Source: Deltaproteobacteria bacterium (GTDB taxonomy: Bacteria > Bdellovibrionota > Bdellovibrionia > Bdellovibrionales > JAMPXM01). From it: a stretch of DNA of 64,000 nt. The notes under the pieces are model-generated. The model did no database searches, was not told the DNA's origin, and saw only the letters and a list, made by a program, of their open reading frames with translations. The position numbers and the translations under genes are program-made. The stretch spans positions 62,001 to 126,000 of the forward strand of contig JAFLCB010000004.1 of assembly GCA_017302795.1 (NCBI GenBank), given 5' to 3'. This document shows positions 1-64,000 of the stretch, piece by piece (within the stretch, counting starts at the first letter, position 1; the number at the start of each line of letters is the position of its first letter).

Positions 1-2
1 TC

Positions 3-1232
3 GCAACGGCATCGCAAGAGATCCAGACTTTGAAACCACAAGTTGGAACCATCGAGGGTCAGCTTGTCACAGCCAATGCCGAGTACGAAACTGCGTACAA
101 CGCAATCAAGCCACACCTTGGCGAATACAATCGACTTGTCCAAGCCGTGCGAACTCAGGAATCGCGTGAAGACGATGCGCAAAATCGACTTTCGCAAGCA
201 GAAAGTCGCCTTGGCGAAAGCCAAGTCGCTCTCCGCGATCTTGAAAACGAAGCGCGCAATCTGCGTCAGTCTTACTCGAGCGCACAAAGCGAAGCGCAAT
301 CCGCACGCACCGAATACCAACGAGATGGCCAAGAGCTTCGTCGCTTCGATCGCAATCGCGAAATTCGCGATCGACTGGCTCGCGACGGTCGCATTGATAG
401 CATCGAACGAGAAGTTCAGCAGTTCGACGCTCGCATCCGTGCCCAGCAGCAAGCGTTGGCTAATCAAGAAGTAGAGCGAAACCGCTTAAATGCAGAACTT
501 CAAAACTGCAAACAACAGGCAGGTCGGGATTGCTCGGGCGAACAACAGCGTCTTGTCGATGCTCAGCGCCGTTTCCAAGAAATTCGCCAAGGCATTGCGC
601 AACTCGAGCAAAACCGAGCCTCGAAACAAGGTGAAATCGCTGGCATTCAGCGCCAATTTGAAAGCGAAGTCGATCGCTTGCAAAACGAACTCGAGCGCCG
701 GGAAGCTGCTTCACGCCAGAGTTTGAATAACGCCGAAATGCGCCTTCGTGAGATCGAAAGCCGCCTGCGATCGATTGAACAAGTTGAAATTCCATCGCGC
801 GAAAGTGACATTCGCCGACTTGAAAGCGAACGTTCATCTGCAAGTACAGATTTGTCCGATGCGACTCGCCGCTTGCGACAAGCGCGTCAGGATCTTTCAA
901 GTTTCAAAGCTTCTGTCGGATTTGATGCGCTTCAAGCAGAAGTGGATCGCAAGCTCGCTAGAGTGAAATCGTTGAAAAACGATCTCGCGAAAGTCGACCG
1001 CGAAATCAAACGCCGCGAGAAAACCATCGCCGATGGTCAAAAGACATTGGCGCAAGTCGCGGTCGAAATGGAACGCGTTCTTGAGCAGATTAAGCTAAAA
1101 GAAGCGCGATCAGGCGAAGTACAACGCGCTCTTGAGCCATACGAGCTAGAGAAAAATGCGTTGGGTGCGCGGAAGCTTACAAGCGACCAAGCTTTTGCCG
1201 CGAACCAGTCTCAGTTCGCAGCGAATCTCTAG
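3..1232 (+). CDS. Coiled-coil protein, 5' end outside window
   Basis: The reading frame is open to the left edge of the window, so the TTG at 30 is probably internal and the gene is 5'-truncated here; about 409 residues are visible. Almost the whole product is Gln/Glu/Arg/Lys-rich heptad-like sequence typical of a long coiled coil, with one short Cys-containing loop (NCKQQAGRDCSG, around residue 170 of the visible part). No catalytic motif is seen and no family is recognised. A hairpin with a T-run follows the stop. An envelope or structural role is possible, but nothing shows it and any signal peptide would lie outside the window. Confidence 0.75.
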   Translation, partial: ATASQEIQTLKPQVGTIEGQLVTANAEYETAYNAIKPHLGEYNRLVQAVRTQESREDDAQNRLSQAESRLGESQVALRDLENEARNLRQSYSSAQSEAQSARTEYQRDGQELRRFDRNREIRDRLARDGRIDSIEREVQQFDARIRAQQQALANQEVERNRLNAELQNCKQQAGRDCSGEQQRLVDAQRRFQEIRQGIAQLEQNRASKQGEIAGIQRQFESEVDRLQNELERREAASRQSLNNAEMRLREIESRLRSIEQVEIPSRESDIRRLESERSSASTDLSDATRRLRQARQDLSSFKASVGFDALQAEVDRKLARVKSLKNDLAKVDREIKRREKTIADGQKTLAQVAVEMERVLEQIKLKEARSGEVQRALEPYELEKNALGARKLTSDQAFAANQSQFAANL

Positions 1233-1288
1233 TCGAAGCTTCCTAAGTCTAAAGACTAGTCCTTTAGCCGAAAAGTCGAGTGTCACAC

Positions 1289-1324
1289 AAAACGGGTCGA
1301 GGTTCCCTCGGCCCGTTTTTGATT
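1289..1324 (+). terminator. Rho-independent terminator after coiled-coil gene
   Basis: An inverted repeat of the form AAACGGGTCGAGG / CTCGGCCCGTTTTT with a short TTCC loop (one mismatch) ends in five Ts, about 60 bases after the stop of the upstream gene. Confidence 0.8.
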
Positions 1325-1454
1325 TGGCTCTACTTCCGCTGGCGAGGCGACCACTAAATCCTCCCTACTAATGGCCGATTTTCTCTGCCCTGGTCTTACA
1401 ACTGTCCCTGCCGGGCTGCCAAACTACAATAGGTAGAACAGTAGGAGACCTCAA

Positions 1455-2018
1455 ATGACCAGATTGGCCGAAGTGTTACTTTTTCTAGTGATCACTTCCA
1501 CTTCATTAAACTCCCACGCTGAAGTTTACCCCGCAACCGATGCCGGACGATTGGAACGGGCAAAAGATGAATGCCATTATCTTCTGGGGCGCGGACCAGG
1601 ATCGGCGTTTGATTCGGACGAACCAGGAGCGACGCCCGCCCCCCGCCCCACCCCGCTACCAGACGTTCACTTGGTTCGATACGGAAAAGTTATGGTTTTC
1701 AATCAAGATAGATCGGTCACAGTCATTCGTGAAGACGGATCAACCACTGTTGGCGATTCTAACAAATGTGAAAAATCCGAGATGACATTAGGAAAATACA
1801 CGGCCAATCGGTTTGTTGAATTGGCTAAATACGTGAAAGCTCAGTTCCAAATGCCAAAAGACGTTCAAGTGAAAATGAACAAGTGGCTGATTCGCTATTT
1901 CGATAATTGTTCTAAAGTTTATCCCGACGTTGAGGCCCTGCGGCCGATGCTTGCAGATATTCAAAGCGCGGCAAACAAAGGCGAAAAAAACGGCCCTGCG
2001 CCTAGGACCGGTAGGTAA
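1455..2018 (+). CDS. Exported hypothetical protein
   Basis: 187 aa. The start is supported by AGGAGA about 7 bases upstream of the ATG. The N-terminus has a signal peptide (hydrophobic LLFLVITSTSLNSHA, likely cleavage before EVYP). The mature part carries a Pro-rich stretch (PGATPAPRPTPLP, around residue 58) and four cysteines. No family is recognised. It is convergent with, and overlaps by 17 bp, the next gene on the opposite strand. About 130 bases upstream hold no other gene. Confidence 0.65.
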   Translation: MTRLAEVLLFLVITSTSLNSHAEVYPATDAGRLERAKDECHYLLGRGPGSAFDSDEPGATPAPRPTPLPDVHLVRYGKVMVFNQDRSVTVIREDGSTTVGDSNKCEKSEMTLGKYTANRFVELAKYVKAQFQMPKDVQVKMNKWLIRYFDNCSKVYPDVEALRPMLADIQSAANKGEKNGPAPRTGR

Positions 2019-2874
2019 ACAGACTTACACCGCTAATAGACGGCATTCCGCGAAACTCAGCGAATCTTTCACTAATTTCCTTCTTCGATTGTCCGGCGGC
2101 CAGTTCACCAATCTTAAACTGCCCTGGGTGTGGCCGCCCATTAGCCCGCTCGACGTTGTGAACCTTCAATAGCCACTCGTCAAATTCGTCTTTGTTCGAA
2201 AATTCTGCAGGTCCTTCGAAATGCAATTGAAGATCGCACGAATAGGTCGTTTGAAACGTCGGGATCGCCGGCGGACCAAACTGATAAGCAAGTAGCGGCG
2301 GAACACCCGTTGTTCCGTAGGAAATAAGCAAATCGCCGTCCGCTTTGTCCCATTTCATTTCGCTATAGTCGTCGACTTCAATCGGCCACTTCATCGTCGG
2401 TTCTAAATTGATGTCGATATGGAAGTTTTCGCGCGGTGCCGGAAGACATTCGTACATGTGAACAAGAAGGTTCAACCACTGAGCTGTCGGGTGGACATGG
2501 TCGTGAATGGAAACGACCTCAATCCAATTCGGCTGTCGATCAAGCCCTTCAAAATAGTTATGAATCTCGGACAATACCTCTTGGCTCAAAGGATCGCTGG
2601 GAACTGGGCAGGTGGACAAAAATTCTCGGAAATGTGGCCGCAAAAGCGCGAGCGCCGAGTTCATTTCAGAAATCAGATACTCACTTGTGTAAAACTGAGA
2701 GCCAAAGAAAAAGCCTCGACCCGAAATCTTGAGATTTTTGCGAAAGTTCTGGTCGAATGCCGCTATCCACTTCTTCGTTATTCCAAGGTCATTCAAGCGA
2801 TAGCTGACTGAAAATGCGGCGGTATCGTTTCTGATTGCGCCCTTTGAGTCAGAAAAATCAATCTGCAGAATCAT
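2002..2874 (-). CDS. Hypothetical protein, 290 aa
   Basis: Start supported by GGAG six bases upstream of the ATG. No signal peptide or membrane helix is seen, so it is probably cytoplasmic. It contains many aromatic residues and a His-rich patch (SIHDHVHPTAQW) near the middle, plus DLLISYGTTGVPPLLAYQFG further on. I do not recognise the family. It ends inside the convergent neighbour (17-bp overlap). The Dus gene lies upstream in the same orientation after the 60-base gap's far side, but its stop is at 2935, so transcription from that gene could run into this one. Confidence 0.6.
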   Translation of the reverse strand: MILQIDFSDSKGAIRNDTAAFSVSYRLNDLGITKKWIAAFDQNFRKNLKISGRGFFFGSQFYTSEYLISEMNSALALLRPHFREFLSTCPVPSDPLSQEVLSEIHNYFEGLDRQPNWIEVVSIHDHVHPTAQWLNLLVHMYECLPAPRENFHIDINLEPTMKWPIEVDDYSEMKWDKADGDLLISYGTTGVPPLLAYQFGPPAIPTFQTTYSCDLQLHFEGPAEFSNKDEFDEWLLKVHNVERANGRPHPGQFKIGELAAGQSKKEISERFAEFRGMPSISGVSLFTYRS

Positions 2875-2934
2875 TCAAAACTCCAGAAAGTCTGTTGCCC
2901 GCAAAATTTTCTGTCGGCGCCAAGCCTATCGCCT

Positions 2935-4032
2935 TCAGTAGCGCAGATCCGTGCGCTCGGACATCGGCTGCACGGTTGCTTGAGGCCCGAAGAAAAAATC
3001 ATTCACGGTTTCCCTCAAGTGGTCAAGCGAGGTGGCCCTCGAGGCGCGGGCTTCTAGTTCGTGGCCGAAGTAAAGCCATGGTCCAGCGTTCTTTAAAAAG
3101 AATCGATATTTCCGTATCAAGAGCGCTTCCGACCAATGTGCTTTCTCTTTGGCTGGGTGATAAATCGCCAATCGGTCGAGAACATTGATCGCAAATCGCG
3201 CAAACTCAAGCCCTTCTTCTTCAGAAGTTCTGGGTGCTTTTTCCCCTTCTCGTCCGCCGGGAGCGTTAAACCCTAAGTCCTCCCCTATTTGCCAAAGCAT
3301 CCACGGCCTCGCGGTCAACGCACGTCCCACCATGACCGCGTCGCACTTTGTCTCTTTCAACATTCTCCACGCGTCGCCAGAAGTTTGAACGTCGCCATTT
3401 CCGATGATTGCGACCGGAACTTCTTCGCGAAGTATTCGAATTTGATCCCAGTCAGCTTTTCCGCGTCGCTTTTGTTCCGCCGAGCGCGGGTGAAGGGTCA
3501 AGCTTTCAGCGCCTGCTTCGACAAGCCCTTTAGAAAATTTTAAAAGAAATTCGAGGCCCGACTCGCCCTTCCCAGCCCGGAGCTTTACGGAAATCGGAAG
3601 CTTCGTGTGCCGCGCTGTCATCCTCACGACCTCGGCGGCATATTCCGAATCGCCCATCAGAGAAACGCCGTAATTATGTGACAGGGCTTTTTTCACCGGG
3701 CATCCCATATTAATATCAATGCCGCTTGCGCCCCACTCTTGCTCTAAACGAATCACACTCTTTCGAATCGGTTCTTCTTCGTTGCCAAGAATTTGAGGGA
3801 CCAAGTGGGATTCAGTTTCACAACGCAGAACTTCAGGAACGAGGTCAAAGCGCTCAATCGGAAGGCGTCTTGAGTTCAACATTTCCGTCGGCCAAGGTGT
3901 AACCGCCCCGTCCGGCAAATACTCGCGAATCGCTGTGCGAAGCGATACGTGGCTTAAACCCACCATGGGCGCCAGCATCACCGGAAAATTCACTGCTCCG
4001 CGCAGAATAGGTCGAGTAATTTCATGCTTCAT
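2935..4032 (-). CDS. dus: tRNA-dihydrouridine synthase
   Basis: 365 aa flavoenzyme of the Dus family (COG0042), which reduces uridine in tRNA D-loops with FMN and NADPH. Visible signatures are the N-terminal LAPMVGLSHVSLRTAI strand/loop of the TIM barrel, the catalytic-cysteine motif NMGCPVKKAL, the FMN-contacting VKLRAGKGESG and the GNGDVQTSGDAWRM / DAVMVGRAL region that binds the FMN phosphate. Length is slightly longer than DusA/B/C. Which Dus subfamily it belongs to cannot be decided by eye. It diverges from purK with about 50 bases between the starts. Confidence 0.9.
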   Translation of the reverse strand: MKHEITRPILRGAVNFPVMLAPMVGLSHVSLRTAIREYLPDGAVTPWPTEMLNSRRLPIERFDLVPEVLRCETESHLVPQILGNEEEPIRKSVIRLEQEWGASGIDINMGCPVKKALSHNYGVSLMGDSEYAAEVVRMTARHTKLPISVKLRAGKGESGLEFLLKFSKGLVEAGAESLTLHPRSAEQKRRGKADWDQIRILREEVPVAIIGNGDVQTSGDAWRMLKETKCDAVMVGRALTARPWMLWQIGEDLGFNAPGGREGEKAPRTSEEEGLEFARFAINVLDRLAIYHPAKEKAHWSEALLIRKYRFFLKNAGPWLYFGHELEARASRATSLDHLRETVNDFFFGPQATVQPMSERTDLRY

Positions 4033-4081
4033 CTGCCTGCCTTCTTGACCCGTTTCGCCCTAAGGTGTCAAAACTCATTTT

Positions 4082-5263
4082 ATGAAACCGATCGGAATAT
4101 TGGGTGGCGGCCAGTTGGCCCGAATGTTAGTCTTAGAGGCCTATCATCGGGGCCTCTCTACGGCTGTTTTAAGTCTCAATCCGATGGATCCCGCAGCCCA
4201 AGTGGCTAATTGCTGGATCGAAGGAAGCCCAGATTGCATCGAAGACGTGGTGAAGCTTCTTAAACGCTGTTCAGCAGTGACCTTTGAGAGTGAATTTTAC
4301 CTTGCCTCCGTCCTTGAAGAAGCGTCACGCACCACGGGTGTTGCAATATGGCCAAAGCCACAAACGATGGATCTTTTGCGCGATCGACTTTCCCAGAAAC
4401 GTCTTTTTGACCAACACAAGCTTGCGACAGCGCCGTGGCTTTCTGTTTCGACGGCTACCGAGGCAGAGGCCGCATTTTTGAAGTTCAGTGGCGCGGTCGT
4501 GTTCAAAGCCCGAACTGGCGGCTATGACGGCTATGGAACAAGAGTTGTCAAAAACCAAAACGATCTAAATCGATTCATCACCGAGATTAAAAATCAAGCT
4601 GGATCCCCTGGGTTTATTGCCGAGAGCCTGATTCGGTTTGATCGAGAACTCGCAGTGATTTTAGCGCGCGATCAGCACGGGTCTGTCATTGACTTTCCTA
4701 TGGTAGAATCAAAACAAGTCGACTCTCGCTGCCTTTCAGTAGCCGGCCCAGCGGCTTTCACGAAAAAATCTCTCCGCTCCGTAGAGAGAATGAAGCTTCG
4801 TCTAAAAAAGTTTTTAAAGTCCATCGATTACGTGGGCGCCATGGGCGTGGAGTTTTTCGAGATCGACGGAGAAATACTGATCAACGAAATCGCCCCGCGA
4901 GTTCATAACACAGGTCACTACACACAGGCTGCGACGAGCTTCAATCAGTTTACGGCGCATCTTTTTGCAGTTGGCGGACTTAAACTAGAAAAGCCGAGTC
5001 TACGTGCCCGTAATTTCGCGATGTGGAACCTTTTAGGATCGCCCAAACCACTCGGAAAAGAAATGAAGCCTTGGCTTCATCCATTCTTAGAACACTCCGG
5101 CATTCAAACGACAGTCGATTGGTATGGAAAACATGAATCACGACCCGGTCGCAAACTTGGTCACATAAATTTGCTTGCGACAAACGAGTCCGTTACCCAG
5201 GATGCCTTGCTGAAGGCAGCGAAATTATCTGCAAAGGCATTCGCAACAAAGTTCGGCTACTAA
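4082..5263 (+). CDS. purK: N5-carboxyaminoimidazole ribonucleotide synthase
   Basis: 393 aa ATP-grasp enzyme that carboxylates AIR with bicarbonate and ATP in de novo purine synthesis. The N-terminal [12 protein letters not shown] motif opens the pre-ATP-grasp domain, [12 protein letters not shown] forms the ATP-grasp loop, and [14 protein letters not shown] is the PurK signature near the C-terminus. No clear Shine-Dalgarno precedes the ATG at 4082, so the leader may be very short. purE follows 13 bases later, so the two consecutive steps are co-transcribed. Confidence 0.95.
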
Positions 5264-5276
5264 GAGAGGAAGAGTT

Positions 5277-5786
5277 ATGGCAAAGGGACCACTTGTAGGC
5301 ATCGTTATGGGAAGTGATTCTGATTGGCCCGTTCTAGAAGCCGCACATCAGACTTTGAAAGACTTCGGCGTTGCGCATGAGGTACGCGTGATTTCTGCAC
5401 ACCGCACTCCCGATGAAATGCTAACTTATGCGGCAGAGGCGAAAGATCGAGGCCTAAAGATTATTATCGCCGGCGCAGGCGGCGCGGCCCATTTGCCTGG
5501 AATGATTGCAAGTGCCACGGTTTTACCCGTGATTGGCGTTCCGGTGAACATCACGAAGCTCGAAGGACTCGATGCATTTTTATCGATCGTCCAAATGCCA
5601 AAAGGCGTTCCTGTCGCGACTGTCGCAATTGATAATTCGACCAATGCGGCCCTTCTCGCCGTAAGAATTCTTGCTAATCTGGATTCAAAACTAGGAACAA
5701 AACTCACGAAGCAGCTAATCGCCTTCAAAAAAGCGTCAAAAGCGAAAGTGAAAATCGCCGATAAAAAATTAAAGAAAAAGAAATGA
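5277..5786 (+). CDS. purE: N5-carboxyaminoimidazole ribonucleotide mutase
   Basis: 169 aa. It converts N5-CAIR from PurK to CAIR. The class I PurE signatures are present: [23 protein letters not shown] with the catalytic His, and [11 protein letters not shown]. The C-terminus carries an unusual Lys-rich tail of about 20 residues (ending KKLKKKK) beyond the normal enzyme core. AGAGGAAG stands just upstream of the ATG. Its stop overlaps the start of the next gene (ATGA), indicating translational coupling. Confidence 0.95.
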
Positions 5787-6025
5787 CCAAGCAAAAGGAC
5801 CCGCTTGAAGGCGTCACTCTTGAAATGATCGTCGTGAAGCTTGTTGAGAACTACGGCTGGGAACTTCTCGGTCAAAAGATAAACATCAATTGTTTCAACG
5901 AAAACCCCAGCGTCAAATCAAGTCTTACGTTTTTGCGTCGAACTCCTTGGGCAAGAACAAAAGTAGAGCAGCTTTATATCTGGCGAGAAAAAACCGGTTG
6001 GGATCCGCGCGACAACCTAAAGTAA
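5783..6025 (+). CDS. VF530/DUF2132 family small protein
   Basis: 80 aa. It begins at an ATGA overlap with the purE stop. The sequence matches the pattern of the VF530 family (DUF2132): the [20 protein letters not shown] start, [18 protein letters not shown] in the middle and the [13 protein letters not shown] end. Members are small proteins proposed to bind DNA; the function is not established. Coupling to purKE is a feature of this locus only and may not be functional. Confidence 0.85.
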
Positions 6026-6081
6026 AAACTCACGCGATTTACTTTCCTGATGGCTCTCTCAAGTCGCCTTAAAAAGGCTTT

Positions 6082-7275
6082 CTAGGAGGCGACGAGATCG
6101 GAATCCAGGCTTGGGCGAACTCGATACATGGATTCATCCAGAACTTTGTCGACTGGGATGTCGATGTAGAATTCTGATCCCACGCCGTATTCACTCTTAA
6201 GCGTTAAGCGCCCGCCCATCGATTCTACCAAGCGGCGCGAGATCGGCATCCCAAGTCCTGTGCCCTTGTGGTGCTTTGAAACGTGCCCCACGGTTTCAAA
6301 CTCGTTGAAGACTCCCTCGAGTTTGTCTGCGGGAATTCCCACACCAGTGTCAGTAACGACCATTCGAACAAAGCGGCGAGACTCGTCAGCGAAATCAGTC
6401 AGGTGGATTCTTACGTTTCCTTTTTCGCGGTTATACTTAATTGCGTTTGAGATCACGTTGTTGATGATCTCCTTTAAACGAACCAAATCAGCCCACGCTT
6501 TGACCGAACCGCTAGTATGCTCAAACACCAAGCTCACCTTGCTCTGGTCGGCCATATGCTGAAAGTTCGAAACAATTTTCGTGAGTAAAGAATCAAGTGT
6601 GACTTCTTCGACATAGAAATCCATTTTGCCAGCGCGAATTTTGGCGAAATCAAGCACATCGTTCACAAGTTCCATCAAATGACGGCCCTGCTCGCTGATT
6701 GTGCGAATGAATTCGTCTCTCTGTTCATCAGTGTCGTACAGTTTATTTTCCAAAAAATCTGCGGTCGCCAAAATAGCCGAAAGCGGAGTTCTAAGTTCAT
6801 GGGTCGTGAGCGCTATGAATTTGTCTTTCGCTTGATCCAAGGTTTTTAATTGCTGGTTCTGCTCCAAAAGTTCTGTGTAGGCGCGGGCGATTTCCTCTTG
6901 CTTCGCGGTTAAATCGCGAGAGAGCTTCCATTCGACGGTAATATCTTGGAACGAAAGTAGAAGCAGCGTCTTGCCACCATCGTTTATCCTTCGAATTGCC
7001 GCTGATGCAACAAACGCACTGCCTGTGGCTTTTGCCATGAGCACTTCTGGATGCAGTCCCTCTCGGCTGGCGAGTTCTGGGCTGAAAGGTGCGATGTTGC
7101 CGCGCCCTGATTGCGGAAACAATAGATGGCAGTCCCAGCCTGAACCATCTTTTCGTTCTAAAATCTCCAGGGCTCGATAGTTCGAAAACACCGCGACATA
7201 TCGACCTTCCGATTCTTCGAAGGCAATCATCCCTACGGTAGCATTTTCGACGAGCCCTTTAAATAGCTCTCGCAC
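6082..7275 (-). CDS. PAS-domain sensor histidine kinase
   Basis: 397 aa, no membrane segment, so a cytoplasmic kinase. A PAS-like sensor domain covers about residues 1-115, followed by a short coiled coil (120-148), the HisKA dimerisation domain with phospho-acceptor His159 in TTHELRTPLSA, and HATPase_c with N box near Asn277, G1 box DTGVGIP (309-315) and G2 box GTGLGMPIS (338-346). The start is a GTG with GGAG about 10 bases upstream. It is the last gene of a tight operon after HDOD and receiver genes (2-3 base gaps), so it likely works with that receiver. The signal sensed is unknown. Confidence 0.9.
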   Translation of the reverse strand: MRELFKGLVENATVGMIAFEESEGRYVAVFSNYRALEILERKDGSGWDCHLLFPQSGRGNIAPFSPELASREGLHPEVLMAKATGSAFVASAAIRRINDGGKTLLLLSFQDITVEWKLSRDLTAKQEEIARAYTELLEQNQQLKTLDQAKDKFIALTTHELRTPLSAILATADFLENKLYDTDEQRDEFIRTISEQGRHLMELVNDVLDFAKIRAGKMDFYVEEVTLDSLLTKIVSNFQHMADQSKVSLVFEHTSGSVKAWADLVRLKEIINNVISNAIKYNREKGNVRIHLTDFADESRRFVRMVVTDTGVGIPADKLEGVFNEFETVGHVSKHHKGTGLGMPISRRLVESMGGRLTLKSEYGVGSEFYIDIPVDKVLDESMYRVRPSLDSDLVAS

Positions 7276-7277
7276 GA

Positions 7278-8174
7278 TTACGATTCTCCGATAATTTTCA
7301 GAAAGCCATCAGCATTCTGAATTTTTTCTTTGATCCGGCCAATAAGATCTTTCAACGATTCCTGTGGTATCGATAGACGGTCGAGAACGTCCTTTGGCAG
7401 GCCCATAACTTTTTGGTGCCCGGATTGTCCGAATTGAAGTGCATGTATCAGAAGGTTCGAGAGGAATACAATGTCGACGACAAGATTTGCTTCTTGCGAA
7501 AGCCCACCTCGCCCCGTGGGATCACGCTGATGATGATTGGCAATTGAGATTTGAATTTGGTAGGGAAGACGCCATTTCGTCGCAAGCTCAAATCCAATGT
7601 GGGTATGGCGCGGGGAATCCAAAGCTTCTTCCGCTTCCACTAAACTTTGCTTGTGTTCGCGAGCAAAACTGACTGATTCGAGGAACTGTTCTTCAGCTAC
7701 ATTGAACAGCGCCACTTTTCCCATGTCGTGAACCAGACCGCAGGTAAAGAGATCACTTGGAGTGCGGTATTTGACTTCTTTCGCGATCACTTCAGAGGCC
7801 ATCGCGACGCCGAGCGCGTGTTTCCAGAAACCTGGCAAATCAAACAATTGATGGCTCTTAGGACCCAATGATTTAATGATACTCGCCGACAGGGCGAGCT
7901 GATTGATTGTATCGTAGCCGATGTAGGCAATGGCGCGCTGAAGACTGGTCACGCCTCCGGGAATTGCATAGTACGCAGAGTTCGCTAGTTTTAGCACTTT
8001 CGTCGTCAACGAAGCGTCGTTAGCCATTATTTTTTCAACGTCGCTAGTCGACGACATTGGATCGTTGATCACACGATTGAGCTCGTAAACAATGGAAGGA
8101 AGAGTCGGTAGCTCATCTAGCCTATCGACAATTTCATGAACCAGTAGTCTACCTTGTTTCGGGGCTGCGCCCAT
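7278..8174 (-). CDS. HDOD domain signalling protein
   Basis: 298 aa from the ATG at 8174, which has AAGGA upstream; the frame also allows a TTG at 8183 that lacks a properly spaced site. The HDOD domain fills most of the protein: LPTLPSIVYELNRVI, ANDASLTTKVLKLANSAYY and LVHDMGKVALFNV are typical. HDOD proteins are HD-like domains, usually without nuclease or phosphodiesterase activity shown, acting as non-catalytic regulators in chemosensory and c-di-GMP-linked signalling. It sits between receiver and kinase genes in one operon. Confidence 0.88.
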   Translation of the reverse strand: MGAAPKQGRLLVHEIVDRLDELPTLPSIVYELNRVINDPMSSTSDVEKIMANDASLTTKVLKLANSAYYAIPGGVTSLQRAIAYIGYDTINQLALSASIIKSLGPKSHQLFDLPGFWKHALGVAMASEVIAKEVKYRTPSDLFTCGLVHDMGKVALFNVAEEQFLESVSFAREHKQSLVEAEEALDSPRHTHIGFELATKWRLPYQIQISIANHHQRDPTGRGGLSQEANLVVDIVFLSNLLIHALQFGQSGHQKVMGLPKDVLDRLSIPQESLKDLIGRIKEKIQNADGFLKIIGES

Positions 8175-8186
8175 CGTAACCAATCC

Positions 8187-8612
8187 TTATGCCGCGACGT
8201 TGGGAAAACTCTTTTGGGGGAAAAGCTCTTTTAACTTCTGAGTCACGCGGCTGTAAGTAACCGGCTTTAAAATGTAACCATTTGCTTTCAAGTTCTTAGC
8301 TTCAAATATATAGTCTTTTTCGGAAATCGCCGTGACAAAAACGAACGGTAACTTTTCAAGTCCCGCTGTTCCTCGAATGCGGCGCAGGAGTTCCATCCCG
8401 TCCATGTTTGGCATCATCATATCCGAGATCACAGCAACAATGTTTTTGTCCTTGTTTTTCTGCATCGTCGACCAAGCAATTTCGCCGTCTTCACATTCCA
8501 AAACTTTGTAACCGAGTTTTTTTAGCAGAAGTACGAGAATTGTCCTATTCGGGGGCGAGTCCTCGGCGACGACGACGTATTCTTCAGTTCCTGGCACCAA
8601 CGCTTCCGACAT
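8187..8612 (-). CDS. CheY-like response regulator receiver
   Basis: 141 aa from the ATG at 8612, chosen because AAGGAG lies 7 bases upstream; an in-frame GTG at 8642 would add ten residues that include this ribosome-binding site. It is a stand-alone receiver domain: acidic pair Glu17-Asp18, phospho-acceptor Asp64 in VISDMMMPNMDG, the conserved Thr in FVTAIS and Lys in ILKPV. No output domain is present. It is the first gene of the receiver-HDOD-kinase operon. Confidence 0.9.
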   Translation of the reverse strand: MSEALVPGTEEYVVVAEDSPPNRTILVLLLKKLGYKVLECEDGEIAWSTMQKNKDKNIVAVISDMMMPNMDGMELLRRIRGTAGLEKLPFVFVTAISEKDYIFEAKNLKANGYILKPVTYSRVTQKLKELFPQKSFPNVAA

Positions 8613-8744
8613 TTCGCTCTCCTTCACAGATGATCTGGGCACTTCAAGCCCTTCCCATATTGTTTCGGCAACGAGTCGAAGAGAGTTAAAAGAAGATTTT
8701 GATAATATGAAGTTTTATGTCTCGATCTAAAACGATGTCTCGAT

Positions 8745-9698
8745 TCAATTCACCACTTGGTCGGATGACGAAGGCTTGGTTGATCGAGCAAGTAAGATTG
8801 CGGACAACAACATCCACAAAATCGTCAAGCTAAGCGTTATGCCAAATGCTATTTGCCCTAGGAGGCCTGTGAAGCCCACAGATCTATCGAGCGGCGACAC
8901 AGCCAACGCGATGACTCCAAAAACTCCAGTCTGGACCCCTGAAATTTGAAATGGAGCACCCGTTTCAGAGTGCAGCAAAGTTGAAAATTCGACCCGCTCC
9001 TGCTTTGGCGTTTGTTCTTTCACAACCCGCGTGACTTCAGCAAAGCTCGGAAACTCAACATTGCGGCTAGAACTCGGGAGCGATTCGAAAAGCAAGTCGT
9101 TTGTTTTATCTTCATTGGCTTGAAGCAACATCCACTTTTCACCAAGAGGGCCTCCGGCTGCCCGGGAAAACAAACTCTCATCACCGAGTAATAAGATAAG
9201 TCTGGGCCGATCGCCCAAGCGAACTGCTACGGCACTAAGGCCTCCTGACAAACTGCGGGCTGAAGTTCCTTCCGTCAGTGCACTTTCCAAAACAGACCTA
9301 AGAAGCTCACGTTGTGATTCTGAAACATCAAATCCCTCGCGTTCCATTTTGGCAACAGGCAGAACCCCTCCAGATCCCGGCGCATCGACTAGCCAAACTG
9401 CCTTCACAGCTCTCTCGACCTCAAATTCTCGCACGGCCAAAGTATCAAAACTTCCCGCCTCTACGTTTACTAGTGAACCGAATTTCTGTGCTTGTGCTAG
9501 CAACTTTCCGGCGGCGACCGAGAACTGCGTTGCAATATCCTTCGCGAGCCACTGATTGATCGCAATTATGTCAGAAGACCGACTCTCACCTACTACCATG
9601 CCGGCCGCTAGCACAACAGCAGCCGAAGAAAGTCCAGCGACTAAAAGCGTTCGAAGCCCGGCTAGCAATACTGGATGTTGAACTTTCATGCGACTCAC
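8745..9698 (-). CDS. Two-helix membrane protein, sensor-like
   Basis: 317 aa. One membrane helix is seen near the N-terminus (about residues 10-32) and one near the C-terminus (about 278-305), with some 240 residues between them that should be periplasmic, and a short cytoplasmic tail. This is the layout of the extracytoplasmic part of a membrane receptor, but no kinase, cyclase, HAMP or methyl-accepting domain follows. The GTG at 9698 has AGGAG upstream; ATG at 9689 is an alternative. It is divergent from the FecR-like gene, with 104 bases between. Family not recognised. Confidence 0.65.
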   Translation of the reverse strand: MSRMKVQHPVLLAGLRTLLVAGLSSAAVVLAAGMVVGESRSSDIIAINQWLAKDIATQFSVAAGKLLAQAQKFGSLVNVEAGSFDTLAVREFEVERAVKAVWLVDAPGSGGVLPVAKMEREGFDVSESQRELLRSVLESALTEGTSARSLSGGLSAVAVRLGDRPRLILLLGDESLFSRAAGGPLGEKWMLLQANEDKTNDLLFESLPSSSRNVEFPSFAEVTRVVKEQTPKQERVEFSTLLHSETGAPFQISGVQTGVFGVIALAVSPLDRSVGFTGLLGQIAFGITLSLTILWMLLSAILLARSTKPSSSDQVVN

Positions 9699-9802
9699 CT
9701 CGCTCCTATCTTCGTATCGCTAGGTTTCAGAATCAACGACAGATACAGACCGGACTAAAGTCGATTCAAGTCCCATTTCGAGACGACCGATAGAGGAGCT
9801 GG

Positions 9803-11872
9803 ATGAAAATGCTCCCGAACGGACAAAACATTTCAACTGGAAAACTGCTGACCTTCGCCGCCGGGCTGCTTTTGTGTGCCTACATTGGCCACACGACTTG
9901 GATGACCTGGGAGCTTCGAGACCAGCCAAATTTTTTTCCCACTCGCGATCTCAATTGGAAAATGATCTCTGGCGGCGATCGCAGGCAAGCGCACATCCGA
10001 ATAGAAGGTACGGCATTCTGGCTTCCCGCAAGAACCCAAATACTTTCCAGCAATGCGCATATTTTAACCGAAGACGCGAGCACGACATTAAGAAACATTC
10101 AAACCGATAGTACGATCGCATTGAGTGCCGCAGCGGTTGCACATCTAGAAAACAAAGTGACGACAACTTTCACACTTCTTTCCGGAGTCGCGAACCTTCG
10201 CGGTCCGATCGATGTGAAGCTATCTGACGGGCAACGTCGACTTGCGAGCGGTGAAACGCGAACCATCGCCGTAGTCACTTCAGCTACTTCGATTGAAACA
10301 TCCATCGTCGATGCATTGAGTCCGCCTGTTGGCACCAACATCGAACTTATCAAGACTCCCGTCATTGAATTCGCCTGGGCGACGCCAGGTTCAGAAAGCA
10401 CAGTCCTGGAGTTTGCCCGAGATCCAAGCTTTCAGTCGGTTCTTTTCACTAAGGTGGTTGGAACTGGTGTTTCAACCAAATTTGATTTCGGAGATCGAGG
10501 ACACGGAGCCTGGTTTGCGCGAGTGAAAGATCGAGATCGAACTCTTGCAGTTACTAGCTTCCATACTTCTGAAAAGCTAACTCCTGATCGCATGCGCCGT
10601 CTTGGCCGGCGCTGGTTGACATGGGAAGATCGTGGCCCCTCCAGTTTCTACCGCGTCGAACTTTCCCCGACGTCCAACTTCAGTAGTATTTCTCAAAGTG
10701 CATTAACTCGAACAAGGTTTCTCGACCTCTCCTTCGTGCGAGAAACTGGAGTAAAATACGTTCGCGTGATTGGAATCGATCAGAACGAAGTGGAATACAT
10801 CAGCGAAATTTTGCCGATCGAAATTCCGCCGCGCGACCAATTGCTTCAAGCTCGCACCGAGTTTGGCGATCCAAATTTAACTTTGCTCGCGCGGGGCTGG
10901 AGAATCCAGTTGAATGAATCAGAGGCAAGGAGAATCCGCGAGGGGTATGTGATCCTACGGGAAAACGAACTTCGCGGGATTCGAGTCTCCGCTGAACTTG
11001 ATGTGAAAATAAAATCTCAGCCATCAAAGTACCTTTTTGAAGTAGCAAAGGATTTGGGATTTTCCAATCCCGAGCGGGTTCGCCCCACTTCTCGTGGCGA
11101 ATTGCTGCCACCTGCACTTCCGCTGGGAACAATCTATACCCGCATTCGTGAAATAGAAGACGACGGCATCACGCTGGGTGCCTATGGCCCAGCTTCAAAA
11201 ATTTCAACCTTACTGCCTGCTCCCAGGAATTTAACCGCGCGCATTTCAGAGTCCGGAGCTTCCCTGAATTGGACCTTTCCCTTTGAAGCATCGGGATTTG
11301 AAGTCGAAGTCCGAACTGCCAGCGCAAACGAACCGGCGATTTATAGAACTCAAGGAAGGACAAAGGAAATTCCTGTTCTCGACATTGATCGTTTCGAATG
11401 GACAGTCACAGCGCTCGACGAAACCGGTCGCCCGGTTTCGGTTTCATCTGCATTGACGACGGCCGTAAGACCGACAGTTGTGAATAAAACTATAGCGAGG
11501 GACACGTCTGACCGGGAACGGCTGAAGGCCAGCGATGCCGCGGCTCGTGAGCTTGCCTCAGTCAATCCATCGCTTGTGCAACTTGAGGCGCCACTCGAGG
11601 ACGCAGTCGTCGTCGGCGGAGCAACCTCCACCAAATATGGTCGGTTAGAATGGAAAGACCTAGCACCCGGGAATAACACGAAATCTGATGCGTTCGTTGT
11701 TGAAATCGCAACAGACGGCGATTTCGTAAACATTGTGGAAAGAGCATCAACAAGTCGGTTGCATTACACATTGCAGGGCGACCTACCAGAAGGTTCTCTC
11801 TTCTGGAGAGTCAAAAAGCGCAAGCTAAACACTTGGAGCACATCCCGCAAATTCGAAATTGTTTACGAGTGA
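9803..11872 (+). CDS. FecR-like periplasmic protein with repeated beta-sandwich domains
   Basis: 689 aa. GAGGAG lies 4 bases before the ATG. An N-terminal membrane anchor (about residues 14-32) is followed by a FecR-like region (about 50-170; TTFTLLSGVANLRGPIDV and the GQRRLASGETRTI pattern). Then come at least two or three fibronectin-type or similar beta-sandwich repeats, as each has a W-ending strand such as VIEFAWA, SLNWTF and GSLFWRV. Such proteins occur in several copies in Bdellovibrio-like and myxobacterial genomes; their role is not settled. It is co-oriented with a TauE/SafE remnant that starts at its stop codon (GTGA overlap). Confidence 0.65.
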   Translation: MKMLPNGQNISTGKLLTFAAGLLLCAYIGHTTWMTWELRDQPNFFPTRDLNWKMISGGDRRQAHIRIEGTAFWLPARTQILSSNAHILTEDASTTLRNIQTDSTIALSAAAVAHLENKVTTTFTLLSGVANLRGPIDVKLSDGQRRLASGETRTIAVVTSATSIETSIVDALSPPVGTNIELIKTPVIEFAWATPGSESTVLEFARDPSFQSVLFTKVVGTGVSTKFDFGDRGHGAWFARVKDRDRTLAVTSFHTSEKLTPDRMRRLGRRWLTWEDRGPSSFYRVELSPTSNFSSISQSALTRTRFLDLSFVRETGVKYVRVIGIDQNEVEYISEILPIEIPPRDQLLQARTEFGDPNLTLLARGWRIQLNESEARRIREGYVILRENELRGIRVSAELDVKIKSQPSKYLFEVAKDLGFSNPERVRPTSRGELLPPALPLGTIYTRIREIEDDGITLGAYGPASKISTLLPAPRNLTARISESGASLNWTFPFEASGFEVEVRTASANEPAIYRTQGRTKEIPVLDIDRFEWTVTALDETGRPVSVSSALTTAVRPTVVNKTIARDTSDRERLKASDAAARELASVNPSLVQLEAPLEDAVVVGGATSTKYGRLEWKDLAPGNNTKSDAFVVEIATDGDFVNIVERASTSRLHYTLQGDLPEGSLFWRVKKRKLNTWSTSRKFEIVYE

Positions 11873-12021
11873 TTTTGGGCTTCGAAGTTTCCGAAACAAT
11901 GATGATCGTGATGATTTCCGGCGGCTTTCTGGCCGGCTTCTTCGACTCGATCGGCGGCGGCGGCAGTCGCCGCACAGCCTGGTTGCTGGACCCATCGCAC
12001 TTCGCACTACAGTTTCTGTAG
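11869..12021 (+). pseudogene. TauE/SafE-type permease, N-terminal remnant
   Basis: The frame starting with a GTG overlapping the previous stop encodes about 50 residues and stops at 12019. The segment MISGGFLAGFFDSIGGGG resembles the first helix and glycine loop of TauE/SafE (DUF81) permeases, where a run such as LITVP would follow. Here the sequence continues SRRTAWLLDPSHFAL and ends, whereas the family is normally about 250 aa. The most likely reading is a gene reduced to its first helix. Assignment rests on one motif only. Confidence 0.5.
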
Positions 12022-12034
12022 GTGACCAGATTTT

Positions 12035-12565
12035 CTAAGGAGCAGTTTCCATACTCGGAGGCGGAACCGGCGTCGATGTCACTGGAACATCGGCAGGCAT
12101 CGAAGGTGCCCCCGCAGATGGCGTCAAAGGTACGCCCTCAAAAACAGTCTTTTGGATCCCCATTTCTTCTGCCGCCTGGCTCGCGCAATCGGCCATCGTC
12201 AGAAGACGTGCATTAAAATAAGTCCCGGCCTGTTTTAAGTCCCATGGTGGATGAGGATAATACTTCGCTTTGACACAAAGGCCCGCCTTCGCGATCGCCC
12301 ACTGCCCGTCGACACTCGTTGCCGTCAACATTTCGCCGTTTGGCTGCCGGATAGAGACCGAAAAAGCGTGAAGCTGGTCCTCGGTTAATGACCGCGAGCC
12401 ACCAATCATGGCGGTTACACCTGTTACCCGTGCGACATTGTCGATCCGTCCGATGACGGTGCGAGAAAAAATATAACTGTAGTATTGAAATAGAACGAAG
12501 ACGATCCCAAGAACTAAAACCAAGCCTGCCGCACGCTTCAAAAAACCCATGATCATTTTCATCAC
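12035..12565 (-). CDS. Membrane-anchored hypothetical protein
   Basis: 176 aa. One N-terminal helix (about residues 9-30), then a soluble region with three cysteines, ending in a Pro/Thr/Ser-rich tail (about residues 148-176, with repeated VP and PP). Start codons GTG 12565, ATG 12562 and ATG 12556 are all in frame and none has a clear ribosome-binding site. Function is not recognised. The MerC-like gene lies upstream in the same orientation after 81 bases. Confidence 0.6.
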   Translation of the reverse strand: MMKMIMGFLKRAAGLVLVLGIVFVLFQYYSYIFSRTVIGRIDNVARVTGVTAMIGGSRSLTEDQLHAFSVSIRQPNGEMLTATSVDGQWAIAKAGLCVKAKYYPHPPWDLKQAGTYFNARLLTMADCASQAAEEMGIQKTVFEGVPLTPSAGAPSMPADVPVTSTPVPPPSMETAP

Positions 12566-12646
12566 GGTATGAAACCCTATTTTCCGATCAACGACAAGCC
12601 TGTAAGATAAAGTGGCAAACTTCTATGCTTAGTGAGTTGCAACTTA

Positions 12647-13150
12647 TCAAACGACAACCGGCGGATCGTGAGCATGATCGCTGCTATGTTTGTGCTTGTT
12701 ACAGCAGGCGCAAAGTTTGCGATTCAAAAGATGTGCCCGGATGAAAAAAAAGCCGCCTAGTGACGTAAAGAAAAGCTCAGCCGCAAGTGCACCCCACTTA
12801 AAGCCATGAGTTTCCGCATCGTGAAGGCCGTCTAACGACAAATGACCAGCATGCATAACTTGCTCAGCTCCAAACAAAAGACCGACCTGTGAACCAGTGA
12901 GTAAAAAAACAAAACCAATCGCCGCGAAAATCCACACCCGAGAATTTCGATGCAGTCGCCAACCTGGAATGAAAGCGATTGCCGCAATCAACGGCACTAC
13001 AAACAAAAAAACAAGGTGAACTCCCGAATGCCAGAATCCGATAGCTGTTCCAAGCGGCACCACGGCCAAGACAAGCGGCGTCAGGAGGCAATGTGCCATG
13101 CACAGTGCGGAAAGACAGACTCCCAAGCGATCGCGCCAATCACTGAACAT
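12647..13150 (-). CDS. MerC-family membrane protein
   Basis: 167 aa with four predicted helices. The N-terminal CLSALCMAHCLLTPL cysteine pattern in helix 1 matches the MerC family of small membrane proteins. The C-terminus ends in a Cys/His-rich cytoplasmic tail (CACCNKHKHSSDHAHD), a probable metal-binding stretch. MerC was described as a mercury uptake protein, but no merR-like mercury regulator, merA or merT/P is nearby. Outside mer operons such genes are found beside zinc-responsive functions. A CobW-like gene 1 kb away fits zinc or other divalent metal handling, as an inference. Confidence 0.75.
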   Translation of the reverse strand: MFSDWRDRLGVCLSALCMAHCLLTPLVLAVVPLGTAIGFWHSGVHLVFLFVVPLIAAIAFIPGWRLHRNSRVWIFAAIGFVFLLTGSQVGLLFGAEQVMHAGHLSLDGLHDAETHGFKWGALAAELFFTSLGGFFFIRAHLLNRKLCACCNKHKHSSDHAHDPPVVV

Positions 13151-13259
13151 CGCTCACTTATGACCCGAAGACCTTCTAAATGCAAGTAGTCCGCAATAAG
13201 ACTTCTCGCTTCCCTTCCGCGCCATTTTCGTCTGCAATTGGAGGGAAGGACTTACATGT

Positions 13260-14177
13260 ATGTTTAAACAGATCTCGGCACTTAAAATTTCGCATGCTAC
13301 GCGGTTCGCAGCTTCATTGATGTTAGCTGGGTTTGTGGCCACGGGGTCGGCTGCAGAAAATTCCGCCGATAGACCCGCCGACCCAAGCTCGGATGGCGAG
13401 AAAAGCGCCTGCCTCCAGTTGATGCGCCTGACAACCCGAGAAGCCCATCACGCCAAATTTGAATCTTACTGTGACCGAGTGGCGAGACTTCCAAAGTGCA
13501 GCAGTCGAGAGGGTCGACCCATTTTTCATGTCCAAAAGGACTCCACCCATCGTTCAGGCAAACGAATTCTTGTCTTAGGGTTGATCCACGGCGACGAGCC
13601 ACTTGCCGGCGAAATGACGCTAGAATGGGCCGATCGTTTGGCAAGTTTAGAAAATAACCGAAGCACCTGGCGAATCGTTCCGATGCTGAACCCAGATGGT
13701 CTGCTGCAAAAGACCCGGATGAATTCAAGCGGAGTCGACTTGAATCGAAATTTTCCGACTCGCGACTGGAACGATGCCGCCGTGGAATATTGGGAAAAGT
13801 CCGCAAAAAAAGATCCGCGTCGATTTCCCGGTAGCGGCCCGGCAAGCGAGCCCGAAACCAAATGCGCCATCGCCCACATCAAGGACTTCAAGCCTGAGTT
13901 CATTATTTCCAACCACACACCGTACAAGGTATTGGATTTCGATGGTCCGAAGATGCCGTTTCCGAAATACAAAGATCTTCCGTGGAAGGCTCTTGGAAAT
14001 TTCCCTGGAAGCCTGGGTCGATATATGTGGAAGGACAACCAGATACCCGTGCTGACGGTCGAACTTGGGGATCACATGATCGACTCTCATGCGCTTCAAG
14101 ATTTAATTGGCACGTTTGCCATCGAGGCCGTGAAACGATCGGGCGAAAAAAAACCAGATCTCTATGACCTACTTTAA
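13260..14177 (+). CDS. Secreted M14-family zinc carboxypeptidase (murein peptide amidase type)
   Basis: 305 aa. Signal peptide at the N-terminus (hydrophobic FAASLMLAGFVATGSA). The M14 catalytic set is visible: zinc ligands His110 and Glu113 in LIHGDEP, substrate-binding Asn/Arg in GVDLNRNFPTRDW (around 162-163), third zinc ligand His219 in SNHTPYK, and catalytic Glu269 in VELGDH. Length fits the short MpaA-like or DUF2817-type branch that cuts cell-wall peptides. GGAAGGA lies 9 bases upstream of the ATG. The exact substrate cannot be read from sequence; a peptidoglycan role fits the export. Confidence 0.82.
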   Translation: MFKQISALKISHATRFAASLMLAGFVATGSAAENSADRPADPSSDGEKSACLQLMRLTTREAHHAKFESYCDRVARLPKCSSREGRPIFHVQKDSTHRSGKRILVLGLIHGDEPLAGEMTLEWADRLASLENNRSTWRIVPMLNPDGLLQKTRMNSSGVDLNRNFPTRDWNDAAVEYWEKSAKKDPRRFPGSGPASEPETKCAIAHIKDFKPEFIISNHTPYKVLDFDGPKMPFPKYKDLPWKALGNFPGSLGRYMWKDNQIPVLTVELGDHMIDSHALQDLIGTFAIEAVKRSGEKKPDLYDLL

Positions 14178-14186
14178 CTAACTGCT

Positions 14187-15323
14187 CTAATTGAGATAGC
14201 TATCGTCGTCGATATCATCTTCAATTAGGTGCCAGTCTGGCAATGGATCGTCATAGGTAGCCCAAGCTTCGGGACCAGCTTGAAATTCCTCGTCAGATAA
14301 TAAGCAAGTTTTAAGCTCTCGACGAAGCTCCATTTCTCTGAGATGGAAGCCAATGAGTGCGAATTCTTGCCGACGATCACCGTGCGGCGCAATCCAATCG
14401 GCCATGATATCCTCTCTTTCAATAGGATCTCCGGGCCATTCTCGCATGGGGGTCGCGGCCCACCACGCTCCGGTGCTGGCAATCAATGACCCATTGCCTG
14501 CCTGCATCCAGATTCCAGCCTCACCATGTCTGGTCGCAACCCAGATCAATCCTTTAGCTCGAAGCACGGACTCATTTGCAATCCGCTCGAGAAAAGATTT
14601 AAATCTTGCCGGGTGGAACGGACGCCGGGCTCGAAACGAAAATCCACTAGCTCCCACACCTCGATCTATTTTGGGATGCGTCCCCGCGAGAAGTTGCATC
14701 CACCCCGCACCAGTCGTCGCCAGTTCAAGATCGAAATTTGAATGACTAACGGCCGCGTTAAGTTGTTCAGAAAATTCAGGAGTCAACGGCCAGGGCGATT
14801 TCAAAAGCACGGCTCGAGTGTTGAGCCATTCCAACGTACTTAGGACTCTCTCTCTCGAATCCGCTTCAAGCTCGCTAAACCTCGTAACGACAATCACATC
14901 GGCAAACTCAATCTGATCAACGATAACGTCGGCGTCGGTGTAGTCATCGAGCTCATCAACATTCATTTTCAAATCAACTAAAAGTGTCGGAGCAGCCAAC
15001 CGAGCATTCAAAGACGTCGCATCCACGACCGTCACGACCGATTGAATCTCAATCTCCGGCAGGCGAGGCCTTCCAATTTCTGGTTCGTCACAAAGAAGAT
15101 CTATCACTTCAGCCGGCTCAATGGCCGCATCGGTTTCAATGATGAATCCATGCACAACGGCTTTCGCTTCATGGATTCGCATAAGATCTCGTGGATCAGT
15201 CTCCGCATTATCCATTAGCACATTATAGAACGGAAGGCCGGCCACGAGGGATTGGACAACGGATGATTTTCCGCTTCCTCGCCAACCTGAAACCAAGATG
15301 ACCTTAAGTTTGGGTCCGGAAAT
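14187..15323 (-). CDS. CobW/COG0523-family GTPase lacking the CxCC motif
   Basis: About 378 aa. G3E-type P-loop WRGSGKSS replaces the usual GxxGAGKTT; a switch-type VVTVVDATSLNARL and VVVTRFSEL (in place of NKxD) follow. The C-terminal CobW_C domain contains FSFRARRPFHPARF. The GCxCC metal motif expected after strand 2 is absent (GFIIETDAAIEP stands there). Start is odd: the only standard start codon is TTG at 15296, inside the first beta strand (KVILVSG). The strand needs upstream codons, and the best candidate is an ATT at 15323 just after the stop of the preceding SPOR gene. Role: putative metal chaperone; a degenerate member. Confidence 0.75.
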   Translation of the reverse strand: MSGPKLKVILVSGWRGSGKSSVVQSLVAGLPFYNVLMDNAETDPRDLMRIHEAKAVVHGFIIETDAAIEPAEVIDLLCDEPEIGRPRLPEIEIQSVVTVVDATSLNARLAAPTLLVDLKMNVDELDDYTDADVIVDQIEFADVIVVTRFSELEADSRERVLSTLEWLNTRAVLLKSPWPLTPEFSEQLNAAVSHSNFDLELATTGAGWMQLLAGTHPKIDRGVGASGFSFRARRPFHPARFKSFLERIANESVLRAKGLIWVATRHGEAGIWMQAGNGSLIASTGAWWAATPMREWPGDPIEREDIMADWIAPHGDRRQEFALIGFHLREMELRRELKTCLLSDEEFQAGPEAWATYDDPLPDWHLIEDDIDDDSYLN

Positions 15324-15324
15324 T

Positions 15325-15813
15325 TTACTGACCTACTGACAAGATCAGCGCAGTTTGCCCTGTTGCTTCTTTTGCCGAAGCTAAAAACTTCTCGGCCTCG
15401 GATCTATTGGGAGTGGGCTCGATACGTACAGCAAAAAAAGTTTGACCGTCAGCGCGTTCAATTTTCTTTTGAAAAGCGGGCAGTCCAGCAGTCTTCAATT
15501 TTTCTAAAATTTTTGCTGCATTTTCCTCGACCTTAAATGTGCCAACTTGAACCAAGTAGATCGACTCTTTAGTTCCGGTGGACTTGGATTTTTTATTTTG
15601 ACTCGCGGGTTTACGGGCGCGAGATATTTCCTCTTCTGCCGCTTCAGCGTCCATTGCGGCTTGAGCAATCTCCGTCTCGGACTTCAGTCCTTTTATAGCT
15701 GCGGATACGCCATTTGTTGAGGAACTGTTATTACAACCGCTGAGTGCCGTAGCAGTCGCGATTCCCAACATTGAAACGACGGCACAAGCGATCAACGATT
15801 TTCGATTTTCCAT
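15325..15813 (-). CDS. SPOR-domain lipoprotein
   Basis: 162 aa. N-terminal lipoprotein signal with lipobox ALSGC (Cys about residue 27). Middle region is charged and low-complexity. The C-terminal 80 residues form a SPOR domain (VQVGTFKVEENAAKILEKLK start, FAVRIEPTPNRSEAEKFL end), which binds glycan strands lacking stem peptides and directs proteins to septa. The CobW-like gene follows with almost no gap. GGGGGACTTATGG-type sequence stands at the start. Confidence 0.85.
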   Translation of the reverse strand: MENRKSLIACAVVSMLGIATATALSGCNNSSSTNGVSAAIKGLKSETEIAQAAMDAEAAEEEISRARKPASQNKKSKSTGTKESIYLVQVGTFKVEENAAKILEKLKTAGLPAFQKKIERADGQTFFAVRIEPTPNRSEAEKFLASAKEATGQTALILSVGQ

Positions 15814-15930
15814 AAGTCCCCCTCATTTCATTTTAGGCACCTCAGCAATGAATATCAAATCGAGACGCGTCCCCGACTGTTCCTTCGTCGGTCTAAAGAG
15901 ATTTGCAATCTTTAACACGACCTTGGCTGA

Positions 15931-15948
15931 AGTCCTGGTACCAGGACT
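15931..15948. promoter_or_regulatory. Perfect 18-bp palindrome between divergent genes
   Basis: AGTCCTGGTACCAGGACT reads the same on both strands without any gap or mismatch. It lies between the SPOR gene (minus, starts 15813) and the next plus gene (starts 16012), where a dimeric repressor or activator could control either gene. No T-run flanks it, so a terminator is unlikely. Confidence 0.35.
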
Positions 15949-16011
15949 AGACGGTAGGCTTGTCAATACCTTAGGCCATCAAGATGGAGCCAAAGAATTC
16001 CGTTATAGAGA

Positions 16012-17664
16012 GTGATGAAGTTCAAAATGGGTTCGTCAAAACCAGGCGCGCATGCCGATCACCTTCATGATTCCACTTCGACGAGTTCGTCGATTGCCAG
16101 TAATAACATTAACCAGCAATCTGGGATTTACGACATTTCCCGAATGACAAACTTGCGCACGCCAGCTGATCCCTCAAAGTACACTACGCAACGCGCGAAA
16201 GAAAACGCATCTCGCGACAAGAAAAATTCTGAACTCATTCGCGGTCTACTTCTCGCTGTCGCAATTCCCCTTGTTGTCGGTGCTGGCTACCTTATCCTCT
16301 CGGGAGCCGACTTAAGCTTTCGACAAACTCTTATGCCAGATTTGGCCGTTGAAACGACAGAACCCGCAAGAGCACCTGCCACGAGTGCGACTCTTCCGGT
16401 GGTGCAAGTGGACGCTACACCGGCCGTAAAGACTACACTGACACTTAGCCAAATAGCCAGCACTTCCCTGCCGAACCAGCCAACATCAGGTTCAAAAACA
16501 AACCCACTCGCGATTGTTCTCGATGAAAATGGAAATATGATCTCGCCATTTTCTGCCGAGCTCGACGGGGAAGGCAACGAAGTCGCCCGACTTGAGTTTA
16601 AAGATTACGTCACGTTTCTTGCTCCGCTTCCGCTAGGTCATTACGAAAATGTTAAAACCCTTAGAGAAGCGCGTCCCACGGACGAGTTTTTACGACTCAC
16701 GACCAACAAAAATGTCTACAAGTATGACGCCGAGGAGGTCCGCAGATTTTCACTTCTTCGCGGACAAGCCCAAGAGGTCCGTTCGCTATTGGAAATTTAC
16801 GAAGCCGTTGCCAGAAGCCGGATGGGAATTCAGCCAATCGCAATCGACTCCTTCAGCGGATATTCTGCCTCCCCTGCGCAACTCGAGGCGGCAACCAATG
16901 ATTTGAAATGGCTGGAACCTACAATCGTACTGAGCCAGGCCATCGGCACCAACTTCTACGATGCGCGACTCAAGGAGACTGTGCTGGAGTGGGTGAAAAA
17001 CTATAAGCCAAGCGGGATTGTAACAGAGGACATTCGCCTCGCGAAAGTCGCTATGGCTTTTGAGGTTATTCAACACCTCATGAACGCTGAAGAAGTAGAA
17101 AAGTGTAAAGAGTTTTTTTTAAGGCTCGCAGACACACAATTCATCCAAATGAAAGCGCACAAACTCTATGATCCCACCCACGCTTTTCATATCGACTTTA
17201 TGGCTACATTGGGAGCGGCCACAAAAGATCCGCGAATTCTTCAATACGCTGCCATTCAATACGGCTTTCATATCGAGCGGTCGCCGATTTTTAAGCTCGG
17301 CGCATTCGATCGCGATCATTTTCAAATCATCGGCGCGCTGCTAAACACCACGTTCATTTTCGACCGTTTGGGCTTCACCTTCTTTCAAAACCAGAACGGC
17401 CAACAAAGCCTCTTGCACGGAATATCCATTGTTTTGAACTCAAGTCCAAACGAGGGACAGAGGGACTACATTCAAGCGCTGGCCGCTGCAGGTTACTTTG
17501 AACCGGCGGTCTATCCCGCGCTCTCCAAGGCCTCGCTAGATCGCACAAATCGCTTCGGTACGACTCACGGCACGACGCTAGCTGCGCTTCGCAAGCCGAC
17601 CACCAGTTTACGGCCATCCACCGCCCGAATTCCAAGCTCGTTACCAAAAAAGCGAGGCCGTTGA
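16012..17664 (+). CDS. Hypothetical membrane-anchored protein, 550 aa
   Basis: GTG start at 16012 directly followed by ATG at 16015; a further in-frame ATG lies at 16027. A charged, Ser-rich N-terminal tail of about 80 residues is followed by one membrane helix (LLLAVAIPLVVGAGYLIL) and about 440 residues outside. The outer part appears largely alpha-helical from about residue 230 to 500 and ends in a Ser/Arg/Pro-rich tail. No enzymatic motif is recognised. It precedes the two 6-PTPS-like genes by about 35 bases and may share their transcript. Confidence 0.65.
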   Translation: MMKFKMGSSKPGAHADHLHDSTSTSSSIASNNINQQSGIYDISRMTNLRTPADPSKYTTQRAKENASRDKKNSELIRGLLLAVAIPLVVGAGYLILSGADLSFRQTLMPDLAVETTEPARAPATSATLPVVQVDATPAVKTTLTLSQIASTSLPNQPTSGSKTNPLAIVLDENGNMISPFSAELDGEGNEVARLEFKDYVTFLAPLPLGHYENVKTLREARPTDEFLRLTTNKNVYKYDAEEVRRFSLLRGQAQEVRSLLEIYEAVARSRMGIQPIAIDSFSGYSASPAQLEAATNDLKWLEPTIVLSQAIGTNFYDARLKETVLEWVKNYKPSGIVTEDIRLAKVAMAFEVIQHLMNAEEVEKCKEFFLRLADTQFIQMKAHKLYDPTHAFHIDFMATLGAATKDPRILQYAAIQYGFHIERSPIFKLGAFDRDHFQIIGALLNTTFIFDRLGFTFFQNQNGQQSLLHGISIVLNSSPNEGQRDYIQALAAAGYFEPAVYPALSKASLDRTNRFGTTHGTTLAALRKPTTSLRPSTARIPSSLPKKRGR

Positions 17665-17698
17665 ACTTCGTCCCTTCATCTGGTAGTCACTCGCTTCA

Positions 17699-18271
17699 AT
17701 GAATCGATTTCGCATATACATTCAAAAAGAATCCTACAAGTTTAGTGCAACACACTTCACCATCTTTAGCGCGACGCAAGCCGAACGCCTGCATGGTCAT
17801 AACTATGCAGTAGGGGTCGAATGTGAGCTCGCCGATCTCAACAATCTTGGAATGGGATTCGAATTCAATACTCTAAAGCCTCACATCAAAAAACTTGCCG
17901 ACCACTGGGACGAGCACATTTTAATCGCAGGCAGAAACCCGTTTATCTCTTCTCGCTCCGAAATGCTCGGCGAAACCGAACATCAGGTGTTTGAATTCAA
18001 CGGGCGCTCTTACCGATTCCCGAAGGACGAAGTAAGAATCCTACCCGTTTCGAACATTACCAGTGAAGAACTGGCTCGAGAATTTGCGAAGTGCCTGGTT
18101 GTTCGATGGTTTGATTCGCTGTCCGACGCGGATCGCTCTTTACTTCAAACCAATCTCAAGTGGATCGAAGTCAGTATCGAAGAGACGCGCGGCCAAAAAG
18201 CTACCTACCGAATGAACGCACCGTTTGCCTCAACAGATGCAATAAAAAAAGAGATGAAGGAGCGTTTGTGA
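17699..18271 (+). CDS. 6-pyruvoyl-tetrahydropterin synthase/QueD-like protein, first copy
   Basis: 190 aa. Zinc-ligand histidines of the 6-PTPS/QueD fold are visible: His19 in YKFSATHF and His32/His34 in RLHGHNY. The catalytic Cys that normally stands a few residues before HGHNY is missing; the segment reads FSATQAERLHGHNY. A conserved Glu lies in VSIEETRG near the C-terminus. So it may be a divergent pterin or 7-deazaguanine enzyme with a changed reaction, or inactive. Its stop overlaps the GTG start of a second family member. Confidence 0.8.
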   Translation: MNRFRIYIQKESYKFSATHFTIFSATQAERLHGHNYAVGVECELADLNNLGMGFEFNTLKPHIKKLADHWDEHILIAGRNPFISSRSEMLGETEHQVFEFNGRSYRFPKDEVRILPVSNITSEELAREFAKCLVVRWFDSLSDADRSLLQTNLKWIEVSIEETRGQKATYRMNAPFASTDAIKKEMKERL

Positions 18272-18822
18272 GCCTTGTTTTAAAATTTCGTTACCGGTTT
18301 GAGGCCGCCCACCGCTTTTTATCAGCTCAGGCACCCTCGTGCCAAACACCCCACGGTCACACCTGGCACGCCACCGCTATTTTTCGCTTTTCTGAATCCG
18401 AATCGCTTGATCGATCGGCAATGGCCGCAGAATTCGGCGAAGTGAAAAAACAGTGGAAAGCCTTTATTTCAGAAGTTGCCGATCACAGTTATTTTCACCA
18501 CGAGCAGGACCCGATCGTTCAAACTTTGCTTCGCACCACGCCGCATGCGCGCCTACTTCCCTTTCCCACTGATCCGACGACCGAGATGATCGCAGGTCTT
18601 TTTGCACTTAAACTTCAGTGCCTGCATAAGGCCCAACTTCCCCACTCAAAAGTCGACGTGGTGGGTGTTCATATTCAGGAAACGCCCACCAATTCTATTC
18701 TGTTTAAATTTACTGCCGACGGCTCTGCTCCTCTCTGGCTGCAAGATCAGATCAAACAGCATCGCGGCTGGTGGAACTCAAGCATGACTGACGACCGCAG
18801 CATCAAATCAACTCGACGATAG
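18268..18822 (+). CDS. 6-pyruvoyl-tetrahydropterin synthase/QueD-like protein, second copy
   Basis: 184 aa from the GTG at 18268, which overlaps the stop of the first copy (GTGA); the longer open frame from 18160 lies inside the first gene. Zinc histidines His15 (FEAAHRF) and His29/His31 (TPHGHTW) are present, and Cys25 occupies the catalytic position that the first copy lacks. No queC, queE or GTP cyclohydrolase is in the window, so queuosine versus pterin synthesis cannot be decided. The two products could form a mixed oligomer, but this is speculation from adjacency. Confidence 0.8.
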   Translation: MSLVLKFRYRFEAAHRFLSAQAPSCQTPHGHTWHATAIFRFSESESLDRSAMAAEFGEVKKQWKAFISEVADHSYFHHEQDPIVQTLLRTTPHARLLPFPTDPTTEMIAGLFALKLQCLHKAQLPHSKVDVVGVHIQETPTNSILFKFTADGSAPLWLQDQIKQHRGWWNSSMTDDRSIKSTRR

Positions 18823-18922
18823 TCTAGTCGCCACTCTTGCCTCACCGCCGACCGACTTGCACCTCAGTACGCTTAGTGCTCACCTAAACGGGACCAGTTG
18901 GCCAATTTATAGGAGGCGCCTA

Positions 18923-19762
18923 GTGTATTTAAAGTTTGTTGTTATGGGTTCCGTTTCCATCTTGCTGCTCGGCAGTGGTTTGGCAAAAGCACAGTCCTCA
19001 GCTTCGATCAAAGAAATCTCGAAGCGCACCGTGCAAATGCCGAGAATCACAGACTGCAAAAAACAAGACGTATGCGATTTGAAAAGTGTAAAAATCGTTG
19101 AGCGAAAACTAAAGGTTTTGTTACCTGACGAGCGCCCCGAGTTTGCAAGCTATATGACCGATTTTCGATTCGTCCTTCAGCTCGATAAGCCAAGTTCGAT
19201 CCCTCGATACGGAATTGTTCAGTACATGAAAGGCTGCATGTTCCAAAGTGAACTCTTGCCGGACGGCACGGTCAGCAACCGGTTTGCCTATGTCCATAAG
19301 CACTTTGGTGCCTATCAACTGGTAAGACATGACAACTGGGTGGTCGACTCGAGTCACGATGATCCTGTTACGTCGTCTCTTGAAAATTACGGACGCTTTG
19401 ATCTGTATAGGTGGAACAAAGACCCAAAAAGTCTCGATGCCGACAATGCGGCTTGGTATTTTGATGCTCAACCACCTCATGGAACTGTATTCAAATCCGA
19501 GCTTCTGTTGAACACAGGGCTAATGGAAGGCACTGGAAATCCGATGGCGAGGAACTCTTCTATCGAACTTGAAACCTGCATTTTCAAGATTGGTGATCTC
19601 CCCTTAAAATCGGATGCTGCAGGAACTGGAATTGATCGTTCAAAAGCGCTTTGGTGCGGCCAGTGGGACCATAAGTTTTCGTATGACTTCGCAAACGGCA
19701 AAGTCGTTCCGGACCAAGCGATTCACTCTTATTGTGCTGAACCTAGCGATTGGCCGCTTTAA
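18923..19762 (+). CDS. Exported hypothetical protein
   Basis: 279 aa from the GTG at 18923, chosen because AGGAGG lies 6 bases upstream and the following residues form a clean signal peptide (FVVMGSVSILLLGSGLAKA). The frame is open back to an ATG at 18857, but that would place 22 residues before the signal. The mature protein has six or more cysteines spread over its length (CKKQDVC, MKGCMF, LETCIF, LWCGQW, HSYCAE), suggesting disulfides in the periplasm or outside. Family not recognised. Confidence 0.65.
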   Translation: MYLKFVVMGSVSILLLGSGLAKAQSSASIKEISKRTVQMPRITDCKKQDVCDLKSVKIVERKLKVLLPDERPEFASYMTDFRFVLQLDKPSSIPRYGIVQYMKGCMFQSELLPDGTVSNRFAYVHKHFGAYQLVRHDNWVVDSSHDDPVTSSLENYGRFDLYRWNKDPKSLDADNAAWYFDAQPPHGTVFKSELLLNTGLMEGTGNPMARNSSIELETCIFKIGDLPLKSDAAGTGIDRSKALWCGQWDHKFSYDFANGKVVPDQAIHSYCAEPSDWPL

Positions 19763-19774
19763 ATCTTAAGGCTG

Positions 19775-19807
19775 ACTGTCTTGTCTTGAGACAGTTTCAT
19801 CTTTTTG
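19775..19807 (+). terminator. Probable terminator after exported protein gene
   Basis: ACTGTCT and AGACAGT arms (7 bp) around a 7-base loop, followed by a T-rich stretch (TTCATCTTTTTG). Modest GC in the stem, so a weak call. Confidence 0.4.
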
Positions 19808-19855
19808 ATGTGAGTCTTCTCGCCAGGAACGCGCCTCTGAGCGTAAACTGTCGGT

Positions 19856-20734
19856 ATGGTTCGGTTTCTTAAGATATCAAGACGAATAATAAAGGGCCCC
19901 GGGCCCTTTATTTTAGGCTCACTTATTTTGATTTTGGCGTACCAAAATTTCTCGCCCCATAACCCGACATTGAAGCCTATGAATCGCGTCAAGGCGCTGA
20001 TGCCGCGATTTCAATCTCAGAGTCCCACCGTTGAACCCACTAATGCTGTAACGCGCGCAGCGACTGCGGAAACGTTCAAAGAACTTCAAAAATCAAATTT
20101 AATCTCGCTTCAAGCATTGACCGATGTAAGTCAGTCGGAGCAGTACGACATCCGTGAGTTTGCACCAAGTCGACCACTGCATGTTGCATTTAATGAGGAT
20201 CCATTCCGTGCACCTGAAATCCACTCAAGCCGCCTGAGTGATGTGGGAACAGTTTGGTTGGAACGTGAAATTCGCCCGTTGGTGCAGCCGCTGGAAGAGG
20301 AATGGCTTGGTCACGTGAACGGAAGGCTGCGAGGAATTTTCGGTTCCTTTAAGCCCGTGGACGGCGAAGACTGGCCAGAACCAGGCGATGAGGATGGGTC
20401 GAAGAGCCGAGGCCCAGCAAGTGAGCCAGGTGCCTTCCCCGGAATGCCGGCCATACCCGGCATTCCAGATTTTCCGGGTGCCCCGACAGGCGGAGAAGAG
20501 AATTCGGGAGATGATTATTTATCGTTAAAGACCATTACTCCGGAAGGGGTAAAGTTAACGAAAGCCAACGAAGTCACAATCGGCTTCAAACATGGAACAC
20601 TTGTGTCCTGTGAAGTCAGCTCGGGACAAAGTAAATTCAAGCTCTCGAAGCCTGTTTCTCGCTCAAGTTCGTTTGATATCAGCCATGAAAGTGCTGACAA
20701 TCGGAACTCCGTCGGGTTTAGACTTTCGTGGTGA
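19856..20734 (+). CDS. Hypothetical anchored protein with Gly/Pro-rich segment
   Basis: 292 aa as drawn. One hydrophobic segment (FILGSLILILAYQ, about residues 18-31) could be a membrane anchor. Around residue 195-213 is a collagen-like Gly-Pro run (GAFPGMPAIPGIPDFPGAP) preceded by an acidic stretch. No family is recognised. The start is uncertain: no ribosome-binding site is seen at 19856, and a strong terminator-like hairpin (19888-19914) lies in the first 20 codons. An ATG at 19979 would exclude the hairpin but also the anchor. Confidence 0.5.
   Translation: MVRFLKISRRIIKGPGPFILGSLILILAYQNFSPHNPTLKPMNRVKALMPRFQSQSPTVEPTNAVTRAATAETFKELQKSNLISLQALTDVSQSEQYDIREFAPSRPLHVAFNEDPFRAPEIHSSRLSDVGTVWLEREIRPLVQPLEEEWLGHVNGRLRGIFGSFKPVDGEDWPEPGDEDGSKSRGPASEPGAFPGMPAIPGIPDFPGAPTGGEENSGDDYLSLKTITPEGVKLTKANEVTIGFKHGTLVSCEVSSGQSKFKLSKPVSRSSSFDISHESADNRNSVGFRLSW
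19888..19916 (+). terminator. Strong GC-rich hairpin with T-rich end
   Basis: Perfect 12-base arms AATAAAGGGCCC / GGGCCCTTTATT around a single C, followed by TTTTAGG. The shape is that of an intrinsic terminator, possibly bidirectional since the left arm is preceded by A-rich sequence. It lies inside the first codons of the drawn downstream gene, which makes either that start or the terminator function doubtful. Confidence 0.5.
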
Positions 20735-20775
20735 TGTCCACTTGATGAGAGACATTTTGAATGCCATACTGAGCC

Positions 20776-22446
20776 ATGCAACACCTGAAATTACATGCGC
20801 CCCACCAACCAAGGCAGCTCGAAGACCTCACCCAGGCACTTATCGAAATTATATCAGAAACGAACGGAATCACCCTCGACGACACGCTCGAGCTGATGTT
20901 GAATTCTGATCGCATAAGAAAAGATCCGATCATCACCAAACAATTGTCTGAGTTCCGCGGTTTGATTGCCGCCTTTCAGACAGACCAAATAGGAATTGAT
21001 ACTCTTTTAAATCACATTGTTGCAGCTGCTCTGTTCGAGTTTTTCCGGCGCTTTCCGATCCCCTACCGCGATGAGCACACTCACCTCACAGGAGCCCTTT
21101 CGGCAGACTTTCTTTACCCTCGCCTCAAGCAACTTCTTGAGGGACCGAATAAGCAACTCTACGAAAAAAAGATTACCGATATTTATGGTCCATCGGCACT
21201 GCCATTGACGTCTGTCGAAGATGTCGAACGACTCCTAAAAATCAAAGACAACGAGCGCTTCAGCCGCTACCTGTCGATTTTGATGCTTCCAAAATTGGTA
21301 CTCACAGACCGAGCGGCCCACGCAGATGCTGCTTATTCAATGGCAAAAACCTTGTATGGCCAATTCAACGTCGGCTTCATTCGACTTAAGTTTTCCTTGT
21401 CCCGCGCCACTTCCGACGAATCAGAAAAAGTTCCTGGGCTTGAAGATGTGACGGAGGAAGATGTTGTTCTAGGGTTGTTCGAGGGATTCATGCGGTTTAA
21501 AAAGGAATGCCCGCATTGGAATTTCACGCTGTCCCCGTCGTTTCGAAAAGAAGCCGGTTTTTACGACAATGTGCGCTTTAAGTCGAAGAAGGATCACTTC
21601 CTATATCAGGTGAGCGAGATCCTATCGCTCTTAGATCGATACCCATTCCTTAACGCCTATTTAAACGAAGTTGATACTGTCGGAAACGAGGCGGATTTAT
21701 ATAAAAAAACCCACTTTCTTGACATGAAGCTCGGCTTTAGAAAATTGCAGTATCGCGGCTTCAAGATTCGCAGTCACCACGGAGAAGTTTGGAAAACCCT
21801 GAGAAAAGGTATCCAGGCCGTTGATAACGCGATGAATATTTGGCGCATCGACACGCTGGAGCATGGACTTTCGCTGGGGATAAATCCGAATTTTTATTTT
21901 CATTCACTTTTTCAACGAGTTTTGAAATGGAACCGCCGAGGTGAAGCCGTACGTCCTGGCACTTTGGAGTTCAATGAAATTGCCGAAATGGATTGGCAGG
22001 ACCATTCGTTTGCTGTGCGAGACAAGTTGATAGCAGGGCTTTTGTTGACCGACGATGAAGTGCTTTTATTCACGAAAGCGAAGTTTCACACGGCCAGAGA
22101 AGTTGAGCTCTATCAACATGACGTATTGAACCGAATGATCGACAAAGGCGTCTCACTGGTCTCGCTGCCGTCTTCTAACAACAAGCTTTCGGCCCTGTTC
22201 GAAGATTATAAGGACCATCCTTTTTCTTGGTGGGAAAAGAAGAATCTTGAATTGGGAATCGGCACAGACAATTACATCACGCTAGATACTAATTTCATCC
22301 AAGAGCAATTGATTCTTCTCTTTACTGACCCTTATGATCTAAAGATAACGAAGCTATTGATGGTTTCGACTGGGGAAACACGACGTCCCTATATTTCTCA
22401 TTTTTTGTGGGAAATGCGTCGTTCCCACGACAGTGATTCTCGCTAA
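20776..22446 (+). CDS. Adenosine-deaminase-superfamily protein
   Basis: 556 aa, about 200 longer than usual adenosine deaminases. The superfamily's metal and catalytic motifs appear in order: HxH in RDEHTHLTGAL (His101, His103), then RSHHGE (for HAGE), DTLEHGLSL (for RIGHG), LPSSNNKLS (for CPTSN) and LGIGTDN (for IGTDD). An N-terminal helical region of about 95 residues and an insert of some 130 residues after the first motif account for the extra length. Likely an amidohydrolase acting on a purine-like substrate; the substrate is not predictable. No convincing ribosome-binding site is seen at the ATG. Confidence 0.82.
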   Translation: MQHLKLHAPHQPRQLEDLTQALIEIISETNGITLDDTLELMLNSDRIRKDPIITKQLSEFRGLIAAFQTDQIGIDTLLNHIVAAALFEFFRRFPIPYRDEHTHLTGALSADFLYPRLKQLLEGPNKQLYEKKITDIYGPSALPLTSVEDVERLLKIKDNERFSRYLSILMLPKLVLTDRAAHADAAYSMAKTLYGQFNVGFIRLKFSLSRATSDESEKVPGLEDVTEEDVVLGLFEGFMRFKKECPHWNFTLSPSFRKEAGFYDNVRFKSKKDHFLYQVSEILSLLDRYPFLNAYLNEVDTVGNEADLYKKTHFLDMKLGFRKLQYRGFKIRSHHGEVWKTLRKGIQAVDNAMNIWRIDTLEHGLSLGINPNFYFHSLFQRVLKWNRRGEAVRPGTLEFNEIAEMDWQDHSFAVRDKLIAGLLLTDDEVLLFTKAKFHTAREVELYQHDVLNRMIDKGVSLVSLPSSNNKLSALFEDYKDHPFSWWEKKNLELGIGTDNYITLDTNFIQEQLILLFTDPYDLKITKLLMVSTGETRRPYISHFLWEMRRSHDSDSR

Positions 22447-22463
22447 CTAACTTGGGTGTACAG

Positions 22464-23435
22464 ATGTTTAAAAAAACGGTCGTGTTGTTTGCAGTAACGA
22501 TCGCGGGGTCCACCGCCTACACGCAAGAGAGCTCTGGCAAATTCGAAACTCCGGAAGATAAGTTTCTAATCAAGCCCTACATTGAAGTTCCAGGTCTTAA
22601 CCTTGAGTTCAGATCTCGATTGTCGAACGGGAAGCTAGTCAATTGGACACCCAACTACAGAGCCCAAACTGGATTGGGAATCAGCTACGACGGCCTCATT
22701 GGGGTATCCGCTTCGGCAAAAGGGGAACTTTCTCGAGAAGATGAATTGCTCAAAGGACGCAGCGAGTACCAAGATTTTCGGTTTCGGTTCCCTTGGAGAC
22801 GAATTTCGATCGAGGTCGGGTATCAAAAACTGCGCGGTTTTTTCGCAGAAAATACCACTGATTTTGACCCCGGCTCAACAGTCTATCTGAAGCGTCCAGA
22901 CTTGGTGCTGGAAAGCAAATATGCAAGCTTCACAGTTACCCTCAAACCCGATCAATACAGTTTGGCCGCCGCGTTCGATCAAAGTGAGCGGCAAACGAGC
23001 TCGGGCGGAAGCTGGCTAGGCACACTTCACATCGTTGAAAACGTTTTCGAAGATATTGGAGCGGTGCCACTGATTCCGGTAGGCTTGCAAGTCTATTTCC
23101 CGAACGAAGCCCTCGTGACCAAGGGACGCTTTCTATCGGCTACCGTTGGTGGCGGCTATGGGCACCTGTGGAGCTTTGGTGAAACTTGGTTTGCTTTCAG
23201 TCAAATTTTGGTTGGCGTTGGTGCTCAATCTGGAAAATCCTCCGACGGGACCCAAGAATTTAGTGTTTCAGAGCTGGCCGGAAATATTAAACTCGATTTG
23301 GGCGTCGGCTCGAATGGGAAAAAATACGTTTCTGGGATTCTTGTTTCAACAGATCAGACTACTAACCAAACGACAGAAACCGAGCTTGGCAAACGCAATA
23401 TCCTCGTACATGTTTTCTTTGGCTTCCGACTCTAG
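22464..23435 (+). CDS. Outer-membrane barrel-like protein (DUF4421-like)
   Basis: 323 aa from the ATG at 22464; the frame also allows a TTG four codons upstream. Signal peptide (VVLFAVTIAGSTAYT), then alternating strands rich in aromatic residues, ending in Phe-Gly-Phe-Arg-Leu, typical for an outer-membrane beta-barrel. The pattern IEVPGLNLEFRSR and TPNYRAQTGLGISYDG resembles DUF4421 proteins, known mainly from Bacteroidetes. That family match is from memory of the pattern only. It is followed 9 bases later by the PhoD-like gene. Confidence 0.6.
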   Translation: MFKKTVVLFAVTIAGSTAYTQESSGKFETPEDKFLIKPYIEVPGLNLEFRSRLSNGKLVNWTPNYRAQTGLGISYDGLIGVSASAKGELSREDELLKGRSEYQDFRFRFPWRRISIEVGYQKLRGFFAENTTDFDPGSTVYLKRPDLVLESKYASFTVTLKPDQYSLAAAFDQSERQTSSGGSWLGTLHIVENVFEDIGAVPLIPVGLQVYFPNEALVTKGRFLSATVGGGYGHLWSFGETWFAFSQILVGVGAQSGKSSDGTQEFSVSELAGNIKLDLGVGSNGKKYVSGILVSTDQTTNQTTETELGKRNILVHVFFGFRL

Positions 23436-23444
23436 GAGATTTTT

Positions 23445-24818
23445 ATGCGTTTTTTTTCTCGGCCCCTTACCGTCCGACTTGGTTTGCTGAGCTTAATATT
23501 TTGTAGCCTGTTTTTAAATGGCTGCACCTCGATCGAGGAAAGCGGCAAATCAAAAAACATCGCTCAGGGCCTTGCGATTGTTCAAGGCCTCACCAACGAC
23601 ACTGCGACTCAGATTGCCATTCTGGCACCTAAATCGATGAAGCTTTCAATAAAGGTGACTGACGTCACAAACTCTTCCGAACCGATCCTTGTTCCCCATG
23701 AAATTCTATTTCACGAAATTGCAGAATCACCTCAAGCCCTCCGCCATGTAAGGTTAAGCGGTCTATCAATAGAAAAAAAATATCAGCTTGAAGTGAAGGA
23801 CCAATACAGTCGAACCATCGATGCACGACGATTTAAATCCCTCGATACTAGACCACGAAAAGTGAGAATTGCGACTGCAAGCTGCATGTCGGATCTCTAT
23901 GTCAGCGATATTACACCCATGTGGCAGTCAGTAAAAGGCGCCAAGCCAGAACTACTGGTTCTTCTTGGCGACAATGTTTACGCCGCGTTGGTAGGTGGAG
24001 TGTACAAAGGCCCGCTTGACCAGGTCACGCTTTGGAACCGTTATGCCGAGACATTTTTGAAACTTGATTTTTATCGTTTTGAAAATCTGATCCCTACCAT
24101 CGCTATTTGGGACGATTTCGATTTCGGAATGAAGGACGGCGGAACAAATAACCCTCACCGTTTTGCGGCCAAAGCTGTGTTTGATGCCTTTTATCCTCAA
24201 GGCGCCGGCTCTGAATTCCCAAACTACGAGAAAGGTCCTGGCATCTCCGCTAGGTATTCTGCTTTCGGCTTAGAATTCGTTCTCTTTGATAACCGAACTT
24301 TCAGAACGTCAGAAACGCACTTCGGTCCTGAGCAAGAAGAATGGTTCTTCAGCGCCCTAACTAAACAAAAAAACCCGATGTGGTTAATTAGCGGAGATCA
24401 GTGGTTCGGCGGCTATCACAAGTTTGAGTCCTATGAAGGAAACCATCCGAAATCATTTGCTGAGTTTTTGAATCGCCTCAGTAAGACAAGTCGGCCAGCG
24501 ATGTTCTTTTCCGGAGATCGACATTTAAGCGAAGTCATAAAAGTCGAAAAAGAACTCCTAGGCTACGAGACGTACGAGTTTACGTCGAGTCCACTTCACG
24601 CAAAAACCTATCCTTCAAATTGGGACACAATTCCAAACCGAAGGCATGTAAAGGGAATCGCACAAAAGCTGAACTTCAACCTGGTCACGGTCGAAGCTCC
24701 TGAAGCAAGCGGGAAACTGCTAATGACAGCGGAAGCGATCGGTGCAAAAAACCAAAGCTTCTTCAATTTGCCGGTCACGGTTCAGCCACGAAGCGCACCG
24801 CTTCGTACTAAAAACTGA
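23445..24818 (+). CDS. PhoD-like alkaline phosphatase D family lipoprotein
   Basis: 457 aa. Lipoprotein signal with lipobox FLNGC (Cys near residue 27). A fibronectin-like N-terminal domain (about 40-140) precedes a PhoD-type metallophosphoesterase: the TASCMSD strand with its Cys, LVLLGDNVYA (metal-binding Asp), IAIWDDFDFG (the WDDHDF-like motif with His replaced by Phe), LISGDQWFG, and FFSGDRHLSE near the C-terminus. PhoD enzymes are phosphomono- or diesterases using Ca/Fe. The drawn end overlaps a convergent porin gene by 11 bp. GGAG is found 7 bases upstream of the start. Confidence 0.82.
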   Translation: MRFFSRPLTVRLGLLSLIFCSLFLNGCTSIEESGKSKNIAQGLAIVQGLTNDTATQIAILAPKSMKLSIKVTDVTNSSEPILVPHEILFHEIAESPQALRHVRLSGLSIEKKYQLEVKDQYSRTIDARRFKSLDTRPRKVRIATASCMSDLYVSDITPMWQSVKGAKPELLVLLGDNVYAALVGGVYKGPLDQVTLWNRYAETFLKLDFYRFENLIPTIAIWDDFDFGMKDGGTNNPHRFAAKAVFDAFYPQGAGSEFPNYEKGPGISARYSAFGLEFVLFDNRTFRTSETHFGPEQEEWFFSALTKQKNPMWLISGDQWFGGYHKFESYEGNHPKSFAEFLNRLSKTSRPAMFFSGDRHLSEVIKVEKELLGYETYEFTSSPLHAKTYPSNWDTIPNRRHVKGIAQKLNFNLVTVEAPEASGKLLMTAEAIGAKNQSFFNLPVTVQPRSAPLRTKN

Positions 24819-26049
24819 TATTTGCAACTGCGTAAAAGTCTGTGAGCTGACGATCGCCAAACTGGTCCTTCAGATATGCGCCCTGATCAAATACCGTAGC
24901 GCCGATGCCATACTCGATTCTATCGGAAGCTTTTTGCGTCACTGCTAAGTCGATTGCCTGCCCGATCTCAAGCGACGAAGAACCTGCAACAGTTCCGACC
25001 GCAACCGAATCGGTGGGGCGATACGCGGGCGCGCTGTCCGAATACCTTTGGTACTTCCACAAATCCAGACGAACTTTATAGTTTTCCACCGGTTCAAAGG
25101 AAATTCGTAAAGCGTGGGCAGTGAGGTTCCTTCTTCCGACCACTTCGTTTCGTCCAAGCGGGCCTTTTAGAAGCGCGTACCAGTCGCGCCAATTTTGATC
25201 GGCTTGATTGAATTCATAACCAATTCGCAGTTTTGCAAACTCAGAAAATAGGTATCCGGCCGTTGCAACCACCATCGTATGCCGATCGTTGTCGACGCTA
25301 TAAGTACCAACTCCTGAATGAGACGCAGCTTCTATACCTAAGTCGATTGCATCAGCGAAAAAGGCGCTGACTCTGGTGCCAAACATATTCCGTGAATCAT
25401 TAGCACCACTAACCATGTTCGACTCATACATGGCATAAAGCTCCAGTGCTTTAAACTCGGGGACCGTTTTCCACTTCGAGTAGAACCCCGAAAAATCTCG
25501 ATCTGCCCCAATAAGATTCGCGCTAGAGTCAACTTTCATCGAAAATACGTCGATGTCAGCCAGTTCACTGTTGAATGTGAAAACAAAACCATCAAACGAG
25601 CGACCCGTGAGTGGCCATTCGCCAGCTGCCACAACAAACTGGTCTCCATAGCTAACTATCATCCTTCCGGCTTTGAAATAGAAATTGGAAGCAAGCTTCA
25701 TTTTTCCGTATGCTTCGTGCATATGAAAATGCTCGTTGTACGCAACAACACCACTAGAATCAGTTTGTGCATAAGAGTAATCGCGACCAAGAATCTTGGC
25801 AAATTGTGGGGTTAAGACAAGCGACAGAGAGTCATCAACCGCAAACGAAACCGTTGGACGAATTCGCAAAGAATAAAATGCCGTTCGAGTGAAAGATAGT
25901 GGGTTCGTCGCCGATCCGTACCACTGCGTATCTTCGTACCTGAGTCTGGCCGAGCCTTTGAGACTTATCTGACCTGGAGAAACTTCCGCGGCCTGTACCT
26001 GGATTCCGAAAACTGCAAGAATCAGAACTAATACGAAATTGAGAATCAT
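24808..26049 (-). CDS. Alginate-export-type outer-membrane porin
   Basis: 413 aa. Short signal peptide ending AVFGIQVQA. The mature protein is an alternating-strand barrel with the early ARLRYEDTQW motif, HMHEAYGKMKL and FYFKAGRMIVSYGDQ, which fit the alginate_exp/AlgE-like porin family, and it ends in VANISF with a C-terminal Phe as outer-membrane porins do. Family members conduct varied substrates, so export of alginate should not be assumed. It converges with the PhoD-like gene (11-bp overlap). Confidence 0.75.
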   Translation of the reverse strand: MILNFVLVLILAVFGIQVQAAEVSPGQISLKGSARLRYEDTQWYGSATNPLSFTRTAFYSLRIRPTVSFAVDDSLSLVLTPQFAKILGRDYSYAQTDSSGVVAYNEHFHMHEAYGKMKLASNFYFKAGRMIVSYGDQFVVAAGEWPLTGRSFDGFVFTFNSELADIDVFSMKVDSSANLIGADRDFSGFYSKWKTVPEFKALELYAMYESNMVSGANDSRNMFGTRVSAFFADAIDLGIEAASHSGVGTYSVDNDRHTMVVATAGYLFSEFAKLRIGYEFNQADQNWRDWYALLKGPLGRNEVVGRRNLTAHALRISFEPVENYKVRLDLWKYQRYSDSAPAYRPTDSVAVGTVAGSSSLEIGQAIDLAVTQKASDRIEYGIGATVFDQGAYLKDQFGDRQLTDFYAVANISF

Positions 26050-26322
26050 ATCTACACTCCAAAGTCACAAGCGCTCAGTTGTTCACCATGGCATAACAAA
26101 ACCAAAGAGGCGGAAGATATGTCAAGCCGAAGATATTCCGCGGCCCAATAAGCCGCTTTACCCAACAGACACAACTTGAGAAGTCTGTCTTCCAAACAAA
26201 AAACCGTGATTGATTTTTAGAGCGTGATCAAAACTCGAAGGACAACGACGTTAACGCCACATCATAGCGCGTTTCTTTGGAGTCCGAATTTCCGTACTTC
26301 CTGCCTCGCGAGCCTCCACGAA

Positions 26323-26543
26323 CGAAAACACTTTACGGCTGAAGAAATCATCCAGCATTTGAGAAAATTGGAACTCGGAGACGGCAAAGGCTTGTGCCCC
26401 GATGAGGCGTCGAGCAAAGCCGGCGATCTAAGGTACTTTGAAAATGGGAGGTGGGGAAGCACACTAATCCAGAAAAGAGATGATTGTTAAGAGTAGCGAA
26501 GCTTCGATTGAATCTGATTTAGATTGGAAAATTTCGTATTTTT
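26323..26543 (+). pseudogene. Remnant of IS3-type transposase OrfA
   Basis: The stretch RKHFTAEEIIQHLRKLELG matches the start of IS3-family OrfA (KRFTxEQII..LREAExG), followed by a degraded helix-turn-helix (SKAGDLRYFENGRWG for REAGxSExTYYRWRKxYGG). After a stop at 26490 the +2-shifted frame reads LLRVAKLRLNLI, similar to the ENxRLRRxVxDLxLDKxIL part. There is no OrfB and no terminal inverted repeats are seen. About 270 bases upstream and 70 downstream hold nothing clear. Confidence 0.5.
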
Positions 26544-26610
26544 GTAACCAATCGGTAACTAGTTTGACCTGAAATTGACTGACTTCGGATCGTGTTTTCT
26601 TAGAAGTTAC

Positions 26611-26778
26611 TCAAGTTAACGCGACCAATTTTTTCGAGCTATCGCTAAGCCACAGATCATATTTGACTCCATTATTGCGATCTCGACGGAGCCAGCGGTT
26701 CTGAGGTAGTTTCCAGAAACCATGAACAGGTGCGTCAACAAAGACAGCACAGCGCAGTCGAATGGCATCAAAGTTCAA
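26611..26778 (-). CDS. Possible small protein, 55 aa
   Basis: A TTG start with GGAGG eight bases upstream (complement of 26787-26791) opens a 56-codon frame. Its product has a protein-like composition with aromatic and charged residues (PVHGFWKLPQNRWLRRD, YDLWLSDSSKKLVALT). It lies in the 750-base gap beside the transposase remnant and just upstream of a divergent porin gene. No family is recognised; it may be a true small gene or a leftover fragment. Confidence 0.3.
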   Translation of the reverse strand: MNFDAIRLRCAVFVDAPVHGFWKLPQNRWLRRDRNNGVKYDLWLSDSSKKLVALT

Positions 26779-26802
26779 GAATAAATCCTCCGAGCGAGAC
26801 TT

Positions 26803-28074
26803 GTGATTTCATATGGATCTGATAACAACCTGGATATGTCATTTTCTAAAGCCGATATCGCACGCCTCACCGTTTCGAGTTGCTTGTTTCTACTCTGTTT
26901 CTCGCCGGCCGGCGCAAGCACAGCGACCGCTCAGGGGGGTGAAACATCGCTTTCCGTACCCGACTTATCTGAAACATCCGTAACGACCTCCAACGGGGTG
27001 CGAATTGAATCGAAGGATGGCTTGTTCTCGATGCGTCTCGGTTTCCGCATGCAATCTCGCGTCTCTTACGACGACATGGACGGGAATTCTTCGACTCAAG
27101 ATCTCGTGGAAATGCAGACTCGACGTATACGACTTCGCTTGAACGGCCACGTGCTCGGCCCTCAATTGAAGTATGCTCTACAACTTGGATTTAGTCGTGG
27201 AGATCAAGATTGGGACACCGTCGCCTTCCCAAACGTTTTGCGAGACGCCAACGTCACGTGGGAATGGGCCGGAGGCCACAGCATGATCTTTGGTTTGCGG
27301 AAACTTCCTGGCAACCGTCAGAGGGTTAACTCATCCGGTTCGCTCGAATTTGTGGATCGAGCTTTGACCAATGCGACTTTTAATCTGGATCGCGATACGG
27401 GAGTTCAATCATGGCACAAGTTCGGCGCTGATCAGCCAGCGTGGCTGAAACTCGCACTAACAAGCGGTGAAGGACGAAATCAAAAAAATTCCGGTACTGG
27501 TTTATCAACCACAGCACGCGTAGAGTGGCTACCAGCAGGCAGCTTCAAGGACGATGGCGACTACTTCGAGGGTGATCTTTCATTTGAACCTGAGGCGCGA
27601 TATTCGTTAGGTGCTGTTTACAACTATAACGGAAGTAACTCTCGAACCAGTGGACAGAACGGGTCGCTTCTTTCGGGAAACGCTACTCGAAACATCGAGA
27701 CCTGGATTTTAGACGGTCTATGGAAACGGCAAGGTTGGTCCTTTTCATTTGAGGCGTTCCAACGAAACGCTGAAAGTCCGATCGTGAATTCAAATCAAGC
27801 CATCTATGCGGGGCGAGGTTTGAATCTCCAGGTGTCCCACACTTTTGCATCGAATTGGGCTCCAGCTTTGAGGTGGTCAATCATCACACCGGAGTCCGTC
27901 CTCCGAGACGTGCTCGATGAAAGGACTCAAGCGACAGTAGGACTTACGAGGTACATCAAGAAGCATAGCATAAAGGTTCAAGGTGACGTCACACATGAGT
28001 CAGTCGCGGAGCGAATTGGACAAGCGTCTATGAAGAACATGTACTACCGACTACAGCTAGAGGTGGGGATATGA
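26803..28074 (+). CDS. Porin of the phosphate-selective O/P type
   Basis: 423 aa as drawn from a GTG. An in-frame ATG at 26836 would give a cleaner signal peptide (MSFSKADIARLTVSSCLFLL then a cut near ATAQG); neither has a strong ribosome-binding site. The mature part shows Porin_O_P features: FSMRLGFRMQSRVSYDD, the RRIRLRLNGHV strand, LKYALQLGFSRGDQD and the RDANVTWEW strand, ending in YRLQLEVGI. Outer-membrane barrel; substrate unknown. A degraded DUF2490 gene follows. Confidence 0.75.
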   Translation: MISYGSDNNLDMSFSKADIARLTVSSCLFLLCFSPAGASTATAQGGETSLSVPDLSETSVTTSNGVRIESKDGLFSMRLGFRMQSRVSYDDMDGNSSTQDLVEMQTRRIRLRLNGHVLGPQLKYALQLGFSRGDQDWDTVAFPNVLRDANVTWEWAGGHSMIFGLRKLPGNRQRVNSSGSLEFVDRALTNATFNLDRDTGVQSWHKFGADQPAWLKLALTSGEGRNQKNSGTGLSTTARVEWLPAGSFKDDGDYFEGDLSFEPEARYSLGAVYNYNGSNSRTSGQNGSLLSGNATRNIETWILDGLWKRQGWSFSFEAFQRNAESPIVNSNQAIYAGRGLNLQVSHTFASNWAPALRWSIITPESVLRDVLDERTQATVGLTRYIKKHSIKVQGDVTHESVAERIGQASMKNMYYRLQLEVGI

Positions 28075-28181
28075 AGCCAACGTCTTTAGTTCTCATTTCT
28101 AAAACTTCTATTTTTTGCATTGATGTATTTCGCACTTTTTAGATAATTCCTGTGATTTTGTTCTCCTGAGGAGACAAAGAC

Positions 28182-28614
28182 GTTAAGCGATCGTTACTTG
28201 TATTTCTTTTCCTAATTGCCACGTGATCACACCAAGCCAATGCCATCGGAAATAGAAATCGAGTATGGCCTGAACATTCGCTTCGCAAGCGATCGACGAA
28301 AGCTACTCGATCACAATTGAAACTCAGCTTTGCTATGGAATCGACGAATAGGGAATGAATCAGGTTTTATTTCGTGGCGGAATTCTGCAGCGACTGATTT
28401 TTCAATTTAGCCGGTTGTGTGGAACGAAGTCTTCTTCAACCTTAATCCAATCAGTTGGAATGGAAATCAATCCCTCGATAGAAACCAATTTTTCCTCGGT
28501 CTAACTAGGATTTTCGGGGACATTCAGATCGAACTGAGTTACCTGAGCCAATTTGTACCTCGAAGTACGCATGATACCTCCGAACACACATTCGCTTTCT
28601 ATGTTTTCATTTAA
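28182..28614 (+). pseudogene. Decayed DUF2490-family gene
   Basis: A good ribosome-binding site (GAGGAGA, about 28167-28173) precedes a frame that reads KRSLLVFLFLIAT, stop (TGA, 28224-28226), SHQANAIGNRN. This is a signal peptide interrupted by a stop, and no ATG remains at the expected start (GTT at 28182). After further stops and a shift, the last 65 codons (28417-28614) are intact and show the family's C-terminus: WNEVFFNLN, RNQFFLGLTRIFG and ELSYLSQFVPR. DUF2490 proteins are outer-membrane barrels of unknown role. The middle is shortened or shifted. Confidence 0.6.
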
Positions 28615-28840
28615 AGTAAGTTTAAATCGCTCGAAAATTCTCCTGATTTCCTAGCCGCGGTTTCCTAGCGCCGAAAACCCGAGGAAGATCGTTCAAACCA
28701 ATTCGGCCTCCGCGGTCCGTTTTTTCTGGCGCATTGGCTAACGCTCACCACTTTTATCTTAAATATTGAAGTTTCCCCAAAAGATCCACACTCACAGTAT
28801 CGCGTAAATCAATTGTGTACTAAGCGGTACATCGAAATCA

Positions 28841-28871
28841 AAAAAAGGGGCCGGAACTTGGTCCGGCCCAA
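28841..28871 (-). terminator. Terminator of the NTF2-like gene
   Basis: GGGCCGGA / TCCGGCCC arms (8 bp) with a 6-base loop. On the minus strand they are followed by TTTTTT (the A-run at 28841-28846), 40 bases after the stop of the gene at 28910. Confidence 0.85.
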
Positions 28872-28909
28872 ACTTTCAACTGCCGATGTAGTTCAAACGG
28901 GCGTCGAGA

Positions 28910-29503
28910 TTATGGTTTATAAGGAAGTGACGAATGGTGAAGAACTATTCTTAGTTTCCCATTGTCATCGCGTTTAAAACCCCAAGTCTTATCAACTTTC
29001 GTTACCTGACCTTTTTTATCGGTGAGGAATACGTTACCCATCGTCAACGCAAGATCCCCGTTGATGAAAACACCCGCATTCTTGAATTCATACTTTTGCC
29101 ATGCCTTGTTGGCAAATCCATTGTCATTAGGGAACTTCGAGTTTCCGCCCACAAAGTACGCGAGAGCTCCTTCTTTCGTTGTGCGAAATACTTGATCGCC
29201 AGTCGTCAACGTTGGCTTAAATAAAACAACGCCCATGTTGTATCCGTAAGCCGCGTCTAAGACTTCGTTTGCCGTTTTTGTTGCAGCCTTAAGTCCCTTC
29301 GCATCAAAGTCTTTACCAATTTGAATCAGGGCTTTGCCCCAAGCTTCTTGGGCCGCTTGAATTTCAGCTTCCGTGACATTGGTGTTGACGACGACAGCTG
29401 ATTTCGCTGCACTCGACGCCGCTGCCGTCGATGAAAACGACACAACCGACGAACCCATCATGAAAAGTCCCACTACTACCCGCGCGAACATTGAAGGTCT
29501 CAT
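28910..29503 (-). CDS. Exported NTF2/SnoaL-like protein
   Basis: 197 aa. Signal peptide of about 28 residues. The mature part begins VTEAEIQAAQEAWGKALIQI and ends WGFKRDDNGKLRIVLHHSS; the length, the N-terminal helix and the final strand (K-R-I-V-L-H-H) fit an NTF2-like cone fold (SnoaL/DUF4440 type). Similar exported proteins are sometimes labelled phosphoribosyl-AMP cyclohydrolase in databases, but no HisI motif is present here. Function unknown. GAGGAGA lies upstream of the ATG. Confidence 0.65.
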   Translation of the reverse strand: MRPSMFARVVVGLFMMGSSVVSFSSTAAASSAAKSAVVVNTNVTEAEIQAAQEAWGKALIQIGKDFDAKGLKAATKTANEVLDAAYGYNMGVVLFKPTLTTGDQVFRTTKEGALAYFVGGNSKFPNDNGFANKAWQKYEFKNAGVFINGDLALTMGNVFLTDKKGQVTKVDKTWGFKRDDNGKLRIVLHHSSLPYKP

Positions 29504-29648
29504 TTTTCTCTCCTCGTTACTTGTGCAATAATTTGCTCAATTTTTTATTGGCTCTGACTTGTAAAAAAGTAGTCAGTTTTCGATCCTATAAAAAATAGAT
29601 AAATAAATTAATGCTGATCGCTTTAAACGATATTAAGGATTTGTCTGT

Positions 29649-30407
29649 TTAGTTTGCGGGCGCCAAAGAGAGCCTCAATTGAAACCCGGCCAGTTGTGCT
29701 GCATTTACCTCGAGAAACCTCACACTCACCTGGCGTTTCGTTTTGGGAAGAACCCGAATCTTGGCCATGTGCTCGACCGACGGTTTGTCCAGTTCAAGAA
29801 AAATCCACTTCTGGTCACGCAATATCTCAAAGCGATATCGGCCCATTTCAGCCGAAGCAGTGCCGGTGTTTTCAATTAGTAAAATGCAGCTATCGCCCAG
29901 CGGAGCTTTCTTGGGCGGTGCAACCGACGCCACTCTCAAATGAGCGCTGTGTTGGGGCAGAAGAACCTGAACGCTCGCCTCGTAAGTTCTGGTCAGTCTC
30001 CTACCATCACTAAGAGCCTCGCTCTTCGCGATCAAACGAAACGCCCGCTCGAGCGGAAGCTTTTTTGATCCCGTGTATTCAATAAAAATTTCTGCTTCCC
30101 CTCTTGCCGGAACTTCAATCTGACTGTGACTAAGACGGGCCGCTTTTGTTGGGAAACGAGATTCAGTATCTCCACTTTGAGCTCGCTCCATCAACGAAAG
30201 CAGAATATTGAGTTTCTGATCACCATGATTTGACAACTTAAACGTTTGCCTCGCGCCAGTTGCCAAATAGATCGACGAGACCATCGGGCTAAGTGAAAAC
30301 TCTCCCACCGGGGGCGATTCAGTACTTTGTGCAGTTGATTTGGAACTTAAGAGAAACAGGAAACAAGCGGTCGTCGTGAAGCAAAGACGCAGATTAAAAA
30401 AAGACAT
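29649..30407 (-). CDS. Periplasmic pilus-chaperone-like protein
   Basis: 252 aa with a signal peptide ending SSKSTAQ. Two Ig-like domains are suggested: an N-terminal one starting FSLSPMVSSIYLATGARQTF with LSNHGDQKLN (the PapD-like start of strands A to C) and a C-terminal one with DSCILLIENTGTASAEMGRY. This is the architecture of FimC/EcpD-type chaperones that donate a strand to pilus subunits. No usher or typical pilin is next to it; only a small secreted protein gene precedes it by 18 bases. Treat the function as likely but not proven. Confidence 0.5.
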   Translation of the reverse strand: MSFFNLRLCFTTTACFLFLLSSKSTAQSTESPPVGEFSLSPMVSSIYLATGARQTFKLSNHGDQKLNILLSLMERAQSGDTESRFPTKAARLSHSQIEVPARGEAEIFIEYTGSKKLPLERAFRLIAKSEALSDGRRLTRTYEASVQVLLPQHSAHLRVASVAPPKKAPLGDSCILLIENTGTASAEMGRYRFEILRDQKWIFLELDKPSVEHMAKIRVLPKTKRQVSVRFLEVNAAQLAGFQLRLSLAPAN

Positions 30408-30425
30408 CTGGAAATATTGGCGAAA

Positions 30426-30716
30426 TTACGGCGCAGACACAACGATTTCAATTTTTCCATCATCGAAACCGGCCGGCGATCGTCCTTCCATGTTTGAAAC
30501 AGCGCTGGCGGAACCAACTGGCCCCTGGCTTAGTAAAACCGTCAGAGTTAACTGCTGATTCGCAGGCGGATGAAAAACAGTCTGCGTGGCTAATCGTTCG
30601 ACACGGACAACCGCCGACTGGCTCATCGTCTGTTCGATCATTTTCTGTTCACTACCAGCCGTCGATCCATCCGAAAACAAGAACGGCGCCAATAGTAGCA
30701 ATGCAATGAATTCCAC
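30426..30716 (-). CDS. Small exported protein upstream of the chaperone-like gene
   Basis: 96 aa from the GTG at 30716 (an in-frame TTG at 30776 is possible; neither has a clear ribosome-binding site). A short signal peptide (FIALLLLAPFLFSDGSTAG) is followed by about 75 residues ending GFDDGKIEIVVSAP. The final alternating strand resembles the C-terminal strand of spore-coat-U or pilin subunits, and the gap to the chaperone-like gene is only 18 bases. So it may be a small or truncated subunit of that system. This link is inference. Confidence 0.4.
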   Translation of the reverse strand: MEFIALLLLAPFLFSDGSTAGSEQKMIEQTMSQSAVVRVERLATQTVFHPPANQQLTLTVLLSQGPVGSASAVSNMEGRSPAGFDDGKIEIVVSAP

Positions 30717-30818
30717 ATCAGCATATCGGACCAAAGGCGATATGACTTTAGGCTCGTTCCATACAGGATTTACCAATCCAGCCTGGACCGCGGTCTTCTC
30801 CGGGAAACAGAATGGGTT

Positions 30819-31337
30819 ATGAAAAAGATTGTTACGACTGCTATATTGAACGCCGTCCTGTTTGGCTTGTCCGTAGGTTTCTCTTTACTGCTTTTACCTC
30901 CGGCTTCCCAAGCTGAAACCATGGCTCGAGTTTTTCCACTGACGAATCAAGTGATGATAACCGTTTACCGCAATCGTTTGGGCGGCTCGGATTCAGACGC
31001 GAGAACACTTTTTGAGTCCATGAATGTACCAATTCAAGACAGTCTACTGGGTCCAGGAAAAGCGATCGAGGATTCGACTAAGGCACTCAGCTGGGTGTGT
31101 GGTGACAAAGGAAAAGACGGTTATCAATGCACCTTCATGTTCAAAAAATCTGCAGCCACACGCGTGCGCACGAACCCTCTTGAAGTTGAGTACCGCATGA
31201 CCGGCCAAGAGGCCCAGGCGATCTATGCCTTAGTTCACTTCAATCAACCCGGCGGAAGTTTCGAGTTTCAAAACGAAGAGGGTACTCTCGGTCTTTCGAT
31301 ATCTGCTTCGCAAACGGTGATTCGATATCGAGAGTAG
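30819..31337 (+). CDS. Exported hypothetical protein
   Basis: 172 aa. N-terminal signal peptide (AVLFGLSVGFSLLLLPPASQA). The mature part has a pair of cysteines (WVCGDKG, QCTFMF) that may form a disulfide and ends in a short basic tail. No family recognised. It diverges from the chaperone-like pair and is closed by a strong hairpin before the convergent katG. Confidence 0.6.
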   Translation: MKKIVTTAILNAVLFGLSVGFSLLLLPPASQAETMARVFPLTNQVMITVYRNRLGGSDSDARTLFESMNVPIQDSLLGPGKAIEDSTKALSWVCGDKGKDGYQCTFMFKKSAATRVRTNPLEVEYRMTGQEAQAIYALVHFNQPGGSFEFQNEEGTLGLSISASQTVIRYRE

Positions 31338-31343
31338 TTAACA

Positions 31344-31379
31344 AAATGGCCCCGCTGCAGATTGCATCCGGGGCCATTT
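31344..31379. terminator. Bidirectional terminator between the exported gene and katG
   Basis: Perfect 11-base arms AAATGGCCCCG / CGGGGCCATTT with a 14-base loop. A-rich left flank and T-rich right flank fit use on both strands: for the plus gene ending 31337 and katG ending 31415. Confidence 0.8.
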
Positions 31380-31414
31380 AAAATTCCATCCGACAAACTC
31401 AACTCAGGAGAATT

Positions 31415-33715
<2,301 letters not shown>

Positions 33716-33971
33716 CTAGGACTTCGCGGACTTACGCCACACCGTTTAACGCTATTTGAGCCTCTTAGATGCTCAATTCAGCGGCGAATAATGACGAATG
33801 AGGAAAGCACCGCAGGTCTTCTGGTGGCTTGCGCGCTGTTGAATGTCAGGCGCACCGCTAATTGCTAAAGTTCGTATTAAGTCGTGATAGTCTAAGCTTT
33901 GATAAACTCGAGAGATCATGTGAGACGAAATGACTCGGTGATCTGGACAATTTGCCAACGGAGATCTCGTA

Positions 33972-36688
<2,717 letters not shown>

Positions 36689-36692
<4 letters not shown>

Positions 36693-36919
36693 AAGCATTT
36701 GGCGCAATCGGCCCCATCTAACCTAAAGGAAAGTCATTCGATAACTTTAATGAAGCGCTAAAGCTGTTTCGATTGAAGGAACTCATCTCCGAAACCACGA
36801 TTGTATCCACCGTTCATGCTTCGCTCTGTCGACAATTAACCACACTAAAAACTCCGGTCGGCGCGACTGGATTTGAGACCTGCGACCGTGCAAGCGCGTT
36901 GGATCGCGAAGCGATCTAA
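36689..36919 (+). pseudogene. Truncated gene coupled to the ATPase, possibly a universal stress protein
   Basis: An ATG overlaps the ATPase stop (ATGA). The frame reads MKAFGAIGPI, then a TAA at 36719-36721, then PKGKSFDNFNEALKLFRLKE and LISETTIVSTVHASL before it enters a tRNA-derived repeat at 36856. The start and the helix then strand pattern could be a universal stress protein, a common partner of such ATPases, but the match is weak. The rest of the gene is gone. Both the in-frame stop and the junction show it is dead. Confidence 0.5.
36856..36888 (-). repeat. Partial copy of tRNA-Pro 3' end
   Basis: 21 bases at 36856-36876 are identical to 37043-37063 in the tRNA-Pro gene (CC end, acceptor 3' strand, T arm). 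Weaker identity goes on through ACCTGCGACC versus ACCAGCGACC after a one-base insertion. The distance and orientation relative to the intact tRNA fit an attachment-site duplication. Confidence 0.65.
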
Positions 36920-37006
36920 CGTGATGCGCACCTGAGTTCGGGAAGCGCTGTAAGCGCGATCCCCGAACGGAAGGTCAGCGGCGGCAGCCGCTAGGTCGCT
37001 ACGACC
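36898..37006. repeat. Cluster of small inverted repeats
   Basis: Four hairpins follow each other. GATCGC-GAA-GCGATC is at 36902-36916. GTTCGGG / CCCGAAC is at 36936-36968, with an inner GCGC-TGTAA-GCGC. AGCGGC-GGCA-GCCGCT is at 36977-36992, and GGTCG-CTA-CGACC at 36994-37006. No coding frame or T-runs explain them. They fill the space between the tRNA fragment and the tRNA-Pro gene. Confidence 0.55.
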
Positions 37007-37041
37007 GAAGCAATATGGAGATTGAACTCTGATCGAAGAAT

Positions 37042-37118
37042 TGGTCGGCGCGACTGGATTTGAACCAGCGACCTCATGCACCCCAAGCATGTGCGCTACC
37101 AGGCTGCGCCACGCGCCG
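37042..37118 (-). tRNA. tRNA-Pro (anticodon GGG)
   Basis: The minus strand folds as a complete tRNA of 77 bases with encoded CCA: acceptor CGGCGCG / CGCGCCG, D arm with GCGCAGCCTGGTAGCGC, anticodon stem CATGC / GCATG with loop TTGGGGT (GGG at 34-36), and T arm with GGTTCAAATCC. It reads CCC and CCU proline codons. Confidence 0.93.
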
Positions 37119-37341
37119 ACATCTCAATTGTTTGAGGTCCTTCGGTTGTACGAAAGAATCGCGTCTGTCGGCAAGGCCAAAATGGCCGACCGGCGAGGCC
37201 AAATTTGGTCGAATAAGTGACACTTCTCGTCTCCACAATCACGATTTTTTAAATGAATTCACAACTGTTTCGACCTGAAAAGGGACCCGGGCTTGCTTCC
37301 ACAGTGCACAGCCTTCTCAACAATCTTTCAGGGACTTTAAG

Positions 37342-38808
37342 GTGAAAAACACAAACGCGAAACCAGCCGGATTTCTCGCAGCTGCCGCCATCTCCCTGAT
37401 CACAAGCATGTCCGCTACTTCATGGGCTATATCCTGCGAAGGTAGCTTCGTCGAACAAACTCAGTCTGAACAAACTCGAGCTGATCGCATGCGACAAACG
37501 ATGCGAAATTTATGGCATATGCGCGCCACGCGATCGCGTGATCAGGTTTTGCCTGTAACTCCGGCAATTGCAACCCTCGCGCAGTTTAAATCCGCGCTTG
37601 CAACTGACACCTCTGCCCTTCGAAATGCGAACTACCGGGCCGGTGAGAATCCCTCAATCGAGTCATTTTTAAAAGACAACCTTCTTAGTCTTTACCAGAT
37701 GATTGGTCGCGACGGACGAGAACTGATCAGCCTCATTCGAATATCAGGTACTCCAGTCACCGAAAACCGTATCGCTGATTACCGCGGAGAAACCATTCTC
37801 CAAACAGACGCACCAGAAAAAATAGTTGCCACTGTTCTTCGCCTCAACAACGCCGAATTTAGCCCTGAAACCTCAGTAAGTGAGATCGCGCATAATCTGA
37901 ATTTGAATCCGCGATACACAACTATAAAAGATGGAATCCTGATGGTTGAAGAGCGCTCTGGCTCGACATCAGGAATGGGTGCACACGATCCCGGAGTTCA
38001 TCAACCTGGCCTCTGGCCCATTAAAGAAGGAAAAGTGGCGGGCTTCAGTGTTGCTCCACTTAGCCACGATAATCACCTTTCCCAAGGAAGTGTTTGGGGT
38101 GGTCGCTACTCAACAACCACCGTTTCGGCTATCGTACCAATGGACGCGGCCAGATACGCGGCCGCTAGAAACAATCTTGGAAACCAGCTCGTTGAGATAA
38201 ACCTTCAGGTGCTTGCGGCCACTCGTATAACAGATCCGAATCTTAATCAGTGGCTCGATAGCGTATCTAAATTTTCGCTGGAAAGTATGCCCTGGTACAA
38301 AGCAACGACAAGTGGAAGTACCGTCGAAAACCTCGTGATGAAAGGGTACGAACGTCAACCTGCTGAATTCAAAACTGCCCTCGTTAGACATCTCTATACG
38401 CGCAGAATTTTGAATTTGAAACCGGTGGAGCTGTTCCAACATAAGTCGAGCTCGAACGAGAAGTTTTATCTCGACGGTTCGATTGCTGAAAACATCAGCC
38501 AGCGCGGCAAACCTGTTGACACTGTTTCCCGCTTTCCAAAAGATCTGCCTTTCATTCGTTCAGGAATCGGCAACAATACTTTGGAGGTTTTTGGTCACCT
38601 TCGAGCGACAGACAGGCCAGCGGCGGAAATGAACGCTGAAGCCGTACAAGCTTACATACGAAAAAATGTTCCCGAGGTTTTCCAGCGCAACGCTGAAGTG
38701 GTAATCACAGACATTGTCATCACGAACGAAGGACAGTTTTCCGCGAACGTTATGGTCAAAGCGCCCGTTAGCTTACTTCGCCGTTTGCTCGGTCGCGAAA
38801 CAAACTAA
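37342..38808 (+). CDS. Exported hypothetical protein, 488 aa
   Basis: GTG start with AAGG just upstream. Signal peptide (AAAAISLITSMSATSWA). The mature protein is soluble-looking, with a His/Gly-containing loop SGMGAHDPGVHQPGLW near residue 213 and a preceding EERSGS, but no complete active-site motif is known to me. It is not in an operon with its neighbours: the tRNA region lies upstream and a convergent gene downstream. About 220 bases before it hold no gene. Family not recognised. Confidence 0.65.
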   Translation: MKNTNAKPAGFLAAAAISLITSMSATSWAISCEGSFVEQTQSEQTRADRMRQTMRNLWHMRATRSRDQVLPVTPAIATLAQFKSALATDTSALRNANYRAGENPSIESFLKDNLLSLYQMIGRDGRELISLIRISGTPVTENRIADYRGETILQTDAPEKIVATVLRLNNAEFSPETSVSEIAHNLNLNPRYTTIKDGILMVEERSGSTSGMGAHDPGVHQPGLWPIKEGKVAGFSVAPLSHDNHLSQGSVWGGRYSTTTVSAIVPMDAARYAAARNNLGNQLVEINLQVLAATRITDPNLNQWLDSVSKFSLESMPWYKATTSGSTVENLVMKGYERQPAEFKTALVRHLYTRRILNLKPVELFQHKSSSNEKFYLDGSIAENISQRGKPVDTVSRFPKDLPFIRSGIGNNTLEVFGHLRATDRPAAEMNAEAVQAYIRKNVPEVFQRNAEVVITDIVITNEGQFSANVMVKAPVSLLRRLLGRETN

Positions 38809-38826
38809 AAAAGTCGCGGACTTTCA
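38806..38826 (-). terminator. Probable terminator of merR-type gene
   Basis: AAAGTC-GCG-GACTTT stem between two convergent stops; on the minus strand it runs into a T7 stretch (A-run at 38806-38812). Short stem, so moderate confidence. Confidence 0.5.
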
Positions 38827-38828
38827 CA

Positions 38829-39368
38829 CTAGGCGATTCGCGTTTTGAACTGTGATAGTTCGTCGCGGATCGCGTAAAGATCAACCAATGCTTCAGACAG
38901 CACTTCTTTTTGAACTTCCACCGACTGAATCTGAGCTGTTTTTTCGCTATGCACGCGCTCTTCTTTTACTTTCGACCGAAGTTCGCGAAGTCGAGATCTA
39001 GCACCCTCAATAGAAAATCGATCTTCGTAGAGAAGCTTCTTGATAATCATCGCTGTCTCGACGTCGCGACGAGAATACACGCGCTGGCCCTTGCGACTTT
39101 TCTTTGGCCTTAAGCCATCGAATTCAGTTTCCCAGAACCGTAAAACGTAGGGTTTCACTCCGACAAGATCGGCCGCAGTTCCTATTTTAAATTCCAGCTG
39201 ATCAGGGATCTCGTCCATTCCGCGGTTCAGAGACTCACTGCTCTCAACCTCGATAAACGAAAGCTGCTGCATGGAGGCAAGTTCGATTTCTTCAACGTGT
39301 TCGACGCCTGCCAAATCGCGGGCTTGAAGAACGGGATCGGCTTGGGTTTCGACTTCCGTGTTCCCCAT
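38829..39368 (-). CDS. MerR-family regulator
   Basis: 179 aa. A MerR-type winged helix-turn-helix covers about residues 56-125 (FKIGTAADLVGVKPYVLRFW, SRKGQRVYSRRDVETA), followed by a coiled coil for dimerisation (about 130-177). No Cys or ligand-binding domain is present, so the effector is unknown. Position after pheS-pheT-ihfA is as in several delta-proteobacterial and Bdellovibrio-like genomes, and it is the last gene of this operon. AGGAGG lies 6 bases before the ATG. Confidence 0.85.
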   Translation of the reverse strand: MGNTEVETQADPVLQARDLAGVEHVEEIELASMQQLSFIEVESSESLNRGMDEIPDQLEFKIGTAADLVGVKPYVLRFWETEFDGLRPKKSRKGQRVYSRRDVETAMIIKKLLYEDRFSIEGARSRLRELRSKVKEERVHSEKTAQIQSVEVQKEVLSEALVDLYAIRDELSQFKTRIA

Positions 39369-39385
39369 AGGTCCTCCTGATCAAA

Positions 39386-39772
39386 TCAGTCCTCGTCTTT
39401 GAGTCCTGTCAGATCTTCGCCATTTAACATGGCCTTTAATACTTGTGATGGTCGAAACGTCAAAACCCGGCGAGCGCTGATTTTAATTTGCTCACCGGTC
39501 TGTGGGTTGCGACCAACACGCTCATTTTTTTCGCGAACAACAAAATTGCCAAAGCCTGATATCTTCACCTTGTCACCACTGTGAAGCACTTCTTTCAACG
39601 TCGAAAAGACCATTTCAACAAGCTCAGAAGCTTCTTTTTTCGAGAAACCGATTTTGGAATAAACCTTTTCAACAATGTCGGCCTTGGTCATTGTAGAACG
39701 ACTGACTTCGCGACCTTTGCGTCCCCCGACGTCTTCGTGATCACCTTGTTCCACTGTACTGTCCTTCGCCAT
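39386..39772 (-). CDS. ihfA: Integration host factor alpha-like DNA-binding protein
   Basis: 128 aa. The HU/IHF fold starts at MTKADIVEKVYSKIGFSKKE (residue 28) and contains the KISGFGNFVVREKNERVGRN and PQTGEQIKISARRVLTF beta arms that bend DNA. A hydrophilic extension of 27 residues precedes it. The upstream ATG is preferred because AGGA precedes it with good spacing and none precedes the inner ATG at 39691. Location next to pheT, as in Escherichia coli, supports the alpha subunit. Confidence 0.88.
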   Translation of the reverse strand: MAKDSTVEQGDHEDVGGRKGREVSRSTMTKADIVEKVYSKIGFSKKEASELVEMVFSTLKEVLHSGDKVKISGFGNFVVREKNERVGRNPQTGEQIKISARRVLTFRPSQVLKAMLNGEDLTGLKDED

Positions 39773-39858
39773 GAGAGTTCCTCGCTACAAAAGAATTCGC
39801 CAAAACTGCTTCGGTGTCTAGGTAAAAACGCAGCCACCGAGCCTCCAAGTGCCTGATT

Positions 39859-42342
39859 TTACCCGCGAACCACGGCTCCAAACTTCTGACAGACCGCATC
39901 GACGAGCTTGCCTTTTAGATCGTTGACTGCATCATCGGACAAAGTGGCCTCTACCGACTGAAAGGTCATTCGAATGGCAACCGATCGCTTACCGTCGCCA
40001 AGACTTGGCCCTTCAAATACATCGAACACTTTAAGGTCACGAAGGATTCGTCCCTGAGCATCAAGTCCACGGGCAGTCTTGTGAATGAGATCGACCATTG
40101 CACCAGCAGCAACTTCTTTGCCTGCAACAAATGCGATATCACGCTCAGCCTGAGGGAAGGTCGAGATTTCTTTAAACCGCGGCGCCTTTACCGCTGCCGC
40201 CAATTTCTCTAGCGAAAATTCAGCAACTGCGACACCTACGCGTATTTTGTCTTGTGCCAATCGAGAGGGATGTACCGCTCCCAGAAAACCAACTGGTTTT
40301 CCTTCAAGGATGATCACGGCAGACTTGCCCGGATGCAAAAAAGCCGGCGCCATGCCACTTTCGAACGCAACAACTTTCAAACTCCTTAGGCCAAAAGATA
40401 TCCAAAAAGACTCCAGCACACCTTTTAAAATCATTGCAACTTCCGCTGCTTCCTTGCGCCCCCAGAGATCGACTTCCCCGCCCCAGAAGGCAAATCCTAG
40501 GCGAAGTTCTTCGCCGAAACCAGTTCCTGGATACCTTTCCGAGCGGCCATTCACCGCGCGGTGAACGCTCACTCCCGTTTCAAAAAGTCTTCCGAGTTCA
40601 TTTCCACTTCGGAAATTTGAAAGAACGTTGCGGTAAAGTCCTGGCAGCAAAGACCGGCGCATCACATTGATCTCTTCGTTCAGCGGATTAACTATGCGAA
40701 CATCATCGTCTTGAACCAAAAGACCCGAATCGCGAATTTTTTGAACGTCACCCAAAAACTCTTTTTGATAGCGATCGCTCGTGAACGCATAGTTTACCGC
40801 CTCTAGACAGCCATATCCTTTAAGCTGTCTACGAACCCGCATTTGTAAAACGGCGACCTCGTCGTGGGTGGCTGGACTAAAACTTCCACTAGGTAACGTA
40901 TCAAGCAACTTGTCGTAACCGTTGAGCCGTGCGAACTCCTCAACCAGATCCATTTCAATCATAAGGTCTTTGCGATAGGCAGGAGACACAAAGCGATACT
41001 GCCCAGGCGATATTTGCTTTAGTTCGCCACCTAGGCGTTTCATCCACATTTCAAATTCAGATGCTTCGACTTTATATCCAAGGCGCGCTTCGACTGTCGC
41101 AACGTTAACCGTGATCTCTGGTCGGGGAACTGGCGCAGGATAAAGATCTAGACGATTTGCCGATGCTTCGCCGCCGGCGACCTCAATCATCAGGGCCGTT
41201 GCGCGATCAAGAACATCAGCCGTGGTTTCGGGATTGATTCCGCGAGCAAACCGATAGCCTGAGTCCGTTTCAAGACCAAACTTTCGCATCGTTCGCCGTA
41301 CTGCTCCTGGAGTAAAGTACGCCGACTCGATGAAAACAGCGGTGGTCGTTTCGTTCACGCCCGAGTTCTTACCGCCGATCACACCAGCAAGGGCGACTGT
41401 ACGTTCGCGGTCGCGAATCGTGAGTTCAGTCCCGTCGAGTTTAAGTTCTGTTCCGTCAAGGGTCGTAAACACTTCACCGGACTTCGCCCGCGCCACTTCG
41501 ATCACGCCGCCTTTAATCTCACGCACATCAAAGGCATGAAGTGGCTGACCCATTTCCATCATCACATAGTTGGTCACATCGACGACATTATTGATCGACT
41601 TAAGGCCAACGGCCTCTAACCGTCTGCGAAGCCAGGCGGGACTGTCGCCAACTTTGACACCTTTGACCATGCGACCAGCGTAGCGAGGACCGAGTTCGGC
41701 ATCCTTTATTTCAACGCCGATTTCACTTTGCCAACCACCCGCTTTAATTTCAGCGTTTGGACGCTTCACTTCGCGGCCAAGCAAACAGCCTATCTCAAGT
41801 GCTAAGCCAAAGTGACTGAGGCAATCCGCACGATTGGGGGTCACCTTAAGGTCCATCAACACGTCATCAAGACCCATGTATTCAGCAAATGGTTTTCCAA
41901 TTGGAGCATCCATGGGCAAAATCAAAATGCCTTCCGACTCGCCTTCCTTTTTCAATCCGAGTTCTTTTTCGGAACAAAGCATTCCGCCCGATTCAACACC
42001 GCGAATTTTCGAATGCTTGATCGCGAAATCACCAGGTAAAACTGCGCCAGGAAGCGCCACCACTACTCGATCATTCGTATTGTGGTTCTGAGCGCCGCAA
42101 ACTATTTGATGGACAACTCCGTCTCCCGTCGCAACTTGGCAAAGGCTCAAGCGATCCGCATTCGGGTGTTTTCCTTTTTCCAAAATGTGGCCCACGATGA
42201 CGTGACCAAAGGCTTTGCCTTGGTCTTCGATTCCCTCTACTTCAAGGCCCGCACCAGTCAGAAGTTTTGCTAGAGACTGCGGATCGCGCATGAACTCTTT
42301 CACAGCGACAAAATCATTCAACCAACGAAGTGAAAGTCTCAT
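39859..42342 (-). CDS. pheT: Phenylalanyl-tRNA synthetase beta subunit
   Basis: 827 aa. N-terminal tRNA-binding (EMAP-like) domain with [20 protein letters not shown]3/4 editing domain ([20 protein letters not shown]), B5 domain, catalytic-like core and a C-terminal anticodon-binding ferredoxin fold ([10 protein letters not shown], then [10 protein letters not shown]). Its start overlaps the pheS stop by 4 bases. It forms the alpha2-beta2 enzyme with PheS. Confidence 0.96.
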
Positions 42343-43376
42343 ACCGAAAATTGCTCCAGGAAGCGGACGTTGTTGTCACTGAAAAGACGAATGTCATTGA
42401 TGCCGTACTTGATAATCGCCATGCGCTCGATCCCGAAACCAAAAGCAAATCCTTGCCATTCTTTTGGGTCGATGCCGGCAAACGACAAAACGTTCGGATG
42501 AATCAAGCCGCTGCCTCCGATTTCTACCCAGCCAGTGTTGGAACACATTCGACAGCCTTTTCCTTTGCACACCGCACACTGACAGTCGATTTCCGCCGAC
42601 GGTTCAGTGAAGGGAAAAAAGCTCGGTCGAAAACGAGTTTTTAATCCTTTGCCAAAAAATTCGCCGACGAAATAGGTGACCGTGCCTTTGAGATCGCTCA
42701 TCGAAATCTTCTTATCTACGCAAATTCCCTCAATCTGATGGAAATTCGGCGAATGCGATACGTCGCTGTCACAGCGAAAAACACTTCCAGGAGCGGCAAT
42801 CCTCAACGGTGGCTTTTCATTTTCATACGTTCGCACTTGAATTGGTGACGTATGAGTGCGCAGCACATGAGTTTCGTCGATATAGAAGGTATCCTGCATG
42901 TCGCGCGCAGGGTGATCTTTCGGTACATTTAACCCTTCAAAATTGTTTCGATCCGTTTCTATCAAAGGACCGGTTCGGACGGAGTAGCCCATGCGCGAAA
43001 GAATCATCGTGATTTCTTCCATCACAAGGCTTACGGGGTGCTGAGCTCCTACGGCTGCGGGAACTCCCGGAAGAGAAAGATCGAGCGATTCCGATTTTAG
43101 CTTTGCATCAAGCTCGCTCGATTTGAGTTGAGTTTCGCAATCACTATAAAGTCCTTCGAGCGCAACCTTTGCTTCATTCAAAAGCTTCCCTGCCACTGGC
43201 TTTTCGGCCGGCGATAAAGAGCCCATTTCTTTCATGATCCCTTGAAAGCTCCCGGTTTTTCCCAGAATTCTCACTTTCAATTCATAGAGCTCACGACTGC
43301 TTTGAGCAGCTTTGAACTCATTTTCTGCTAAGACCCGAATAGCATCGATGCGATCTTTCAAACTCGTCTGTGACAT
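42339..43376 (-). CDS. pheS: Phenylalanyl-tRNA synthetase alpha subunit
   Basis: 345 aa from the ATG at 43376; the frame is open to 43418, giving 14 more residues that do not resemble the family. N-terminal coiled-coil arm with [19 protein letters not shown], then class II core with [37 protein letters not shown] and [16 protein letters not shown] four-Cys cluster ([14 protein letters not shown]) lies in the motif 2-3 region. No attenuator leader is visible: the divergent gene starts about 55 bases away. Confidence 0.95.
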
Positions 43377-43431
43377 GTGCGAAATATTCAATGATTTCAC
43401 GATCATTCTCAAATACATTCAGAGACCAAAC

Positions 43432-44325
43432 ATGGCGCATAAGAACAGAACAAATTGGAGCCCGTATAAGGCACGGAAGGCTGCCAAAGCAGCCGCCGAT
43501 CCGAACCGGAAGGCTGCCAAAGCAGCCAAACAGGCCCCATCTGCTGATACTTTTGGCAAAGCTCATCACAAAAAGCCGGTAACGATCTTTGAGCTCGACG
43601 AAGCAGAGGATCGCCTCAGGGATCTTTTTCAACATCATGGTCTTGGATGGTTTCCAAATGCTCAGCGGCGCGAGTTGGCCAGATTTTATCGAATGCTGAT
43701 GGAGAATCAAAACGAGCGCAACTTTACTCGCCTTTTGACGTTGCGAGATGTGGGCATCAAACACTTCGTCGATTGTCTCGCCATCATTCCCCTCCTGCGC
43801 GATCATGGCGTCCCGCTTCTTTTCCCACTCATGGATGTCGGCACAGGCCCGGGCCTGCCAGGCATACCACTTAAAATCGCGTTCCCTCATGAACACATTT
43901 ATCTCGCAGAGGGTGTGCAAAAAAGGGTCGAATTTCTTAAAAAAGTTCGCGAGGAGCTTGGACTCAGCCACCCAGACGGACCGCTAGAAATCTACGCGCG
44001 AAATGTGAACGAGGAATGTTTTTTACCTGTGAATGGCGTCATCACAAGAGCTGTCGAAGATGCTTCTAACACGTTAAGCAATGTTATTCATTCTCTTCAA
44101 ACTGGCGGCCGCGTCTATTTGATGAAGGGCCCGGGCTGTGATCCCGAGATAGAGCCCGCGTTAAAAAAATGGGGCGATTATTATCGACTTGAAAAAGATA
44201 TTTCCTACGAACTCGAAAAAACTCCGCACAAGCGCCGCCTCCTTGTGTTTCAAAAGATCAAAGTCCACCCGCTGCCAGACTTTGAAGCCCTTGATCTCGC
44301 CTGGGAGCGCGAACATGGCCAGTAG
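43432..44325 (+). CDS. 16S rRNA methyltransferase G-like (RsmG/GidB)
   Basis: 297 aa from the ATG at 43432 (the open frame from 43312 runs through the pheS start). The methyltransferase core begins near residue 130: SAM loop DVGTGPGLPGIPLKIAFP, then EGVQKRVEFLKKVREELGL, and TRAVEDASNTL where RsmG has its conserved TxRAxxxxxxL. RsmG makes m7G527 in 16S rRNA. An extra N-terminal Ala/Lys-rich tail of about 45 residues has RKAAKAA twice. The next gene starts before its stop (11-bp overlap). Confidence 0.8.
   Translation: MAHKNRTNWSPYKARKAAKAAADPNRKAAKAAKQAPSADTFGKAHHKKPVTIFELDEAEDRLRDLFQHHGLGWFPNAQRRELARFYRMLMENQNERNFTRLLTLRDVGIKHFVDCLAIIPLLRDHGVPLLFPLMDVGTGPGLPGIPLKIAFPHEHIYLAEGVQKRVEFLKKVREELGLSHPDGPLEIYARNVNEECFLPVNGVITRAVEDASNTLSNVIHSLQTGGRVYLMKGPGCDPEIEPALKKWGDYYRLEKDISYELEKTPHKRRLLVFQKIKVHPLPDFEALDLAWEREHGQ
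43474..43527 (+). repeat. 21-bp direct repeat in the RsmG-like N-terminus
   Basis: CGGAAGGCTGCCAAAGCAGCC occurs at 43474-43494 and again at 43507-43527, encoding the RKAAKAA motif twice in the basic tail. Confidence 0.9.
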
Positions 44326-45580
44326 ATCGCGCTTTCCAATCGGACTCATTCTGAGCACGATTTCCTTTGCCGCTTTCATTTGTGGTTGCGCAAGCCCGCC
44401 GAAGTCCATCGGCGCCGGCTCGGCACGCCCAGCACGGCTGATTGACCAAGCGAAGACTCGTATGGAGCGGGAATTAATCGAGCGCATTGACGAGATCCGG
44501 CGCCAGTCGCAAATCCCTGGGCTTCAAGTCATTGTCGATCATCAGGGCGAGCAGCATCTTAATCTAGCCCTTGGCCTTCGCGCTGTTGATCAACCGAAAA
44601 GCTTTGTTACCAGCGAAGATGTTTGGCATCTTGGTTCGAATACGAAACCAATGACCGCGTTACTTATTGGTCAAGCTGTCGAGCGCTCGAATCTCACTTG
44701 GCACACGCAAATTGCCCAAGCCCTGAAGTCGCACTCTTTCCCGCTTCACCAATCAGTAAAATTCATCACCATTGATCAGTTGTTGTCGCATCAAGCAGGG
44801 TTGATGGAACCGGGTTCTATTCTCGGCGGAAAACTTTGGGCCGCCGTCTTTCGCGACGACCAGCCGGTAGGTAAAATGCGATCGGCCCTTGCTAAAGGAA
44901 TCCTTTCCACTCCTACTAAATTTGCCCCTGGTACCAGAACTGAGTACAGCAACAGCGGCTATGTCATCTTAGGCTATGTTGCAGAACAAACCATGAACAG
45001 TGACTGGGAAAGTTTAGTCCGAAACCGAATTTTTGTTCCCCTCAAAATGAAGTCCTGCGGTTTCGGACCTGCTGGGACTAAGGGACTCGAAGTTCCAGAC
45101 CAGCCTTGGGGGCACCGCATAGACGACACGACGGGTTCGATGATCGCCGTCCCACCATCTCTTCAAGCCGACAACCCACCAGCTTTTGGCCCCGCAGGCA
45201 CAGTTCATTGTTCGGCAAGCGATTGGGTGAAATTCCTTAGGCTCTTCATTGATGGCCAAGACGAGCGTCGAAGTCGTGCACTGATTGTTCGAAAAGAAAC
45301 CTTTGATCATTTGTCTAACAGTGCGCAAAACGGATTTACGTTTTCAACCATCACTAAAATAGACCGCAGATCCTGGGCAGCTGGGCCAGTTTATACTTTG
45401 GCCGGAAACAACACGATGAACTTTTCCCAAGCGGTCATTGCGCCAAAGCGAAGTCTTGTGATTACAGTCAACACGAATGCCGGCCATCGAGACGCCGAGG
45501 CCGGGGTCACGAAACTTTTAAAACTCATCACCGAAAATCTTCCCGAAGATTCAACCAAACTAGAAGCGAGTATCGAATAA
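44315..45580 (+). CDS. Serine beta-lactamase-like lipoprotein
   Basis: 421 aa from the ATG at 44315, chosen because GGGAG lies 7 bases upstream; the longer frame from 44189 overlaps the previous gene. Lipoprotein signal with FICGC lipobox. The penicillin-binding-type fold shows SxxK in LGSNTKPMTALL and YxN in EYSNSGYVILGY; PAGTVHCSASDW and the later HRD region replace the third motif. Class C/esterase-EstB-like proteins of this type are often D-peptidases or esterases, so antibiotic resistance should not be assumed. Confidence 0.82.
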   Translation: MASRSRFPIGLILSTISFAAFICGCASPPKSIGAGSARPARLIDQAKTRMERELIERIDEIRRQSQIPGLQVIVDHQGEQHLNLALGLRAVDQPKSFVTSEDVWHLGSNTKPMTALLIGQAVERSNLTWHTQIAQALKSHSFPLHQSVKFITIDQLLSHQAGLMEPGSILGGKLWAAVFRDDQPVGKMRSALAKGILSTPTKFAPGTRTEYSNSGYVILGYVAEQTMNSDWESLVRNRIFVPLKMKSCGFGPAGTKGLEVPDQPWGHRIDDTTGSMIAVPPSLQADNPPAFGPAGTVHCSASDWVKFLRLFIDGQDERRSRALIVRKETFDHLSNSAQNGFTFSTITKIDRRSWAAGPVYTLAGNNTMNFSQAVIAPKRSLVITVNTNAGHRDAEAGVTKLLKLITENLPEDSTKLEASIE

Positions 45581-46392
45581 TGAGCATGAAACTCGTCCCA
45601 GTATCGAGCAGTCAAAATGATGTTTTCAAAGCTCTTTTAAAATCGACGGACGGTCGCGGCGACTTTGTCTTAGTGCATGGCTTGAAATTGATCGACGAAG
45701 TGTTGCGATCTAAATCACTTGCTCCTAAAACGATTGTCGCTCGCAATGGGTTTGCGCTCGAAAAGTCGGATCTTGCGCGCGATGTGTTTTCGAGACGGTT
45801 TGATCAACCCGTATCACGACTTCTTTTGGACGATGCGTTGTTTGATCAGCTGGACCCCATTGGCGTCCCCGATGCCCTTGCCGCTTTTGAACGACCACCG
45901 GTCGGAAAGTACGACTTTAAATCTCCGGTTGCCGGCCCGAGCCTTATGGCAGCAACGCAAAACCCAGCCAACCTGGGCGCCTTAATCAGATCAGCTGCGG
46001 CGTTTGGAATTAAAAACTTCATCTCTCTCAAAGAAGCAGCCCACCCGCTTCATCCTAAAACTGTTCGTGGATCGATGGGCTACGTTCTCGATCTTCAAAT
46101 TTTCCAAGGTCCATCAATACATGATCTCGGCGGATTTGAGGCTGGGGCGGCCCCAGGAGGACTATTTTCTCGCCTCGTGACATTGGATCTTGCAGGCGAT
46201 CCGCTGCAAAACTTCATATGGCCCAAAGATCCGATTGTTCTGGTCGGAGAAGAAGGCAGAGGGGTTCCGAAAAGCTACAAAGGTTCGCGAATTCTTATTC
46301 CGCATCTTCCATCCGTTGATTCATTGAACGCAGCCGTTAGCGGAGGAATTGCACTCTATGATTTTTATTTGAAAACCGAGTCTAAAGCTTGA
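45580..46392 (+). CDS. TrmH/SpoU-family RNA methyltransferase
   Basis: 270 aa. Starts at an ATG overlapping the previous stop by one base (TAATG). The C-terminal SPOUT domain is clear: AATQNPANLGALIRSAAAFG (motif 1), VLVGEEGRGVPKSYKG (motif 2) and LNAAVSGGIALYDFYL (motif 3), which form the SAM-binding trefoil knot. The N-terminal 100 residues fit the substrate-binding domain of the 2'-O-ribose methyltransferases. Its target, rRNA or tRNA, is unknown. The end overlaps the convergent mevalonate kinase by 11 bases. Confidence 0.88.
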   Translation: MSMKLVPVSSSQNDVFKALLKSTDGRGDFVLVHGLKLIDEVLRSKSLAPKTIVARNGFALEKSDLARDVFSRRFDQPVSRLLLDDALFDQLDPIGVPDALAAFERPPVGKYDFKSPVAGPSLMAATQNPANLGALIRSAAAFGIKNFISLKEAAHPLHPKTVRGSMGYVLDLQIFQGPSIHDLGGFEAGAAPGGLFSRLVTLDLAGDPLQNFIWPKDPIVLVGEEGRGVPKSYKGSRILIPHLPSVDSLNAAVSGGIALYDFYLKTESKA

Positions 46393-47326
46393 AGACAGGA
46401 ATCAGCTTCGATTCTACTTCGATGGCAGGGCGCTCCCGCCAAAGGCTCAACGCAAACCCGCCGCCGCCAGAACCCGTTGGTTTAACGGCCGCTGCACCGC
46501 CACTAGAAAGCCAAGATAGATGCCGTCCAAGCTCTCCATTGCTCAATCCCCAATCGCCAAAGCAAGTAGCAGAAAGCTTGATCGCCGCCACTAGTTTTTC
46601 GAATCGCTCGTGGGCTGCATCCGCCGACGTTACCTTCTGCATCAGACTTTCATGCGCAAAACTAACCGCTTGACGCATTTTCAGATCCAGTCTTTCACCA
46701 CGATCTGCATCTTTCGCGATGAGTTCCTTCACTTTGGCCACGCACTCCGAGGTGATTCCTCGAGTTCCAGAATAACTTATGTACCAGTTCGGCTGCCACT
46801 CAGGATCGAACGCTGTGAATCCGCCCTGCCGTGAAAACAGAAGTCCTCGGCTTTCAATTGCGACAGCGACGTCGACTCCACTGGACTCACCGTGAAAAAG
46901 GTTTTCAATCTCACGGCAAAACTCAAAAAGCCGGATTTCTGATATTGCCCCTTGGGAAACAAACCAACGACCGACAGCGACAGCGAGTGCTGCCGATGCA
47001 CCAAGCCCTGCACCAACTGGTAGTGTGCTATCGACATGAAAGTGACCACGCTTGAGGCTCAAGTCCCCCGGACGATTCAAAATCTCTAAAGCGCGGTCAA
47101 AGACGCCGGAAAAGAGCAGTTGGAACTCTTGCCCCCGATCGCCTCCAAAGCTTGAGCTAAAAGTCCCCGCCTCTGACCACGTGAGTGCTAAATACTTTCC
47201 ATAAACTGGAAAGGCGATCGCTTGGCAACCTCGCAAAACGGAGTGTTCGCCAGCTAGAATCCACTTACCATGTACTTTTACTGAAAAATCAGCCGATCGA
47301 AGATCACTCGCCAAAAAATCGCTCAC
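46382..47326 (-). CDS. mvk: Mevalonate kinase
   Basis: 314 aa GHMP kinase, last gene of the mevalonate operon. Motif 1 is KWILAGEHSVLRG (mevalonate-binding His in GEHSV), motif 2 LPVGAGLGASAALAVAVG holds the ATP loop, the catalytic Asp lies in HGESSGVDVAVA, and motif 3 KPTGSGGGGFALSL is near the C-terminus. It phosphorylates mevalonate. Its start is an ATGA overlap with the decarboxylase stop. Assignment to mevalonate rather than phosphomevalonate kinase follows the GEHSV motif and comparison with its paralogue at 48408. Confidence 0.88.
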   Translation of the reverse strand: MSDFLASDLRSADFSVKVHGKWILAGEHSVLRGCQAIAFPVYGKYLALTWSEAGTFSSSFGGDRGQEFQLLFSGVFDRALEILNRPGDLSLKRGHFHVDSTLPVGAGLGASAALAVAVGRWFVSQGAISEIRLFEFCREIENLFHGESSGVDVAVAIESRGLLFSRQGGFTAFDPEWQPNWYISYSGTRGITSECVAKVKELIAKDADRGERLDLKMRQAVSFAHESLMQKVTSADAAHERFEKLVAAIKLSATCFGDWGLSNGELGRHLSWLSSGGAAAVKPTGSGGGGFALSLWRERPAIEVESKLIPVFKL

Positions 47327-48411
47327 AGCGCTTCCATTTCCTTTGAATCAAGAATTCGAATCGATGAGTGAGTCACCAGAAGCAACTTCAAGGTCTCAAT
47401 CGCTTGGTCGCCAGCCTCGTCGCGCCAAAAAAGCGCGTGAACATTTGGACCGGCATCCATCGTCACGATCGGCATTCGGTTACCCGCTTTCGCCGAATGT
47501 TCAGAAACCTCACGCAGCATATTCAAAACGGCGACAGTCTCGGGCACAAAGTACCCAAAAGATGGATTCGAAGTCTCAAAAAGCGCATGCATATCCCAAG
47601 ATTCCGCCCAAACCGTGTTTGCCGCTCGATTCCAGGCAGACACTCCCTCGGTGACACTTCCTGATCGCTTTAGGCAATCCAATAAACTTCTCAAACGCTC
47701 TTCCGCGCGTTTAATTCTTCCATTAAACAAGGCCGAGGACGTCACACGAACATGAGCTTCACTGCTAGATACCGACTTCTTTTGTTCGTCGACGATAATT
47801 GCAATGTGGCGAATATTTTTTCGACCGGGCAGACCCTCGACTGGCGAAGCCCCTTCGCTATTCCAAATTGACCAGGGCGAAAAAAACGACCGACAAGACG
47901 ACCCAGAGCCCTCTCGAGACAAACCTGCTAGCCAAATTCGGTTCTCTGGTTTTTCAGTATCAAAATCAAAAAGTTTAGCGATCGCCAACGTCAACGCTGC
48001 AAAGCTAGACGCAGATGATGCAAGTCCACAGTCGGACGGAAAACCGTTTGCACTTTCAACGACCAGAGTTCCGTTGGGCGCGCTTCCAGCTTTCAATCTC
48101 ATGTTCGCGTGCTGATGTTCGCCAATTCTTGCCAGACACCGATCCGCATGGCGTAGGTATCTTTCTTTACCGGCCTCGGAGAGGATCGGTGAATGCCAGC
48201 CCTTTGCGCTGGAATCAGTCCATGGGCGCCAAAGATGTTTTACCGCGTGCCCATCTTCCCATTTGACTCTGACGCGCGTTTTCAAATGATCGAGAGTCCA
48301 AGACAGTGACGAGTTCGCAGATTGATTTGCCGTGGGGTCTTGAACTTTACCCATGTATTTGATCAACGCGATATTCGAAGGCGCGGTCGCCTCACTCCAG
48401 TCAAGATTCAT
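47323..48411 (-). CDS. mvaD: Diphosphomevalonate decarboxylase
   Basis: 362 aa from the ATG at 48411, which overlaps the phosphomevalonate kinase stop (ATGA); the frame also extends to 48450. GHMP superfamily: ATAPSNIALIKYMGK at the N-terminus, SLSWTLDHLKTRV, the ATP loop FPSDCGLASSASSFAAL, SREGSGSSCRSFFSPWSIW, and TMDAGPNVHALF with the catalytic Asp region. It makes isopentenyl diphosphate from mevalonate diphosphate with ATP. The full motif set fits the decarboxylase rather than a mevalonate 3-kinase. Confidence 0.9.
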   Translation of the reverse strand: MNLDWSEATAPSNIALIKYMGKVQDPTANQSANSSLSWTLDHLKTRVRVKWEDGHAVKHLWRPWTDSSAKGWHSPILSEAGKERYLRHADRCLARIGEHQHANMRLKAGSAPNGTLVVESANGFPSDCGLASSASSFAALTLAIAKLFDFDTEKPENRIWLAGLSREGSGSSCRSFFSPWSIWNSEGASPVEGLPGRKNIRHIAIIVDEQKKSVSSSEAHVRVTSSALFNGRIKRAEERLRSLLDCLKRSGSVTEGVSAWNRAANTVWAESWDMHALFETSNPSFGYFVPETVAVLNMLREVSEHSAKAGNRMPIVTMDAGPNVHALFWRDEAGDQAIETLKLLLVTHSSIRILDSKEMEAL

Positions 48412-49496
48412 GTGGGAGACCCTTTCCTCTCTAAAACTAAACCGTCGCAATGTAGATCCATTTCAGAACCTGCAAAGCTTAGTCCGTTTTCATCGGCAAA
48501 CTGCTTCAAAAACTGCGATGAACGCTCACCGGGATCGTGCAAAACCAAAATCACATCTGAACCCATCGCTCCGCAACCTTTTGCCGCTCGCACCATGCTG
48601 ACGTCTGACAGCTGGTCTAAAATTTTTTGCGAATGTGTCGCCAAACGACCGGAATCCGCGAGTAACCGACCAGTGCCTCTTACACTTGCAGAAAATCGAT
48701 CGGCATCCGAAGTTGCTAAAGATAGGATGGCCTCTTTCAACCACTCCCTCATATCTGTTTCAAACGCGGCATCAAACCCAGGGTCACGTGTCGATCCTAG
48801 TCCCCGCTCTCGCACTGACTCAGGTCCCGCCAGCCTTTGGTTTTCTACGGAGGAAGCGAGGTGCTCATGGGTAGCAAGCTTTCGGCCTGTTTTAAAGAGT
48901 GACATCGACAAGTCTGAAAACGGCCAGCTAAATCGCCGCATATGATCTTGAGCACCATCCCAAGCAGCAATTCCGCCGGTCACCTGCGAGACAAGATCTG
49001 CACCGGAGCCCGCTTTCACGTAAGTAAAGTACCGATCTAGAAGATCGCGGAAACGTGCAGATCCGACGCGATCTGAACTCCAAAGCGGCACAACCTCGTT
49101 AAGATGATTGGGAAGGATCTCGACAAACTCTGTTCGCTTGTTTGTTCGAACGCGCTCGTTGAGCGTTTCCAACGTCAGCCATTGCTCGAATATCCAAGCA
49201 CCGACGAATTCCGCGGTGGAGGCACCTAGGCCCCCTTTGCCAAAATGTGGGTCTTGAAAGGAAATTGAATACTCTCTGCTATCAGGTCTCTTCACGTACA
49301 GCTCGTTCAGAAGCTTGCCGGCCGGTGATTCAGGATGAAAACCATGATTCACCTGATGTTTGACTGGTGTCCAAGAAAATTCGAAACAAGGACGAGTCAT
49401 GGCGACCACCGACGGTCCGCCTGCCAGAGCTAAATATTCTCCCACGAGAAAAGTCTTACCAGGAATACTAAGATGAAAACTTTTTTCCTGGATCAT
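48408..49496 (-). CDS. Phosphomevalonate kinase
   Basis: 362 aa GHMP kinase. Motif 1 PGKTFLVGEYLALAGGPSVV has GEYLAL as in phosphomevalonate kinases rather than the GEHSV of mevalonate kinases. GKGGLGASTAEF forms the ATP loop and AKGCGAMGSDVILVL is motif 3. The middle keeps KAGSGADLVSQVTGG with the catalytic Asp. It follows HMG-CoA reductase after 18 bases and overlaps mvaD by 4. The identity is inferred from motif 1 and the operon's otherwise complete set. Confidence 0.82.
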   Translation of the reverse strand: MIQEKSFHLSIPGKTFLVGEYLALAGGPSVVAMTRPCFEFSWTPVKHQVNHGFHPESPAGKLLNELYVKRPDSREYSISFQDPHFGKGGLGASTAEFVGAWIFEQWLTLETLNERVRTNKRTEFVEILPNHLNEVVPLWSSDRVGSARFRDLLDRYFTYVKAGSGADLVSQVTGGIAAWDGAQDHMRRFSWPFSDLSMSLFKTGRKLATHEHLASSVENQRLAGPESVRERGLGSTRDPGFDAAFETDMREWLKEAILSLATSDADRFSASVRGTGRLLADSGRLATHSQKILDQLSDVSMVRAAKGCGAMGSDVILVLHDPGERSSQFLKQFADENGLSFAGSEMDLHCDGLVLERKGSPT

Positions 49497-49514
49497 GAAA
49501 TCACAATCGCCTTT

Positions 49515-50828
49515 TCACGTGAGGGCGCGACCGCTATTAGAGGCGGACGGAAGATTTCCTCGAATTTCGCGCAAGACTTCAACTGCATTTTGCAACGAAA
49601 TCCGCTTCGTCATCATCAATATTTCTTCCAGTCGTTTTTGAACCAACGGAACTTCACGTTCCGAAGCACCTGCTCCCAGAGTCAGATTTCTGATATGAAG
49701 TTTCATGTGGCCTTCAATGATACCGACGGTTGTCAGCGCCTTCAACGCACCGAGGTTTTGGACTAACCCTACCGCAGCGCAAATCCGGGACAGTTCGGCC
49801 GCAGAACTAATTCCAAGCATGCTTAAAGCCAACTGAGCTGTGGGATGCAGCTTTGTCACTCCGCCGACGGTCCCAACCACCACAGGAGCCTCAAATATTC
49901 CGACCAGGTGTCTGTTTGTATACTTCCACGTGGTAATGGAGCGGTATTGGCCGGAACGCGCCGCATACGCATGAACCCCTGCTTCAACGGCGCGCCAGTC
50001 GTTGCCAGTGGCGATTAAAATCGGATCTATCCCGTTCATCACACCTTTATTGTTCGTCGCCGCCCGATAAGGATCGAGATTCGCAAACAACGAAGCCTCT
50101 TCAATTCGTTTTGCTAGATCTTCTTCGATATCATGAATCTCGACTTTCGCGCGCGTGAGCTTTGTGTCAACGAGGTTCGAGAGAATGCACATCGTTACTG
50201 TTTCGCCAGTCAGGCTTTCGATCGGACCCTTTAAATACTCACAAACCTGATTGATAATGTTCGCACCCATTGCATCGCACGGATCTGCCAACACATGAAT
50301 CACGGCCATGGTGGTGCCATCGCCGCGATCTATTTTTCTGATTTGAATATCTTCAACGCCGCCCCCGCGAGCGACGAGACCCTGGGCGACATCGCGATTG
50401 GCGAGATTCAACAGATCAGATTTTGCTTCCCGAATCTTCTTCTCGAAATTGGCAATGTCTTTGACCTTCGCGATCTGGATCTGGCCGATGATCAGGTCGC
50501 CGACGGATTCTGTCGTGATTTCACCGACGTCGCGAACCCACTTGGCTGTCTTGCTCGCTGCCGCGACAATCGACGTTTCTTCTACCGCTAGTGGAATTAC
50601 AACATCTCGACCATCGATTCGAAAGTTAGTGGCAACTCCTAGCGGGATTTGAAAATATCCAATGACATTTTCAATAAATTTTTCCGCAAGGTGAGTGTCT
50701 TTTAACCCTCCTGAACGAAGGTGTTGCGCTTCTTGTTCAGACAGCGCGCCGATTGCTACAAGCCGATCGTACCGCTCACCTTGGCTAAGTTTTGAAAAAC
50801 CATTAAGTGCTGAGGTTTTAATGCTCAT
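49515..50828 (-). CDS. mvaA: Hydroxymethylglutaryl-CoA reductase, class II type
   Basis: 437 aa, soluble, no membrane domain. The early ENVIGYFQIPLGVATNFRID is the substrate-binding signature, VEETSIVAAASKTAKWV carries the catalytic Glu, DAMGANIINQVCEYL is the family motif, and VGTVGGVTKLHPTAQLAL the C-terminal one. Class II enzymes have no amphibian-like N-terminal anchor and use NADH or NADPH. In this operon it should act in the mevalonate-forming direction. It starts at an ATGA overlap with idi2. Confidence 0.93.
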   Translation of the reverse strand: MSIKTSALNGFSKLSQGERYDRLVAIGALSEQEAQHLRSGGLKDTHLAEKFIENVIGYFQIPLGVATNFRIDGRDVVIPLAVEETSIVAAASKTAKWVRDVGEITTESVGDLIIGQIQIAKVKDIANFEKKIREAKSDLLNLANRDVAQGLVARGGGVEDIQIRKIDRGDGTTMAVIHVLADPCDAMGANIINQVCEYLKGPIESLTGETVTMCILSNLVDTKLTRAKVEIHDIEEDLAKRIEEASLFANLDPYRAATNNKGVMNGIDPILIATGNDWRAVEAGVHAYAARSGQYRSITTWKYTNRHLVGIFEAPVVVGTVGGVTKLHPTAQLALSMLGISSAAELSRICAAVGLVQNLGALKALTTVGIIEGHMKLHIRNLTLGAGASEREVPLVQKRLEEILMMTKRISLQNAVEVLREIRGNLPSASNSGRALT

Positions 50829-52096
50829 GATAGCCCATCCTTTATAGCGCTCATAGCGCCTCCGGTTGAAGCGCCTCCGGTTGAAGCTCTTTCGAACACA
50901 CGATTCAAAATCGCGTGGGCTTCGAACGCTTTGAGGTCTTTAAGTCCGCAACAAAATAAAACAGTCTTCAACTCATAATCAAAGTGATCCATTACTTGAT
51001 GCAAAGATGTTTCACTTTCAAGAGCCCCTGCCAATATAGGCTGAGCTAAGCCCACTGCTTTCGCGCCTAAGCGAAGTGCCTTTGCTCCATCAATTCCAGA
51101 ACGAACTCCGCCGGAAGCCCAAACTTCATGCCCATCCGCTCCTGTTTCACAAACTTTCGCGACCTGGATCAATGATTCCGCAGTCAGTAGGCCCCAATTT
51201 TCGAAAGCTTTGGCAGCTTGACGAAGTGTTTTGAGACGGTTGATTTCCGAATCCGTCGCGGCCAACTCTAACTTCCGCGCAGCTCTGAGGCCCTCGATGC
51301 GCCCCCAGTGTGTTCCGCCTCGACCGGCAACATCAACAACGCGAACTCCCACATTGAACAATCTCGAAGCGGTCAGGGCAGAAATTCCACAGCCCGTTTC
51401 TTTGACAATCACAGGCACCGCGAATTCCGCTTCAGCCATTTTCACAAGCTCCGCAATCGCACTAAGTCCGCCTCGAAACTGCGGCGTTCCTTCTGGCTGA
51501 AGCGCTTCTTGAAGAGCGTTAAGATGAATGATCATCGCTTTCGCTTCAAGCGCTTCGATCAATGTTAAAACTTGAGACGGCCCTGATTCGATCAGCTGAC
51601 TGATACCTATATTTCCAAATAAAATCGCACCGGGCGCAGTCTTTCGAACGCGGCGCCATTCATCTTGAGCTGTTTTATCACCCAGTTCCCGACGTTGGGA
51701 TCCAACTCCCATTGCCCAGCCTTTTTGGGCTGCCGCAGACGCCAACATTTCGTTGAGCCTCAAAGATTCCTTGTGGCCACCTGTCATGGAGCTAATAAAA
51801 AACGGAGATTTTAATTCTGTCTCAAACCGTGTTCCCTGAAAAATCCGCGAACCAATTGAGACTTCATTGAAGTTTAAATCTGGGAGCGCTTCATGAACGA
51901 ATTCAAATGCATCAAAACCCGAGCCTCCCGATTGAACCGACGGGTCCATGGAAGCACGGATGTGATCCGACTTTCTAGATTCAAATATCTCTGGGACTTC
52001 TGACAATGTTCCTCCCGCCGCTTGTTGAGCGAGGGTGACGGATTTGCCGTCGGAGTTGGCATTTAGGGTCATGTCGATTTGGTCCATAGACTCCAT
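50825..52096 (-). CDS. fni: Isopentenyl-diphosphate isomerase, type 2
   Basis: 423 aa, FMN-dependent TIM-barrel enzyme that interconverts IPP and DMAPP; first gene of the mevalonate operon. Visible: SRKSDHIRASMD, PFFISSMTGGHKE, WAMGVGSQRREL, HLNALQEALQPEGTPQFRGG and the FMN-binding VWASGGVRSGIDGAKALRLG. The N-terminus has about 35 extra residues; ATGs at 52096, 52087 and 52072 are all in frame, none with an ideal ribosome-binding site. A tandem 15-bp repeat encodes ASTGG twice near the C-terminus. Confidence 0.92.
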   Translation of the reverse strand: MESMDQIDMTLNANSDGKSVTLAQQAAGGTLSEVPEIFESRKSDHIRASMDPSVQSGGSGFDAFEFVHEALPDLNFNEVSIGSRIFQGTRFETELKSPFFISSMTGGHKESLRLNEMLASAAAQKGWAMGVGSQRRELGDKTAQDEWRRVRKTAPGAILFGNIGISQLIESGPSQVLTLIEALEAKAMIIHLNALQEALQPEGTPQFRGGLSAIAELVKMAEAEFAVPVIVKETGCGISALTASRLFNVGVRVVDVAGRGGTHWGRIEGLRAARKLELAATDSEINRLKTLRQAAKAFENWGLLTAESLIQVAKVCETGADGHEVWASGGVRSGIDGAKALRLGAKAVGLAQPILAGALESETSLHQVMDHFDYELKTVLFCCGLKDLKAFEAHAILNRVFERASTGGASTGGAMSAIKDGLS

Positions 52097-52125
52097 TTAA
52101 AATTAACACACGGTTTGCGAGTTCA

Positions 52126-52161
52126 AAAAAAAACGAGCGGGCTTTTAAAGTCCCGCTCGTC
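52126..52161 (-). terminator. Terminator after rplT, before the mevalonate operon
   Basis: On the minus strand ACGAGCGGG / CCCGCTCGT (9 perfect pairs, 10-base loop) runs into TTTTTTTTT. Only about 30 bases separate the T-run from the first idi2 codon. Confidence 0.9.
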
Positions 52162-52197
52162 GTTACTATTGACCCGAACCAACGAACCACACGCTAT

Positions 52198-52551
52198 TTA
52201 AGCGCGAGCGCCCACTTTCGAAACAATAGACGAGAAGGCAGCTGCGTCTCTGACAGCAATGTCAGCCAGAACTTTGCGATCTAGCTCCAGACCCGATTTA
52301 GAGATGGAGTTCATGAGTTTAGAATATGTTGTACCGTTCAACCGCGCTGCCGCATTGATACGTTGAATCCACAAAGATCGGAACTCACGCTTACGGACCT
52401 TGCGATCGCGGTACGCGAACACCAAACCGCGGTCAGTTTTTTCGCGAACGTGAATGTAGCAGCGACTGCCTGATGAGTAATAACCCTCAGCGCGCTGGAA
52501 AAACTTTTTGCGACGTTTCTTAGCCGCAACGCCTCGTTTGACTCGTGCCAT
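52198..52551 (-). CDS. rplT: 50S ribosomal protein L20
   Basis: 117 aa, full family length. The typical start (ARVKRGVAAKKRRKKFFQRA) and the central FRSLWIQRINAAARLNG are present. Binds 23S rRNA early in assembly and, in other bacteria, represses its own operon. It follows rpmI by 10 bases. GGAG lies upstream of the start codon. Confidence 0.97.
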   Translation of the reverse strand: MARVKRGVAAKKRRKKFFQRAEGYYSSGSRCYIHVREKTDRGLVFAYRDRKVRKREFRSLWIQRINAAARLNGTTYSKLMNSISKSGLELDRKVLADIAVRDAAAFSSIVSKVGARA

Positions 52552-52561
52552 GCGACTCTCC

Positions 52562-52759
52562 TTAGAAGTTTAACAGACGTTTAGTCTGATTCATGTTTGC
52601 GGAATGAACATATCCAGTTTTCGTCAGCTGACGCATGCCTTTGGCAGAATGCGCGCTTAACAAGTGACGACGACCGGCCTTACGACGCTTCACTTTTCCT
52701 GAAGCAAGCTTCACCAAGCGCTTCTTTGCACCCGAGTGAGTCTTCGACTTTACAGCCAT
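52562..52759 (-). CDS. rpmI: 50S ribosomal protein L35
   Basis: 65 aa, the full family length (KTHSGAKKRLVKLASGKVKR, then RRKAGRRHLLSAHSAKGMRQ). GAGG precedes the ATG by 5 bases. infC, which usually precedes rpmI, is not here; the hydrogenase protease gene lies upstream instead, across 152 bases in which no coding sequence is evident and which should hold the promoter. Confidence 0.96.
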   Translation of the reverse strand: MAVKSKTHSGAKKRLVKLASGKVKRRKAGRRHLLSAHSAKGMRQLTKTGYVHSANMNQTKRLLNF

Positions 52760-52911
52760 TTTTTCCTCTTTAGCTTCCGATCAGGCGATCAGCACAATGC
52801 CGAACTCTTTTGAGCCTGGGACAGAACGAACAAGCTTTTTACCAGTGATTACTGCGATCTGGCAAGTGGGACCTACAAGAATGGCAATTCAATAGCGGCC
52901 TCAGTTAAGCT

Positions 52912-53487
52912 TTATGGCCTGCTGGGGTCGAATTCACCCATATTGATAGCCGGAATGGCCTGATTGCCCAATTTTTCAAAGCTTTGCGTAAGTTTGAAAA
53001 GGGAAAGTTTGAATCGGATAAGCTCCTCTGCCTCTCCCAAGGCGTCTTGCGCTGCATTTGAAAGCTCTGTGCCCATCTCAAAATTATGGCCGCAGATCGA
53101 AAGAAGATAGGCCCGTGGAACGTTTTGATAGCACTTTTCAGCTAGACATAAAATCGCAAGAGGATCCAACGCATGGCTGGCGACACTATTGCGGGCAAAA
53201 CCGTTAACAGCCAAATCTCCGTTCTGCGGTGTTTTCAGTTCGACCCAATTTACAGGATTGGATTGTGATGCATGGGCATCTACCAAGATGACTACGTCAA
53301 AGTGACTCCATTGCTCAGCATTCTCGATTTGTAATTGGTAAACCCATTCGAGTTCGACTTGAACGGTTGATTGATTTCCCGCAAGTTTGGATGCTTCTAG
53401 CCGCTCGATTAGCATTGGCCCGAGGGCGTCGTCGCTTCGTAGCGGATTGCCAATTCCTTGGATCAAAACCTTAGCGGGTGAATTCAT
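52912..53487 (-). CDS. hoxW: Hydrogenase maturation protease (HoxW/HyaD family)
   Basis: 191 aa. The nickel-dependent endopeptidase fold starts GIGNPLRSDDALG with the first metal-binding acidic residue, continues with VILVDAHAS (second) and a late CGHNFEMG with the His ligand. It cuts the C-terminal peptide of HoxH once nickel is inserted, and overlaps the hoxH stop by 17 bases, so it is the last gene of the hox operon. A tail of about 25 residues beyond the core is unremarkable. Confidence 0.88.
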   Translation of the reverse strand: MNSPAKVLIQGIGNPLRSDDALGPMLIERLEASKLAGNQSTVQVELEWVYQLQIENAEQWSHFDVVILVDAHASQSNPVNWVELKTPQNGDLAVNGFARNSVASHALDPLAILCLAEKCYQNVPRAYLLSICGHNFEMGTELSNAAQDALGEAEELIRFKLSLFKLTQSFEKLGNQAIPAINMGEFDPSRP

Positions 53488-54976
53488 TGATCACTTCACC
53501 GGCTTGCTCGACTCTAATTTGCAGTGGCATTTTACCCAAAGCGTGAGTCGCACAACTGAGACAAGGGTCGTAGGCCCTAATCGCCGATTCTATCGCATTC
53601 ATAAGTCTGTCTTGGGAGCGAGCTGACTTTAAATCGGTTTCCGGCAGCAGTCGCCGCGCCACAGAGCCAACCGCCTCATTCATCGCAAGATTATTGTGCG
53701 TTGTCGAAACGATTAAATTGCACCGCTGAATTTCGCCCGATTCGGCGACATCGTAGTGATGAATCAATGTTCCACGAGGCGCTTCAATAAAACCGATGCC
53801 AGAACCTGTAAATTTACCGGATGCCTTTAGCTGAGAACCGGAAATCTCTGGATTGCTGAGCAGCTCTTGAATTCTCTCGGCACAAAAAAGCATTTCAATC
53901 AGCCGAGCCCAATGGAAGTTCAGTGTCGATTGCGAGTACCGTCCATTAACGGAACGAAACTCATCAAGTTCCTTTTGCGCCCGAGGTGTCGGAATCGAAT
54001 CGCAAACATTGACTCGCGCCAGCGGCCCGACCCGCATCGAGCCATTGGGAAAACCAAGTGACTTGAGAAACGGAAACTTAAGGTAGGTCCAATCAACGAC
54101 TCGCTCGCCATAGAGGCTGACATAATCATGATAGTCGACGTCGTCCAAAATTCGTTTGCCGGTGGGAGACACGCATCGCAATCGCCCGTGATAGAGATCC
54201 ATCTCCCCGTCTTCGCCAACAAGCGACAGCGAAAGCATGGGCTGATTCAAAAAAGAGTCCACCCAAGTTTTATTTGAAAAATGAAACTCCTTGTACACAC
54301 TCAAAACATCCACACACCAATCGATCACTTGGCTGACGCTAGGAACATCGACACCATCGTTGAAGTAAGAGATCTCAGCTTGGCCGAGGTTCTTGTGAAT
54401 GCCCCCCGGTACGGCCGAAATACCATGGATTTTCTTACCGGCTGTTGCGCGAATGATTTCTTGGCCAAACTTTCGAATTAGAATTCCCCGCTTTGCTAAC
54501 TCGGGATTGGCATTGACGATTCCCACGATGCTGCGGTCGGCGACTTCCACATCGCGTCCAAGCAGTAGGTCAGGAGCGGCCAGATAAAAGAAGTGAAGCG
54601 CATGTGACTGAAGGATCTGACCGTAATGCATCAGGCGACGCATCACTCTCGCCGTTTCGGGAATTGTCTGGTCGTTTAATCCTACGACTTCATCAATGGC
54701 CTTTGCCGCGCAAAGGTGATGGCTAACAGGGCAAATCCCACAAAGTCGTTGTACAATCACCGGGGCTTCCCAGTATGGACGACCCTGCACAAACCGTTCA
54801 AAGCCGCGAAACTCCACGATGTGCAGGCGGGCTTCGTCAAGCTCGCCTTTTTTGTTCAACATCAGCGTTACGCGTCCGTGTCCCTCAACCCGAGAAACCG
54901 GGTCGATCACAATCTCCCGACGATTCACACCACTATTCACGCTGCTATTCACACCACTATTCACACCGTTATTCAT
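53471..54976 (-). CDS. hoxH: [NiFe] hydrogenase large subunit, soluble NAD-linked type
   Basis: 501 aa. It carries the NiFe(CN)2CO site. L1 motif RLCGICPVSHH and L2 motif DPCLSCATH supply the four Cys ligands. After the L2 His come 24 residues (ALGKMPLQI...) that the protease should remove. YLAAPDLL, GISAVPGGIHKN and EAPRGTLIHHYD fit group 3 hydrogenases. Start: ATG at 54976, overlapping the hoxY stop, with GAGGAG 8 bases upstream. The first 16 codons are a 12-bp tandem repeat. Confidence 0.95.
   Translation of the reverse strand: MNNGVNSGVNSSVNSGVNRREIVIDPVSRVEGHGRVTLMLNKKGELDEARLHIVEFRGFERFVQGRPYWEAPVIVQRLCGICPVSHHLCAAKAIDEVVGLNDQTIPETARVMRRLMHYGQILQSHALHFFYLAAPDLLLGRDVEVADRSIVGIVNANPELAKRGILIRKFGQEIIRATAGKKIHGISAVPGGIHKNLGQAEISYFNDGVDVPSVSQVIDWCVDVLSVYKEFHFSNKTWVDSFLNQPMLSLSLVGEDGEMDLYHGRLRCVSPTGKRILDDVDYHDYVSLYGERVVDWTYLKFPFLKSLGFPNGSMRVGPLARVNVCDSIPTPRAQKELDEFRSVNGRYSQSTLNFHWARLIEMLFCAERIQELLSNPEISGSQLKASGKFTGSGIGFIEAPRGTLIHHYDVAESGEIQRCNLIVSTTHNNLAMNEAVGSVARRLLPETDLKSARSQDRLMNAIESAIRAYDPCLSCATHALGKMPLQIRVEQAGEVINEFTR
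54926..54973 (-). repeat. 12-bp tandem repeat at the hoxH start
   Basis: Four units of the type AATAGTGGTGTG follow the ATG directly and encode NNGV NSGV NSSV NSGV. Each unit is in frame and contains a GTG codon. Between units 1 to 4 only a few bases differ. Confidence 0.9.
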
Positions 54977-55532
54977 AAGTAATAGCTCCTCGGTTCAGCG
55001 AAAATGGGTGACCATAGATCTGACTTTTCAAGAGATCTCGGAAAAGTGGGCCCGGCGGAGGACATCCGGGAAGAAAGACGTCAATCTTCACTATTTCATG
55101 GCATGGATACACGCGGTCCAAAATTTTAGGTAAGTGCCGATTGTGCGGAATTACATTTGTGGGATTCGAAACAGTTGGTCCCGTGATGTAGGATTCATTC
55201 AGGCACTCGCTGAGCGGAACATCATTTCGAAGCGCCGGCAAGCCACCCATAATCGCACACTCGCCGACAGCGACCAAAATCTCGCAGTTTTTTCTAAATT
55301 CACGAAGCACATGCAGGTTTTCATCGTTGCAAACGCCTCCTTCAATGAGGCCAACATCAACCCGTTGATCGAAACTTTTATAGTCAGTGAATGGCGAGCG
55401 CAATATCTCGATGTGTGGCAACACCTCGACAAGGTCGAGATCCATGTCGAGAAACGACATATGACAACCGAAACATCCTGCCAACGAAACAGTCGCAACT
55501 TTGATTTTTCTCGGTGCCGGTTTCGCGTTCAC
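54969..55532 (-). CDS. hoxY: [NiFe] hydrogenase small subunit
   Basis: 187 aa, the short form typical of group 3 hydrogenases. It holds the proximal 4Fe-4S cluster next to the NiFe site: AGCFGCHMSFLD (two Cys), GECAIMGGLP and FLPGCPPPGPL give the other ligands. No twin-arginine signal is present, so the enzyme is cytoplasmic. It overlaps hoxU by 4 bases and hoxH by 8. Confidence 0.94.
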   Translation of the reverse strand: MNAKPAPRKIKVATVSLAGCFGCHMSFLDMDLDLVEVLPHIEILRSPFTDYKSFDQRVDVGLIEGGVCNDENLHVLREFRKNCEILVAVGECAIMGGLPALRNDVPLSECLNESYITGPTVSNPTNVIPHNRHLPKILDRVYPCHEIVKIDVFLPGCPPPGPLFRDLLKSQIYGHPFSLNRGAITYE

Positions 55533-56230
55533 TTAGAACTCCGACTATCGCTCTTGCGGGTACCAATGGGTCGATCAAAACCTTGCCCCTTAAATAAAAT
55601 CGCCCCAGTCGGACAAATCGCGACAGCTTCCTTTTTCTTATGCTTTGACATCTCAGCTTCAAGCTTCAAGTCCATTTCAACAACCGTCTTACGCCCCTTA
55701 CCCATGAAGCGAAAAACCTTTCTGCCTTCGTCATCAACGAAGAGGTCCGTGCAACGCTTGCAATGAATACAGCGATTGCGTTCGATCATTAGATCTTTAC
55801 CGCTATAATCTAAATCATAGTGCGAAAATTTGTAGGGAAACCGTGAATGCGTAATGCCCTGATCATAGGCGACACTTTGCAATTCGCAATCACCAGACTT
55901 CTCGCACCCGGGACAATAATGATTGCCCTCTGAAAAAAGCAGCTCGGTTACACCTTGGCGCAAATTCCGAAGGTCGCTTGCACCACATTCTATAACGTCA
56001 CCCTTCCCGATCTGAACCGTGCACCCCGCAACCTCGCGTCCATTCTTGCGCACAGTGCAGACCCGGCAGGTTCCCAAAGCGGGCTCAAGGCCGACACTCC
56101 AGCAAAGCGTCGGAATTTCAACTCCATTCATCCTGATGGCATCGATCAAATTTGTCCCCACTGGGGCAGATGCCACTTTTCCATCGATTAAAAACTCGAC
56201 TCTTTCGTGGCTCGAAATTTCTGGTTTCAT
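55529..56230 (-). CDS. hoxU: Hydrogenase diaphorase subunit HoxU
   Basis: 233 aa, related to the N-terminal part of NuoG. 2Fe-2S ferredoxin region: IPTLCWSVGLEPALGTCRVC with a later AGCTV Cys. His/Cys-ligated cluster: NHYCPGCEKSGDCEL. A further 4Fe-4S region: RCIHCKRCTDLF and AVAICPTGAI. It passes electrons between HoxHY and HoxF. Starts at an ATGA overlap with hoxF. Confidence 0.93.
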   Translation of the reverse strand: MKPEISSHERVEFLIDGKVASAPVGTNLIDAIRMNGVEIPTLCWSVGLEPALGTCRVCTVRKNGREVAGCTVQIGKGDVIECGASDLRNLRQGVTELLFSEGNHYCPGCEKSGDCELQSVAYDQGITHSRFPYKFSHYDLDYSGKDLMIERNRCIHCKRCTDLFVDDEGRKVFRFMGKGRKTVVEMDLKLEAEMSKHKKKEAVAICPTGAILFKGQGFDRPIGTRKSDSRSSK

Positions 56231-58014
56231 CTTGGTGCTCGCTTGACGGAAGGTCGATTTACTTTTTTAACAGCCAGGTTGTAATCTCGCGTCGCTGCCG
56301 CTTCGTCGAACGGGAAAATTTGAGAACTCGCGACACTTTCAAAAACTTTTTCAAACACCTTAGGAAACGCGATCATTGATGTTGTGAGAACATTTGGTGA
56401 CGTAGCACCCAGTCCACAGCGCGAAGTTTTTGAAATGATTGAAGACCAATCTCGAATTCGTTCACGGTCTCCTGGATGTGGTTTCCCAGCGCGAAGTCTT
56501 TTGATGGCGTCAAGCAAGACAACATTGCCCGCCCGACAAGGGGTGCAGTTGCCACACGACTCATTGACAAAGAATTCCATGAAATTTTCTAAAACGTGAA
56601 ACAGGTCTCGTCTTTTCGAAAAGACCATCAGTGATCCACCCGTCGCAAGATCCTCAAAGCTAATTTGTCGGCGGGTGTCGTTGGCACTCACGCACAAACC
56701 GCTAGGACCACCAACCTGGACGATCTCGGGTGATTTTGCCTGGCAGAGACGCAAGACTTCGCCAAGCGATACGCCCCAGGCAACCTCATAGATACCAGGC
56801 TTTGCAACATCACCAGAAATCGAAAGAAGTCGAGTGCCCTTGGACTTTTCAGTGCCCAGAACGCTGAACGCGCCGGCACCCTTAGCAAGAATCTGTGACG
56901 CAAGGACAAAAGTTTCAACGTTGTTAACGACGGTTGGACACCCACGATAGCCACGCTCCACAGGAAATGGTGGGCGGATGCGCGGTTCGCCCCGCCGACC
57001 CTCTAGCGACTCCAACAACGCTGTTTCCTCACCACAGACATAGGCACCGGCACCCAATTGAATTCGGATAGAAAACTTGCCCCATGACGGATGCCGGGCG
57101 ACTCGCTTCAAAACTTTCTGAAGATGCTTTTGCAGATAGGCATATTCCGCGCGCAAGTAGAGAATCCCTTCCTTCGCACCAATAGCCCGAGCCGCAATGG
57201 ACATCCCTTCAAACATCAAATCTGCCTGACTGGTCAGCAGTTCGCGATCTTTGAACGTTCCCGGCTCACCTTCGTCAGCGTTGCAAACAACATATCGATT
57301 CGGGCTTTGGAAGTTTGCACAAAGTTCCCACTTTGCACCCGTCGAATATCCCGCACCACCGCGCCCCCGAAGTCCACTCAGTTTTATTTCGCTGATGATC
57401 TCGAATGGGGACTGTTTTGCGGCCTTTGAAAGACCAGCCCCAAAAACTTCCTGCGCGCCGAAAAACGGGCCGAGCTTTCGCACACCGCTAACGACTGGCG
57501 AGGCAATTTTCCCTGCTTTTTTCCCAGAGCGGAGCTTGCGAATAATTCCGGGAACTGCACTGGCACGCAATTTTGGAAATGGAATTAGATCTATAAGCGC
57601 GGCAGGTCCTTGATCACTCATTCCGATACAAGAAGTTTCGAACAGGCCAAATTTCCCGTCTTTCGTCACTTCGCCGATGCGAATTCCAAGTTCGTTCTCG
57701 AACGCTTTCCGAACTGAAGGCATGCCAGCGATCTCACTTATGATCGACGTGTCGAGAAAAATCTGATGCTTTCCTGCGGGCTGCTCGTGAAAGAAATGAT
57801 AAAACGATAAGACCTCGCGAATATCAGCAGGAGAGATCCTAAGGTAGCGCGCAATCAACGCCCCTTCGCTTTCCGACACATAACCGGGCTTGGCTTGTAC
57901 GGCCCAGAGGATGTCGAGAAGACGACCGCGATCGCGTTCGTAACGCAAAACGATTGACTTGATCTGTGCCCGGCGCGTTGCTGTGATCACTGTTGTTTGA
58001 CTTCGGTTTTTCAC
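56227..58014 (-). CDS. hoxF: Hydrogenase diaphorase subunit HoxF (NAD/FMN binding)
   Basis: 595 aa from the GTG at 58014 (GAGAG upstream); the frame is open to 58095 but enters the divergent hypF. The N-terminal 165 residues are NuoE-like; the rest is NuoF-like with SGLRGRGGAGYSTGAKW and CNADEGEPGTFKDRELL (FMN), GAYVCGEETALLESLEG (NAD) and ESCGNCTPCRAGN plus a later CGLG (4Fe-4S). The NuoE-like part keeps one of four cluster cysteines (SCIGMSDQGPAAL), so it should hold no 2Fe-2S centre. First gene of hoxFUYHW. Confidence 0.95.
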   Translation of the reverse strand: MKNRSQTTVITATRRAQIKSIVLRYERDRGRLLDILWAVQAKPGYVSESEGALIARYLRISPADIREVLSFYHFFHEQPAGKHQIFLDTSIISEIAGMPSVRKAFENELGIRIGEVTKDGKFGLFETSCIGMSDQGPAALIDLIPFPKLRASAVPGIIRKLRSGKKAGKIASPVVSGVRKLGPFFGAQEVFGAGLSKAAKQSPFEIISEIKLSGLRGRGGAGYSTGAKWELCANFQSPNRYVVCNADEGEPGTFKDRELLTSQADLMFEGMSIAARAIGAKEGILYLRAEYAYLQKHLQKVLKRVARHPSWGKFSIRIQLGAGAYVCGEETALLESLEGRRGEPRIRPPFPVERGYRGCPTVVNNVETFVLASQILAKGAGAFSVLGTEKSKGTRLLSISGDVAKPGIYEVAWGVSLGEVLRLCQAKSPEIVQVGGPSGLCVSANDTRRQISFEDLATGGSLMVFSKRRDLFHVLENFMEFFVNESCGNCTPCRAGNVVLLDAIKRLRAGKPHPGDRERIRDWSSIISKTSRCGLGATSPNVLTTSMIAFPKVFEKVFESVASSQIFPFDEAAATRDYNLAVKKVNRPSVKRAPR

Positions 58015-58021
58015 GCTCTCT

Positions 58022-60427
58022 ATGATGCAGACAATGAGCACCAATACGCAACACCGATTTGATAATGAATCGGACTTTTCCGAATCTGCGTTCAACGTGG
58101 ACCTGTACGGAAGGGTGCAAGGTGTCGGAATGCGGCCTTGGCTATTTCGCCTTGCGCAATCGCACGAGTTGCTTGGCCAGATTTTTAATCATTTTGCCGG
58201 CACAAGTGCAGTACTTCAGGGGCGCGCGGCAGCGCTTCAGTCTTTCCAAGAAGAACTCACATCTGCTCTGTCCGGGCCGAGCGGCCACTTCCCTGCGCAA
58301 GTTGAAAAACTTGTTTTCAGCGAAATTGAATCTCGGAAATTTGATCGCCTCGAAATTTTGACTGCGCCACCTGTGACAACGAACCATTTTTTTTCTCAGC
58401 TCACGCTTTCTGCGCCACCTGACCTTGCAACCTGCTTTCAGTGTTGGCTTGATTTTTCTAATCCGAAAAGCCGGTTCTTCAATTACCCTTTTATTTCTTG
58501 CACCTCATGTGGTCCGAGATGGACCCTGCTTCGTAAACTTCCCTTTGAACGAGAACACACAAGCTACGCCGACTTTGAAATGTGCACGGATTGTGAAAAA
58601 GAATATTCCGATCCAAGCAGTCGACGATTCTTCTCACAAACGATGAGTTGTGAAACCTGCGGACCGAAAATCCAGCTACACTTGGACTCACAACAGACGT
58701 TGCGCGAGAATCCCCCAAAGAACACCCTATCTAAAGACGCTTTCAGAGAGTGCTCGACTGCTCTAAAAGCCGGAAAGATCGGCGTCATTAAGGGAATGGG
58801 CGGCTTTCAGCTGATAGGAAACGCACTTGACGAGCATGCCATAATGCGAATTCGGGCACTCAAACAAAGACCTGATCAAGCTCTCGCTGTGATGTTCAGG
58901 GACCTTGAAACGTTTCAATTCTATGGCGGCGGCGCCCAAATGTGGAATGAGCTTCGGTCACCTGAAGCCGCCATCCATTCAACTTCAGGTCTTGAATTTC
59001 CCACGCGTCACCTCATTGCTCCCGACTTAAATGAAGCCGGTGCGATGGCAGCAACGACGCCATTCCATTTCTTGCTGCAAAGCGAAGTACCGCTGCTAGT
59101 TGTGACTTCAGCGAATCAGAATGGATCGCCAATTCCTCGGACAATTCAGGAGATCGAGTTCCGCATTGGCAGCGAAATAGATTTTGTTTTAGATCACAAT
59201 CGCGAAATCACATTTCCTATCGACGACTCGGTCGTCAAAGACGGCCAGGTGCTACGCGCTGCTCGGGGAATTCTTCCGCGAGTGCACCCGAGAAAAGACA
59301 ATAAAGCGGAACCCAAAAAAGATGTTTTGGCTCTTGGAGCGGATCTCAAGAACTCGTCTGCTTTCACGCAGAACGGTATAACGACTGAGCTTCCCTACGC
59401 CGGAACGATATCGACACTCGAAGGACTGAGAACTTTGAAATCTCGATTGGAAAGACAACTGAAGCTGTTCGATTTTGTTCCCAAAGCCGTGCTGTGTGAT
59501 TTCCACCCCGAAACTCTCACCTGCCAATTGAATCTGTTTCCCGATTTAGTGCCCACTCGCGTCCCCCATCACCTGGCCCACGCGATGGCATTGCAAATGC
59601 CGGCGGACCTCGTTTTGTCATTTGATGGAACTGGATTTAATGGCGATATGGACGCAAACGGAGGCGAGGGATTTATCCAGCTTGAACGAAGACTGCAGTT
59701 TGAACCCACACCGCTTGTCGGCGGCACATCTGCAGTGCGAGAGCCGTGGAAATTTGCCACGAGCTCTCTCATTCAAGGCGGAATGGGTAGAACTGAAATC
59801 TTGAAGCTCTTCCCGAACGTCGATCCTGCTGCCTTTCAAACCGTTGTTCAGCTTTCTAAGTCTCACAACCAGGTTAAGACCACGTCAGTGGGACGCTGGT
59901 TTGATGCAGCCAGTGCCATTGTTTGCTTTGGCACTCGTAACCAAACCTATGAAGCTCAAGCCCCCATCCGACTTGAAAGTCTTGCCGCAAAATGCAGGAG
60001 TCCAATCGCTCCGCTCCTCTTTTCAACAAACGAATTTATCTCTCTTGGCAATCATCAATCATCCGAGGGGGCCACCGAGTTTATTCAAATTGCTGGGTCG
60101 AGGCTCCTCACCCGGCTCGCCGAGCTAAAGATTTCAAAACTGTATCAGGAAAGTGAGCTCGCGTTTTACGCACATGATATGCTTGCGCAAGTCGTGGCCA
60201 AAGCGTCCGCAAGGACACTTCAACAGTTCGGAGCATCTTCTGATTCTCGATTGGCTTCTTACGTTGGTGTCACCGGCGGCGTGTTTCAAAACCAAGTCTT
60301 TTTGAATTGTCTTGAGACACACATGAAGGAGCAGGGTCTAAACCTTCGGCCGACACAAGGTTTCCCTGTCAATGACCAAGCCATCGCGCTTGGACAAACA
60401 AGATGGTGGCATCAATGCACGAACTAA
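58022..60427 (+). CDS. hypF: Carbamoyltransferase HypF
   Basis: 801 aa. It makes the carbamoyl group that HypE turns into the cyanide ligands. Domains in order: acylphosphatase (GRVQGVGMRPWLFRLA, about 30-110), two zinc-finger-like Cys regions (CFQCWLDF, CTSCGPRW; CTDCEKEY, CETCGPKI), a YrdC-like domain (KGMGGFQLIGNA, SANQNGSPIPRT), and a Kae1-like C-terminal domain (HHLAHAMALQM, SFDGTGFNGD, VTGGVFQNQVFLN). ATGs at 58022, 58025 and 58034 are in frame. Its start lies 7 bases from that of the divergent hoxF. Confidence 0.95.
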   Translation: MMQTMSTNTQHRFDNESDFSESAFNVDLYGRVQGVGMRPWLFRLAQSHELLGQIFNHFAGTSAVLQGRAAALQSFQEELTSALSGPSGHFPAQVEKLVFSEIESRKFDRLEILTAPPVTTNHFFSQLTLSAPPDLATCFQCWLDFSNPKSRFFNYPFISCTSCGPRWTLLRKLPFEREHTSYADFEMCTDCEKEYSDPSSRRFFSQTMSCETCGPKIQLHLDSQQTLRENPPKNTLSKDAFRECSTALKAGKIGVIKGMGGFQLIGNALDEHAIMRIRALKQRPDQALAVMFRDLETFQFYGGGAQMWNELRSPEAAIHSTSGLEFPTRHLIAPDLNEAGAMAATTPFHFLLQSEVPLLVVTSANQNGSPIPRTIQEIEFRIGSEIDFVLDHNREITFPIDDSVVKDGQVLRAARGILPRVHPRKDNKAEPKKDVLALGADLKNSSAFTQNGITTELPYAGTISTLEGLRTLKSRLERQLKLFDFVPKAVLCDFHPETLTCQLNLFPDLVPTRVPHHLAHAMALQMPADLVLSFDGTGFNGDMDANGGEGFIQLERRLQFEPTPLVGGTSAVREPWKFATSSLIQGGMGRTEILKLFPNVDPAAFQTVVQLSKSHNQVKTTSVGRWFDAASAIVCFGTRNQTYEAQAPIRLESLAAKCRSPIAPLLFSTNEFISLGNHQSSEGATEFIQIAGSRLLTRLAELKISKLYQESELAFYAHDMLAQVVAKASARTLQQFGASSDSRLASYVGVTGGVFQNQVFLNCLETHMKEQGLNLRPTQGFPVNDQAIALGQTRWWHQCTN

Positions 60428-60666
60428 GTCTCGCTGTTGATCTTGTCGAACGCGCAAGCGAAATTGCGAAAAATAGTCGCGCGGCAAGAGTGACAAAGGT
60501 TAAGCTGTTGATTGGTCCAAACTCTGGAGTGGATCCTGCTGCTCTTCATTTCGCTTTTTCCGAAGCAACGCGGGATACAATGCTAGCGGATGCCGCATTG
60601 GAAATTTCTGCCGGAGTAGATCGAGAATTTCAATTTAAAAGCATGGAGGTCGAAGATGTGCATTGA
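60415..60666 (+). CDS. hypA: HypA-like nickel chaperone lacking the zinc domain
   Basis: 83 aa from the ATG at 60415; normal HypA has about 113. The nickel-binding N-terminus MHELSLA and the conserved LLIGPNSGVDPAALHFAFSE strand are intact, and the last part (DREFQFKSMEVED) matches the usual C-terminal strand. The zinc-finger domain with its two CxxC pairs, which should stand between LEIS and that strand, is absent without a frameshift. So this HypA would have no structural zinc and no Cys at all. It overlaps hypF by 13 and hypB by 11 bases. A gene in use or a shortened relic cannot be told by eye. Confidence 0.85.
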   Translation: MHELSLAVDLVERASEIAKNSRAARVTKVKLLIGPNSGVDPAALHFAFSEATRDTMLADAALEISAGVDREFQFKSMEVEDVH

Positions 60667-61402
60667 TTGTGGTTGTAGCGCCGCTGGCGTGTTTCGGTCC
60701 CAGAAAATGACGGGTCTTTCTAGCGCCACGTTTTCAGCAGAACCACTTCCCGTTTTAAAAACTCGGGAAATCGAAGTTGGAGAATCCGTTTTCAAAAAAA
60801 ATCAAGAAGCGGCCACGCTTAATCGCTCTCGATTTCAAGACCAAGGAATCAAAGTCTTCAATATCATGAGTTCACCAGGCTCCGGCAAAACCGAGCTGTT
60901 GAGCAAGGCTCTACCGGCGTTAGCCGCTAAACACAGCTTACTAATCCTTGTTGGCGATCAAGAAACTGACTTTGATGCTCAAAGGTTGAAATCTGCCGGT
61001 CTTGACAGCATTCAAATCAACACCCAATCAGCCTGTCATTTAGATGCCGAACGAGTGGACAAATCTCTAACCCAGTCTGCACTTCATGATAAGCAATGGC
61101 TGGTCATTGAAAATGTCGGCAATCTTGTGTGTCCCGCCGTATTTGACCTTGGCGAAGAATGCAAAGTTGCGGTCTTGTCGGTAACCGAAGGCGAAGAAAA
61201 GCCCCTGAAGTATCCGGTCCTTTTTAAAGAGGCCGATATCATTGCCGTTACGAAGTGTGATCTCCTTCCCTACCTCGATTTTGACATAGATCTTCTTACG
61301 GAAAATCTTCGGCGACAAAACCCCACCGCTCGTATCGTGTATTGCTCAGCAAAAAATGGCCAAGGTATTGCTGAATTCGCGAGTGCCATGGAGGCTGTCT
61401 GA
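60656..61402 (+). CDS. hypB: Nickel-inserting GTPase HypB
   Basis: 248 aa. Starts with the N-terminal high-affinity nickel motif MCIDCGCS. G domain: P-loop NIMSSPGSGKTELL, VGDQETDFDAQR, the metal-linked ACHLDA, VIENVGNLVCPAVFDLGE (with the second metal Cys) and VTKCDLL (for NKxD). No long His-rich region, so no nickel storage function. It acts with HypA in nickel delivery to HoxH. Confidence 0.94.
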   Translation: MCIDCGCSAAGVFRSQKMTGLSSATFSAEPLPVLKTREIEVGESVFKKNQEAATLNRSRFQDQGIKVFNIMSSPGSGKTELLSKALPALAAKHSLLILVGDQETDFDAQRLKSAGLDSIQINTQSACHLDAERVDKSLTQSALHDKQWLVIENVGNLVCPAVFDLGEECKVAVLSVTEGEEKPLKYPVLFKEADIIAVTKCDLLPYLDFDIDLLTENLRRQNPTARIVYCSAKNGQGIAEFASAMEAV

Positions 61403-61623
61403 TGTGCCACGCAGTCCCAGTGAAGATAGTTGAACGAGTAGGTTCTGATGGCGTCGGTGAACGCGATGGTCTGATTTTGGACATTGATCTCAGCCTAATT
61501 CCAGATGCAGCTCCTGGCGATTTGGTCATTGTCCATGTCGGAATTGCTCTTGCGAAAATCGATCAAACCGAGGCCGATGAAATCCTCAAACTCCGAGAGG
61601 CCATTCTTGGAACTTCAATCTGA
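61402..61623 (+). CDS. hypC: HypC/HupF-family chaperone
   Basis: 73 aa. MCHAVPVKIVERV carries the essential N-terminal Cys2, and PGDLVIVHVGIALAKIDQTEA is the C-terminal signature. It carries the Fe(CN)2CO unit from HypD to HoxH. It begins at a 1-base overlap with the hypB stop. Confidence 0.93.
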   Translation: MCHAVPVKIVERVGSDGVGERDGLILDIDLSLIPDAAPGDLVIVHVGIALAKIDQTEADEILKLREAILGTSI

Positions 61624-62689
61624 TCGCCAAAACGACATCCGACTTTTGAACACTCTTGCTGAACGCGTCGGCGAAGTTAGAATTATGGAGTTTTGCGGCG
61701 GCCATACACATGCACTGGTTCGCACGGGACTTCTAAGCCTCTTGCCAAAATCCTTAAAGATGATTCACGGGCCAGGGTGCCCAGTTTGCGTCTTACCTCC
61801 CAACCACCTTCAGGCCGTCATTGATTTATTGAACGCAAATCCTCGAATGACAGCTCTCGTCTATGGGGATGTGTTGCGGATTCCCACTCTTGGTGGCGAT
61901 AGCCTTCTTCAAGCACGTGGCCGAGGTCTTTCGATCAAAATGATTTATTCCCCGCTTGAGATCTTTAAACTCGCAGAAGCTCAACCCGATCGAGAGTTCT
62001 TGTTCCTTGCTATAGGATTTGAGACCACTGCTCCAGGAACAGCAATCCTGCTTAAGAAGCTTCGCGAAAAAATGTTGAAAAACGTTTCAGTCCTTTGCTT
62101 ACACGTTTTGACTCCACCTGCCGTTCACGCTGTCATGCACGGACTCGATGAAGGCCTTCGTCCGCAGGCACTGATTGGACCCGGACATGTTTCGCTTGTG
62201 ACCGGGACCGAGCTCTACCCAGCAATTGCAAAACAGTATTCCGTACCAGTCGTCATTAGTGGCTTTGAAGGAAATGACCTCATTCAATCGATTTCACTTT
62301 GCCTGCATTCACTTGTGAACCGAAAATTCGAAGTCATCAACCAATACACGCGGGCACTCAAAAATTCTCAACAAGAACCACATCGTATGCTGATGAAAGA
62401 AGTCTTCCAAACTCGCAAGTCTTTTTCATGGAGAGGCCTCGGGGATGTGCCCGATTCAGCGCTGATGCTGCAGGACGATTGGGCTCCGTGGGATGCAGAG
62501 AGAAAGTACTCTCTTCAGTACCGGGAGGTTCCCGAACATCCCGCCTGCCAATGTTCAGAAATTCTTCGAGCGCGAAAATCTCCTAAAGACTGTCGACTGT
62601 TTGGCAAGGCCTGCACGCCTAGCCGTCCGTTAGGAGCTTGTATGGTTTCATCTGAAGGAGCTTGCAGTGCCTACTATCAAGCACAATGA
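61577..62689 (+). CDS. hypD: HypD, iron-cofactor assembly scaffold
   Basis: 370 aa from the ATG at 61577, overlapping hypC by 47 bases. A TTG at 61607 (GAGAGG 6 bases upstream) would give 360 aa and is equally possible. MEFCGGHTHALVR, HGPGCPVCVLP and AIGFETTAPGTA are the three HypD motifs around the active Cys residues; the last 55 residues hold the 4Fe-4S ligands (EHPACQCSEIL, DCRLFGKACTPSRPLGACM). It accepts cyanide groups from HypE on iron, together with HypC. Confidence 0.94.
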   Translation: MKSSNSERPFLELQSDRQNDIRLLNTLAERVGEVRIMEFCGGHTHALVRTGLLSLLPKSLKMIHGPGCPVCVLPPNHLQAVIDLLNANPRMTALVYGDVLRIPTLGGDSLLQARGRGLSIKMIYSPLEIFKLAEAQPDREFLFLAIGFETTAPGTAILLKKLREKMLKNVSVLCLHVLTPPAVHAVMHGLDEGLRPQALIGPGHVSLVTGTELYPAIAKQYSVPVVISGFEGNDLIQSISLCLHSLVNRKFEVINQYTRALKNSQQEPHRMLMKEVFQTRKSFSWRGLGDVPDSALMLQDDWAPWDAERKYSLQYREVPEHPACQCSEILRARKSPKDCRLFGKACTPSRPLGACMVSSEGACSAYYQAQ

Positions 62690-63719
62690 ACAGCGACTCA
62701 ATATGAACGGGTCAATCACAACAGCCCATGGGACCGGTGGTCCCACCAGCCATCAGCTTATCGACGAGCTTTTCAAAAAACACCTCGCCGGAAAAAATCT
62801 ATCCCCTCACGATGCCGCCGCATTCTCCGCAAAAGGCGGAAATGTGATTGTGACCACGGACACTCACGTCGTTGATCCGATTATTTTTCCTGGTGGAGAC
62901 ATCGGCCGACTTTCTATCACAGGAGTGGTCAATGATCTTTTAACTCGAGCCGGACAAGCCAAATATATAAGCCTCGGCTTTATTCTGGAAGAGGGTCTTG
63001 AACTCCGAACACTTGAATTCGTCCTCACGAGCATGGGTAAAACCATGCGCGAATGCGGTATCGAACTTCTTTGCGCGGATACCAAAGTGATCGGAGGGCG
63101 CGGCAAAACGCCTGGGATGATGATATCAAGTACACTCTTTGGCGAACCCCTTGCGTCCGGTATTTCAATGACCGGCCCACAGCCCATGGATCAAGTCATT
63201 GTCACCGGACCAGTCGGCTCGCACGGGCTAGCGATCCTTCAGGCACGGGAAGGTCTTCCATTTTCAACGACGATTCATTCAGATTGCGCACCGCTAGTCG
63301 ACTTGATCGCTCCTATTTTGCTCGAATCAAATTCGATTCATTATATGCGAGACCCAACTCGTGGCGGAGTTACCGGAGTCCTTCACGAGCTCGCACGGCA
63401 ATTCAGTCTCAGTTTCGAACTTTTCGAGTCAGGAAATGACGGTGTAGCTCCTACGATTCCTCACGTTCGCGCAGGACTAGAAATTCTTGGATTAGATCCT
63501 CTCGAGGTTGCCAACGAGGGCGTCATGCTGATCTTCGCTTCCCAAGATGATGCCGGGCAATTGGTGTCTCGACTGCAACAGCACCCTCTCGGAAGGCAAG
63601 CCCGCATTATTGGCTCCGTTAAGCCAAAGGGTGAATTTCCGCTCACTCTTAAGACAGCACTTGGCGGTCACCGCCTCGCTCCGTGGCCAGAGGGATTAAA
63701 CCTCCCCAGAATTTGCTGA
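62667..63719 (+). CDS. hypE: HypE, carbamoyl dehydratase
   Basis: 350 aa. The GTG at 62667 has GGAG 6 bases upstream and overlaps hypD; an ATG at 62703 starts nearer the conserved region. AHGTGGPTSHQLIDELF, TTDTHVVDPIIFPGGDIG and MRDPTRGGVTGVLHEL fit the AIR-synthase-like ATP-binding fold. The C-terminus is LPRIC, whose final Cys takes the carbamoyl group from HypF to form thiocyanate. Last gene of hypFABCDE. Confidence 0.95.
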   Translation: MPTIKHNEQRLNMNGSITTAHGTGGPTSHQLIDELFKKHLAGKNLSPHDAAAFSAKGGNVIVTTDTHVVDPIIFPGGDIGRLSITGVVNDLLTRAGQAKYISLGFILEEGLELRTLEFVLTSMGKTMRECGIELLCADTKVIGGRGKTPGMMISSTLFGEPLASGISMTGPQPMDQVIVTGPVGSHGLAILQAREGLPFSTTIHSDCAPLVDLIAPILLESNSIHYMRDPTRGGVTGVLHELARQFSLSFELFESGNDGVAPTIPHVRAGLEILGLDPLEVANEGVMLIFASQDDAGQLVSRLQQHPLGRQARIIGSVKPKGEFPLTLKTALGGHRLAPWPEGLNLPRIC

Positions 63720-63749
63720 CATCCAGTGGACTGATAAGCTTCAATAAAA

Positions 63750-64000
63750 ATGATGCACTCAAAATCCAAGACAGAAAAGTCTTCAGGCATTTCTCCCGCC
63801 AGGAAAAGAGCCATCGTCGCGACGTTTTTGATAATTTCAGTCGTGACGATAGCCGGAGCAGTCCGAAAGGTTCTCGATGGCAATCATGTCGCAAAACCAC
63901 CGGTCAAAGAAGTGCCATCGGGAAAAAATATGTTAGAAGATTCCTCCCCCAAAATTCACGGGCCTAGCCTCAGCGAATCAACGTCGCCGACACCAGTTGC
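63750..64000 (+). CDS. Membrane-anchored protein, 3' end outside window
   Basis: The frame starting ATGATG at 63750 is open to the window's right edge, giving 83 codons. It has a basic cytoplasmic N-terminus (about 22 residues), one membrane helix (AIVATFLIISVVTIAGAV) and then a Pro/Ser-rich outer part. No ribosome-binding site is clear. The 30 bases after hypE show no terminator. No function can be given. Confidence 0.55.
   Translation, partial: MMHSKSKTEKSSGISPARKRAIVATFLIISVVTIAGAVRKVLDGNHVAKPPVKEVPSGKNMLEDSSPKIHGPSLSESTSPTPV

Follow-up and report, generated by a model that had tools for sequence, protein, structure and literature searches.

The classical bacterial mevalonate pathway of the Gram-positive cocci type is the comparison system for the locus described here. 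Both have a class II HMG-CoA reductase (HMGR), MvaK1, MvaD, Idi2 and a GHMP kinase in the place of phosphomevalonate kinase (PMK), but in the present locus no HMG-CoA synthase (HMGS) was found, the PMK candidate lies outside the known models, and the genes are joined to rpmI–rplT. In Halobacterium and Leishmania, leucine joins the mevalonate pathway at HMG-CoA and so feeds HMGR, as described in section 3.1.2 of PMC8791446; there it is an alternative shunt, whereas here, judging by gene content alone, it would be the sole source of HMG-CoA in nearly a whole phylum. For a myxobacterium, a passage of PMC7321100 reports that acetate gave no clear label and that dimethylacrylate was incorporated into a sesquiterpene. 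The myxobacteria are also predators in which leucine degradation meets isoprenoid synthesis at HMG-CoA; in Myxococcus, according to passages of PMC7321100 and PMC9548883, the HMG-CoA of the mevalonate pathway can also become isovaleryl-CoA, whereas in the Bdellovibrionales HMGS was not found.

The mevalonate operon and its transcription

The window, meaning the whole 64,000-nucleotide stretch of DNA analysed, comes from the Bdellovibrionales genome G000 and carries a real mevalonate operon of five genes. All lie on the minus strand, next to rpmI (L35; 52565..52759, minus strand) and rplT (L20; 52198..52551, minus strand), which match TIGR00001 and TIGR01032 over the cut-off. The first gene, idi2, encodes a type 2 isopentenyl-diphosphate isomerase (50825..52006; 393 aa from a likely TTG start) that matches TIGR02151 with 317.5 bits (cut-off 281.3) and the solved IDI-2 2zru. 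It is followed by mvaA (49515..50828), whose product is the class II HMGR of the classical pathway (TIGR00532, 348.9 against a cut-off of 259.95; closest solved chain 1qax), and by the PMK candidate, a GHMP kinase (48408..49496). The last two genes are mvaD, for diphosphomevalonate decarboxylase (MVD; 47323..48411), and mvaK1, for mevalonate kinase (MVK; 46382..47326, GTG start). Their best TIGR matches fall under the cut-off (TIGR01240, 145.9 against 171.35; TIGR00549, 122.6 against 163.05), and both enzymes are recognised from solved homologues, namely 3lto for MvaD (1.1e-48) and solved mevalonate kinase chains for MvaK1, together with the Pfam MVD domains PF22700 and PF18376, which include MVD-like_N and score over the cut-off. 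An Rfam scan of the window returned nothing but one tRNA over the gathering score.

The first-pass annotation had described a five-gene, same-direction mevalonate operon, and its gene set, the common direction and the 18-nt gap between HMGR and PMK stand, the name of the third gene being a prediction taken up below. Two of the three ATGA overlaps it had claimed are present (idi2/HMGR and PMK/MVD), but the MVD/MVK junction reads GTGA. The placement beside rpmI–rplT is borne out across the order. Read from the sequences themselves, the same genes recur in the same arrangement: rplT-idi2-HMGR-PMK-MVD-MVK is kept in 41 of 49 Bdellovibrionales loci, and contig ends interrupt 7 of the remaining 8. 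Because the gene order is the same in so many loci, the arrangement is not due to chance. The HMGR protein occurs in 129 of the 140 order genomes, and a tree of 74 HMGR rows places the window among the Bdellovibrionales with the Legionella rows apart, which argues against a recent transfer from Legionella.

The strong terminator reported behind rplT is present by eye and by folding. This intrinsic-terminator-like hairpin between rplT and idi2 (52125..52160, minus strand) has a 9-bp stem and a 9-T tail and folds with -19.6 kcal/mol; it does not appear in the list from a consensus scan for such signals. The longest idi2 ORF starts at its first ATG, 52096, from which the earlier figure of about 30 bases between the T-run and idi2 is true. 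The likely start, however, is the TTG at 52006, because it sits behind GGAGGA, 7 residues before a conserved FESRK/FEARK motif, and the starts in the close relatives L076, L031 and L041 lie 6, 9 and 10 residues ahead of this motif. Counted from the TTG, 118 nt (52007..52124, minus strand) would be free, so the argument that there is little room for a promoter fails if idi2 starts there. A promoter scan of this gap found no promoter with 9/12 matches, a result that decides nothing.

It had been proposed from this junction that the operon lacks its own promoter and may rely on transcription passing through the rplT terminator, which would couple isoprenoid supply to ribosomal protein expression. 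We consider such a dependence on read-through doubtful. The comparative data cut both ways. rplT and idi2 are adjacent in 47 of 49 loci, the remaining two being truncated, and 29 of the 47 lack a terminator-like hairpin, most of them with rplT and idi2 close together (the idi2 match lies at a median distance of 55 nt), which is what cotranscription would predict. On the other hand, 18 of the 47, including L031, L041 and L076, combine such a hairpin with a longer spacing (median 126.5 nt), as an own promoter needs, and the 118 nt left by the likely idi2 start point in the same direction. Being about regulation, the proposal is compatible with a leucine origin of HMG-CoA.

The candidate phosphomevalonate kinase

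The product of 48408..49496 has no Pfam or NCBIfam match. Its profile matches are Listeria Lin0012 (3k17), the S. pneumoniae phosphomevalonate kinase (1k47, 3gon) and mevalonate kinases. An AF2 model (pLDDT 89.4) has the GHMP-kinase fold shared by these proteins, with Z scores of 29.1 to 3k17 and 26.2 to 3gon, yet identity to Lin0012 and the S. pneumoniae enzyme is only 15–16% and no curated PMK model matches. In an alignment of 40 sequences, K14, G88-G89-G91-S93, S164-G165-D167 and K306-C308-G309-A310-G312-D314 are invariant; together with the model and its Z scores, this identifies a GHMP-kinase fold with its three motifs. None of the 40 family sequences matches Pfam and none matches a PMK model, and 12 of them weakly match the mevalonate kinase model TIGR00549. 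Galactokinases match the candidate as high (Z 27), and the predicted fold alone cannot fix its substrate, as other GHMP kinases are indistinguishable from PMK by Z. We take the product to be a candidate phosphomevalonate kinase. The family also lies 3' of HMGR in all 31 Legionella and gammaproteobacterial loci (31/31). A 2026 survey, in a passage of PMC13001223, reports Legionella without PmvK and treats this as an open question; the family described here is a candidate for the missing enzyme.

The origin of HMG-CoA

A genome search for HMGS, suggested with the first-pass annotation, was run with PF01154 and found none in G000; over the cut-off, the model matches none of the 140 order genomes (0/140), so this enzyme of the classical pathway was not found in the order. 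Of 14 control genomes, archaea among them, 6 give a match to the same model over the cut-off, as do 3 of 241 phylum genomes, where the best NCBIfam models are also HMGS; 212 of the 215 HMGR-bearing phylum genomes are without it. With E values allowed up to 0.1, weak matches occur in 38 of 140 order genomes, the best of them at 20.3 bits; one, L119, is a 508-aa frame. The five that were classified (L111, L112, L113, L115 and L120) are FabH, over the FabH cut-off. By eye, L114, L116, L117 and L118 start like FabH. Dxr, the MEP enzyme that was looked for, is likewise absent from G000, and the sole marginal match in the order (G020) is a chemoreceptor. A fused, mvaE-like thiolase-HMGR was considered for the 751–801-aa HMGR frames of other phylum members, but the one scanned, L181, matches HMGR models only and is class I-like.

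G000 carries on C1 a liu-like operon with genes for the beta subunit of methylcrotonyl-CoA carboxylase (MCC-beta), a crotonase, biotin carboxylase, BCCP (PF00364) and HMG-CoA lyase (390.6 bits, cut-off 246). MCC-beta is closest to the solved MCC-beta 3u9r (773 bits); geranyl-CoA carboxylase reaches 503 bits, and most propionyl-CoA carboxylases do not exceed 286. The genes for MCC, its BCCP and a methylglutaconyl-CoA hydratase are thus present, the hydratase being a crotonase without a specific model whose presumed substrate follows from its position. This type of operon also occurs in B. bacteriovorus (L170) and in 1.5-Mb genomes (L172, L173). An MCC-beta orthologue is found in 132 of 140 order genomes (100 of the 102 good ones), and HMG-CoA lyase over the cut-off in 125 of 140. 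Among the seven order genomes of at most 1.6 Mb, six keep MCC-beta, and four of those six show no second carboxyltransferase. In G236, a 1.7-Mb relative, HMGR-PMK is divergent from MCC-beta-hydratase at a distance of 76 nt, and in G180 MCC-beta-hydratase is immediately preceded by genes for an archaeal-type HMGS, a thiolase and an OB protein.

In the order, each of HMGR and MCC-beta is found in nearly all genomes, and the two are not associated (122/7/10/1, p 0.49). Across the phylum they are associated (209/6/10/16, p 8e-14), but these genomes are not independent and the cut was drawn after the scores had been seen; with 13 intermediate rows counted as MCC, p becomes 9e-4. By families, the counts are 18/1/2/3 (p 0.018). 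For G074 and G135, in which no lyase match was found, the possibility that HMG-CoA has no other fate was weighed and set aside: by position, MCC-beta is near contig ends on its downstream side, so the lack may be only apparent.

Because a mevalonate operon is present without a recognisable HMGS, the predators probably start the pathway at leucine. On balance we favour the view that in Bdellovibrio-type predators HMG-CoA comes from leucine instead of acetyl-CoA, with prey leucine as its probable source. We infer the activities of the enzymes, the flux, the conversion of leucine to 3-methylcrotonyl-CoA and the role of leucine as the only source of HMG-CoA. Leucine would be obtained from prey protein and broken down to 3-methylcrotonyl-CoA, which MCC, with beta, biotin carboxylase and BCCP from separate genes, would carboxylate; the neighbouring crotonase would hydrate the product to HMG-CoA. 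This would be split between HMG-CoA lyase, yielding acetoacetate and acetyl-CoA, and HMGR, yielding mevalonate for isoprenoids. The operon would carry HMG-CoA to IPP and DMAPP, with MvaK1 and the candidate PMK phosphorylating mevalonate twice, MvaD decarboxylating and Idi2 isomerising IPP. A B. bacteriovorus model, as presented in PMC7529429, requires external leucine. Against a leucine origin, the conservation of HMG-CoA lyase almost equals that of MCC, so energy alone may be the reason for keeping the liu operon, and the relevant passage of a Bdellovibrio growth study (PMC11271337) names glutamate, serine, aspartate, isoleucine and threonine as main carbon sources, leucine being unnamed. The main texts of the B. 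bacteriovorus transposon and transcriptome papers (PMC6561027, PMC3627812) contain no pathway terms, and in the literature searched, the 2013 predator-genome paper excepted, no printed precedent for a leucine-fed pathway in Bdellovibrio was found.

Alternatively, HMG-CoA could be made from acetoacetyl-CoA, by a non-homologous or too-diverged HMGS or by HMG-CoA lyase in reverse, with leucine breakdown purely catabolic. The near-universal lyase would suit this, as would the six HMGR-positive phylum genomes with neither HMGS nor an MCC-beta orthologue (G095, G121, G156, G241, G276, G277), two of which are of one family and have a mevalonate operon. PF01154, however, detects bacterial and archaeal HMGS in the controls and in three phylum genomes, the weak matches in the order are FabH where classified, and we know of no physiological route for net synthesis by the lyase. 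A 2013 study, as cited in a passage of PMC4451040, suggested that predators may use prey acetoacetyl-CoA pools. We judge such a synthesis unlikely. That HMGR is degradative, turning mevalonate into HMG-CoA, is highly improbable: the TIGR00532 name 'degradative' and the closest chain 1qax suggest it, but the gene shares its operon with both kinases, the decarboxylase and the isomerase, G000 is without Dxr, and class II HMGRs are listed among bacterial mevalonate-pathway enzymes in a passage of PMC13001223.

A wider form of the leucine origin is put forward tentatively. Nearly the whole Bdellovibrionota may have an obligate leucine-fed mevalonate pathway, in which HMGS has disappeared or was missing from the outset, leucine from prey serves as the entry and MCC is essential; the unannotated kinase family may act on phosphomevalonate both here and in Legionella and so account for the PmvK missed by the 2026 survey. 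If true, a leucine origin would explain how mevalonate-using predators start the pathway and would replace the printed suggestion of prey acetoacetyl-CoA pools (the 2013 study, as cited in PMC4451040). MCC would be an essential biosynthetic enzyme, because leucine would be the entry point without HMGS. For the phylum, both metabolic models and annotation would have to be corrected, and an essential lipid pathway would be tied to a prey amino acid.

The mevalonate operon and its junction with rplT

The Bdellovibrionales genome G000 (4.23 Mb, listed completeness 98.6%) carries the window on its contig C4. Reading along the minus strand, rpmI and rplT are followed by a hairpin with a 9-T tail (52160-52125), idi2, a class II HMG-CoA reductase gene (HMGR), a GHMP kinase gene (48408..49496), mvaD and mvaK1. 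The products of idi2 and HMGR exceed their NCBIfam cut-offs; mvaD and mvaK1 have the MvaD and MvaK1 models as their top NCBIfam matches, though under cut-off; and neither Pfam nor NCBIfam gives a match for the third gene. The junctions are, in order, ATGA, 18 nt, ATGA and GTGA, which confirms the 18-base gap and two of the three ATGA overlaps described in the first-pass annotation, the fourth junction being GTGA and not ATGA. A SpoU-type methylase gene is convergent with the operon's 3' end. No infC lies directly upstream of rpmI-rplT. About 150 nt upstream of this pair is a [NiFe] hydrogenase operon (52912-58095) with a VhuA-like large subunit and a maturation protease, the latter not found near rplT in 80 relatives.

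These 80 loci comprise 49 from Bdellovibrionales and 31 titled Legionella, Legionellaceae or gammaproteobacterial. The order L20-idi2-HMGR-PMK-MVD-MVK (PMK, candidate phosphomevalonate kinase) occurs on one strand in 41 of the 49; seven exceptions are cut by contig ends, and L038 has no MVD or MVK inside the fetched 6 kb. HMGR is followed by the same kinase in 31/31 of the other loci and adjoins rplT in none. The MAG labels of two contigs, L057 (filed as Streptomyces griseus) and L043 (filed as Proteobacteria), look wrong: the operon on each is that of Bdellovibrionales, and the HMGR tree groups both with members of this order.

In three relatives, idi2 starts 6 (L076), 9 (L031) and 10 (L041) residues ahead of a conserved FESRK/FEARK motif. 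A TTG at 52006 in the window stands behind GGAGGA and 7 residues ahead of this motif, and the 27-30 residues upstream of it have no counterpart in these loci. The gap of about 30 bases previously given between the T-run and idi2 would hold only for a start further upstream; with TTG 52006, the likely start, it is 118 nt, not 28. The gene is preceded by rplT in 47/49 Bdellovibrionales loci, the other two being truncated. Using a cut that we chose (a hairpin at least as stable as -10 kcal/mol, followed by 6 or more T among 8 nt), a terminator is present at 18 of the 47 junctions and absent from 29, with L072 and L075 as weaker cases; the median distance from rplT stop to idi2 match is 126.5 nt with a terminator versus 55 nt without (Mann-Whitney p 2.7e-6). 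Cotranscription with rplT by read-through, as first proposed, may be the earlier arrangement for some of the order; judged from sequence, a promoter of the operon's own is at least as likely in this genus. With its start corrected, the operon itself is ordinary-looking, and the interest lies in what the genome is missing.

The kinase encoded by the third gene

We aligned 40 third-gene kinases, namely that of the window and 39 homologues out of about 66 available, 5 of the 39 coming from Legionella, Tatlockia or a gammaproteobacterial bin. Across the alignment, all three GHMP motifs are kept without change; none of the 40 matches Pfam or a PMK model, and 12 show a weak mevalonate kinase match. 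Solved chains found with the family profile are 3k17 (6e-10), mevalonate kinases and 1k47/3gon. The AlphaFold2 model is a GHMP kinase (pLDDT 89.4) nearest to 3k17 (Z 29.1), followed by galactokinases (Z 27) and 3gon (26.2). This predicted fold alone leaves the substrate unfixed; the place of the gene, flanked by HMGR and MvaD in an operon that has an MvaK1 of its own, suggests a phosphomevalonate kinase. A 2026 survey reports all Legionella analysed to be without PmvK and most without HmgS, and asks what compensates (PMC13001223). The third-gene family is a candidate for filling the Legionella PmvK gap.

Missing HMG-CoA synthase and Dxr

A genome search for HMG-CoA synthase (HMGS, PF01154), which the first-pass annotation had suggested, found none in G000, and none of the 140 order genomes has a match over cut-off. 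Weak matches (E up to 0.1) occur in 38 order genomes, and all five classified were FabH. In the phylum set (241 Bdellovibrionota genomes, each at least 90% complete, including 102 good order genomes), three exceed the cut-off: G180, with an archaeal-type enzyme over the TIGR00748 cut-off, and G268 and G181, whose best model is TIGR01835, below that model's cut-off. HMGR was found in 129/140 order and 215/241 phylum genomes and, because all three HMGS genomes carry it, 212 of the 215 are without HMGS. Dxr was likewise absent from G000; the single match among the 140 order genomes is a chemoreceptor.

Loci L178-L182, from other Bdellovibrionota and one order member (G058), carry a long HMGR frame of 751-782 aa, class I-like in L181. 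Behind this frame, L181 and L182 both have a small membrane protein, by eye CDP-archaeol synthase-like, and then an ORF of ~800 aa that resembles PEP synthase.

Leucine breakdown as a probable source of HMG-CoA

G000 has two carboxyltransferases. By eye, one (locus L124) sits beside propionyl-CoA-type genes and a mutase-like ORF. The other, the beta subunit of methylcrotonyl-CoA carboxylase (MCC-beta; L123 on contig C1, 9691-11340), is the first gene of a minus-strand cluster with a crotonase (8868-9797), biotin carboxylase (7336-8886), BCCP (6965-7351) and HMG-CoA lyase (6024-6968). Among solved structures its best score is to MCC-beta (773 bits). Two chains, one under the name propionyl-CoA carboxylase and the other under AccD1, come close behind at 762-764 bits; geranyl-CoA carboxylase scores 503, and the remaining propionyl-CoA carboxylases do not exceed 286. 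The crotonase of L170 (from G011) is closest to solved chain 3i47, and its substrate is not settled by any specific methylglutaconyl-CoA hydratase model. The cluster recurs in L170, L171, L172, L173 and L174, with one ORF between lyase and the rest in L172. Several genomes have an ORF of about 200-236 aa ahead of MCC-beta (L123 11337-11999; L170 6063-6773); it matches DUF4442 (hot-dog) in L170 and nothing in G000.

Taking E of about 1e-110 or better as orthologous, MCC-beta is present in 132/140 order genomes and missing from G034, G056, G079, G086, G087, G094, G095 and G121, six of them less than 90% complete; HMG-CoA lyase passes its cut-off in 125/140. HMGR and MCC-beta are concordant in 209 + 16 of the 241 phylum genomes (p 8e-14), with a cut set after seeing the scores and 13 rows at 2.1e-93 to 1.8e-106 taken as absent; with these taken as present, p is 9e-4. 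By family the counts are 18/1/2/3 (p 0.018), and there is no association inside the order. HMGR occurs without an MCC-beta orthologue in G095, G121, G156, G241, G276 and G277.

Genes of the mevalonate side and of the leucine side are neighbours in two cases, out of few regions inspected. In G236 (1.7 Mb), HMGR-PMK is divergent from MCC-beta-hydratase, with start codons 76 nt apart and identities of 63% (MCC-beta) and 51% (HMGR). Genes for the alpha and beta subunits of a 2-oxoacid:acceptor oxidoreductase follow MCC-beta-hydratase (L185 5286-8130) and could serve to oxidise ketoisocaproate or similar keto acids; tblastn of the rest of the 78-kb contig found no further gene of either set, a carboxyltransferase match there being weak and partial. 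Upstream of MCC-beta-hydratase in G180 lie genes for HMGS, thiolase and an OB-fold protein (L177 2550-5228), so that two routes to HMG-CoA adjoin each other. These three genes, with their archaeal-type HMGS, perhaps reached this bacterial genome by transfer.

Mevalonate genes are enriched in predators (PMC4646340), and a 2013 study proposed predator access to prey acetoacetyl-CoA pools (cited in PMC4451040). Leucine shunts are described in Halobacterium and Leishmania (PMC8791446) and in myxobacteria (PMC7321100; PMC9548883). A published metabolic model counts leucine among the required supplies, and mevalonate does not come up in the main text of that paper (PMC7529429). In the open-licence literature, we found no application of the leucine shunt to Bdellovibrio and no report of HMGS absence there. 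On balance, we favour leucine as the probable main source of HMG-CoA for the mevalonate operon.

Follow-up and report, generated by a model that had tools for sequence, protein, structure and literature searches.

A HypA without its zinc domain at a Hox hydrogenase locus, and recurrence of the zinc-free form in several bacterial phyla

Introduction

The zinc site of Helicobacter pylori HypA senses pH and nickel. The nickel ligands of this protein are M1, H2, E3 and D40, and point mutations of its zinc-binding cysteines bring hydrogenase activity down to 9-60% (PMC5557546). The zinc site thus matters in that species, and the cysteine mutants have led to the view that it is critical for maturation (PMC5557546). 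Canonical HypA receives nickel from HypB and docks the hydrogenase large subunit, the N-terminal tail of which meets the nickel site (PMC7055735). In the HypAB complex of Thermococcus kodakarensis, His98 of HypA serves as an extra nickel ligand, and a 2019 review attributes a nickel site and a zinc site to all HypA proteins (PMC7055735). Group 3b hydrogenase clusters without hypB have been noted in Nitrosococcus oceani AFC132 and other organisms, with UreG proposed as a substitute; a missing HypA zinc site is not mentioned there (PMC7285500). A search of open-licence papers returned none that describes a zinc-free or short HypA, an absence that is weak evidence.

Here, a hypA gene encoding a protein of 83 aa was analysed in its hydrogenase locus. 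The gene lies in a stretch of 64,000 nucleotides from a Deltaproteobacteria bacterium (contig JAFLCB010000004.1, positions 62,001 to 126,000), which is referred to as the window.

Results

The Hox/Hyp locus is complete

The locus is laid out divergently, hoxWHYU-EF <> hypF-A-B-C-D-E, the hox genes being located upstream on the opposite strand. On the plus strand, hypF (58022..60427, provisional start) carries all its domains (PF07503, PF01300, PF17788, PF22521) and scores 447.8 bits against TIGR00143, slightly below cut-off. It is followed by hypA (60415..60666), which overlaps hypF by 13 bases and the downstream hypB by 11 bases. Scores above cut-off were obtained for hypB (60656..61402; TIGR00073, 245 bits, cut-off 121), hypC (61402..61623; TIGR00074, PF01455), hypD (61505..62689, true start probably further downstream; TIGR00075, 380 bits) and hypE (62667..63719, provisional start; TIGR02124, 316.7 bits). 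On the minus strand, hoxEF (56227..58095, provisional start) is one ORF of 622 aa for a fused HoxE-HoxF-like diaphorase subunit, with the NuoE and NuoF families matching side by side. The other minus-strand genes are hoxU (55529..56230; best match NF005745 HoxU), the small subunit gene hoxY (54969..55532; VhuG/HydD-type families), hoxH (53471..54976) and a hoxW-like hydrogenase maturation protease gene (52912..53487; TIGR00072, 77.5 bits, above cut-off). HoxH, the presumed nickel client, has the NAD-reducing hydrogenase 5xf9 as its best solved relative (E 2.7e-153); its nickel-ligand motifs RLCGICPVSHH and DPCLSCATH are intact and the C-terminal maturation peptide is present.

Since HypF, HypB, HypC, HypD and HypE could all be identified, together with the Hox subunits and the maturation protease, the locus is complete and not decaying. 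An earlier note on this DNA had stated that the rest of the hydrogenase set is intact and that HypB has a nickel motif of its own, MCIDCGC. The profile matches to the Hox, Hyp and protease genes bear out the former, and reading of the motif bears out the latter: HypB begins with MCIDCGC and carries the G-domain metal motif (ACHLDA, NLVCPA).

The window HypA lacks exactly the zinc domain

The translation of window:60415-60666:+ is MHELSLAVDLVERASEIAKNSRAARVTKVKLLIGPNSGVDPAALHFAFSEATRDTMLADAALEISAGVDREFQFKSMEVEDVH, a protein of 83 aa with no cysteine. It matches Pfam HypA (PF01155) over profile positions 1-65 of 112 only, at 56.7 bits (cut-off 28.9), and reaches 52.3 against the NCBI full-length equivalog TIGR00100, below the cut-off of 88.1. 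The MHE nickel start is kept, as are the core (IGPNSGVDPAALHFAF) and the last strand (REFQFKSMEVED). In alignment with full-length relatives, the domain with the CxxC...CxxC motifs is exactly the gap, from '..ALEI' to 'REFQFKSMEVED'; the counterpart of this junction in one full-length HypA (L017) reads 'GREFRVLSLEVED'. The junction itself, the site of the absent zinc domain, comprises residues 65-69 (60607..60621, plus strand). The predicted nickel-binding start Met1-His2-Glu3 (60415..60423, plus strand) is invariant in the alignments A1 and A2, these residues being ligands in H. pylori HypA (PMC5557546). Asp40 (60532..60534, plus strand) corresponds to the fourth nickel-ligand position of the H. 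pylori protein. These results confirm that the 83-aa ORF is a HypA that has lost its zinc-binding half. The in-frame lack of the zinc finger, as well as the retention of the MHE start, core region and final strand, had been proposed in the earlier note, and both hold on translation, profile match and alignment.

The protein shares with the HypAs of H. pylori and T. kodakarensis the MHE start and the hyp operon context, and with that of H. pylori also Asp40. Unlike both, it is without about 30-35 residues bearing the two CxxC pairs and without a counterpart of T. kodakarensis His98, which falls within the missing segment. The HypAs of G058 (L228), G236 (L227) and 'Deltaproteobacteria' M0603 (L017) belong to the same kind of Hox/Hyp locus, with identical gene order in the case of G058, and are 35-54% identical to the window protein; unlike it, they are full length (113-114 aa) with the zinc finger present. 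The window protein thus belongs to the HypA/HybF family (PF01155, TIGR00100) by its N-terminal MHE motif with a Pfam score over cut-off, by the predicted nickel-binding alpha/beta fold, and by its location in a hyp operon, next to hypB and beside a [NiFe]-hydrogenase. It lacks the zinc domain with its two CxxC motifs and was therefore filed as a zinc-free variant and not as canonical HypA.

The nickel domain is predicted to be whole

A single-chain AlphaFold2 model was computed from an alignment of the window HypA with 16 relatives. The model (pLDDT 91.9, pTM 0.79) contains the elements H3-20, E23-33, H41-52, E61-66 and E73-81, the junction being placed in the loop between strands 61-66 and 73-81. 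Superposition by VIA-align on HypA 3a43_B covered 83 of 83 residues (Z 15.1, 1.3 A). The match extends over chain residues 1-137, and therefore the last strand of the model corresponds to the one located after the zinc domain in full-length HypA. The values were Z 14.8 for H. pylori 6g81 and Z 14.6 for the HypAB-Ni complex 5aun, against 7.2 for the next unrelated fold; among the known HypAs of H. pylori (6g81, 2kdx) and T. kodakarensis (3a43, 5aun, 5yxy) the predicted fold matched at Z 15.1-12.2 over 81-83 residues. A phmmer search with just the 83-aa sequence as query found no solved structure; a profile search did find one. The model thus predicts a whole nickel domain with a short loop in place of the zinc domain.

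The short form is the only HypA of its genome and is not an artefact

The genome assembly (4.23 Mb, 39 contigs) is 98.61% complete, and a PF01155 profile search of it found no second HypA. The other matches are weak and cover the profile partially, several of them the zinc-ribbon part alone, in long unrelated frames. Another HypA or HybF elsewhere in the genome, which the earlier note had offered as an alternative, is therefore excluded within this assembly. Other short HypAs adjoining Hox clusters were found, as the same note had proposed to look for. One genome of the same family (G009), one of the same order (G116) and one of the same phylum (G164) each have one HypA of 82 aa with the junction as in the window. 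The divergent hox <> hypF-A-B-C-D-E arrangement is repeated in G116 and G164, and in G009, on a short contig, the order hypF-A-B-C-D is visible. In G116, the nearest relative, the HypB G domain also carries a low-complexity Gly/Ala insertion (L046 1742-2719).

Since the assembly is a 39-contig draft, an assembly or sequencing artefact could have collapsed or deleted the zinc-finger bases. Against this, the 82-aa form recurs with the same junction in three genomes of different genera, the window hypA shows no frameshift, and two other loci closely related to this one contain the zinc finger, which hence assembles normally. The independent genomes rule out a collapse, and an artefact of either kind has next to no probability. 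Equally far-fetched is a full-length second HypA working from the unassembled 1-2% of the genome. Completeness falls short of 100%, but the zinc-free form is the only HypA in G009, G116, G164, G252 and most of the Gemmatimonadota genomes that carry one.

Zinc-free HypAs recur in several phyla

For a census, PF01155 matches at E<=1e-5 were collected and the ORFs ending before the zinc domain were then read. Zinc-free HypAs account for 13 of 32 HypA loci sampled in the phylum of the window, 31/58 in Gemmatimonadota, 13/61 in Myxococcota, 11/48 in Planctomycetota and, excluding a contig-end case, 1/102 in Pseudomonadota. The excluded candidate (G547) was dropped because the contig ends inside the gene. 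Except for the window's own phylum, the phylum names follow the record titles of the seed loci. The Planctomycetota count includes a 128-aa HypA (L291, G1117) in which a His/Cys-containing stretch (EHKHERVETCHDHSEE...) replaces the finger at its position. In the phylum to which the archaeon Borrarchaeum belongs, about 90 matches included no zinc-free HypA; all of them reach into or through the zinc part except for one fragment of 58 aa and two pieces of the zinc part. The reverse situation, a CxxC zinc part kept with the MHE start absent, was seen in Myxococcota, in L225 and L226 (G1059, G1050) as well as in several more matches, and these proteins have no hyp genes nearby. Plasmid-borne zinc-free HypAs occur in Sphingopyxis/Novosphingobium, Azospirillum and Paraburkholderia/Pandoraea. 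Those that RefSeq already lists under the name HypA (for example Sphingopyxis alaskensis WP_011536540.1 and Azospirillum WP_051658428.1, 80 aa each) have the MHE start and the same two-strand junction as the window protein; they differ in lineage and hydrogenase, and their annotation is silent on the missing domain.

Several subtypes could be distinguished. Type A comprises Hox loci like that of the window, with HypB. Type B belongs to group 3b-like loci (diaphorase-small-large-protease-hypA-hypF-hypC-D-E) and has a PEHFREHF-type motif. Ten of the 12 type B genomes gave no HypB match and two only matches below cut-off (L036, L037, L206, L209, L211-L215, L218-L220), so that nickel insertion there proceeds without the GTPase or via another one. 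The short HypA of these clusters (hypA-F-C-D-E) resembles the window protein in being zinc-free and beside a [NiFe]-hydrogenase, and differs from it in its mostly HypB-less genomes and in the His-rich 'PEHFREHF' instead of Asp40. The window HypA is not of type B, because HypB adjoins it, the hydrogenase is a Hox (NAD-reducing) enzyme and the His-rich motif is absent. Type C (84 aa, with HypB) is from small genomes of the window's own phylum. Further forms with HypB are those of Gemmatimonadota (81-97 aa, beside a group-1-type enzyme whose closest relative of solved structure is 3myr), Myxococcota (80-89 aa, beside 3b or Hox enzymes) and sphingomonads (80 aa), and the Planctomycetota forms (81-87 aa) stand beside 3b or Hox-like large subunits. 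One Gemmatimonadota genome (G519; L188, L174) encodes a pair of zinc-free HypAs, and in one of the pair the start is VHK rather than MHE.

The zinc domain changed status independently several times

Mapped onto a tree of HypD+HypE from 77 loci, the zinc-free/full-length label requires 8 changes, and branches with strong support impose 6 of these; the count comes from a quick method on a tree with some long branches. A single zinc-free clade is rejected on the same proteins (p 5.5e-78). On a HoxH tree of 15 loci, the label takes 3 changes in >=90% of bootstrap trees, and one clade is again rejected (p 9.1e-36). The zinc-free 81-aa HypA of G252 and the full-length 114-aa HypA of G236 belong to sister loci whose HoxH proteins are 78% identical, and the neighbours of the window clade are full-length loci, including that of G058, which shares its gene order. 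Thus, zinc-domain status has changed independently several times, in bacteria whose hydrogenase systems are apparently complete. The trees alone cannot tell the direction; loss is the simpler reading than gain, since full-length HypA greatly predominates and all archaeal cases are of this form. The idea of a local oddity, implied in the earlier note, gives way to a recurrent form of the family.

The nickel site is conserved and zinc-free hypA genes are under selection

Of 61 zinc-free HypAs, 60 retain His2 and all 61 retain Glu3; the first residue is Met or Val. Position 40 is Asp in 5/5 type A proteins; as a universal ligand it was rejected, since the position varies in full-length and zinc-free HypA alike. 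Among the close zinc-free hypA pairs with measurable dS, dN/dS is 0.015-0.29 in seven of eight and 0.54 in the other, values that resemble those of the neighbouring hypB. Close pairs of zinc-free HypAs are thus under purifying selection. In the window's own clade the synonymous sites are saturated, so the case for selection there rests on residue conservation.

These data bear on whether the window HypA is vestigial, nickel being supplied by HypB alone, by SlyD or as ambient nickel. High nickel can bypass HypA and HypB in mutants (PMC12134894), the window HypB keeps both metal motifs, and the full-length equivalog model no longer recognises the window protein. A decaying gene would however not be expected to keep the MHE start, the core fold and the exact domain excision across genera and phyla, nor the low dN/dS of seven of the eight close pairs, and in the HypB-less genomes the short HypA is no spare part of HypB. 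A vestigial HypA is accordingly unlikely.

The function of the zinc domain may alternatively have moved to a protein acting in trans, either a separate zinc-ribbon protein or a feature of HypB. Zinc-ribbon proteins are encoded elsewhere in the genome, but the hyp/hox locus has no zinc-ribbon gene, and the zinc-free loci showed neither an additional gene nor a HypB motif in common; such a transfer appears quite improbable. The CH motif of the HypB G domain is kept in 46/46 HypB-carrying zinc-free loci, and the window clade has retained the MCxxCGC motif, which many other zinc-free loci lack. An N-terminal CxxCGC or His-rich stretch of HypB was also considered as a general compensation and showed no consistent pattern across zinc-free loci, in a comparison that relied on a crude automatic choice of HypB start codons.

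Discussion

The window gene is most readily understood as a working minimal nickel chaperone, a HypA cut to its nickel-binding domain and partnered by HypB, a reading to which we assign a probability of about 0.8. Of the possibilities raised in the earlier note, a working zinc-free HypA is strongly favoured, because the form is kept in other genera, close pairs are under purifying selection and it is the sole HypA of many genomes. Delivery by HypB alone is unlikely, because the MHE site is conserved and one subtype has no HypB at all.

We infer that the protein is made, binds nickel and docks on HypB and HoxH, zinc being dispensable. HypB, with its own metal sites, would supply or gate nickel, the MHE start and Asp40 of HypA would take it over, and HypA would pass it to the immature HoxH large subunit. 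The transfer would proceed without a ligand or sensor from the zinc domain. If the protein works in this way, the zinc domain would in these lineages count as an accessory or regulatory module, outside the core transfer step. The HypB-less subtype suggests that the nickel domain can act even alone.

The zinc-free HypA emerges as a recurrent and so far unrecognised form of the family; it is less unique than the earlier note supposed and represents a repeated natural deletion. In automatic annotation, the full-length equivalog model misses or under-scores such proteins. By its inferred function, the zinc-free HypA would be a very small nickel chaperone. For the family as a whole, the zinc site of HypA probably lies outside the core mechanism of nickel insertion, as an optional module that has disappeared independently on at least several occasions. 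The remaining nickel domain of 80-90 residues would then be enough for enzymes of the Hox, group 1 and group 3b types, and for those of group 3b it would be enough even where HypB is missing. The natural zinc-free HypAs, including cases in which closely similar hydrogenases are accompanied by either form of HypA, allow a direct test of what the zinc domain does.
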